DNA of 33,671 nucleotides from a virus. A program made the position numbers and the translations under genes. Position 1 is the stretch's first letter, and every line of letters starts with the position of its first letter. Location: IMG/VR virus record IMGVR_UViG_3300015373_000025, positions 1 to 33,671 of that record; one strand, written 5' to 3'. The notes under the pieces were generated by a model. The model worked only from the letters and a program-made list of their open reading frames with translations, was not told where the DNA came from and did no database searches. Positions 1-33,671 of this stretch are shown one piece after another.

Positions 1-30
1 GAAATTTTGGAAATTATCTCTGATTTCTAA
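1..30 (+). CDS. 3' end of an upstream gene (partial)
   Basis: Frame 1 is open from the first base and ends with TAA at 28-30, giving the C-terminal residues EILEIISDF. Ten bases later the next gene starts in the same direction, as expected for an operon. The gene immediately before a large terminase is often the small terminase subunit, but nine residues cannot show that. The stretch is AT-rich, unlike the rest of the window, so it could also be non-coding. Confidence 0.3.
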   Translation, partial: EILEIISDF

Positions 31-39
31 AAAAACAAG

Positions 40-273
40 ATGACGCGCAAGACGTACTTCGGACAAGTGTGCAAGAAACACCCCGAGCTCAAAGGCGAGC
101 GTCGGATCAGTTGCCGTCAGTGTGTTTTGTGCAAGCAGGAAAGACAAGTCGCGAAACGACGTGTAAAAAGACAGATCGATCCTACGCGTGGGTTTTGTAG
201 GACCATCGGGGTGACCGGTTTTCCCATTGATAACAAGCACCCGTTCAATCGGGGACGCGAGAGGTGGATATAA
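40..273 (+). CDS. small zinc-binding protein (hypothetical)
   Basis: A 77-residue basic protein. Cys11-x2-His14 followed by Cys28-x2-Cys31 (with an extra Cys25) forms a likely zinc site of the type C..H...G.R......C..C seen at the N-terminus of many small phage proteins and some phage HNH endonucleases. The second half is Arg/Lys rich and has no HNH or GIY-YIG motif, so nuclease activity is not supported; it may bind nucleic acid or be the remnant of a longer nuclease. It ends directly against the terminase start (TAA then GTG). No clear Shine-Dalgarno (SD) precedes ATG 40; the upstream bases are A-rich. Confidence 0.6.
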   Translation: MTRKTYFGQVCKKHPELKGERRISCRQCVLCKQERQVAKRRVKRQIDPTRGFCRTIGVTGFPIDNKHPFNRGRERWI

Positions 274-1872
274 GTGGGTTTACGCGGCGCAGGCATAGAT
301 GCCTCTTTAAACGCTCGTTCCCGGGCGAAGAAGTGGGTACCGCCGTGGGAAAAACGAGGTCTCACGCGTGCGCAGCGAGTTATCGCCTTTTGCGAGGACT
401 TGACCGTCACTTCGGGGTCGATCGCAGGCAGTCAACTGCGTTTGCGACCATTTCAACGTCGTTTCATCAAGGCGGTTTACGCGGTCGACAAGAACGGGCG
501 ACGTCCCATCAGGACAGCAGTCCTGACGATGGGACGCAAGAACGGCAAGACGCAACTCGCCGCGGCTCTCGCGCTGTGTCACGTCTGCGGCCCCGAGGCG
601 GAAGAACGCGGCGAAGTTTACTCCTGCGCCAACGATCGCTTCCAGGCTGGCAAGGTCTTCAACGAAATGTCGGCCATGATCCGCCGACACCCGCACCTCA
701 ATCTCAGAGTGTCCATCGGCCGCTTCCACAAGAAGATCGAAGACCTGCACAACGAGTCGTTTTACCAAGCGGTGAGCGCTGAGGCCAAGACGAAGATGGG
801 TCTTAACCCGTCGCTCGTCGTGTACGACGAACTTGGGCAAGCCCCGAACCGCACTCTGTACGACGCAATGGACACCGCGCTCGGCGCGCGCTCGAGCCCG
901 CTCATGCTCGTCATCTCGACGCAAGCGGCCGACGACACCGCGCCTATGAGCCAACTGATCGATTACGGAAAGCGGGTGAACGCCGGCGAGGTTGACGATC
1001 CGGCTTTTCATCTGACCTTGTACGCAGCCGACGAGAACGATGACCCGTGGGCGTTGTCTACTTGGAAGAAGGCAAACCCAGCGCTTGGCGACTTTCGCTC
1101 CCTCGATGACGTCAAGCGTCTCGCGGCACAGGCTCAGCGCATGCCCGCGCAGGAGTCCGCTTTCCGTAACCTGATCCTCAACCAGCGCGTCGCCGCCGAG
1201 TCGCGCTTCATCAATCGCTCAGAGTGGGTTCTCAACTCGGGCGCTCCCAACATCCCCAAAGGCGCGAAGGTCTACGCCGCACTCGATCTCGGTGGGACAC
1301 GCGACCTTTCCGCCCTGATCATTCTGTACAAAGACCCCGAGCAAATCTACCACTGTCAGCCGTACTTCTGGGTCCCAGGAAACATCCTCGAGCGCACCAA
1401 GGTCGAGAACATTCCCTACGACGCATGGCAGCGGCAAGGCCTGATCACTCCCTGCGGCGTCAGCACTGATCCCAAGATCGTCGCGCTGAAGCTGGCGGAG
1501 ATCAACGCCGAGACGCCTGTCATCGGCCTCGCGTACGACCGCTGGCGTATCAACGACTTCAAGCGCGAGCTCGACGCATTGGGCAGCGCTATCCCCCTCA
1601 TTCCCCACGGACAGGGCTACAAGGACATGGGCCCGGCGATCGACATTCTCGAGCGCATTATCGTGCAGGGACGTCTCAGGCATGGGGCAAACCCACCTCT
1701 GACGATGTGCGCGGCTAACGCCGTGGTCGTCAAAGACCCGACGAACGCCAGAAAACTCGACAAGTCGCGCAGCACGGGCAGGATCGACGGACTCGTTGCC
1801 TTGGCCATGGCGTTCTCCCTGACAGTCATTCCTAAAGAGCAGGAAGTCGACGTCTCGACTTTGATCGCGTGA
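274..1872 (+). CDS. terL: terminase large subunit
   Basis: A 532-residue packaging motor: its ATPase pumps DNA through the portal and its nuclease cuts the concatemer. The Walker A variant GRKNGKT is at residues 87-93, in the usual terminase form with Arg early in the loop, and Walker B VVYDE is at about 182-186. The C-terminal RNase H-like nuclease has candidate acidic residues at Asp338 (in LDLGGTRD), Asp422 (YDRW) and Asp505 (RIDG). Length and order fit the HK97-like Terminase_1 group. The start is GTG 274, chosen because GAGAGGTGG lies about seven bases upstream and no in-frame ATG is near. The following gene overlaps its stop. Confidence 0.95.
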   Translation: MGLRGAGIDASLNARSRAKKWVPPWEKRGLTRAQRVIAFCEDLTVTSGSIAGSQLRLRPFQRRFIKAVYAVDKNGRRPIRTAVLTMGRKNGKTQLAAALALCHVCGPEAEERGEVYSCANDRFQAGKVFNEMSAMIRRHPHLNLRVSIGRFHKKIEDLHNESFYQAVSAEAKTKMGLNPSLVVYDELGQAPNRTLYDAMDTALGARSSPLMLVISTQAADDTAPMSQLIDYGKRVNAGEVDDPAFHLTLYAADENDDPWALSTWKKANPALGDFRSLDDVKRLAAQAQRMPAQESAFRNLILNQRVAAESRFINRSEWVLNSGAPNIPKGAKVYAALDLGGTRDLSALIILYKDPEQIYHCQPYFWVPGNILERTKVENIPYDAWQRQGLITPCGVSTDPKIVALKLAEINAETPVIGLAYDRWRINDFKRELDALGSAIPLIPHGQGYKDMGPAIDILERIIVQGRLRHGANPPLTMCAANAVVVKDPTNARKLDKSRSTGRIDGLVALAMAFSLTVIPKEQEVDVSTLIA

Positions 1873-2108
1873 TGCTGAGCATCGTCGTCATCTTCATCAC
1901 CTTGCACGCTCCCAATGGCGACAAGATCGATATAAACCCAGACAGCATCACGAGCATGAGAGACCGCGCGTCGCAGAACGATGCAGATGGCAGGTTGATG
2001 GCCAAAGGCATCGAGTGCATGATCAACCTGAGCGACGGAAAATATGTTTCTGTCGTGGAGCACTGCGACCAGGTTCGTGGGTTGATCGAGGCGGCTCGGG
2101 GGCAATGA
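1869..2108 (+). CDS. FlbD-like small protein, copy 1
   Basis: A 79-residue protein overlapping the terminase stop; it begins at GTG 1869 or ATG 1872. The pattern is a beta strand, HAPNGD, I..N...I.S, then a second strand, GK, and a closing amphipathic helix. This resembles the small FlbD-type domain (function poorly known). It is clearly related to the gene at 3169-3414: both share HAP-[ND]-G, the N....I.S spacing, a Cys before the second strand, GK followed by hydrophobic residues, E.C and a C-terminal helix. The role in the phage is unknown; position suggests a small accessory head protein. The stop overlaps the next possible start in an ATGA. Confidence 0.65.
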   Translation: MMLSIVVIFITLHAPNGDKIDINPDSITSMRDRASQNDADGRLMAKGIECMINLSDGKYVSVVEHCDQVRGLIEAARGQ

Positions 2109-2149
2109 GTGGCTACTCAGCCGTCCTCCTCAAAAGGATATCTAGCACC

Positions 2150-2497
2150 ATGCCAATCAAACCGGAAGCTAGAACGCAAGCAACTGTCACGATCCCGGCT
2201 GGCCAAGCTGTTTCCAATTCTGTCGATTTGACGACTGGCACGCTGTCGGTGGTGATATCTCCTCCGGGCTGGACACCGGCCAACCTGAGTTTTCTGATCT
2301 CGACCGATAACGTGACCTTTGCCAATCTGTTCGATGCAGACGGCAGGGAAGTGATAAAACCGATCGGTCCCGGCCGAGCCGTGATCATTGATCCTTCTCT
2401 TACGACCGGCGCAATGTACGTGAAATTCCGCAGTGGCCCGTCAGCCAACCCAGTGACACAAACCGCCGATCGTGTTTTCAGTTTGATCATTGTCTGA
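2150..2497 (+). CDS. hypothetical virion-type protein (beta-rich)
   Basis: A 115-residue protein starting MPIKPEARTQATVTIPAGQ. It is beta-rich, with a central PPGW.PANL.F..S.DN.TF.NLFD stretch and a closing DRVF.L strand. I recall proteins of this pattern in alphaproteobacterial phages, where they remain unassigned. ATG 2150 was chosen because AAAAGGA lies about 11 bases upstream; ATG 2105 (overlapping the previous stop as ATGA) is in frame and would add 15 residues, so the start is uncertain. Location between terminase and capsid genes suggests a minor structural or decoration role, which is inference. Confidence 0.6.
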   Translation: MPIKPEARTQATVTIPAGQAVSNSVDLTTGTLSVVISPPGWTPANLSFLISTDNVTFANLFDADGREVIKPIGPGRAVIIDPSLTTGAMYVKFRSGPSANPVTQTADRVFSLIIV

Positions 2498-2515
2498 TCA
2501 GAGGCGACGGGGGCA

Positions 2516-2980
2516 ATGAACGAACTACGTTTGGAAATTGTCTTCACCAACCCGTTGCAGATCGTGCCGGCGCTACCGGCAAGTGGGCGTCAAAGCATTA
2601 CTGTGTCTTATGACGCATTCAGCATCACGTCAGAGGGAGACCACATCATGTACACCTTGCCAGTCGATCACCAAGTGCACATGCAGGTGAAATATTTCGA
2701 CAGCGCAGGAAATCCAGCGGTCATTGACGGGGACGTCATATGGGAGTCGTCAGACGAAGACATTGCCACCGTCACGGCTGACGCGTCGGACTCGACCATG
2801 TGTCTCGTGCGTCCTGTGTCGCAGATCGGACAGGTGCAGATCAAGGCGAAAGCCGACGCGGACTTAGGCTCAGGCCTGCGCGTCTTGATCACTACGGCAG
2901 ATATCGAGGTTGTCGCTGGCGAAGCGGTCGTGGGGACGATTAGCCCTGTGGGTGACCCCGAGCCGATCAATGGGGCATAA
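2516..2980 (+). CDS. Ig-like (BIG2-type) phage protein
   Basis: A 154-residue protein. From about residue 45 it shows a bacterial Ig-like pattern: hydrophobic strands, VDG/IDGD..W.SSD...ATV, then V.I.A.AD.DLGSG and a terminal strand ending VVAGEAV. Such domains commonly decorate capsids or tails. The coding frame opens at ATG 2516, but ATG 2648 is preceded by GAGGGAGA about eight bases upstream and coincides with the start of the Ig-like part. The true protein may therefore be 110 residues, and the first 44 residues may be non-coding. Confidence 0.6.
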   Translation: MNELRLEIVFTNPLQIVPALPASGRQSITVSYDAFSITSEGDHIMYTLPVDHQVHMQVKYFDSAGNPAVIDGDVIWESSDEDIATVTADASDSTMCLVRPVSQIGQVQIKAKADADLGSGLRVLITTADIEVVAGEAVVGTISPVGDPEPINGA

Positions 2981-2999
2981 AGCGCGTATATCCCGCGTT

Positions 3000-3021
3000 G
3001 TGAGCGCGAAAATCGCCTCAC
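3000..3021 (+). other. small inverted repeat
   Basis: GTGAG at 3000-3004 pairs with CTCAC at 3017-3021, and GCG/CGC extends the stem past one bulged C around an AAAAT loop. It lies in the 60-base spacer between the Ig-like gene and a tiny membrane protein. No T-run follows, so it is not a typical intrinsic terminator; it could protect mRNA or be chance. Confidence 0.25.
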
Positions 3022-3058
3022 GGCGTCCTGAGCGCGCCTGGTGACCTTCCTAAACGAC

Positions 3059-3169
3059 ATGCTTGTGTGTGCGACGTCGTACGTCGCCACTTTCATCGTG
3101 GGTTTGTCCCTTGGCGCGTTCGTCGTGCTGCTCGCTTTTTCCCTGGTTCTGATGAACAAAGGCGATTGA
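3059..3169 (+). CDS. tiny single-span membrane protein 1
   Basis: A 36-residue frame: a short head, then a hydrophobic segment of about 22 residues (from AT.I.GLSLGAFVVLLAF to SLVL) and a polar MNKGD tail. GTG 3041 is in frame and would give 42 residues. Its TGA overlaps the ATG of the next gene by one base, which suggests translational coupling. Function unknown. It could be a holin-like or envelope-interacting peptide, but nothing proves that. Similar tiny membrane frames occur at 8432, 15886 and 26856. Confidence 0.5.
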   Translation: MLVCATSYVATFIVGLSLGAFVVLLAFSLVLMNKGD

Positions 3170-3414
3170 TGGTGTGGCCGTCCCTCGCACTACTCTTGAA
3201 CCTTGTGACGGTGCACGCACCGGACGGCGAGACCATCACTTTGAATGCCCAAGAGATTTCCAGCATCCGCACGCCTCGAGACTCTGACGTCGATCACTTG
3301 CAGAAAGATGTTCATTGCGTGCTGTGGATGACCAATGGAAAATTCATTGGGACTACAGAGTCCTGTGTGGACATTATTCGCATGATTGCGGCAGCGGAGA
3401 AGCGGGCGCACTAA
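3169..3414 (+). CDS. FlbD-like small protein, copy 2
   Basis: An 81-residue paralogue of the gene at 1869-2108, sharing HAPDGE, the N...I.S.R pattern, a Cys-containing second strand, NGK, ES.C and a C-terminal helix with AA near its end. ATG 3169 overlaps the stop of the upstream tiny membrane gene. Two divergent copies about 1.1 kb apart imply an old duplication or separate acquisition. Function unknown. Confidence 0.65.
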   Translation: MVWPSLALLLNLVTVHAPDGETITLNAQEISSIRTPRDSDVDHLQKDVHCVLWMTNGKFIGTTESCVDIIRMIAAAEKRAH

Positions 3415-3478
3415 TTCTTCTCTTCGTGGCCGTCGTCCTAACTCTTCTTGCCCTGTGCTTTGTTGACAGGAGTGATCT

Positions 3479-4540
3479 ATGAGACACGAGGAAGTCAAGA
3501 GCTTCAAGCGAGAGCCTGCGCTCGCCCCACTGGCGTTGCCTCCGGGAAACTTATTCCGACGCTCGCTCACTGCGCGCGCCATCGGGCACGTTGCGAAGCT
3601 AGACCCGGTGTTCATCGCTGAACAGCTGTGGCCGAGCGATCGCGCTGTCGGCATTGTGTTGCGCGCGACGTCGGCCCCGGCCATGACCACAGTCGCAGGG
3701 TGGGCGCAAGAGCTCGCGGTTAAGTACGTGGCCGACACCATCGAGGCGCTCGGCGCAGCGTCAGCCGCAGCAGATGTGCTCGAGAGATGCCTCGTCCTTA
3801 ATTGGGATGGGGCAGGCAGTCTCACTGTCCCTAACCTGGTCGCGGCAGCGGCTAATGGTGGGTTCGTGCAAGAGGGCTCGCCCATTCCTGTGCGGCAACT
3901 GTCGAGCACAGGCCCGACAATCAATCCTTTCAAGGTGGCGTCGATCGCGGTCTTGTCACGCGAGATGATAGAGTCGAGCAACGCCGAGGCGTACATCGGG
4001 GATACCTTGATCAAGTCAGCCGCCCTAGCGATCGACGCGGCTTTCTTCGACAACGCTGCCGCTACGGCCGCGCGCCCTGCCGGCATTCGCAATGGCATCT
4101 CGACAATCACTGCGAGCAACAACGCAGACTTTTTCGCCGCTGTCGGCGAGGACGTCGCGGCCCTGGTCAACGCTGTCGCGGCAGTTGGTAACAAAGGTCC
4201 CTTCATCCTCGTGGCAAACGCCGGCCGAGCGGCGGGCTTTGACATGCGCTTTTCTCGTGGCAACACTATCATCGTTCTCACGTCGTCACTGGTGGGTACT
4301 GATCTGATCGCGATTGCCCCACAGGCTATCGCCGCCGCGTTCTCGCCCACTCCTGATATCGAGACCGCCACTACTGGCACGTTGATGATGGACACCGCCC
4401 CGCAGGTCGTAGGCACCACGGGGCAGTCAGAGCGCAGTCTATTTCAGACTGACAGCATCGCTCTAAAAATACGCTGGCCTGTTTCGTGGGTCGTACGCGA
4501 CTCTCGCGGCGTTGCTTGGACCACACCATCGTGGAAGTAG
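3479..4540 (+). CDS. HK97-fold capsid protein paralogue (second capsid-like protein)
   Basis: A 353-residue protein clearly related to the C-terminal capsid part of the gene at 6271-8421. Shared landmarks, in order, are IVLRA.SAPA.TTV.GWA.ELA, EG.PIPVRQ, a T..P.K.A.I....REM.E.S block, the RPAG..NG.S..TA loop, and a near-identical end (RSLFQTDS.AL ... P..W.......G.VAWT....W). It lacks the protease and coiled-coil segments. It could be a minor capsid, vertex (pentamer) or alternative shell protein; which copy forms the main shell cannot be read from sequence, though the protease-linked copy is the likelier major one. An SD-like AGGAG lies about eight bases before ATG 3479. Confidence 0.8.
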   Translation: MRHEEVKSFKREPALAPLALPPGNLFRRSLTARAIGHVAKLDPVFIAEQLWPSDRAVGIVLRATSAPAMTTVAGWAQELAVKYVADTIEALGAASAAADVLERCLVLNWDGAGSLTVPNLVAAAANGGFVQEGSPIPVRQLSSTGPTINPFKVASIAVLSREMIESSNAEAYIGDTLIKSAALAIDAAFFDNAAATAARPAGIRNGISTITASNNADFFAAVGEDVAALVNAVAAVGNKGPFILVANAGRAAGFDMRFSRGNTIIVLTSSLVGTDLIAIAPQAIAAAFSPTPDIETATTGTLMMDTAPQVVGTTGQSERSLFQTDSIALKIRWPVSWVVRDSRGVAWTTPSWK

Positions 4541-4542
4541 CC

Positions 4543-5703
4543 ATGCGCGCCGAGCTCGACACCTTCATCGACGATCTCCCCGACATGGACCCGGTCATCG
4601 CGACCGAGACCACGCACTACGGCTGGCGTGGGTTGACAAGCGGCGGCGAGGTGCTCGAGGTGAAAGGCGGCCCTATCCCCGATAACCTCACAGTCGCTTG
4701 CGCGGGTTTGGCGATCGGGCGTCGCAAAGTCACTAACGACACGTCGGTCGATATCAGTGATTATCTCAGGCGCTTCAATGGCGTGGTCGACGCCTACAAG
4801 GCGAACCGTTTAGACGAGGCACTGAGCATGGCCTCACTCGTCACTCCTCCCACCATCAGGTCTAAGTTCAATCGCGCCATGGTGCTTCTCGCCGCAGGGC
4901 GATGGCACGAAGGTCTGCACGAGTACTGGGAGTGCGAGCAGTTTGAGCCATTCATGCGTCCTCAGGTCAAGGAGGCGCTCGAGCTCGGGCTAAAGCCGTG
5001 GATGGGTGAAACGACGGGCAAAGGCGTCGTTATCATGCACGCCCATGGGTTCGGTGACACTCTCATGATGCTGAGGTTCTTGCCTCGGGTACGCGCACTT
5101 GAAAGAGTGTCGCTGCTCGTTCCTCGTGAGCTTCGCCGCCTCGTGCAAGGCGATATCAGCCCAGCGGGTTGTGAGTACTACTGCCCCATTCTTCATCTCT
5201 TGCACTTCTTGAACATCTCCCCACAAGACGTCCGCTCGTGTTCGTACATTCGCCCCGACTCGCGTCTGGTCGAGCGATGGCTCTTGCGCATAAACTCGCC
5301 GCGCAAGAAGATCGGCGTCGCGTGGTCAGTGGGTAAGCCCAGCGTGGGTGACTATCCGCGCGAGATGCCGCTAGAGACTCTTGTCTCCGCTCTCAGAGGT
5401 TCTGACGTCGAGCTTCATAGCGTGCAGGCGCAGGGCGAGGACGAGGCCCGCGCTCTCGGAGTCAAGACTCACACCTACGACGACTTCGCCGACTGCGCCG
5501 CGGTCATGAGCCTGATGGATGAAATCGTCAGCGTTGACACCGCCGCGTTGCATCTCGCCGGCGCGATCGGCCATCCCAAAGTATTTGCCTTGCTGTCGCA
5601 TTGGCATAGCTGGAGGTGGATTGCCCCTTGGTACGAAAACGTCAAGCTCTGCGTGCAGCTTTCGCCAGGAGACTGGCTGAGCTCTATTGCGCAAGTCATA
5701 TGA
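4543..5703 (+). CDS. TPR-linked glycosyltransferase-like protein (GT-B, GT9-like)
   Basis: About 386 residues. The N-terminal part is unassigned; a short helical repeat region at about 80-145 (VDAYKANRLDEAL and FNRAMVLLAAGRWHEGL) looks like TPR units. The remainder resembles the heptosyltransferase-like domain often joined to TPRs: HGFGDTLMMLRFLP at 168-181, and a C-terminal donor-side segment with D..VSVDTAALHLAGAIG at about 325-340 followed by W...WY. It would move a sugar from a nucleotide donor; substrate unknown. It lies between two capsid genes beside a methyltransferase, hinting at virion glycosylation. ATG 4543 follows the capsid stop by two bases; GTG 4531 is an in-frame alternative. 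Confidence 0.75.
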   Translation: MRAELDTFIDDLPDMDPVIATETTHYGWRGLTSGGEVLEVKGGPIPDNLTVACAGLAIGRRKVTNDTSVDISDYLRRFNGVVDAYKANRLDEALSMASLVTPPTIRSKFNRAMVLLAAGRWHEGLHEYWECEQFEPFMRPQVKEALELGLKPWMGETTGKGVVIMHAHGFGDTLMMLRFLPRVRALERVSLLVPRELRRLVQGDISPAGCEYYCPILHLLHFLNISPQDVRSCSYIRPDSRLVERWLLRINSPRKKIGVAWSVGKPSVGDYPREMPLETLVSALRGSDVELHSVQAQGEDEARALGVKTHTYDDFADCAAVMSLMDEIVSVDTAALHLAGAIGHPKVFALLSHWHSWRWIAPWYENVKLCVQLSPGDWLSSIAQVI

Positions 5704-6278
5704 TGCGACGTTTTACTTGGATGGAGTTGGGCGTCACTCCCATCGAGGGCCCCTTCTCCAAGTACATGACGGCGCAAGAGACGGCGATCTTGGTGACTCT
5801 AATCGGACTATCCGACCCTAAAGTGGTGATTGAGTTCGGGTGCAACGAGGGCGTGACGTCGAAGCGCATCCTCGACAACGTGCCGAGCATCGAGAAGTAT
5901 ATCGGCATAGACGTGGCGATCGACCACGTCCCTGTGCTGGGGTGTCAGTTCTGGGAAGTGCCCAAGCATCCTGGCGCCTACGCTGCCAGCGACGCACGTT
6001 TTCAACTGCTGACTTCGCCGTCGCAGTACTTGACCGCTGACATGCTCGAGCCGTGTGACGCTGTATTCATCGATGGGGACCACAGCGAGAGAGTCGTCTT
6101 GCACGAGAGCAACATCGCAAGAAGGCTAGTCAGGCCTGGCGGCATCATCTGCTGGCACGACTTTCAGAACCCAGCTGTCGAGGTGACGCGCGCTATACAC
6201 AAGCTGTGCGATCAAGGTTGGCCCATCAATTGCGTCGAGCATTCGTGGCTCGCGTTCACGGAGGTGAGTCATGTCTAA
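5700..6278 (+). CDS. class I SAM-dependent methyltransferase-like protein
   Basis: A 192-residue protein starting at ATG 5700 (ATGA overlap) or the adjacent ATG 5703. The SAM-binding glycine loop is EFGCNEG at residues 45-51, followed by a strand ending YIGID, and then FIDGDH at 123-128. This order fits the Methyltransf_24 type of small-molecule or sugar methyltransferase rather than a DNA methylase: no DPPY or NPPY motif is present. It probably works with the glycosyltransferase-like gene directly upstream, perhaps capping a glycan. The stop lies inside the start of the protease-capsid gene (8-base overlap). Confidence 0.8.
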   Translation: MMRRFTWMELGVTPIEGPFSKYMTAQETAILVTLIGLSDPKVVIEFGCNEGVTSKRILDNVPSIEKYIGIDVAIDHVPVLGCQFWEVPKHPGAYAASDARFQLLTSPSQYLTADMLEPCDAVFIDGDHSERVVLHESNIARRLVRPGGIICWHDFQNPAVEVTRAIHKLCDQGWPINCVEHSWLAFTEVSHV

Positions 6279-8421
6279 GCGACGGGCGCATTGCAAAAGC
6301 ACCAAAGAGAACTACGACGACTTCATGGACGAGTGCATCCAAGAAGTGCTCGACAACGAGGACGCCGAGGACGAAGAGGAAGCCAGAGATCAATGCCAAG
6401 AGATGTGGGACGAGCGCAGCGCAGGCAAGGCCACGTGTTACAAGACGCATGCCTCCGACAAGACTAATGGCATGGAGTTCATTCTGTCCGACGAAACGCC
6501 GGACCGCATGGACGATGTGATCATGAGTGATGGGTGGGAGTTGAAGGCGTTCAAGAAAAACCCGATCGCACTTTTCAGTCACCGCTCGGACTTCCCCATC
6601 GGCACGTGGTCGAACATCCGAGTCGAGGACAAGCAGTTGCGGGGGCACTTGAACTTAGCACAGCGTGGGACGTCGGAGCGCATCAACGAAATTATCAGTC
6701 TAGTCGAACAAGGAGTTCTCAGGGCGGTGTCCGTAGGCTTCAAGCCATTGGAGATCAAGGACAGGGAAGGAAGTGAGTGGGGCTACGAGTACGTGCGCAG
6801 TGAGCTGGTCGAGACGAGTCTCGTCGCGGTGCCGGCAAACCCGAACGCCCTCGCAGTCGCGAAGTCGATGAATATATCTCCCGAGACAATCGATCTGGTC
6901 TTCGCCGGGCAAGGCAATAGAGACGGGATCAGGCGTCGTGGGTTCAACGGCGGGAAAGCCAAATCACATACCAGCGAAAGGAGTCGAGGCATGTCCAGCC
7001 TTGCTCAGCGTATCATGGACTTGGAGACAGCGATTGTCACCAGGCGAGACCAACTCGAGGCACACCTCGACAAGATGAATGACAGCAACGTCAGCGATGC
7101 AGACCTGGAGACGACCAGGAACCTCAATGCTGAAATCGCGCAATATGAAAGGACGCACGAGACTCTCGTCGCGTCGGAGAGGCTGCTCGCCAAGCAGACG
7201 CAAGACCCGCCGACCCAGCGCAGCCGCGCCTTGAGCACGACTGTTCTGTCAGGCGATGACAGGCGTCCGCCCGCCGCTCCCGCGGTCATCACCCACCGCA
7301 AGCCCGACAGCATCGATCTGATGGACTACTTCGTCCGCGCAGCGGCCGTGATGTACGCGTCCAAGGCGTGGCCGAACCAGCACATGGATGGAGTTAGGCA
7401 ACGGGTCAACCAGCTGGGCAAGCCGCTCGACGACGAGGCGACCAAGGTCGTCTGTGATATCGTCCTGCGCGCTGCGTCGGCGCCCGCCTTGACTACGGTC
7501 ACTGGATGGGCGGCTGAGCTCGCTCAGACCACGTACGCCGGCTTGATGCCTCTCCTGATGCCCAAGGCGATCTTGACGCGACTCGCCGCTCGCGGCTTGT
7601 CTCTCGGCTTTGGCGCAGCGGGTAGGATTGTCATCCCGACGCGCAACCGCACCCCGAGCCTCGCCGGATCATTCGTCGGCGAAGGTCTGCCCATTCCTGT
7701 CAGGCAGGGCGCGTTCTCGTCCCAGACGCTGACCCCCAAGAAGATGGCGGTCATCACGACTTGGACGAAGGAGATGGACGAGCACAGCATCCCCGCAATC
7801 GAAGGACTCCTGAGGGAAGCTATCCAGCAGGATACGTCGGTGGCGGTTGACACGGTGCTGCTCGACGCAAACCCGGCCACGGTCATTCGTCCGGCCGGAC
7901 TGCTCAACGGCGTCAGCGTGACCACCGCGACTGCGGGTGGAGGCCTCGCTGCATTGATCGGCGATATCGGCGCGCTGATCAGCGCTATCACCACTAACAC
8001 GTTCGGCAACGTGCGTGGGTTGGTGTGGCTGACGAACCCGACTGATATGCTTCGCGCGTCGCTCACTGCGGCGGCAAACACGGGCATATTCCCCTTCCGC
8101 GATGATATCGCCAGGGGCACCTTGAACGGCATTCCTATCATCGACTCGGCGACGGTGACGGCGAAGACCTTGATCTTGGTCGACGCGGCTGACTTCGTGG
8201 CGGTGGGTGGGGACGCCCCGAGGATGGAGATGAGCGATCAGGCAACGCTGCACATGGAAGACACGACTCCGCTCGAGCTGGTGGCGTCGCCGTCGACTGT
8301 TGCTGCGCCTCAGCGCTCGCTATTCCAGACTGACTCTCTCGCCCTGCGCATGGTGCTCCCATTGAATTGGGTGCAGCGTCGTACGGGCACGGTCGCCTGG
8401 ACGCAGAACGTCACTTGGTGA
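6271..8421 (+). CDS. prohead protease - major capsid protein fusion
   Basis: 716 residues in one frame. Residues ~10-50 are an acidic helix with paired Cys, like the small domain that often precedes phage head proteases. Residues ~66-215 match the HK97-type serine protease (Peptidase_U35/S78): His104 in FSHRSDFPIG, Ser154 in RAVSVGFKP, and the SLVAVPANPNA strand. Residues 241-310 form a coiled coil like the HK97 delta scaffold, followed by the capsid domain to the end (EG.PIPVRQ, RPAGLLNGVS, RSLFQTDSLAL). Protease and capsid are usually separate genes. An internal SD and ATG at 6991 suggest that a separate capsid is still made. No stop or frameshift is visible between the two parts. Confidence 0.9.
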   Translation: MSKRRAHCKSTKENYDDFMDECIQEVLDNEDAEDEEEARDQCQEMWDERSAGKATCYKTHASDKTNGMEFILSDETPDRMDDVIMSDGWELKAFKKNPIALFSHRSDFPIGTWSNIRVEDKQLRGHLNLAQRGTSERINEIISLVEQGVLRAVSVGFKPLEIKDREGSEWGYEYVRSELVETSLVAVPANPNALAVAKSMNISPETIDLVFAGQGNRDGIRRRGFNGGKAKSHTSERSRGMSSLAQRIMDLETAIVTRRDQLEAHLDKMNDSNVSDADLETTRNLNAEIAQYERTHETLVASERLLAKQTQDPPTQRSRALSTTVLSGDDRRPPAAPAVITHRKPDSIDLMDYFVRAAAVMYASKAWPNQHMDGVRQRVNQLGKPLDDEATKVVCDIVLRAASAPALTTVTGWAAELAQTTYAGLMPLLMPKAILTRLAARGLSLGFGAAGRIVIPTRNRTPSLAGSFVGEGLPIPVRQGAFSSQTLTPKKMAVITTWTKEMDEHSIPAIEGLLREAIQQDTSVAVDTVLLDANPATVIRPAGLLNGVSVTTATAGGGLAALIGDIGALISAITTNTFGNVRGLVWLTNPTDMLRASLTAAANTGIFPFRDDIARGTLNGIPIIDSATVTAKTLILVDAADFVAVGGDAPRMEMSDQATLHMEDTTPLELVASPSTVAAPQRSLFQTDSLALRMVLPLNWVQRRTGTVAWTQNVTW
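6977..6993 (+). promoter_or_regulatory. internal ribosome-binding site and ATG for the capsid part
   Basis: AAAGGAG at 6977-6983 sits seven bases before an in-frame ATG at 6991. The protein from there (MSSLAQRIMDLE...) begins exactly at the coiled-coil scaffold segment, as a normal stand-alone major capsid gene would. This is among the best SD matches in the window. Confidence 0.6.
6991..8421 (+). CDS. major capsid protein from internal start (in-frame product)
   Basis: Predicted second product of the fusion gene: 476 residues from ATG 6991, comprising a delta-type coiled coil (first ~70 residues) and the HK97-fold capsid domain. In HK97 the delta segment is cleaved by the prohead protease after assembly; here the protease would be the upstream part of the same frame. 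A mixture of many free capsid chains and a few protease-linked chains would supply stoichiometry without a separate protease gene. This is inference from the ribosome-binding site and domain boundary; proteomics is needed. Confidence 0.55.
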   Translation: MSSLAQRIMDLETAIVTRRDQLEAHLDKMNDSNVSDADLETTRNLNAEIAQYERTHETLVASERLLAKQTQDPPTQRSRALSTTVLSGDDRRPPAAPAVITHRKPDSIDLMDYFVRAAAVMYASKAWPNQHMDGVRQRVNQLGKPLDDEATKVVCDIVLRAASAPALTTVTGWAAELAQTTYAGLMPLLMPKAILTRLAARGLSLGFGAAGRIVIPTRNRTPSLAGSFVGEGLPIPVRQGAFSSQTLTPKKMAVITTWTKEMDEHSIPAIEGLLREAIQQDTSVAVDTVLLDANPATVIRPAGLLNGVSVTTATAGGGLAALIGDIGALISAITTNTFGNVRGLVWLTNPTDMLRASLTAAANTGIFPFRDDIARGTLNGIPIIDSATVTAKTLILVDAADFVAVGGDAPRMEMSDQATLHMEDTTPLELVASPSTVAAPQRSLFQTDSLALRMVLPLNWVQRRTGTVAWTQNVTW

Positions 8422-8431
8422 GGTGACGACA

Positions 8432-8527
8432 GTGGGGCGACATACGTTCATCGAAGGCTTAAAGATCGCAGGTGTGATTGCGGGGGTAGCGCTTCTCATC
8501 TACGGTCTTTATGTCGTGTTCAACTAG
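8432..8527 (+). CDS. tiny single-span membrane protein 2
   Basis: A 31-residue frame starting at GTG 8432, with GAGGTGA about five bases upstream overlapping the capsid stop region. A basic, polar N-terminus (VGRHTFIEGLK) precedes one hydrophobic span (IAGVIAGVALLIYGLYVVF) reaching almost to the end. It fills the spacer between the capsid gene and the next gene, which starts 9 bases after its stop. Function unknown; size and position match the other tiny membrane proteins in this operon. Confidence 0.5.
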   Translation: MGRHTFIEGLKIAGVIAGVALLIYGLYVVFN

Positions 8528-8536
8528 GAGAGTCAC

Positions 8537-8839
8537 ATGTCATCGACAAAACTTTCTGAAGACCCCGCGACCGAAGCTGCTAAGAAAGCAGTCGAGGAAG
8601 ACAAGAAGATGGCGGCGCGATCAAGGGCCGAGTACGCCGAGCGTTCGAAAGGCAAGCCGACTCCTACGCAGGAGGAGAACGATCTCGCCATGCACGGCGC
8701 GCACATTCTCGAGCACGAGGACGACGGCAGCGGGCCTGACCCATATCAGACGCGTCAGATGGAGCCAGCTCACGCGTCGGGCAAGCCGGCGAACTATACG
8801 ACTAGGTCAACTGGATCGTCCAAGGCCCACAGCGAGTAG
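8537..8839 (+). CDS. hypothetical hydrophilic protein
   Basis: A 100-residue, strongly charged and probably largely disordered protein: Lys/Glu-rich helix at 10-40, then PTPTQEENDLA and EHEDDGSGPDP, and a Ser/Thr-rich tail. A good SD (AGGAG) sits about six bases before ATG 8537. I recall similar short proteins beside portal genes in alphaproteobacterial phages, but no function is established. It could be an assembly factor for head or portal. It ends six bases before the portal start. Confidence 0.6.
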   Translation: MSSTKLSEDPATEAAKKAVEEDKKMAARSRAEYAERSKGKPTPTQEENDLAMHGAHILEHEDDGSGPDPYQTRQMEPAHASGKPANYTTRSTGSSKAHSE

Positions 8840-8845
8840 CTGAGC

Positions 8846-10252
8846 ATGCGCGCGTTGATCGCCAGCACCCTTCGCTCAATCTTAAAATCGGTCGAGGGTC
8901 AATTTCGCCCCGGGCCTTACTACCTACCCATCACGGGTGGGTGGTTGCCCGATGGCGCGGCGATCAACTGGTGGCAAGAGGGTTATAACCCGATGTATGC
9001 CACCACATGCTCGGCGATGGTCGAGGCGTGCGTGTCAGCGTATGCTCAGACCATCGCCATGTGTCCTGGCGACCACTGGCGAGCTACACCTAAAGGCGGG
9101 CGAGAGCGGGTGAAGAACTCCGCCCTCGCTCGCATCTTGCGACGTCCGAACGACTATCAGTCGATCAGCGATTTCCTGTTGAACGCGGTCAGGTGCTTGT
9201 ACCTGACAGGTAACGCCTACGCTCTGGCGTTGCGCAACTCCCGCTATGAAGTCACTGAAGTCCACTTGATGCATCCCGAGATGTCATATCCTCGCCTGGC
9301 AGAAACGGGCGACATTTTCTACAGTCTACGCGGCAACGATATCGTCGCGAAGAGGTTCAATGACGAAGACCTGATCGTGCCCATGCGAGATGTGCTGCAC
9401 ATCAGGCTACACGTCAATCGCCGTTTTCCCACGCCGTTGATCGGCGAGAGCCCCATCGTCGCCGCTTACGGCGACATTGGCATCTCGGACTCGATCGCCA
9501 AGCAGCAGATGAATTTCTATCGCAACGAGGCGCGCCCCAGCGCCGTCCTGTCGACTGACTTGGTGCTTGACAAGGATCAGGTGCAGTCGTTGCGCGATCG
9601 GTGGAACGAACAAGTGAAAGGCGCCGGGCAGGGTGGGACACCCATCTTGACCGCAGGCCTCAAGGTCCAACCATGGGCGTTCGGAGGCAAGGACGCCAAC
9701 ACTGCTGAGATGCTCAGGCTGAGCAACGAGCACGTGGCGTTGGCGTTCAGAGTGCCTCTTCAGATCTTAGGTCTTGGCGGCCAGTACTCGTCCACTGAGC
9801 TGTTGATGCAGTCGTGGATTGCGTCGGGCCTGGGCTTCGCGCTTAATCACGTCGAAGAGGCGTTCGGTCTTTTATTCTCGCTTCGAGGACAGCCTGACGA
9901 GTACGTTGAGTTCGACACCTCGGCGCTCCTGCGCTCGGCGTTCAAGGATCGTATTGAAGGACTCGCCCGCGCTGTGCAGGGCGGCATCTACGCTCCGAAC
10001 GAAGCGCGCAACGAAGAGAGCCTTGATGCTGTCGAGTTCGGGGATGAGCCTCGCGTGCAACAGCAAGTCGTGCCTCTGAGCGCCGCTGCTGAAATCCCGG
10101 CTGCCCCAGCCGCTCCATCTGCGCCCGCAGCTCCCGCCGCCCCTCCTCCGGAGAAGGTCGATGACTATGCATCAATTCAACGGGAAGCCAAGCACATCCT
10201 CCGACTCACTGACGACATTCGCCGACGAAGACGAGCATCATCTGGCCCTTGA
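8846..10252 (+). CDS. portal protein
   Basis: A 468-residue HK97-family portal (Phage_portal): a dodecamer at one head vertex through which terminase pumps DNA and to which the tail attaches. Diagnostic stretches are NPMYATTCSAMVEACVSAYA, LLNAVRCLYLTGNAYAL, the VLHIRLH..R.....LIGESPI block, KDANTAEMLRLSNEHVALAF and VP..ILGL..QYSSTELLMQ. The last ~70 residues are Ala/Pro-rich (about 412-432) then basic, a likely flexible tail. The final 92 bases also encode the start of the collagen-like gene in another frame. The SD before ATG 8846 is weak. Confidence 0.93.
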   Translation: MRALIASTLRSILKSVEGQFRPGPYYLPITGGWLPDGAAINWWQEGYNPMYATTCSAMVEACVSAYAQTIAMCPGDHWRATPKGGRERVKNSALARILRRPNDYQSISDFLLNAVRCLYLTGNAYALALRNSRYEVTEVHLMHPEMSYPRLAETGDIFYSLRGNDIVAKRFNDEDLIVPMRDVLHIRLHVNRRFPTPLIGESPIVAAYGDIGISDSIAKQQMNFYRNEARPSAVLSTDLVLDKDQVQSLRDRWNEQVKGAGQGGTPILTAGLKVQPWAFGGKDANTAEMLRLSNEHVALAFRVPLQILGLGGQYSSTELLMQSWIASGLGFALNHVEEAFGLLFSLRGQPDEYVEFDTSALLRSAFKDRIEGLARAVQGGIYAPNEARNEESLDAVEFGDEPRVQQQVVPLSAAAEIPAAPAAPSAPAAPAAPPPEKVDDYASIQREAKHILRLTDDIRRRRRASSGP

Positions 10253-11351
10253 CGGCTGGCGCCTAGCTATTGCTGAACTTTTCGACAGACAGCAACAGGA
10301 GTGGGAGCGACAAGTCAAGTTGATGCAGGCTCAGTCTGACGCCATCATCTCGCGCCTCGAGGCGCACGTCGCGACGCTTAATGATCGCATCAACACCCGC
10401 CTGGCCGAGCTCAGGGACGGCAAGGATGGGGCGCAGGGACCGCAGGGTGCCGACGGTGTTCCTGGTCCACAAGGCGTACAAGGTGAACGAGGTGCGCAAG
10501 GAGAAAAAGGCCCACAGGGTGAACCGGGGCAGCCAGGCGCGCAAGGTGAACGTGGGGAACGTGGAGAGCAAGGCCTGATAGGTCCTATGGGTGAACGCGG
10601 CGAGCGCGGTGACGATGGTGCACCGGGCGAGCGTGGCGAGAAAGGGGAGCGTGGTGAAAAGGGAGACGTGGGAGAAGAAGGCGAGCAAGGCAAAATTGGC
10701 CCCGCGGGCGAGCGTGGGGAAAAAGGAGAAGCGGGCCCTCAAGGCCTTGTCGGCGAAAAAGGAGTTCAGGGCGAGCAGGGGAAGCAGGGGGAGATAGGCC
10801 CGCGAGGCGAGAACGGCAAGGATGGACTGCCCGGCATGATCGCTCAAGTCAAGGCGTTCATGGGTAACTCAGTTCATTATTGCGGAGATGTCGTCACGTG
10901 CGATGGGGGCACGTGGCAGGCGAAACGCGACACAGCGCGCGCCCCACCGCACGAGGACTGGGCGTGTCTCGCGCAGGCGGGGCGCAACGCTGTGAGCCCG
11001 AAGATCAAGGGGACTTATCGCGAAGATCAGGCGTACACGTACTTGGATATCGTCGCTCTTAACGGGTCTAGCTTCATCGCGAAGTGCGACGAGCCCGGTA
11101 TGTGTCCCGGCGAAGGGTGGCAAGTGATTGCGTCGGCAGGCAAGCAAGGCAAGCCCGGCGTGAAAGGTGACAAGGGGGATCGGGGAGACCACGGCCACCA
11201 TGGCGTGACGACCATTGAGACCAGAGCGTTCAAAGGTTGGATTATCGATCGAGAACGATACATCGTCACCCCGATCCTCGCTGATGGGTCGAAGGGCGAG
11301 CCGCTCAACTTACATTCTCTATTCGAACAATACGACAACGATAGGAGTTGA
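10161..11351 (+). CDS. collagen-like virion fibre protein
   Basis: 396 residues. An N-terminal helix, probably coiled coil (about 28-85), is followed by 46 uninterrupted Gly-X-Y triplets at residues 87-224, rich in GER, GEK, GEQ and GPQ, which favour a charged triple helix without hydroxyproline. Two similar small domains follow, each with a Trp and Cys residues ([20 protein letters not shown] and [15 protein letters not shown]...GSSFIAKC...GW), resembling carbohydrate-binding modules of tail and head fibres; then 7 more Gly-X-Y triplets and a C-terminal domain. It overlaps the portal gene by 92 bases and has GGAGAAGG just upstream. Likely a trimeric head or neck fibre. Confidence 0.8.
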
Positions 11352-11355
11352 CCAC

Positions 11356-11784
11356 ATGTCGATCTCTGACACCAGTGAAAATGCCATTCTCGCTTTGATC
11401 TTCAATGCGACGACATGGGCCAACTATGCGATCAACGCGTCGGCGTCGCCCGAGACCAATATCGTGGTGGGCTTGCATACGGCCGACCCAGGCGATGCGG
11501 GCACGATGGCGACCAGTGAAGCGACCTACTCGCCCTATGCCCGCGTCAACGTCCTGAGGACGTCAGGCGGCTGGACCGTCACTGCAAACTCGGTGTCGCC
11601 TGTCGCGGCGATCAACTTCGCAGCAGGGGCGAGCGGCTCGGGTACGGTCACGTTCTTCTCGACAGGCAAGAGCGGAGGCGGCGCAGCGCCTATCTTGTTT
11701 AGCGGTACTGTGACTCCCTCCATCTCGACAGGCGCAGGCGTGACGCCCTCGTTGTCCACTGCAACCACGATCACTCTGGATTAG
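11356..11784 (+). CDS. phage structural protein (gp80/tail-fibre-like family)
   Basis: A 142-residue, beta-rich protein starting MSISDTSENAILALIF. The NATTWANYA.NA..SPETN, LHTADPGDAGTMATSEATY, YARVNV.RT.GGWTV and terminal TTITLD patterns match a widespread virion family I recall as annotated gp80-like or tail fibre protein, commonly near portal or connector genes. Exact function is not established. AGGAG lies about ten bases before ATG 11356; longer upstream reading is a shadow of the collagen-like gene. Confidence 0.7.
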   Translation: MSISDTSENAILALIFNATTWANYAINASASPETNIVVGLHTADPGDAGTMATSEATYSPYARVNVLRTSGGWTVTANSVSPVAAINFAAGASGSGTVTFFSTGKSGGGAAPILFSGTVTPSISTGAGVTPSLSTATTITLD

Positions 11785-11788
11785 TGCG

Positions 11789-12256
11789 ATGAATATCGCG
11801 GCGGAGATGCAGCATTGCATGGTCACTCTCGATGTGCAGCGAGCACGCGAAATCTGGGCCCACTTGTTCCCGCATCTTCCACCCATCAAAAACGATGAAG
11901 AGATGCTCGTCACCTTGCACGTGGCGAGAACGCAGAGCGATATCCTCAACACGAACTTGCGCTACTATTCGCATTGCTGGTTGATCGAGCGTGGGTATCC
12001 CAGCACGTTGCCCGATCACATGAGGAAGCCCGCCGAGAGGATGTATCCACGCGTGAAGCAGAGTGTGGGTATTTCGGTCAACGCAAGCTCTGACCTCTTC
12101 AAGCCGATCATTGGGCATGTTCGCAGTGCGATGTCAGATGCGGTTGAGGAAATATACGCCGATGGTCGTGAGAAGGACGTATCGCTGATCAAGCAGCGTA
12201 TGAAGGAAGCCAAGCGAGATACAGTGCGACGACTTCTAGGAGTTAGAAATGGCTAG
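11789..12256 (+). CDS. hypothetical protein (conserved in alphaproteobacterial prophages by recall)
   Basis: A 155-residue, mostly helical protein. Recognisable stretches are AREIWAHLFPHLPP, the LHVARTQ helix, YYSHCWLIERG.PS.LPDH and YADGREKD followed by a basic helix ending RLLGV. I recall relatives in Rhizobiales prophages next to structural genes, without assigned function. It starts four bases after the previous stop and overlaps the next gene by eight bases, with that gene's SD (AGGAG) inside its last codons. Confidence 0.6.
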   Translation: MNIAAEMQHCMVTLDVQRAREIWAHLFPHLPPIKNDEEMLVTLHVARTQSDILNTNLRYYSHCWLIERGYPSTLPDHMRKPAERMYPRVKQSVGISVNASSDLFKPIIGHVRSAMSDAVEEIYADGREKDVSLIKQRMKEAKRDTVRRLLGVRNG

Positions 12257-12623
12257 CAAACAAAGTCAAGCGTTGCAGGAAGCCAACGGTCTGATCAACG
12301 CAGCCGCGCAAGTCATGGGTCTATTCACCCAACTGCAGCAGCTGCAAGGCGTGTGGACTGACACCAACACGGGCGCGACGCTGGAAAGCCTCGCAACCTG
12401 TGCGTTGAATGCGGATGGGTCATTAGGCGCGCCCGATGCGCAACCTGACCCAACTCACCCGATCGATACGACCAAGCATCCTGAGTTGACGCGATCGATC
12501 AGCGCCACGCAGATCGAACAGATCAAGTCGACGCTCGACGATATCGTGGCGTACATCAATGGTGCCGATCTTAACGCCAACCCAGGCGCTCGCGCTATTC
12601 TCAATATGGCAGTGGGTGGCTGA
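12249..12623 (+). CDS. hypothetical protein
   Basis: A 124-residue protein with an N-terminal helix rich in Gln and Ala (about 4-37, LQEANGLINAAAQVMGLFTQLQ in part), a middle segment with DPTHPIDTTKHPELTRS, and a C-terminal helix ending AILNMAVGG. No family recognised. AGGAG stands about seven bases before ATG 12249. The helical start suggests an oligomeric small virion or assembly protein, but that is only inference. Confidence 0.6.
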   Translation: MASKQSQALQEANGLINAAAQVMGLFTQLQQLQGVWTDTNTGATLESLATCALNADGSLGAPDAQPDPTHPIDTTKHPELTRSISATQIEQIKSTLDDIVAYINGADLNANPGARAILNMAVGG

Positions 12624-12636
12624 CTGGAGTTGATCC

Positions 12637-13089
12637 ATGGCAACCCAAAAGTACATTCTCAACACTAACTGGGCGGCCGCGTTCGGCAGCGAGGTCAATT
12701 CGATTGTCACAGGCAATGCGATCTTGTCGAGCATCGCTATCGCCAACGGCACTGCGCTGGACATGTTCTGCGATGTCTCGCTGTCTCTCGGGTCGATCAC
12801 GCCGGTGGCGCCGAACTTTATCGGCATCTACATGCATCCGCTCAACCAGGATGGTACGACTTACGGTGACGGTCGCTTCGCGTCGTCGGCCGCAGGTCCG
12901 CCCGGCGCGACTTACTATAAAGGCAACATCGTTCTGACGACTACGGTCGGCGTGCAGACCGGCTTGATTTCCGGTATCGTGCTGCCGCCCGGTGACTTTA
13001 AGTTCGTGCTGTATAACCGCTCTGGCGCGACGTTGGCGGCGAGCGCAAACACGGTCAAGTATCGGACCTACAACTTCTCCGTGGTCTAA
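12637..13089 (+). CDS. hypothetical beta-rich virion protein
   Basis: A 150-residue, almost entirely beta-strand protein with alternating hydrophobic and small residues, a GIYMHPLNQDGTTYGDG segment and a YRTYNFSVV end. The pattern suggests a jelly-roll or similar virion domain. Unassigned, but placed between unknown structural genes and the LamG-repeat protein, so it may be part of a fibre or decoration. A TGGAG SD precedes ATG 12637. Confidence 0.6.
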   Translation: MATQKYILNTNWAAAFGSEVNSIVTGNAILSSIAIANGTALDMFCDVSLSLGSITPVAPNFIGIYMHPLNQDGTTYGDGRFASSAAGPPGATYYKGNIVLTTTVGVQTGLISGIVLPPGDFKFVLYNRSGATLAASANTVKYRTYNFSVV

Positions 13090-13091
13090 AA

Positions 13092-15449
13092 ATGAAGCTG
13101 TTCGACCGAACCTCGAACACGCTCGCGATTGGAGGAAGCGGGCTCGCTCCACAAGAGCTGAAAGTTGATCCTACCCATCCGCTGTCTTTCGGCCTGACGT
13201 TCTGTACGGTTTTCAACAGCGGGCTTGAAGTCAGAAACCTCGCGATTGCCGATTATTGGCCGCTCCATGATCCGGCAAGATTGGTGCAAACGCCAGTCGC
13301 GGTGACGGCGGGAAATACTCCTGATAGTTCGCCGTGGGGACCGTGCCTTAAGTTCGGCGCAACCGATGCGCTGTCCAAAATCACTTACGGCACGTTCCAG
13401 GTTCTCACTGACCTCGAGCACACCGTTCTGGTCATCGCTAATCCGGTTTCGGGATCGAGCGGGACAGGTTCGCCGTTCAGCCAGCGCCTGCAAGGCGGCG
13501 CGCAGATCGATATCATTTTCAATTCGGACAAGGTCAACGCGACTGTCGCGGGCAAGTGGACCTACTTTCTAAACAGTAATAACTGCGCCGACTCCATCGC
13601 TGGCGCGGTCGACGGCAAATGGCACGTCTTCGTCGGCCGCTCGCAACTCGTTGGTGCGACCTACGCCAGTTCATGTTGGCAAGATGGCGTCAACGTTACC
13701 GGAACGACCGGCGGTACGAACAGCGCAACGGACAACTGGGCTGTAACTCAAAAGATCGCTATTGGCGGTTTGGCTGATGCGGCGATAGACCAATATGCAG
13801 CCAACTGTTCGATCGCGCTGGTGCTGTGTTGGAATAGGGCGCTCAGCGACGACGAAATTAAGATCATCTCCGGCAATCCGTTCCAGATACTTCAGGGAAC
13901 GATTGATCGACAGATCAGCGTCGAATATCTACCCGGCGCCACCGGGACAGGAGTTGGTTCTGCTAGCGGCGTCGGCGCGGCGAATGGCGTAGGCGCGTCG
14001 CTCGCCACTTCGACCGGCTCTGCTCCTGGCGTTACCAGCGCTGTGAACGGCGTTGGTGCGTCGCTCTTCACCGGTCAAGGTTCGGCCACAGGCGTAGGTG
14101 CAGCGACAGGGAGGACGGCTGCACAAGGATCGGCAGCGGGCACTTCGACAGTCACCGCTACCGGCATTACACTGGCTGTCTCCCAGGGGTCGTCGGCAGG
14201 GGTAAGCACCGCCGCTGCTCTGTCGTCGTCCCTTGGATCGAGTTCAGGTGTTGGTGCGGGTAACGCGACGTCGCTCGTCTTCGCATCGAGCACTGGCTCA
14301 GCGACAGGCGTAGGCGCTGCGACTGCTGCGACTGGCGCGTTGTCGTCGGGCTCGGCTGCAGGCGTGGGCGCCGCTAGCGCGACAGGCCTCGCCATCACAT
14401 CGGCGACAGGCTCGAGCGCAGGTACAAGCACAGCATCCGCAACTGGTTCGGCACTCGCCAGTTCGGTAGGATCGGCGGCGGGAACGTCGTCGGTTTCCGG
14501 GCGCGCGGCTGGTCAAGGTGTATCCTCGGGCGTAGGCACTGCGACAGCCGCGAGCTTGGTGTTTGTATCCTCACAGGGCACGGCTGCAGGCATAGGCGCC
14601 GCGTCGGCGTTATCTGGGGCTGCGTCGCTAGCATCAGCCACAGGCGTCGGCACAGCGACTGCTGTAGGCACGGGAATTGTTTCATCTGTCGGTAGCGCGA
14701 CGGGCGTTGGTTCTGCGTCAGCCATCAGCACGATCACGCTAACGTCAGTCGGCAATGCGGCGGGCACGGCCACTGCCCTCGCATTGTCGCAATCTCGAGG
14801 CGCATCCGCGGGAACGTCGAGCGTCAATGGCGTAAGCTCGTCGGTCTATTCGAGCGTAGGTTCGTCGTCAGGCGTCGGCACCGCGACAGCGAGCTCGCAG
14901 GTTAACTCGTTCGGTGCGGCCACAGGCGTAGGATTAGCGACAGCTACAGGGCGAGCGACTGCACTAGCGACAGGTTCAGCCGCCGGTGTCAGCAGTGCGT
15001 CAGCGAGCGCTCAAGGTTCTAGTGTAGGCGTCGGCTCGTCAGCCGGTGTCGGCACCGCCACAGGGGTGTCGCAAGCGGTATCGAAGGGCACGGCCGCAGG
15101 GACGAGCACTGTTCTCGGTGTCGGCGCGTCCCTCAAGTCTGCCAATGGCGCAGCGACAGGTGTGGGTGTTGCAAGTGCAACAGGTCGCACTTTCGTTTCG
15201 GGAGTGGGTCAATCAACTGGCGTAGGCACCGCGTTCGCGCCAGCGTCGGCTATCATCACGAGCATAGGCAACGCGGCAGGGCAAGGACAAGCAAACGCAG
15301 TTTCTAAAATTCCTGAGATTATCACGATCGAGTTCATCGCCCAGAAACTACCCACTCCGCAGATCACAGGTCAACGAACGTCATCGGTTGCATTCACCGC
15401 GCGCAAGGCAAGTAGTCCCGATCGTATCGCACAGGCACACAGCCCATGA
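13092..15449 (+). CDS. LamG-like domain plus Ser/Gly/Ala repeat protein (putative adhesin or fibre)
   Basis: 785 residues. The first ~270 look like a concanavalin/LamG-type beta sandwich: LSFGLTF..., a middle GKWTYF strand, DGKWHVFVGRSQL, YASSCWQDG and a WNRALSDDEI end, as in LamG domains. About residues 285-735 are roughly two dozen degenerate repeats of 18-22 residues, each with a core such as GSATGVGAA or GSAAGTSTA. The C-terminal ~45 residues are non-repetitive. Such architecture suits a surface-exposed fibre binding sugars. It sits before the connector genes, far from the other fibres. It has no obvious SD and follows the previous stop by two bases. Confidence 0.7.
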   Translation: MKLFDRTSNTLAIGGSGLAPQELKVDPTHPLSFGLTFCTVFNSGLEVRNLAIADYWPLHDPARLVQTPVAVTAGNTPDSSPWGPCLKFGATDALSKITYGTFQVLTDLEHTVLVIANPVSGSSGTGSPFSQRLQGGAQIDIIFNSDKVNATVAGKWTYFLNSNNCADSIAGAVDGKWHVFVGRSQLVGATYASSCWQDGVNVTGTTGGTNSATDNWAVTQKIAIGGLADAAIDQYAANCSIALVLCWNRALSDDEIKIISGNPFQILQGTIDRQISVEYLPGATGTGVGSASGVGAANGVGASLATSTGSAPGVTSAVNGVGASLFTGQGSATGVGAATGRTAAQGSAAGTSTVTATGITLAVSQGSSAGVSTAAALSSSLGSSSGVGAGNATSLVFASSTGSATGVGAATAATGALSSGSAAGVGAASATGLAITSATGSSAGTSTASATGSALASSVGSAAGTSSVSGRAAGQGVSSGVGTATAASLVFVSSQGTAAGIGAASALSGAASLASATGVGTATAVGTGIVSSVGSATGVGSASAISTITLTSVGNAAGTATALALSQSRGASAGTSSVNGVSSSVYSSVGSSSGVGTATASSQVNSFGAATGVGLATATGRATALATGSAAGVSSASASAQGSSVGVGSSAGVGTATGVSQAVSKGTAAGTSTVLGVGASLKSANGAATGVGVASATGRTFVSGVGQSTGVGTAFAPASAIITSIGNAAGQGQANAVSKIPEIITIEFIAQKLPTPQITGQRTSSVAFTARKASSPDRIAQAHSP
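13940..15300 (+). repeat. degenerate coding repeats, ~60-base period
   Basis: Within the LamG-repeat gene, blocks resembling GCGACAGGCGTAGGCGC recur about every 55-66 bases with varied third positions, encoding the GSATGVGAA-type cores. The repeats keep one reading frame and differ at many synonymous sites, pointing to selection on the protein rather than fresh DNA duplication. They are not CRISPR-like, since there are no constant repeats separated by unique spacers. Confidence 0.7.
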
Positions 15450-15889
15450 GCACCCATGCACTCGAAAACATGTTCGCCGGCGATGACTGGGTAATCAAGG
15501 CGACGCTCTTAGACGAGTCGGGCAATCCCTACGACTTGAGCGGTAGCCCGACGATACAGTGGACGTTGATGGACGCTCAGGGCGAGCGCGTGATCGAGAG
15601 CAATGAAGTCACCTACACCATAACTAACAGCGCGCAAGGCAAGTGCACGGTCGTCGTCCCCCACACTGTAACGACGCGACTGGCGGGTGACATGTACACC
15701 GACGTTCTGCGTCTGACTATCAGCAATGTCGTCAGTACGCTGTCAGTGGGTCAAATCTTAGTCTACACTGACCCATGGGCAGCAGCGGCTGTCGCGATGA
15801 TACCGAACGACTTCAAGCGAGCGGTGACAGCTAACCACGGTCACGTGTTGGGCCATGCTAAGTTCGGCACCTATCCTAAGGATGCATGA
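15446..15889 (+). CDS. Ig-like/BppU-type accessory protein, copy 1
   Basis: A 147-residue protein. The N-terminal ~110 residues have the pattern GDDWVIKATLLDESGNPYDLSG, a strand with W.L.D..G, T.....GK..V..P...T..L..G.Y..D..R, typical of N-terminal domains that anchor baseplate or fibre accessories. The gene at 32176-32550 has the same layout (EDW...F.Y, DLTGS, GKF.I.I......LEAGEYV.DL). Overlaps the previous gene as ATGA. Function unproven; probably an adaptor or plug for a virion fibre. Confidence 0.55.
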   Translation: MSTHALENMFAGDDWVIKATLLDESGNPYDLSGSPTIQWTLMDAQGERVIESNEVTYTITNSAQGKCTVVVPHTVTTRLAGDMYTDVLRLTISNVVSTLSVGQILVYTDPWAAAAVAMIPNDFKRAVTANHGHVLGHAKFGTYPKDA

Positions 15890-15996
15890 TGACTAACCAG
15901 ACACGCCAAGCGTTAGTTGCACTGGGGTTCATGACGGGCGTTATGGTCGTTGTGGGTTTGATCGCGTTGATTGTCTACGAGGTGGTACATGGTTGA
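15886..15996 (+). CDS. tiny single-span membrane protein 3
   Basis: A 36-residue frame from ATG 15886 (or 15889). MMTNQTRQ forms a polar head, LVALGFMTGVMVVVGLIALI a strong membrane span, and VYEVVHG the end. It overlaps both neighbours: ATGA with the gene before and eight bases with the connector gene after, the arrangement of a translated operon member. Function unknown; compare the frames at 3059, 8432 and 26856. Confidence 0.55.
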   Translation: MMTNQTRQALVALGFMTGVMVVVGLIALIVYEVVHG

Positions 15997-16624
15997 TATC
16001 ATCTTAAAAACCCTGACGCCTGCTACCAATTTCAACTTGCTGACGCTGGACGAATTGAAGACGTCGCTCGATATTGACTTGACTGACACGAGCGAGGACG
16101 CGTCGCTACAGCAGATGATTACTACGTTCAGCGACATAGTCGCGAGGACGTGCAATCGCGTCTTCGCCAGCGAGAAGATGCGCGAGACTGTGAGGTGCTT
16201 GCAGCCCAACCGCTACTTCGTGTCGCATTATCCGATCAAGCAGGAGACCGATATTGAGAGCATTGAGACGCCTCGAGGTTCGACTATCACTACGAGCAAC
16301 TACGAAGTCGAATTGAAGTCAGGCAAGATCGAACTTATGAGCGGTCAGTCTGAGCCCATCGTGGTGACGTATACCGGTGGGTATATACTGCCCGCTGAGG
16401 CCCCACCTGCATTGAAGCAAGCGACGATACTGCTAATACGTGAGGAGCGCATGCTCGCAATGCGCGCAAGCACCGCAGGCATTCGTGGCCTTACCCACAA
16501 AGAAAGCCGCGTGATCTTCTTCGACCCAGCAGCCGCGGCGAAGGCAGGTGCAGGAGGTGGGTGGTCGTCGCAACTGTCGGCAGCGAACAATCTGCTGATG
16601 CACTATGTCAGGATCAACGTCTGA
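15989..16624 (+). CDS. head-tail connector protein (gp6-like)
   Basis: A 211-residue protein starting MVDIILKTLTPA. The LLTLDELKTSLDID ... DASLQQMITTFSDIVARTCNRVF segment is the helical core of the phage gp6-like connector family (Phage_connect_1), whose ring binds below the portal. The C-terminal part, with YTGGY.LP..APPALKQA and basic residues, is also usual. It overlaps the tiny membrane gene upstream and the next gene by one base (TGATG). Confidence 0.82.
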   Translation: MVDIILKTLTPATNFNLLTLDELKTSLDIDLTDTSEDASLQQMITTFSDIVARTCNRVFASEKMRETVRCLQPNRYFVSHYPIKQETDIESIETPRGSTITTSNYEVELKSGKIELMSGQSEPIVVTYTGGYILPAEAPPALKQATILLIREERMLAMRASTAGIRGLTHKESRVIFFDPAAAAKAGAGGGWSSQLSAANNLLMHYVRINV

Positions 16625-16884
16625 TGCCAGTCACTATCACTACAGGCAACGTCAACAAGTGGGCTGAGCGCATGGAGCAGCGTGGCGTCGACTTCGCTGC
16701 TAACGTCGTCAAGCAAGCTAAGAAGCGTCACGAGAAAGGACGCAAGCAAGGCTTACGCGCGTTCTCGAAGATCAAGCGGCGTAAGACTGAGGCGAAGCGG
16801 TTTGCGTTGCAGAAGCCACACATGACCGAGGCCGAGCTGATCGACAACGCAGCGGCCAAGTTCACAGATATCTTTAAAGACTGA
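16624..16884 (+). CDS. hypothetical basic protein in the connector cluster
   Basis: An 86-residue, very Lys/Arg-rich helical protein (a long basic stretch at about 30-62). It resembles in position and size the small head-tail joining proteins often found between connector and tail terminator genes, but no motif proves this; the basic charge could bind DNA at the neck. It overlaps both neighbours by one base. Upstream in-frame GTG at 16561 is rejected as it lies inside the connector gene. Confidence 0.55.
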   Translation: MPVTITTGNVNKWAERMEQRGVDFAANVVKQAKKRHEKGRKQGLRAFSKIKRRKTEAKRFALQKPHMTEAELIDNAAAKFTDIFKD

Positions 16885-17273
16885 TGTACGATCAGTACGA
16901 GCGCATCGTGATTTTAGGTGGCCCGCGTTGCGGCAAGACTACATTGGCAAACAAACTAAATAGACTGACGTTTCACACCGATGATTTTAAGTTTCCACAT
17001 CTACAGGAGTCCGGTGCCGCAGTGGTGCAATGGTTCGCCCGACCAGGACCCTGGGTGATAGAAGGAGTAGTCGCGATACTGGCGTTACAGGAATGGATGA
17101 GAATGTACGAGGTCGCCCCATGCGATTGCGTACTTGCAATGTGGACGCCAGTAGTAAAGCTGACTCCTGATCAAATTAGAATGTTTAACCTGCTCAGGAA
17201 GTATTGGTCGGGACTACCGCTCGATTTGAACGAGCGCGGTGTCGTAGTAAAACAAGTTCGTTGGAGACGGTAA
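16884..17273 (+). CDS. P-loop NTPase, small kinase-like
   Basis: A 129-residue protein. The Walker A loop GGPRCGKTT is at residues 12-20 directly after a beta strand (RIVIL), followed by FHTDDF and then WVIEGV, the layout of adenylate kinase-like small nucleotide or metabolite kinases (shikimate kinase and topology-modulation/FlaR-like proteins). It is short and the lid region is hard to see; the C-terminus is basic (VKQVRWRR). Its job among connector genes is unclear. Both ends overlap neighbours by one base, so it is firmly part of the operon. It looks like an acquired extra gene. Confidence 0.7.
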   Translation: MYDQYERIVILGGPRCGKTTLANKLNRLTFHTDDFKFPHLQESGAAVVQWFARPGPWVIEGVVAILALQEWMRMYEVAPCDCVLAMWTPVVKLTPDQIRMFNLLRKYWSGLPLDLNERGVVVKQVRWRR

Positions 17274-17632
17274 TGGGCGTCGATTATTCGACCATGATCT
17301 ACGAGCCCAACTACAAGATGTGGGCGAGACCGGTGACGTTCTATCCGGTCGTGAGCCAGCCGGGTATCCCGAGTTTTGTCGGTCGCGGGATTTTCGGCAC
17401 TGTGTCGATCGACATTATATCGATGGATGGTTCAGATGTTTCAGAGCAGCGTACTATTCTGGATATTTTGGAGCGCGAGTTTCCTGTACTACCTCAGCAG
17501 CAAGATCGTCTGTACATACCTCAAGACCGCACTACACCTGCAGCTGGCTGGTGGGAAGTAAATGACGTCTCCACTAACGGCGGCGGTGAAACGACACTAG
17601 CCCTTAGGCGTTGGATGGCTCCACGACCATGA
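17273..17632 (+). CDS. putative head-tail joining/completion protein
   Basis: A 119-residue, beta-rich protein. The FVGRGIFGTVSIDII..DGS and SEQRTILDILEREFPVLPQQ.D..YIP segments are a pattern I recall from head completion or joining proteins of alphaproteobacterial phages. Position, between gp6-like connector and tail terminator-like gene, supports the assignment. It overlaps the kinase-like gene by one base (TAATG). Confidence 0.6.
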   Translation: MGVDYSTMIYEPNYKMWARPVTFYPVVSQPGIPSFVGRGIFGTVSIDIISMDGSDVSEQRTILDILEREFPVLPQQQDRLYIPQDRTTPAAGWWEVNDVSTNGGGETTLALRRWMAPRP

Positions 17633-18264
17633 GTTCACACAGCTCACAACTGCGCATTCACGGAAAGATACCGCACGTCCGCACTGTCACGCGCAGTGAG
17701 GCGATGCAAGTGCGCGATGGGATCATCTCGCGCCTGAGAGTGATGAGTCCATTCTGCGGCTTCACGTTCTCGCGCAGTCACGCGTTCAAGGTTATGCCGG
17801 ACAAGATGCCGTATTGCTCGGTGTACTTCTTGGGAGAACAGTTGTCGCCTGATGGCGATGCCAATGCCGGCGAGGTGACTTTTCATTCGATCGTGAGGAT
17901 CGGCTTCAGCGTGATGCTGATCAACAACGATCCAGACGACATGGAGGATAAGCTCGACGACTACTACCAGGTCATCTTTCGTGGTCTGCTACGCGACTCG
18001 ACCTTGTACAATAACCCAAGTGCGCGCATCCAAGGATACGTGCAAGGCATGCGTCAGCACGTGTATGGCGCGGTGGGTTTTCAGGAGCACGAGACGCCTT
18101 ACGCCGAACTGAGGGCCGAGCTTCAGTGCGACCTCGGCGCGATCGAGTACGAGCCGCTAGTCGAGGACATGCTCGAGACTATCCACGTCGAGACTGTTCA
18201 CCCACCCGGAGACACGCAGAACCAGCACGTGTTCTCCTTCTACGATCTGGATCAAGGAGAATGA
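17629..18264 (+). CDS. putative tail terminator protein
   Basis: A 211-residue protein starting at ATG 17629 (ATGA overlap). An N-terminal helix with RDGIISRL, a strand/loop region around MPYCSVYFLGE, a HSIVRIGFSVML strand, and a DDMEDKLDDYYQVI helix give the alpha/beta layout of tail terminator or tail-completion proteins (lambda gpU-like group). It is placed directly before the DUF2635-sheath pair, where such a gene is expected. The C-terminal ~60 residues are extra and unassigned. Confidence 0.6.
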   Translation: MSSHSSQLRIHGKIPHVRTVTRSEAMQVRDGIISRLRVMSPFCGFTFSRSHAFKVMPDKMPYCSVYFLGEQLSPDGDANAGEVTFHSIVRIGFSVMLINNDPDDMEDKLDDYYQVIFRGLLRDSTLYNNPSARIQGYVQGMRQHVYGAVGFQEHETPYAELRAELQCDLGAIEYEPLVEDMLETIHVETVHPPGDTQNQHVFSFYDLDQGE

Positions 18265-18467
18265 TCATGGCGAGAGTACTTGCAGCAAACGACGAGATGG
18301 TGAAGGCGTTGATCCACCCCATCACCAAGGTGGGTTTTATCGACACCGCGACTGCGGTGACGTGGCCCGACGACCAGTTCACCGCGCGGCGTATCATCGA
18401 CGGCGATGTGCTGATCGAAGGTGCGACGAAGGAAGAAGAAAGAAAACAGCCTGAAGTGCGGGAATAG
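18261..18467 (+). CDS. DUF2635-like small tail protein
   Basis: A 68-residue protein (ATGA overlap; ATG 18267 is an in-frame alternative). The segment from IHP.TKVGF to TWPDDQFTARRIIDGDVLI fits DUF2635, the small Mu gp38-like protein usually just upstream of the tail sheath in Mu-type tails. Function is not known; the conserved place in the operon is the strongest evidence. Confidence 0.65.
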   Translation: MIMARVLAANDEMVKALIHPITKVGFIDTATAVTWPDDQFTARRIIDGDVLIEGATKEEERKQPEVRE

Positions 18468-18473
18468 GAGTGA

Positions 18474-18489
18474 TGGGCATCGGTGCCCA
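18474..18489 (+). other. small hairpin before the sheath gene
   Basis: TGGGCA at 18474-18479 and TGCCCA at 18484-18489 form a perfect 6-bp stem with a TCGG loop. No T-run follows. It lies in the 47-base gap between DUF2635 and sheath genes, 15 bases ahead of the sheath AAAGGAGAA SD, and might stabilise or mark the sheath message. Confidence 0.35.
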
Positions 18490-18514
18490 AACATGGAGGT
18501 AAAGGAGAACAGCG

Positions 18515-20083
18515 ATGCCAGTATCATTCAGCAACATTCCTTCCAATTGGCGGCAGCCGCTTTACTGGGTCGAGATCGATCCCAGCAAAGCCGGGCTACC
18601 CGTGTTCAGGCTTCCTGCCTTGCTCGTTGGCATCAAGACCTCGGTGGGCACTGCGCCCGTTGACACGCCTGTTCCTGTGGCGTCATCGGCGCAAGGCGAC
18701 TCGCTGTTTGGCGTGGGCTCGCATCTCGCCCACATCTGCCGCGCGTTCTTCCGCAACAATGCGGCGCAGGAGACGTGGGCGTTGCCCGTGGCTGAAGCGG
18801 CGGGCGGCACTGCAGCAACAGGAACAATCACTTTTGTTGGCACTGCGACAGCGGCGGGGCAAATCGATCTTTACATTGGCGGCCATCACATACAAGTCAT
18901 AGCCGCGGCTGGCGACGTCGCTGCGTCAATTGCGACGAACTTCAAAGCCGCGTGCGACAAAGATGTGACCTTGCCTTTCACTGCGGCAACTCCTGTCGCT
19001 GCTGCCACGACCATGACGTGCAAGTGGAAAGGCATTTCGGGCAACGACATTATCATGTCGGACTCGTACTACAATGGCCCCGGAGGCGAGAGCCTTCCTC
19101 CTGGCATCACTATCACTTACTCCAACCCAACGACGGGTGGAGGCGGTACGTTCAGTGGTGGTGCAGGCGTTCCCATATTCACCGCAGGCATTGCGGCCCT
19201 CGGCGAAATGGAGGCAGAGTATGTTTGCCTTCCCTTCACTGACTCGACGTCCTTGCTAGCGTGGGAGACCGAGTATGGGTTCTCCGACTCAGGGCGCTGG
19301 GGATGGATGCGACAGAAGTTCGGATCGATCTGGTCCGCCTTCCGCGGCACCTACGCCACGTGCTTGACCTTCGGGCAAGGGCGCAATACGCCACAGACGT
19401 CAATCATGGCCGTTGAAGCGTTGATGCCATCACCCATATGGGACGTCGCGGCGGCGTACACCGCCAAGGCGGCACGTGGGTATACCAACGACCCGGCGCG
19501 ACCGCTGCAGAGCCTGCACCTCGACGGCATTCTCCCCGCTCGACGTCAGAACCGCTTCCTCATGAGCGAGCTCAATTCCCTTTCGCTCAACGGCATGGCG
19601 ACACAGCGAACCGAGTCCGATAACGTGCCCATGATCGCACGAGAAACAACGACGTACCAGAAGAACCTGTATGGGTACGCCGACGACGCGTACACTGACG
19701 CGACCACGCTGGCGACTCTCGCTCGCCTGCTGCGCAATCAGCGTCAGGCGATCACGTCGAAGTTCCCACGCCACAAGATAGCGGATGATGGGACTCGCTT
19801 CGGAGCAGGCCAGGCTATTGTTACGCCCATGTCGATCAAGGCCGAGCTGGTGTCGCAGTATCGCATTGACGAGTTCAACGGGCTCGTTGAAAACGCCCAG
19901 GCATTCAAGGCCAACTTGATTGTCGAGCGTGACAGCAACGACCCAACGCGCGTCAATGTGCTCTACCCGCCTGACTTGATCAATGGCTTGAGGCTGTTCG
20001 CCGTGCTGGCGCAGTTCAGGCTGCAGTACAACCGCGGCGTTGACACGACTCTAACGACGGCGCAGATCGGCACCTTCAATTAG
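18515..20083 (+). CDS. Mu-like tail sheath protein
   Basis: A 522-residue contractile sheath subunit, matching the size and pattern of Mu gpL: the N-terminal MPVSFSNIPSNWRQPLYWVE, an inserted Gly/Thr-rich domain at about 95-235, and the C-terminal end (YRIDEFNGLVENAQAFKANL ... DPTRVNVLYPPDLINGLRLF), which is the conserved sheath region. It polymerises around the tail tube and contracts on infection. It is preceded by a strong SD (AAAGGAGAA) and is followed by tandem hairpins before the tube gene. The internal insertion is a beta-rich decoration domain. Confidence 0.9.
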   Translation: MPVSFSNIPSNWRQPLYWVEIDPSKAGLPVFRLPALLVGIKTSVGTAPVDTPVPVASSAQGDSLFGVGSHLAHICRAFFRNNAAQETWALPVAEAAGGTAATGTITFVGTATAAGQIDLYIGGHHIQVIAAAGDVAASIATNFKAACDKDVTLPFTAATPVAAATTMTCKWKGISGNDIIMSDSYYNGPGGESLPPGITITYSNPTTGGGGTFSGGAGVPIFTAGIAALGEMEAEYVCLPFTDSTSLLAWETEYGFSDSGRWGWMRQKFGSIWSAFRGTYATCLTFGQGRNTPQTSIMAVEALMPSPIWDVAAAYTAKAARGYTNDPARPLQSLHLDGILPARRQNRFLMSELNSLSLNGMATQRTESDNVPMIARETTTYQKNLYGYADDAYTDATTLATLARLLRNQRQAITSKFPRHKIADDGTRFGAGQAIVTPMSIKAELVSQYRIDEFNGLVENAQAFKANLIVERDSNDPTRVNVLYPPDLINGLRLFAVLAQFRLQYNRGVDTTLTTAQIGTFN

Positions 20084-20085
20084 AA

Positions 20086-20110
20086 CTGCCCTATCGATTT
20101 CCGAGGGCAG
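20086..20110 (+). other. stem-loop after the sheath gene
   Basis: CTGCCCT at 20086-20092 pairs perfectly with AGGGCAG at 20104-20110 around an 11-base loop. It starts three bases after the sheath stop and is followed at once by a second hairpin with a T-run. Together they look like a tandem attenuator or RNA-stabilising pair. Confidence 0.55.
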
Positions 20111-20114
20111 AACT

Positions 20115-20150
20115 CCCCATGGCGACAGCAAATGGGTCATGGGGCTTTTT
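20115..20150 (+). terminator. intrinsic terminator-like hairpin between sheath and tube
   Basis: CCCCATG at 20115-20121 pairs with CATGGGG at 20138-20144 around a 16-base loop, followed immediately by CTTTTT (20145-20150). This is the clearest intrinsic terminator in the window. The tube gene starts 15 bases later with a strong SD but no evident promoter, so it is probably a partial terminator that lowers or partitions downstream expression. Confidence 0.6.
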
Positions 20151-20164
20151 ACAGGAGGAAGTAA

Positions 20165-20524
20165 ATGGCTCAACGTATCGCTGGCACCGCGTTCATGAAA
20201 GTGGACGGTGCGATCTATCCCTTGCGAGGCAACTTCACAGTCAGTCCATCGTCGCTCGAACGTGCGGGCATCTCGGGGCAGGATTACATCCACGGGTTCT
20301 CCGAGATGCCGCGCGTCCCATTCATCGAGGGTGACGTGTCGCTCGTGCCCAATCTATCGATGGACGACGTGCAGGCAGTGACTCAAGCCACTGTCACAGC
20401 TGAGCTGGCCAACGGCAAGGTCTACGTGTTGCGCGAGGCGTGGTGTCGCGCTGCTCTCGAGCTCAACACCCGTGAGGGCCAGGCTCGCATCCGCTTCGAA
20501 GGAGTGAGCTGCGACGAACTATAA
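20165..20524 (+). CDS. Mu-like tail tube protein
   Basis: A 119-residue tube subunit (Phage_tail_tube, Mu gpM type). Typical features are RIAGTAF.KVDG..Y.LRGNFTVSPSS..R.G..GQD..HG and P.VPFIEGDVS, with LSM.D..AVT..TVT.ELANGK.Y.LR..WC and a final EL. Rings of this protein form the inner tube that sheath surrounds. AGGAGGAAG before ATG 20165 is a very strong SD, fitting a highly made protein. Confidence 0.92.
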   Translation: MAQRIAGTAFMKVDGAIYPLRGNFTVSPSSLERAGISGQDYIHGFSEMPRVPFIEGDVSLVPNLSMDDVQAVTQATVTAELANGKVYVLREAWCRAALELNTREGQARIRFEGVSCDEL

Positions 20525-20533
20525 GAGGACAAC

Positions 20534-20857
20534 ATGCCTGAAGAGAACAAACAAGTAAACGGCAAGGCAGTCGATCTGATCAAGATCGGATTACGGAAAT
20601 CGGTCGTCGCTAACGGCGAGGAAACGAACGAGCTTGCGTTCCGTGAACCCACGGCCGGTGACATTGAGCGTCATGGCAACCCTGTCCTGCTCGATATGGC
20701 GGCTGATCCACCGAGGATCAGTTTCGACAGTCGCGCCATGACCGCAATGATGTCAGCGTTGGCAACAGTTCCTCCCTCGACTATCCGCCAGCTCCACCCA
20801 AAAGATTGGAATACTGCGGCGTGGATGCTGGCGGATTTTTTTCTTCCGGTGTTCTGA
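20534..20857 (+). CDS. tail assembly chaperone (Mu gp41-like), zero-frame product
   Basis: A 107-residue protein. LAFREPTAGDIERHGNPV, ISFDS..M.AMMSALATVP.STI..L and DWNTAAWMLADFF are the conserved regions of Mu gp41-type chaperones, which coat the tape measure before tube assembly and are not in the virion. The AAGAGGA SD lies about eight bases before ATG 20534. The end contains a run of seven T that allows a -1 shift into the overlapping frame, which is usual for this gene. Confidence 0.85.
   Translation: MPEENKQVNGKAVDLIKIGLRKSVVANGEETNELAFREPTAGDIERHGNPVLLDMAADPPRISFDSRAMTAMMSALATVPPSTIRQLHPKDWNTAAWMLADFFLPVF
20836..20842 (+). promoter_or_regulatory. -1 ribosomal frameshift site (TTTTTTT)
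   Basis: The run is phased T TTT TTT in the chaperone frame, exactly the X XXY YYZ form needed for tandem -1 slippage. After slippage the reading continues with TCT TCC GGT into a frame open for 55 codons. A short inverted repeat (AGGAT at 20861-20865, ATCCT at 20869-20873) lies downstream; whether it stimulates shifting is uncertain. Confidence 0.75.
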
Positions 20858-21009
20858 CGGAGGATATCATCCTGGATTGTTACCGCCTCGCTAAGTACTA
20901 CAGCCTCGATCCAGATGATTTCTTGAACAAACCGTTATCCGTAATTGCTCGTCATATGAAATGGACGAGCGTGTTGATCGAGCGACAACGGCCGCCCGAA
21001 GATGACTGA
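20842..21009 (+). CDS. frameshifted C-terminal extension of the tail assembly chaperone
   Basis: This frame has no good start of its own and would be read only by -1 shifting at the T run, giving a fusion of about 158 residues (103 from the zero frame plus 55). Its sequence LDCYRLAKYYSLDPDDFL.KPLS.I.RHM is the helix-turn-helix pattern seen in long forms of tail chaperones (the gpGT-type extension that contacts tube protein in lambda). It ends eight bases inside the first tape measure gene. The long form is expected in small amounts. Confidence 0.75.
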   Translation, partial: SSGVLTEDIILDCYRLAKYYSLDPDDFLNKPLSVIARHMKWTSVLIERQRPPEDD

Positions 21010-22915
21010 AAAAACTGAGTTCGAGATTGCGCTACGCGATAGCATCAGCCCTGGCTTGAAAGCAGTCGCACGTCAATTGAAGGAACTGAACGCCTCGGTC
21101 GTAGCATCGAGCACCCCGAGCGCGGCAAGCACTGATCACTTGACGCGGCAGACGACTCTCCTAGGATCAGCGGCGCGTAACACCTTGCGTGACCTCGAGG
21201 GCGTGGGGTCATTCCTGGTCGGCGCTGGCAAGGGAATACTAGGAGTGGGTGGAAGCATCGCGACGGTCAAAGCACTGGCGTCGTCGATCAGCAACCTCGC
21301 CTTGAGTCGCGTGCAGATGACGATGTTCTCAAAGGACACGCGCCTTGCGGCCGACGACGTTCAGAAGCTACGCGACGCTCTCAGTGCGATGGGCATGGCC
21401 GCGACGAACGCCGATAGTGTTATCTCGAACTTGAGCGGCAAGTTGCAGGAGATGCAGGCGTTCAAGCAGGACAGTCAATTGTGGAAAGACCTGTCGAGGA
21501 TGGGCGAGGGCGGCGTAAGGCTCGCGAATGAATTGATGAACGAGAAGGATGTGATGAAATCAATCCGTCGCATCTTGGAGGTGTACAGGACGCAAGGAAC
21601 GCAGGCTCAGATCGCACTCGAGCGCATGCTCGGCGTCCCCGCGTCAGTGTTGCAGAACTTGGAGCAAGAACTCGGCAAGGTTAGAGACCGTCCACAGGTG
21701 TCCGAGAAGATCGCTCAAGACTTTCTCGACAACCAGATTAAGCTGAGCAATCGCTTGAACACTGAGTGGGTATTGTTCGCAACGCACGCCATGGAGGAGA
21801 TCAACAAGTTCTTTGACGAGATTGACGAGGAGACGTGGGGCAAAACACCCATCGCTGATTTCTTGATCAGTGAGTTCGACCACGTCACCACTAAGATCAA
21901 GGCGACGAAGGAGGAGCTAGAAGCGATCGACAAGTTCGCCAAAGATCTGTCTGAAAGACTCGGTAAACCCACTGACGTTCGCGATCGATTGCGCGAGTCG
22001 CTCAACCCATTCTTCCCCAAGCAGAGCTGGGAGGACAAGCCGCTTCAGCAACTGAAGACCGACCAGAACAAGTTGCTGAGAAGCATTGACGACGCGCTAA
22101 AGAACCTGTTCGGAGGAGGCGGCGAGCCCGGAGCAGGTGTCGGCACAGGCGCAGGTGGTGAGTCAGGAGGCGGTGGAGGCGGAGATGATACCGGTCCTCC
22201 CGCTGTCAGATCACGTGGTGCACGAGGCGGTGAGCGAACAGGTGCGGATGACACCACAAAAGGTGACACTACGACAGGGGATGCCAGTGTCGTACCTACC
22301 TCTCCTGAAGTGCGAGACAAGACCGGAGTCGCGGGATTTATCGTGCATCACACTGGTGGGCGTGGCGATCCTCGCAGCGTGGTTGAGGACTGGCGAGCGC
22401 ATCGTCCTGGCGTTGGGACGCGCTACATCACGGACCGCCAGGGCAACATTCACGATGTGTGGTCGGAGTACAACTATCACCCACAGGGCATGGGTGGTGG
22501 CATCCTGCCAGGATGGGGCCGAGGTGTAGGCCTGTCCAATCGCAACGTCGTCGGTATGGAGGTGGTCGCACGCAATGACCGTGACGTAACAGACGCGCAA
22601 GTCGAGGCGGTGAGAAAGTTTCTTCGAGAAAAATTCGCCGACGTTCCCGTGTATGGTCATGGCGAGGTCAATCCTGGTCACAGGGAAGCAGACGAAGGTA
22701 TGCGGATCGTCGGTGCGGTCCGTGCTGAACGTCAGAGCCAACGTGCGACGATGGACAGTGCAAGCGATAGCGTATGGAAGAAAGGTACATCGTCCATCAA
22801 GTTCAATTTCAACAATGTGCCAGAAGGCGTCAAGACGAATGTCCAAGCTGGTGGTTCATTCACCAATGTCGAAGTGAGTCGTAAGAGTGCGATTGAAGAG
22901 AGAGCGCCTGACTGA
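21002..22915 (+). CDS. tape measure protein 1 with C-terminal N-acetylmuramoyl-L-alanine amidase domain
   Basis: 637 residues. The N-terminus (EIALRDSISPGLKAVARQLK) and long helices to ~370 are the tape measure part that sets tail length, with a hydrophobic patch at about 68-100 that may act in the membrane. A Gly-rich linker (376-389 and beyond) leads to an Amidase_2/PGRP-type domain from about 443: His449/His450 in IVHHTGG, NVVGMEVVARN, and HGEVNPGH (His553, His560). It would cleave peptidoglycan when injected. A C-terminal tail (VWKKGT...) follows. It overlaps the chaperone extension by eight bases and the next gene by one. Confidence 0.85.
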   Translation: MTEKTEFEIALRDSISPGLKAVARQLKELNASVVASSTPSAASTDHLTRQTTLLGSAARNTLRDLEGVGSFLVGAGKGILGVGGSIATVKALASSISNLALSRVQMTMFSKDTRLAADDVQKLRDALSAMGMAATNADSVISNLSGKLQEMQAFKQDSQLWKDLSRMGEGGVRLANELMNEKDVMKSIRRILEVYRTQGTQAQIALERMLGVPASVLQNLEQELGKVRDRPQVSEKIAQDFLDNQIKLSNRLNTEWVLFATHAMEEINKFFDEIDEETWGKTPIADFLISEFDHVTTKIKATKEELEAIDKFAKDLSERLGKPTDVRDRLRESLNPFFPKQSWEDKPLQQLKTDQNKLLRSIDDALKNLFGGGGEPGAGVGTGAGGESGGGGGGDDTGPPAVRSRGARGGERTGADDTTKGDTTTGDASVVPTSPEVRDKTGVAGFIVHHTGGRGDPRSVVEDWRAHRPGVGTRYITDRQGNIHDVWSEYNYHPQGMGGGILPGWGRGVGLSNRNVVGMEVVARNDRDVTDAQVEAVRKFLREKFADVPVYGHGEVNPGHREADEGMRIVGAVRAERQSQRATMDSASDSVWKKGTSSIKFNFNNVPEGVKTNVQAGGSFTNVEVSRKSAIEERAPD

Positions 22916-24888
22916 TGCCACGCCAAGAAGAAATGGAGATCGCCCTTCGCGACAGCATCAGCCCTGGGCTCAAGGCGATCGCACGCGAGTTGAAGGCGTT
23001 GAACCAAGCGGCGAGAGAAGCGGCTTCAGGGACAACCCAAGAACTCGACAACATCGAGAAGCGCACGAAAAACTTGAGCGAGTCGTCGCGTCAGACGATG
23101 CGCAACATGCAGGAGATGTTCTCGCGCGTCCTCGATTACGGCAAGGCCATCGTCGGGATCGGAGGCACCGTCGAGGCGGTCAAGCAACTGACCCACTCCT
23201 TGACTGAGCTCGCCGAGACGCGCGTTCAACTGGAGATGTTCTCACTCGACACGCGCATTGGTGCTCAGGATATAGACACCATGCGCAACGCCATAGGGAG
23301 GATGGGCATTGAGGCCAAGCAAGCCGATCAGTACATCGCGGCCATGTCCGACAAGTTGCAAGAACTCAACGCGAGGCGCGAAGGCTCGCCGCTGTTTCAA
23401 GAACTGTTGAAGATGCCAGGAGGCGCGGCGTTCGGGCAACGACTGCTCGCTATTCCTCAGGGTCCTGACCAGATCAAGCAACAGATCAAAATGATCACTG
23501 ACACGATCAAGGACGAGTCGCCTGGAATGCAGTTCGTCATCGCCAAGATGTTCGGCATCCCTCAGTCAGTGCTGATCAGCTGGGACGAATACATGGAGAA
23601 GGCGCAGCGAGTGTTGCGCGTTCCTCCTGAAGTGGCTAAGGCATACTACGACAATCTCAAGGACGTGCAGGACAAGATTGACGACGAGTGGAACCTCTTC
23701 GGCGCGCACGCGATGGAGGCTATCAACAAGTGGTTCAACGACTTGAAGGGAGTGGGTGACCAGCACAAGGACGACCACCCCATCAGCAACTTCTTCATCG
23801 GCGAGTTCGACGGCATCACCAAAGCAATCCAAGGCACGGTCGAAGAGATCAAGTGGTTCAAGCAGACGTTGCAGGATGTAGTCGATTGGTGGCGCCCCGA
23901 CTTGAAGAAGGGACGCGAGGACGTCGAACGTACGGGCGAGCCCGGCAGTCCTTACTATGGACCCGCAGCGCCTAAGGGAAAACCTGGCGCAGGTGTGGGC
24001 ACTGGGGCAGGCGGCGAGAGTGGGGCAGCCATAGCTGATGAAGTGCGGCGACAAGAGGAAACTAATAAATTGCTCGACAGCATCAGGCAGTCGCTAGAGC
24101 GCGAAGGTACTGCCGGTTACGGCGTTGGGTTGCGTCACCCCGGTGGCGCGATGCAGGCTAGGGTCGGTGGCTTTCGACCGATGCGAGGCGCACGTGGCGG
24201 CGGGGGGCGTGGTGCTGGTGGTACGGACGAAGGGCCGGTAGGACCCGCAACGGGTGCACTCGCTGACAGGATTGGCGAAGCCAAGAGGGCATTCGAAGAA
24301 CAGTTGCGCAAGGAGGGCGTGCCGGAAGCGAACGTCAAAGAAGCAGCCAATCTTTTAGCCGGGCAAGCGCTAGCAGAAAGCTCGATGAACCCGCGCACTA
24401 GTCACGATCAGGGCACTGGGTATGGCATCTACGGTGCGCGCTTAGAACGACGCGCGGCGATGCTGGCGTGGATGAAGGCGAACGGCTACGCCCCAGATAG
24501 TCTCGAAGGACAGGCGAAGTTCATGGCGCACGAAGCCATGAGCAGCGCTTATCCCCGCACACGTGGTGCATTGATGGGCGCTGATCCAGCATCTCGAAGC
24601 GAACGTACTGACGCCATTACGCGCGAGTTCGAGCGTCCAGCAGTTATTAACCCACGCACGCGGCAAGTCGACAGGGCGGCCGCCACCACTATGGATGAAT
24701 ACCAGAAACGCGATATGTGGAAGGAAGGTACCGCCGAGGTGCGCGTCGACTTCGGGGACACCAAAGAACGCAACAAAGAGAGCAAGCCTGACGGCGGGGT
24801 GTTCAAGCCGTTGAACAATGAGCGCGAGCCGCAGTCGCCCAAGTCGGGAAACCCGGCGACGTTTTCCGATCGTTGGTATTTTCAATAA
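22915..24888 (+). CDS. tape measure protein 2 with C-terminal tail lysozyme domain
   Basis: 657 residues, a clear paralogue of the preceding gene: same N-terminus (EIALRDSISPGLKAIARELK), same helix layout, and an identical linker PGAGVGTGAGGESG at 360-373. After the linker the enzyme differs. Residues about 445-580, with LLAGQALAESSMNP (candidate catalytic Glu488), GTGYGIYG, AMLAWMKANGY and FMAHEAMSS, resemble the phage tail lysozyme family (Phage_lysozyme2). The tail MWKEGTAEVRVDF again resembles the end of protein 1. The duplication kept both ends and exchanged the hydrolase. It overlaps the hub gene by one base. Confidence 0.85.
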   Translation: MPRQEEMEIALRDSISPGLKAIARELKALNQAAREAASGTTQELDNIEKRTKNLSESSRQTMRNMQEMFSRVLDYGKAIVGIGGTVEAVKQLTHSLTELAETRVQLEMFSLDTRIGAQDIDTMRNAIGRMGIEAKQADQYIAAMSDKLQELNARREGSPLFQELLKMPGGAAFGQRLLAIPQGPDQIKQQIKMITDTIKDESPGMQFVIAKMFGIPQSVLISWDEYMEKAQRVLRVPPEVAKAYYDNLKDVQDKIDDEWNLFGAHAMEAINKWFNDLKGVGDQHKDDHPISNFFIGEFDGITKAIQGTVEEIKWFKQTLQDVVDWWRPDLKKGREDVERTGEPGSPYYGPAAPKGKPGAGVGTGAGGESGAAIADEVRRQEETNKLLDSIRQSLEREGTAGYGVGLRHPGGAMQARVGGFRPMRGARGGGGRGAGGTDEGPVGPATGALADRIGEAKRAFEEQLRKEGVPEANVKEAANLLAGQALAESSMNPRTSHDQGTGYGIYGARLERRAAMLAWMKANGYAPDSLEGQAKFMAHEAMSSAYPRTRGALMGADPASRSERTDAITREFERPAVINPRTRQVDRAAATTMDEYQKRDMWKEGTAEVRVDFGDTKERNKESKPDGGVFKPLNNEREPQSPKSGNPATFSDRWYFQ

Positions 24889-25955
24889 TGGTAGGAAAAG
24901 CTACAGAGCAGGCGATGCTCCTCGTTAACGGCCAGGAGTTCAGGGACTGGGAGACAGTGTGGGTGCGTCACGCCGAACGCGAGCAGCCGCCCTACCGCTT
25001 TCGCTTCACCTGCTCCGAGGTCATGCCGATCGCCAAGAACTGGGGCGTACTGCAAGTCAAGCCGGGCGACACGTGCGAAGTATACCTCGCCGGTATCAAA
25101 GCGATCAAGGGCAAGGTCTCGACCCGCCAGGTGTACTACGACAAGCGACGTCACTACATCGAGATACAAGGCGCGACCTTCACCTTAGACCTGTCAGGCT
25201 CGAGCCCGATCAACAAGACGATGGAGCATAAGAACGTCACCTTCGAGCAACTGGCGCGATCGCTGCTCAAGCCTTACAACATCCCTTTCAAAGTCGAAGG
25301 CGGGCAACTGTCACAACTGAAATTTCCGCGCGTCTCGTTGATGCACGGAGTCAGCGTGTTCGATCACTTGGACCTATACTCGCGCGCCGTAGGCGCATCA
25401 TTCACCAGCGACGCTGAAGGATCATTCGTCGCGCTCGCAGGACCAGGAGGTGGGTCAGACTCGGTGGTCGAGGGCGAGAACATCCTGATCGGGCGCGAGA
25501 TAATCTACAACGCCAGCATGGAGTCGTCGCTCCCTGCGATGGGGCAGCAGACGGGTAACGACGACAAGCATGGAGCCGACGTCACCCACAAGCCGTTCTC
25601 GCAGGAGCAGATGCAACAGCTGGGCAAGTCGTTCATGCCGTTCGTTATCCCTTCTGAGTTACCCACCGCTGACGTCAATCACTTGAAGGGACGCGCACAG
25701 ACTGAAGGGGGTTGGCTCGCCGAAGATCAGATCACGGTATTCGCGACAGTGTATGGTTGGCTCAGGCCTAGCGGTGGGTTGTGGGATCGTAATCAGACGG
25801 TGCATGTCAAGAGCCCCATGCTGATCATGGATCAAGACCTGCAAGCGAAGTCAGTGACCTTCACACAGGACTCCAGCGAGGGCACACGCACGACACTCGA
25901 GCTATGTAACAAGAACGCACTGAAGGGAATGATGCCCGCTCTAAAGAACCCATGA
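24888..25955 (+). CDS. baseplate hub protein (Mu gpP/gp44-like)
   Basis: A 355-residue protein matching the Mu gpP / T4 gp27-like hub group: an early W..V.V.......YRF.F module, a PGD..EVYLAG beta barrel, GA.FTLDLSGSSP..., and a LLKPYNI.F.VEGG ... F..YSRAVGASF segment; the C-terminal part carries the typical V.SPMLI.D.DL...SVTFTQ pattern. The hub sits between tube and spike. The start at ATG 24888 overlaps the tape measure stop (TAATG). Confidence 0.82.
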   Translation: MVGKATEQAMLLVNGQEFRDWETVWVRHAEREQPPYRFRFTCSEVMPIAKNWGVLQVKPGDTCEVYLAGIKAIKGKVSTRQVYYDKRRHYIEIQGATFTLDLSGSSPINKTMEHKNVTFEQLARSLLKPYNIPFKVEGGQLSQLKFPRVSLMHGVSVFDHLDLYSRAVGASFTSDAEGSFVALAGPGGGSDSVVEGENILIGREIIYNASMESSLPAMGQQTGNDDKHGADVTHKPFSQEQMQQLGKSFMPFVIPSELPTADVNHLKGRAQTEGGWLAEDQITVFATVYGWLRPSGGLWDRNQTVHVKSPMLIMDQDLQAKSVTFTQDSSEGTRTTLELCNKNALKGMMPALKNP

Positions 25956-25962
25956 GGTCAAC

Positions 25963-26859
25963 ATGGCGAATGAACGACAAACTCTCTCGATGCTCGCCAA
26001 TCAAGTGCGACTCAGCTGCTCGCGCGCCACCTGCCGCGAGTTCGACGATGACCATTTGATGCAGCAGATCAAGCACGCCGACGTCTATCACTCTGAGACG
26101 CCCAGCGACTTCGAGCGATGGCAGATGGTGGGTATAACTGCTACGCCCTTGAAGCAAGACGAAGACCAGCAGCAGCAACAGTCCAAGTCATCGCAGAATG
26201 AAGAGGGCGATTGGAACCATAATCAACCGCAGGGTAAGGCAGCTGAGGCGGTTATGCTTTATCCAGGCGGTGCGCGCAGTCATCCTATCGCTATGGTGGA
26301 TGATAGACGTGTACGGCCGTACAAGGTACCAGCAGGTGCCTCGGCTTTTTACGCGGCTTCGGGCACTGGCCAGATGGTTTATCACAATGACGACGGGTCG
26401 TCGGTCGTGACGACGAACAATCCGAAGTATGGCAAGGACGAGAAGGAGAAGGATCGCTACGCCTCGATCCGCCACGTTGAAAAGAAGCCACAAGAACGCA
26501 CCAAGCAGTCGGGCGAAGGCGGTGGTGGCGGCGACACTGGCGACAGTGGCAGCGGCATGAGTGGGTCGTCCCAGCCGTACAAGCACGAGGGCGAAAGCGT
26601 CAACATGGAGGTGCGCGTCACCAAGTCGCGCATTGAGTTTCGCGATGGGGATACGGTCGTGGGTTATTACGACAAGCAGAACAAGCGCTGGTCGTTCACC
26701 GGCGAGATGCGACTCGGCGACGACAACGCGACAGACCCGATCTATGGTGTCAACAAAGACAGCGGCAAGGGACAGACGACTGACACGACGGGCAGTGGGT
26801 CTGTGCTGATCAAAACGACGAAGCCAGGACCACCCACCTCTGGTGATATCAATCCATGA
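25963..26859 (+). CDS. baseplate spike protein (Mu gp45-like)
   Basis: 298 residues. The N-terminal region (RATCREFDD..LMQQIKHADVYHSETPSDFERWQMVGIT) is the OB-fold start of the Mu gp45 family, which forms the membrane-piercing spike; the C-terminal VNMEVRVTKSRIEFRDGDTVV and D.I.GVNKDS part suits the beta-helical tip. Two low-complexity inserts are present: a Gln/Glu-rich stretch at about 65-95 and a Gly-rich stretch at about 185-210, making it longer than Mu gp45. The ATG is seven bases after the hub stop. Confidence 0.8.
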   Translation: MANERQTLSMLANQVRLSCSRATCREFDDDHLMQQIKHADVYHSETPSDFERWQMVGITATPLKQDEDQQQQQSKSSQNEEGDWNHNQPQGKAAEAVMLYPGGARSHPIAMVDDRRVRPYKVPAGASAFYAASGTGQMVYHNDDGSSVVTTNNPKYGKDEKEKDRYASIRHVEKKPQERTKQSGEGGGGGDTGDSGSGMSGSSQPYKHEGESVNMEVRVTKSRIEFRDGDTVVGYYDKQNKRWSFTGEMRLGDDNATDPIYGVNKDSGKGQTTDTTGSGSVLIKTTKPGPPTSGDINP

Positions 26860-27008
26860 TCATGCCGCCCGAAGACTCGTTGATGAAACAGGTCCTCGGG
26901 TTCGACTGGAGCACTGACCTCATACTGATGCTGACTATCCTGTGCTCGCTTGTCGGGTTGTGGTGGGTGTACATTTGCGACGAGTTCGAAGATGACTCAG
27001 ATCTCTGA
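26856..27008 (+). CDS. tiny single-span membrane protein 4
   Basis: A 50-residue frame starting ATG 26856 (ATGA overlap with the spike gene). A polar head of ~20 residues (MIMPPEDSLMKQVLGFDWST) is followed by a hydrophobic span (LILMLTILCSLVGLWWVYI) and an acidic tail (CDEFEDDSDL). It overlaps the next gene by 17 bases. Function unknown; it is the longest of the tiny membrane frames and has the clearest tripartite layout. Confidence 0.6.
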   Translation: MIMPPEDSLMKQVLGFDWSTDLILMLTILCSLVGLWWVYICDEFEDDSDL

Positions 27009-27552
27009 CTATCACAACGCCTGGCGCGACATGCTGATGCAGCAGGCGTCGTTTCGCGGCGTGATTTTCCACGTCGAAACTGGAGCGCGGCTATCAGGAC
27101 GTCGCGCGGTGTTGCACGAGTATCCCAAGAAGAACGACCCGACCGCTGAGGACATGGGGCGTCAGGCGCGCCGGTGGAACTTCTCGGGCTACTTGATCTA
27201 TCGCCCAGCCAATCCCCTATACGAATACACCGCGCAACGGCAAGCGCTGTACTCGGCCCTCGAGGACGATGGGGCAGGGCGACTCGTGCATCCTGTATTC
27301 TGCGCAGGCGGAATGCAAGTGATGTGCGAACGCTACACCATGGTTGAGAACCGCAACCGCGGCGGCTTCACTGAGTTCGAGATGCAGTTCGTAGAGGCGG
27401 GTTCTACGAGCACGTTGCAGATGGTCAACACCGCGTCGCAAGTCAACGGGCAGGCGTCAGCGACCGACTCGTCGGCCACCAACATGATGAACAATGCACC
27501 GACTGACAGCGTGTGGAGCAAGGGCGCGCCAGCGTTCAGGGCATTCGGATGA
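26992..27552 (+). CDS. gpN-like tail/DNA circularization protein, N-terminal half
   Basis: 186 residues matching the DNA_circ_N domain of Mu gpN: WRDMLMQQASFRGVIFHVE...GRR..LHEYPKKNDP..EDMGR.AR..N.SGYLI...NPLYEY...R.AL..AL...GAGRLVHP. The domain sits at the baseplate centre in Mu-type tails; the historic name comes from a role in DNA circularization. The last ~45 residues are Ser/Ala/Asn-rich. The usual second half of gpN is in a separate overlapping gene downstream. Confidence 0.85.
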   Translation: MTQISDYHNAWRDMLMQQASFRGVIFHVETGARLSGRRAVLHEYPKKNDPTAEDMGRQARRWNFSGYLIYRPANPLYEYTAQRQALYSALEDDGAGRLVHPVFCAGGMQVMCERYTMVENRNRGGFTEFEMQFVEAGSTSTLQMVNTASQVNGQASATDSSATNMMNNAPTDSVWSKGAPAFRAFG

Positions 27553-28220
27553 CAATCGCAAGCGAACGCCAGCAACTACAAACTATCATCGACCACATCT
27601 GCACTTACATGCTGCAGATGGTGTCGGCCGAAGGCGAGCAAGCGGCTGAGCTGCGTCGCCGCGTGGGCCTGGTGCGCGTCAATGGTCTGTTCTACATACA
27701 GCAGAAGACCTTCGGCTCGCGCCTGTGGGATTGCTTTGACACTGCGCGTACCTTGCCCATCACCGCAAGCGTCGTGGCGATGGTGCGATATCAGATCAGC
27801 CAGGAGCAACCCGCCGACATGATCGCCACGCTCGTGGTCGAGACCGCCATTATCTTCTGTCTGACGACCGAATGCATATTCATCACGCAGACCGAGTTCA
27901 AGAGTCGCGACGACGTGCAAGTAATGATGGACCGCATGTCGAAAGCCTTCAACGATGCGCGCGAGCAAGCGGCCGATCGCATGGACTCATTGACCTATGA
28001 GAACCTCACGACTCTCGGTGGGTCAATCATCAACCACCTCAACTCAGCGTCCCTCGCCTTGCCCCGCATGGTGCGTTTCGAGTACGCCACGTCGTGGCCT
28101 GCGCTGACGCTCGCGAACTTGATCTATCAGGATGGGTCGAGGTGGCAAGAACTGGTGGACGAGAACAAAGCTGTTCACCCACTCTTCATGCCCAGGTCTA
28201 TAGTAGGACTTAGCGCATGA
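27549..28220 (+). CDS. gpN-like protein, C-terminal half
   Basis: 223 residues, mostly helical. LWDCFDTARTLPI....AMVRYQIS..., a central DV...MDRMSKAFNDARE segment, and LPRMVRFEYATSWPALTLANLIYQD..RWQELV.EN....HPLFM at the end resemble the C-terminal part of Mu gpN-like proteins. It starts in an ATGA overlap with the N-terminal half, so the two would be made together. A split gene rather than a frameshift error is indicated, because each half has a clean start and end. Confidence 0.65.
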   Translation: MTIASERQQLQTIIDHICTYMLQMVSAEGEQAAELRRRVGLVRVNGLFYIQQKTFGSRLWDCFDTARTLPITASVVAMVRYQISQEQPADMIATLVVETAIIFCLTTECIFITQTEFKSRDDVQVMMDRMSKAFNDAREQAADRMDSLTYENLTTLGGSIINHLNSASLALPRMVRFEYATSWPALTLANLIYQDGSRWQELVDENKAVHPLFMPRSIVGLSA

Positions 28221-28705
28221 CCGATATCCGAGTCATTGAAGCAGTCAATCTCGAGCAGATGATGATGGATTGGCTGCTGCTACCCAATGGCACGCTCGAC
28301 ACGACCAACGAGCTAGCGAGTGCGGTGAGCGTCGCGCTCGGGACGAACCGCCTCGCGAGCGAAGAGGATGTGCTGCCTGATCCTGACTCGTCAGACCGAC
28401 AAGGATGGTGGGGCGATTATCAAGCCGAGGAGATATGGGGAGGATGGCCCATCGGTTCTCGCCTCTGGCTCTTGCGCCGAGCGAAGATCACCCAGGCCCC
28501 ATCACGCGAAGGCTCGACTCTGCAACGGGCGCGCGACTATTGTGTCGAGGCGTTGCAGGCGTTTGTCGATCAACAGATCTGTACTTCGTTCGAGGTTACG
28601 AGCATACGCCCTGACGTCGATCGAATTTATGTGGCCGTCACGATATACCGTGGGCCCAAAGTCGCCATAGACCTTCGCTTTCAAATCCTGTGGGAGCAGC
28701 CGTAA
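28217..28705 (+). CDS. Mu gp46-like baseplate protein
   Basis: 162 residues in the Phage_GP46 family: QGWWGD......WPIGSRLWLLRRAK.T......A..Y..EALQ.F.D, followed by VD...V.V.IYR.......LRFQ.LW. This is a wedge-type protein of Mu-like baseplates, gp25-like in role, always beside gp47/J. ATGA overlap with the previous gene and one-base overlap with the next. Confidence 0.85.
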   Translation: MTDIRVIEAVNLEQMMMDWLLLPNGTLDTTNELASAVSVALGTNRLASEEDVLPDPDSSDRQGWWGDYQAEEIWGGWPIGSRLWLLRRAKITQAPSREGSTLQRARDYCVEALQAFVDQQICTSFEVTSIRPDVDRIYVAVTIYRGPKVAIDLRFQILWEQP

Positions 28706-29778
28706 TGCCTTGGTCAACACCATCGCTCCGAACGGTTCGCGAGATGGTGCGAAACGACGTGACCGCTTCACTGCAAGGCGCGGTGCTCGTCGCAAACTCA
28801 GTCCTACGCGTCATGTCAGACACGATGGGCGGTCTCGCCCACCTCGTGCTCCGATACATCGACTGGCTCGCCTTGCAACTGTTGCCCGACACCGCCGAGC
28901 AGGAGTGGCTCGACCGTCACGGCAACATATGGCTGGTCAACGCTGACGGCAGTACAGGGCGCAAGGCGGCGACCTACGCGCATGGCGAAGTATCGATCAC
29001 CGGTCAGCCTGACTTCATCATTCCTGATGGCACCCAGTTGTCAGGATTGGGCATCATCTATGCAACGACTGAAGACGTCACCATCGGAGTCACATCAGTC
29101 AACGCGCCCGTGCGCGCACTGACCGCAGGCACGGTGGGTAATTTAGACGCGGGTCAGTCGATGGACTTCGTCACTCCCATCGCAGGCGTCAACTCGTCGG
29201 CGACAGTCGTGGAGATAGTGGGTGGCACTGACACTGAGACTGACGACCAACTGCGCGCTCGCATTTTATTCCGCATTCGTAACCCACCCATGGGTGGCGA
29301 CGCCGCGGACTATGTGCAATGGGCCCTTGCTGTCCCCGGCGTGACGCGCGCATGGTCCGCCGTCGAGCAGGGCATTGGGACGATGACCGTGAGATTTTTG
29401 ATGGACGATTTGCGCGCGAGCAACGACGGTTGGCCCGAGCCGGGGGATGTGACGACAGTCGCTGATTACATCGACTCACAGCGCCCTGTGACCGTCAAGG
29501 ACTGCTACGTGCTCGCTCCGATCAAGCAGCCGATCGACTTCACCATATCGAACCTCGTGCCCGACACCGATGAGGCGAAAGCCGAGATCGAGGTCAGCAT
29601 CAAGGCCATGCTGTTCGAGCGCGCGTCTCCCGGGCAAACGATCTTCGCCGTGTGGAAGTCGTACGCGATCATGAACGCCGCGAGCGTGCAGTCGTTCGAT
29701 CTCGACAACGACGCTGACGACGTGATGCCATCACTCGGCCACATGGCCGTACTCGGGACGATTTATTACCCGCCATGA
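28705..29778 (+). CDS. baseplate J-like protein (Mu gp47-like)
   Basis: 357 residues. L..IDWLALQLLPDTAEQEWLDRHG, RKAATYA.G.V...G, IIPDGTQLSG.GI.YATTED, and GGTDTETDDQLRARIL.RI..PP.GG...DYV.WAL.VPGVTRAW are the hallmarks of Baseplate_J. It forms the wedge ring that triggers sheath contraction. ATG 28705 overlaps the gp46 stop (TAATG), and the stop overlaps the next start (ATGA). Confidence 0.95.
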   Translation: MPWSTPSLRTVREMVRNDVTASLQGAVLVANSVLRVMSDTMGGLAHLVLRYIDWLALQLLPDTAEQEWLDRHGNIWLVNADGSTGRKAATYAHGEVSITGQPDFIIPDGTQLSGLGIIYATTEDVTIGVTSVNAPVRALTAGTVGNLDAGQSMDFVTPIAGVNSSATVVEIVGGTDTETDDQLRARILFRIRNPPMGGDAADYVQWALAVPGVTRAWSAVEQGIGTMTVRFLMDDLRASNDGWPEPGDVTTVADYIDSQRPVTVKDCYVLAPIKQPIDFTISNLVPDTDEAKAEIEVSIKAMLFERASPGQTIFAVWKSYAIMNAASVQSFDLDNDADDVMPSLGHMAVLGTIYYPP

Positions 29779-30572
29779 GCGATCGACATATCAGACGCGA
29801 CGGCTCGTCGTACCGCGAGGCATTCTTCGGACTGCTTCCACAAGGTATCGCTTGGCCGAGGTACGCCATCAACGGCCCGATATGGCAAGTGATCGATGGG
29901 CTGACGAAGTACTGGGGCACAGTCGACGCACGCGCGGCGGACCTGCTCGAGCAGGAGAGCGACCCACGCCTGACCATCGAACTGTTGCCTGACTGGGAGC
30001 GCAACTGGGGCCTGCCCGACATATGTTACAACTCGCCGGTGACGACGCGAGAGCGACAGCTCGCGCTCGTGCAACGCATGACGATACAAGGTGGTCAGAG
30101 CCGACAGTTCTTCATCGATGCGGCCGCCTACATAGGCTACACGATTACGATCACTGAGTATCGCCCTTTCATGGTGGGCATTGATCGTTGTGGGGACAGT
30201 CGTGTGTACGGCGATGGGACGCCAATGCACGATGAGTGGAACCGCCCCATCCTCGACCCTGATGGTACGCCTGTCGCGCAAGGTGAGCTGAGCGAGTGGC
30301 CGAGCTATGGGCTAGGCCCTCCAGAGAACCGATACTACTGGACCGTGCATGTTCACCAGGCGAGCCTCACGTGGTTTCGCGTCGGCGGAGGCGGTGGCGA
30401 GTGCGGCGTCGATCCTCACTTGCGCATCGGCCTGGCGACTGACCTCGAGTGTTTCCTCAATCGCTGGAAGCCAGCGCATACGCAGATCATATTCGATTAC
30501 TCGATACCGACTTTCGTCAGCGCGGTGGGTAAGGCGCAAGGGTTCGGATTTGCCTACGGGCAATCGCAATAA
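29775..30572 (+). CDS. Mu gp48-like tail protein (DUF2313)
   Basis: 265 residues: LLPQGIAWPR ... DLLEQE.DPR...ELLPDWER..GLPD ... RERQLALVQRMT.QGGQSR.FFI..A...GY...I.EYRPF and a C-terminal FLNRWKPAHTQIIFDYS. This is the DUF2313 pattern, a baseplate protein located after gp47 that links the wedge to fibres. A YWTVHVHQASLTWFR region separates the two. The fibre genes follow directly. Confidence 0.9.
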   Translation: MSDRHIRRDGSSYREAFFGLLPQGIAWPRYAINGPIWQVIDGLTKYWGTVDARAADLLEQESDPRLTIELLPDWERNWGLPDICYNSPVTTRERQLALVQRMTIQGGQSRQFFIDAAAYIGYTITITEYRPFMVGIDRCGDSRVYGDGTPMHDEWNRPILDPDGTPVAQGELSEWPSYGLGPPENRYYWTVHVHQASLTWFRVGGGGGECGVDPHLRIGLATDLECFLNRWKPAHTQIIFDYSIPTFVSAVGKAQGFGFAYGQSQ

Positions 30573-30587
30573 CTTGGAGTCTGCATC

Positions 30588-31832
30588 ATGAAGTACAACC
30601 AACCATACGGCATTAGCGATCCCAATGCCGGATACATCAATGGCAATCCGGCCACAGGCACGCAGGGCTCGATCCCACCCGCCGAGTCGATCGAGTATCC
30701 CCAGCGGGAGATCGTCGCGCTGGTGGGCAAGAGCGCGATGGCCCCGAGCAACTCCGACCTGACCCAGTTAGCCAAGGCCGTACAGAACTCGCGCGTGCAG
30801 TACGCGGTCGACACAGGATCGCTCAACGCCATGAGCGCGGTGTTCGATCCGCCTATCACTGCATACACGCTGGGCATGACCATCCGCGTGCAGCAGAACA
30901 TCGCCAATATCAACGACGCTAGCCATCTCACGTTGACTCTCAATGCTGGCGCAGGGTCAGCGAACGTCAGATTGAACGATGGTACTATTCCTGCCACCGC
31001 TGCGCTCAAGGCTGGCGGCATCTACGAGTACACCTTCGACGGCACCAACTGGCAGATGACTAACTTCGGTGGCGCTGGCGGAGGCGCACCGACTACGACC
31101 TTCATCAATATCCCTTACGTCGCCGACTCGTCGGGCGTCGCTAACACTGTCACCGCGAACTTCTCCCCAGCGATCACTACGCTCACTGCTGGCACTACGA
31201 TCGAAGTGAGGATCGCCAACGACAACAGCGGTCCGACTAATATCACGGTCAACGCTAACCCATCAAAATCGATCCGCAACGTGGATGGGACGACGCTGCT
31301 AGGCAAGTCTTTGGTCGCTGGCCAGATCGCGCTGCTAGTCTATGACGGTACGAACTTCCAGCTCCTCAGCGTCAGCGCGGCCGCGGCCAAGAACAAGAAG
31401 TTCTTCGCAGGCAAGTCTGGAGGATTGCAGAACTTCGCGACGGGGTCTACGTGGTTGGATGTGATCTTCGACACCTATACCCAACCAGCATTCGGGACCT
31501 TCAACGGCGTGACCTTCACCTTCAGTCAGGCCGGCACCTATATGATCTTCTCGGGCGTCTACAATGGCATATCATGCTCAGGGGCGAACTACATCCACAC
31601 CGCTGGCAATTTCATCTATAATGGATTGGGTGCTCCGGGTTATGGCGACGCGCAGAACTTCGCCAGCTCTGGAGGATCGTACAAGTTGATCAGCTGGGGG
31701 TTTGTCGTCGTAGAGGCCAACGTCGGCGATACCTTGAAGGTTCAATCATCAGTCGGCAGCACGGGTTTCGTCGGCGGCTCTATCGAGCCGTCGAGCTCAA
31801 CCCTGCTCGGCATTGCGCGTATGGGAGTGTAA
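30588..31832 (+). CDS. tail fibre protein
   Basis: 414 residues. The N-terminus (QPYGISDPNAGYINGNPATGTQGSIPP in part, with YPQREIVALV, SNSDLTQLAKAVQ) is the baseplate-attachment pattern of many Mu- and P2-like fibres. Two beta modules each contain a DGTNW or DGTNFQ motif (about 140-155 and 245-260). The C-terminal ~130 residues (FNGVTFTFSQAGTYMIFSGVY ... GDTLKVQS) look like a TNF/C1q-type jelly roll, suggesting a trimeric receptor-binding end. SD TTGGAG is about ten bases before ATG 30588. Confidence 0.8.
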   Translation: MKYNQPYGISDPNAGYINGNPATGTQGSIPPAESIEYPQREIVALVGKSAMAPSNSDLTQLAKAVQNSRVQYAVDTGSLNAMSAVFDPPITAYTLGMTIRVQQNIANINDASHLTLTLNAGAGSANVRLNDGTIPATAALKAGGIYEYTFDGTNWQMTNFGGAGGGAPTTTFINIPYVADSSGVANTVTANFSPAITTLTAGTTIEVRIANDNSGPTNITVNANPSKSIRNVDGTTLLGKSLVAGQIALLVYDGTNFQLLSVSAAAAKNKKFFAGKSGGLQNFATGSTWLDVIFDTYTQPAFGTFNGVTFTFSQAGTYMIFSGVYNGISCSGANYIHTAGNFIYNGLGAPGYGDAQNFASSGGSYKLISWGFVVVEANVGDTLKVQSSVGSTGFVGGSIEPSSSTLLGIARMGV

Positions 31833-31833
31833 G

Positions 31834-32172
31834 ATGCACTTGTACAAGCACATCATGGAGAAGAGTGGAAGATCATACTTCGATCTATTCACCGGCGCTG
31901 ATCCGCTAGTCAGGATGGAGCAGACGCAAGACGGCGGAGTGTTCATCACCAAGTGGGACAAGAGCCTCGGCAAGCAACCCACACCTGAGGAGATCACTGA
32001 AATATTCGCCAAGCCTGAGCCCGAGGAAAAGCACGAGACGACGCCCAAGACAATCGACAAGAAGACTAAAGCTCGCGCGCTCGACCTGCACGCCAAGGCG
32101 CTGAGGACTAACCCACACTACAAGGCAGCGTGGGACGATCTGATCGCGCAGCTGTACTCGAAGGAAGCATGA
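31834..32172 (+). CDS. hypothetical protein after the tail fibre (possible fibre chaperone)
   Basis: 112 residues, mostly charged and helical: an N-terminal MHLYKHIMEKSGRSYFDLF, FITKWDKSLGKQPTPEEI, a Pro/Glu/Lys linker and a C-terminal helical repeat-like stretch (ALDLHAKALRTNPHYKAAW) that resembles one TPR unit. Small genes straight after a fibre are often fibre assembly chaperones, but no motif confirms it. The ATG follows the fibre stop by one base. Confidence 0.55.
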   Translation: MHLYKHIMEKSGRSYFDLFTGADPLVRMEQTQDGGVFITKWDKSLGKQPTPEEITEIFAKPEPEEKHETTPKTIDKKTKARALDLHAKALRTNPHYKAAWDDLIAQLYSKEA

Positions 32173-32175
32173 GTC

Positions 32176-32550
32176 ATGGCAGGCCCGGCCTATTACACCG
32201 TAGCGGTGAACATCGCGAAGAACGAAGACTGGGTCGTTCCTTTCGTCTATCAGACGTCGGCGGATGACGTCACCTTCACCCCGATTGATTTGACCGGGTC
32301 AGTGTTTCGGTTGCAGATACGCAAGAGGGAGAGCGACCATCAAGCCATGGTGTACATACAGTCGCCGGACGATGGGATCACTATCACTGATGCTGTCAAC
32401 GGGAAATTCCAAATCGCGATCGAGCGATACCGCCTTGTCGACTTAGAGGCAGGAGAGTACGTCATCGACTTGATCCGCGAAATGACCAACGGTTTTGACG
32501 AGCGGTTGTTCGAAGGCACCGCGACCGTAGTCGAAGGTACGACGCGATGA
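32176..32550 (+). CDS. Ig-like/BppU-type accessory protein, copy 2
   Basis: 124 residues with the pattern KNEDWVVPF.YQ, IDLTGS.FRLQIRK, I...DGITIT...NGKF.I.I......LEAGEYV.DLI, F.GTATV. It shares layout with the gene at 15446-15889, pointing to a common small beta domain used near fibres. It probably anchors or decorates the fibre; function unproven. ATG follows the previous stop by three bases and its own stop overlaps the next start (ATGA). Confidence 0.55.
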   Translation: MAGPAYYTVAVNIAKNEDWVVPFVYQTSADDVTFTPIDLTGSVFRLQIRKRESDHQAMVYIQSPDDGITITDAVNGKFQIAIERYRLVDLEAGEYVIDLIREMTNGFDERLFEGTATVVEGTTR

Positions 32551-33299
32551 CAGGCCTGCCACTCATACAAGTATTCGACGGTCTCACGAGGATCAACCTC
32601 ACTGGGATTGAGCCGGCGTCACCCGTCGAGGACTTGGGCGACGCCCCGCTCGACGGCAAGACTTACGGCCGCATGAACGCAACGTGGGTGCAGGTGCTAC
32701 CCATCAGCGGCGGCGCGTTGACCAACTTCCTGACGCTCAACGCGGACCCGACGTCGGCCCTGCACGCCGCGACGAAGCAGTACGTGGATAACCTGTCGGG
32801 AAGAGTGCGTTACGACGCCGCGCAAACATTGACGGCCGTGCAAAAGAAACAAGTGATCGCGAACACTGGGAGCCACAAGGGCTACTTCTGGGTCAACCGC
32901 AATGGCGTCAATCAAACCGGCGTCAGTGCCGGGTTTAATAAAATACAGATGAACAATGAGGTGGTGGACGCGCAGTCGTGGTTCGATGCCGTCACTAATT
33001 TCAGGTATCAACCGAACGAACCCGGCTATTATTATTTTCATCTCGCCGTTGCTCAGATCGGGGCGGGCTCGTCAGAAACTTGTCAAGCTGCCATCTCCAA
33101 GAATGCGTCCAACGTGGCGGTGGGAACGTATGCTCCCACTGGGTTCTCGAGTTGGTACAGTCAAGTGGACGTGATAGTCGCATTGAATGGAACGACGGAC
33201 TACGTGGAAGCGGCGATGTATGTTCCCACCGGCGTGACCGCCATTGCTGGCAACACGGCCACCACGTTCTTCCTCGGTTGGAAGATCGGTGAACTCTAA
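32547..33299 (+). CDS. fibre protein with C1q/TNF-like C-terminal domain
   Basis: 250 residues. A linker module [15 protein letters not shown] ... [27 protein letters not shown] at ~32-90 is a repeated unit of phage fibres, followed by a RYDAAQ.LT segment and a beta jelly roll ([15 protein letters not shown] ... [15 protein letters not shown] ... [10 protein letters not shown]) that resembles C1q/TNF-type trimeric heads. The same linker module occurs in the next gene. SD is weak at the ATGA overlap. Confidence 0.75.
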
Positions 33300-33312
33300 G
33301 GAGTGAAAAGTC

Positions 33313-33671
33313 ATGAGCGTTTCTTTGACCGTAGCCCCGATTGGGCCGATGGGACCTCCGGGCCCTGCAGGCACAGCAGGCCCGCCCGGGACGGCCGGCG
33401 CGATAGGGCCGCAAGGGCCAACAGGACCCACTGGGGCGACAGGCCCCGCAGGACCCCCAGGAGGTTTGGGCGAAGCCCCGAGTGACGGCAACCTTTACGG
33501 TCGCTTGAACGCCGCGTGGGTGCGAGGATTGCCGATCGCTGGCGGCACGTTGACAGGCGCGCTAGTGCTGAGCGCTGATCCCACGATCGCCCTGCACCCT
33601 GCGACCAAGCAGTACGTCGATAATCGCATCGTGCGCTACGACGCGGCGCAAAGCTTGACCACGGGTCAGAC
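33313..33671 (+). CDS. collagen-like fibre protein (partial, runs off the window)
   Basis: At least 119 residues, open to the window end. A short head precedes 15 Gly-X-Y triplets ([12 protein letters not shown] ...), then the fibre module [17 protein letters not shown] ... [17 protein letters not shown] and [12 protein letters not shown], closely matching the previous gene. AAGGAG about nine bases before ATG 33313 supports this start. The two genes are related fibres in which the N-terminal segments differ; the C-terminus, which would give receptor specificity, is not visible here. Confidence 0.75.

Follow-up and report, generated by a model that had tools for sequence, protein, structure and literature searches.

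Tail genes of the window

The window, by which we mean the whole analysed stretch of 33,671 nucleotides (IMG/VR virus record IMGVR_UViG_3300015373_000025), carries the genes of a Mu/SfV-type contractile tail. Two tape measure protein (TMP) genes, TMP1 and TMP2, follow the tail-assembly chaperone there and precede the gpP hub, and their coordinates (21002-22915 and 22915-24888) are exactly those of the preliminary description. The features are as follows.

18515..20083, + strand: tail sheath, Mu gpL-like (Pfam Phage_sheath_1/1C; PHROG 165, E 1e-157)
20165..20524, + strand: tail tube, Mu gpM-like (Pfam Tail_tube, E 1.3e-33)
20534..20857, + strand: tail assembly chaperone, Mu gp41 type (Pfam Phage_TAC_7, E 3.9e-10)
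20836..20842, + strand: T7 run near the end of the chaperone ORF (sequence)
21002..22915, + strand: TMP1, 637 aa, tape measure half, Gly-rich linker, amidase and tail type A (PHROG 2276; paralogy with TMP2)
21002..22061, + strand: TMP1 ruler half, about residues 1-354, up to the NKLLRSIDDALK helix (alignment, ruler-end motif)
22328..22690, + strand: TMP1 amidase cassette, residues 443-563, N-acetylmuramoyl-L-alanine amidase class (Pfam PF01510, E 4.7e-7)
22769..22912, + strand: TMP1 C-terminal tail type A (FNNVPEGVKTN), approximate boundary (alignments, tail tree)
22913..22917, + strand: TGATG overlap of the TMP1 stop and the TMP2 start (sequence)
22915..24888, + strand: TMP2, 657 aa, tape measure half, Gly-rich linker, lysozyme and tail type B (PHROG 2276; paralogy with TMP1)
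24355..24690, + strand: TMP2 tail-lysozyme cassette, from residue 481 (Pfam PF18013, E 4.2e-12)
24712..24885, + strand: TMP2 C-terminal tail type B (VDFGDTK...FKPLNNEREPQSPKSG...RWYFQ), approximate boundary (alignments, tail tree)
24888..25955, + strand: gpP-like baseplate hub (Pfam GpP-like domains; PHROG 177, E 9.4e-42)
25963..26859, + strand: gp45-like spike (Pfam Phage_Mu_Gp45, E 3.3e-6)
26950..28220, + strand: gpN, DNA circularisation / hub (DNA_circ_N, E 3.3e-25; PHROG 184 matches both halves)

The gpP-like hub likely starts at ATG 24888, where the ORF list has TTG 24873. The T7 run is a probable programmed frameshift site, from which ribosomes may shift into ORF 20806-21009, and all 22 tandem contigs checked have a T6-T7 run close to where their chaperone ORF ends. 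The TGATG overlap could couple the translation of TMP1 and TMP2.

Related isolates (SfV, DVM-2008 and Paraburkholderia phage IPK) share the sheath-tube-chaperone-TMP order with the window, and their sheath, gpN, gpP, gp46 and gp47 are homologous to its own. Each has one TMP, in keeping with the earlier remark that this is usual for Mu-type tails, with gpN directly after it, whereas the window has two TMPs and a gpN that is relocated downstream of gp45 and split into ORFs 26950-27552 and 27513-28220. By eye and with cassette profiles, no enzyme was recognised in the TMPs of these three phages.

Two paralogous tape measure proteins and their enzyme cassettes

Judged by homology and gene position, TMP1 and TMP2 are paralogous tape measure proteins. 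In BLASTP they share 132/409 identical residues (32%, E 4e-65), with significant homology of the N-terminal halves from residue 1 of both, and their C-terminal tails give a separate match (E 0.001). The N-termini match PHROG 2276, ‘tail length tape measure protein’ (E 1.7e-9 for TMP1 and 9.2e-10 for TMP2), as do the N-terminal parts of relatives (E 9e-6 to 5e-14), and the genes lie downstream of the tail assembly chaperone and upstream of the hub in the window and in relatives alike. The common N-terminus EIALRDSISPGLKA and the similar tails (VWKKGT in TMP1, MWKEGT in TMP2) noticed in the preliminary description are both present, and the TMP duplication it proposed is supported by this paralogy. 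The Gly-rich linker PGAGVGTGAGGESG fared less well: its 14 residues are identical as described but not collinear, lying after the conserved ‘NKLLxxI’ helix in TMP1 (residue 376) and before it in TMP2 (residue 357). As the DNA of this linker is, moreover, only 31/42 identical between the two genes, it is no evidence of a recent copy. No recent gene conversion between the two window genes was seen by DNA identity, and any exact words that they share are shorter than 16 bases.

Profile searches bore out the suggestion that one protein carries an amidase and the other a tail lysozyme, both domains scoring above the Pfam cut-offs: Amidase_2 (PF01510) in residues 443-563 of TMP1 (E 4.7e-7, 30.6 bits, cut-off 26) and Phage_lysozyme2 (PF18013) in residues 481-591 of TMP2 (E 4.2e-12, 46.9 bits, cut-off 28.2). 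Profile matches thus assign one peptide-class and one glycan-class enzyme to the pair. Searching the window domains and the divergent cassettes of relatives against PDB sequences gave nothing useful.

Most relatives carry a SleB-like cassette, the AlphaFold model of which is confident (pLDDT 91.8); its top three Foldseek matches in the PDB are all SleB lytic transglycosylase, at weak E-values (0.5-1.4) and TM-scores of 0.51-0.63 by target. The cysteine-peptidase cassettes of relatives appear homologous to TIGR02594 / NlpC-type enzymes while lying outside the curated subfamily: matches in L035, L039, L050, L086, L103 and L079 have E-values of 3e-12 to 5e-16 (a weak one in L041, 0.03), and the best score, 59.3 bits, is under the NCBI curated cut-off of 70.55 bits. 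Reciprocal first-pass profiles link the cassettes of L043 and others to these (E 1e-7 to 1e-11). The YkuD-like, M15-like and NNPG-type classes should be read as mainly motif-based, those of L005, L008, L010, L011, L012 and L102 (YkuD-like or M15-like) having been assigned on motifs alone; against the PDB and phage sequences, cassettes of these three types gave no or weak, mostly unnamed matches. An M15_4 match in L074 (E 0.003) is under the cut-off, and the L074 cassette was placed in one profile with those of L011 and L012. The full-length model of L008 TMP1 is poor (pLDDT 54.7), making a fold search from it meaningless.

Tandem pairs in uncultivated soil viruses

Two tandem TMPs are found in at least 22 non-redundant IMG/VR contigs, the window included, and their carriers form a group of uncultivated bacterial viruses from soil. 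The tandem lies between the chaperone and gpP in 20 other non-redundant contigs as well; L092 also has a tandem, but there gpN follows it. The gap between the two TMP ORFs is -20 to +7 bases in all 22 pairs. The window being one virus record from a metagenome, an assembly artefact, a chimera or a decaying second copy might be suspected. The survey already contradicts this reading, which we regard as having almost no chance of being correct: the arrangement recurs in 21 more non-redundant contigs, most of which come from other metagenomes, all TMP ORFs are open and nearly always abut or overlap, and TMP2 recurs in the near-identical contig L001. No match to the window TMPs was obtained in phage and plasmid collections, no isolate phage with two tandem TMPs was found, and a scan of genome contigs with TMP and gpP alignments confirmed no host or prophage.

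Homology, and partly motifs, assign one peptide/amide cutter gene and one glycan cutter gene to 19 pairs, 12 of them classed by profile or structure and the others partly by motifs. Orthologous genes carry different enzyme families across contigs, and the cassette exchange that had been suggested has therefore occurred repeatedly. Despite this exchange, and despite an enzyme order that is reversed in four contigs (L047, L055, L064 and L082) with one of each class kept, there is no same-class doubling among the 19 one-class-per-gene pairs. Three contigs are exceptions: L106 (TMP1 without a recognised enzyme, TMP2 with M23 and SleB-like), L107 (glucosaminidase in TMP1, M23 and glucosaminidase in TMP2) and L092 (SleB-like domain and M15-like motif in TMP1, TMP2 without a recognised enzyme).

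The N-terminal halves cluster according to phage lineage, the C-terminal tails according to enzyme class. In the tree of the N-halves, each lineage has its two partners as sisters, and a single split into two classes is rejected (delta lnL 628, AU p 0.00016); the tail tree has one split by class (92/95), and grouping the tails by lineage is rejected in two lineages out of three (p 0.0002 and 0.003). This combination points to concerted evolution or module shuffling, and horizontal shuffling of cassette-plus-tail modules would yield a pattern similar to that of concerted N-halves. The sister partners would also be expected if, rather than one duplication with concerted N-halves, there had been repeated independent duplications, each gaining another enzyme. 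L092 seems to be a separate case, and the sheath tree keeps the two tandem clades apart, so that the pair may have had more than one origin. Against repeated duplications stand the two tail classes, which run across lineages, and we consider this history rather unlikely.

Nine relatives have one long TMP (867-1056 aa), which in 8/9 combines both enzyme classes; the exception, L040, has a SleB-like domain only. Pfam matches in the long single TMPs include Phage_lysozyme2, Glucosaminidase, CHAP and M15_4, and TIGR02594 matches occur in five of them, in addition to the weak one in L041. Like the window, these contigs (L035, L039, L050, L074, L083, L086 and others) carry homologous cassettes of both classes; unlike the window, they have both enzymes in one protein of 883-1056 aa, with the order TMP-gpN-gpP except in L074. 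Because both classes occur together in the one protein of single-TMP relatives, the enzyme pair is unlikely to be the chance outcome of one cassette swap; the original proposal stands for duplication and for cassette exchange and is modified on this point. As to the direction of change, partition of a two-enzyme TMP is most likely, fitting better than duplication followed by exchange.

A possible divided tape measure

We think it likely that the pair is a divided tape measure, in which two paralogues jointly deliver a fixed two-enzyme kit for cutting the wall. The two TMPs would be translated from overlapping ORFs, and in each the ruler half is retained at full length (about 350-415 residues). 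In its C-terminal half, one would combine a cassette of amidase/peptidase type with the tail that is canonical for TMPs (type A), and the other a cassette of lysozyme or lytic-transglycosylase type with a tail that is derived (type B). Both may be housed in the tail lumen, C-termini facing the hub, and exit ahead of the DNA, so that the predicted cuts of stem peptides and glycan strands would open the wall at one spot. Catalytic activity and the presence of both TMPs in virions are presumed here. The clade-wide complementary pair suggests that cutting of both peptide and glycan is required at the site of phage entry.

Within this framework we tentatively favour, at somewhat less than even odds, a hetero-oligomeric tape measure with the two paralogous rulers side by side in one tail. 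Concerted evolution would keep the N-halves compatible, and the C-halves would be held to complementary wall chemistries; if true, each virion would have a fixed ratio of peptide cutters to glycan cutters. Both TMPs could also be present in the virion unmixed, as a homo-oligomeric ruler and a TMP-derived paralogue that carries a lysin separately, in the lumen or bound to the tip. In favour of this, the full-length TMP structure known to date, from diffocin, is a homotrimer (PMC10996793), tails diverged into two classes could mean different docking sites, and L092 TMP2 and L106 TMP1 lack a recognised enzyme. This arrangement is nevertheless doubtful in our view, as both TMPs keep full-length ruler halves whose lengths correlate between partners (r 0.77 over 19 pairs with a scored ruler-end motif, without correction for phylogeny; a regular-expression motif placed only 5 pairs and the correlation was also positive, 0.97), and N-halves resemble each other more closely within a phage lineage than within a class, as expected if both meet the same tube and each other. 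A third possibility, two TMPs end to end whose summed lengths set tail length, could appeal to the length of each ruler half, which at about 370 aa falls short of the single TMPs in some relatives. We judge it improbable: single TMPs in isolates of the same tail type total 525-611 aa, so one window TMP is already of the usual length, and the two proteins are homologous in parallel, starting at residue 1 in each.

The pair makes ruler stoichiometry and the need for two entry chemistries directly testable, and the pair clade offers natural cases in which the enzyme set stays the same through changes of gene architecture, enzyme family and gene order. In open-access full text, we found no paper on two tandem paralogous TMPs. 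For SuMu, the phrase ‘two tape measure proteins’ refers to homologues in databases that mass spectrometry matched, and not to a pair of paralogous genes (PMC3447690). Mycobacteriophage TM4 has a single TMP with a hydrolase domain (PMC1796659), a tail ruler with a built-in peptidoglycan hydrolase as in the window TMPs, whereas the window has two paralogous TMPs with enzymes of different class. In diffocin, a lytic transglycosylase and an NlpC/P60 endopeptidase occur on one particle, both of them on the hub protein (PMC10996793). This two-class set in one particle is comparable to the one predicted for the window pair; in diffocin the enzymes are on the hub and the TMP is a homotrimer, whereas in the window they are on two TMPs.

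Two tape measure genes in one tail module

The window's two tape measure protein (TMP) genes are joined by a TGATG overlap and lie between genes for sheath, tube and a Mu gp41-type chaperone on the 5' side and gpP, gp45 and gpN on the 3' side:

21002-22915, TMP1, 637 aa; Amidase_2 at residues 443-563
22915-24888, TMP2, 657 aa; Phage_lysozyme2 at residues 481-591

The preliminary description had read them as tandem TMPs with different hydrolases, and this is borne out: the proteins share a 409-residue alignment that begins at residue 1 (32% identity, E 4e-65), PHROG 2276 (tail length tape measure protein) hits the N-terminus of each (E ~1e-9), and both enzyme domains score above their Pfam cut-offs. 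The linker reported as identical in the two is indeed so, but its positions are not collinear. Hydrolase domains in TMPs are already known from TM4 (PMC1796659), while the diffocin hub bears a transglycosylase and an NlpC/P60 endopeptidase and the diffocin TMP is a homotrimer (PMC10996793). We found no description of two paralogous TMPs in one tail in the literature searched, and the window TMPs had no match among 50,697 phage records. It is plausible that the two would form a hetero-oligomeric tape measure.

Elsewhere in the window, a T7 run (20836-20842) close to where the chaperone ORF ends is a probable site for shifting frame into ORF 20806-21009, and a T6-T7 run lies close to that end in 22/22 tandem contigs checked. 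The gene for gpN (DNA circularisation/hub; 26950-28220) consists of two overlapping ORFs behind gp45 and does not directly follow the TMPs; it is likewise displaced and split in tandem-TMP relatives, and the split also occurs in several single-TMP relatives. A protein encoded in the head gene region (10161-11351) matches many tail-fibre and collagen-like PHROG profiles.

Enzyme sets of tandem and single tape measures

Alignments of gpP, sheath and TMP2, scanned against IMG/VR, yielded ~100 loci; the scans retained the best-scoring loci of patterns from the window's group, and counts therefore cover that neighbourhood. Once loci that shared their proteins had been merged, at least 22 contigs, the window included, have both tandem genes (L024, L026 and L048, with incomplete TMP2, were left out). 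All sufficiently long ones except L092 show tandem TMPs followed by gpP, with two-part gpN behind gp45. A single TMP is encoded by isolates SfV, DVM-2008 and IPK, as it is by nine related contigs. C-halves (enzyme cassette plus tail) were typed by library matches and motifs, by profiles that we made of the cassettes, and by one structure model.

Enzyme cassettes, TMP1 / TMP2 or single TMP
Window: amidase / lysozyme2
L005: YkuD-like / SleB-like
L008: YkuD-like + M15-like / SleB-like
L010, L011, L012, L102: M15-like / SleB-like
L103: NlpC-like / NNPG-type
L043, L056, L059, L065, L073, L085, L091: NlpC-like / SleB-like
L047, L055, L064, L082 (reversed): SleB-like / NlpC-like
L106: none recognised / M23 peptidase + SleB-like
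L107: glucosaminidase / M23 peptidase + glucosaminidase
L092: SleB-like + M15-like motif / none
L035, L039, L050, L086 (single): NlpC-like + SleB-like
L041 (single): glucosaminidase + NlpC-like
L074 (single): SleB-like + M15-like
L083 (single): lysozyme2 + M15-like
L079 (single): TIGR02594/CHAP-type + NNPG-type
L040 (single): SleB-like only

One gene carries a peptide-class and the other a glycan-class cassette in 19/19 pairs from the window to the reversed contigs, as typed by an analyst aware of the hypothesis. Twelve (the window and eleven NlpC/SleB pairs) were typed on both sides by profiles or structure model; in the other seven one side leans on motifs. The pairs are mutually related rather than 19 independent events, and comprise eight distinct family combinations. 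The proposed TMP duplication with dual wall-cutting chemistry is supported across the clade. L106 and L107, whose TMP2 joins an M23 peptidase to a glycan-class domain, and L092 depart from the pattern, both classes nonetheless being present somewhere within each pair. The SleB-like model (pLDDT 91.8, from 23 sequences) has SleB catalytic domains as its best three PDB matches (at weak E of 0.5-1.4, with probability no higher than 0.87 and target TM no higher than 0.63), the rest being noise. The full-length L008 TMP1 model was unusable, so YkuD-like and M15-like assignments remain motif-level.

Because single-TMP relatives carry both classes within one protein (8/9 contigs), the two-enzyme set seems to be the conserved element, which the tandem genes divide between them. 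Two TMPs may instead have fused into a single two-enzyme protein; no enzyme was recognised in the TMPs of SfV, DVM-2008 and IPK, which leave the direction undecided. L074 already has the displaced gpN despite its single TMP.

L092 encodes another kind of tandem TMP (4134-9554; 1000 and 805 aa, then gpN) within the single-TMP clade, probably a separate duplication. The gpP of L008 (8312-11053) and L007 (597-3338) has an N-terminal extension of ~550 residues with a lectin-like Laminin_G_3 domain (Pfam E 1.5e-15 in L008).

Histories of ruler halves, tails and sheath

In the tree of N-terminal ruler halves (56 proteins), TMP1 and TMP2 are sister groups within each of five lineages, except in the L043 lineage, where TMP1 rows are unresolved around the TMP2 clade. 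For 45 tandem proteins, a tree constrained to keep one enzyme class as a group is 628 log-likelihood units worse (AU p 0.00016). The tail tree, built on 66 columns, a small number for its 45 rows, divides by class once (support 92/95), reversed contigs included. Grouping tails by lineage was rejected for the window (p 0.0002) and L043 (p 0.003) lineages and not for the reversed one (p 0.089), p-values that are optimistic as the groups were chosen after N-half tree and tails were seen. Two processes would each produce this pattern: N-halves evolving in concert, or cassette-plus-tail modules being shuffled.

The two tandem clades fall in separate places in the sheath tree, at weak support (89/78), and one or two origins of the pair are therefore both compatible with it. 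Reversed contigs do not group in that tree (L082 lies next to L059), suggesting exchange between phages.

By regular expression, the ruler-end helix could be placed in TMP1 and TMP2 alike for only five pairs (r 0.97). The search that replaced it, taking the best-scoring 14-mer seeded from known examples and dropping low-scoring pairs, gave median rulers of 368 (TMP1) and 387 (TMP2) across 19 pairs; partner lengths correlate at r 0.77, phylogeny ignored, which is mild support for a divided tape measure.
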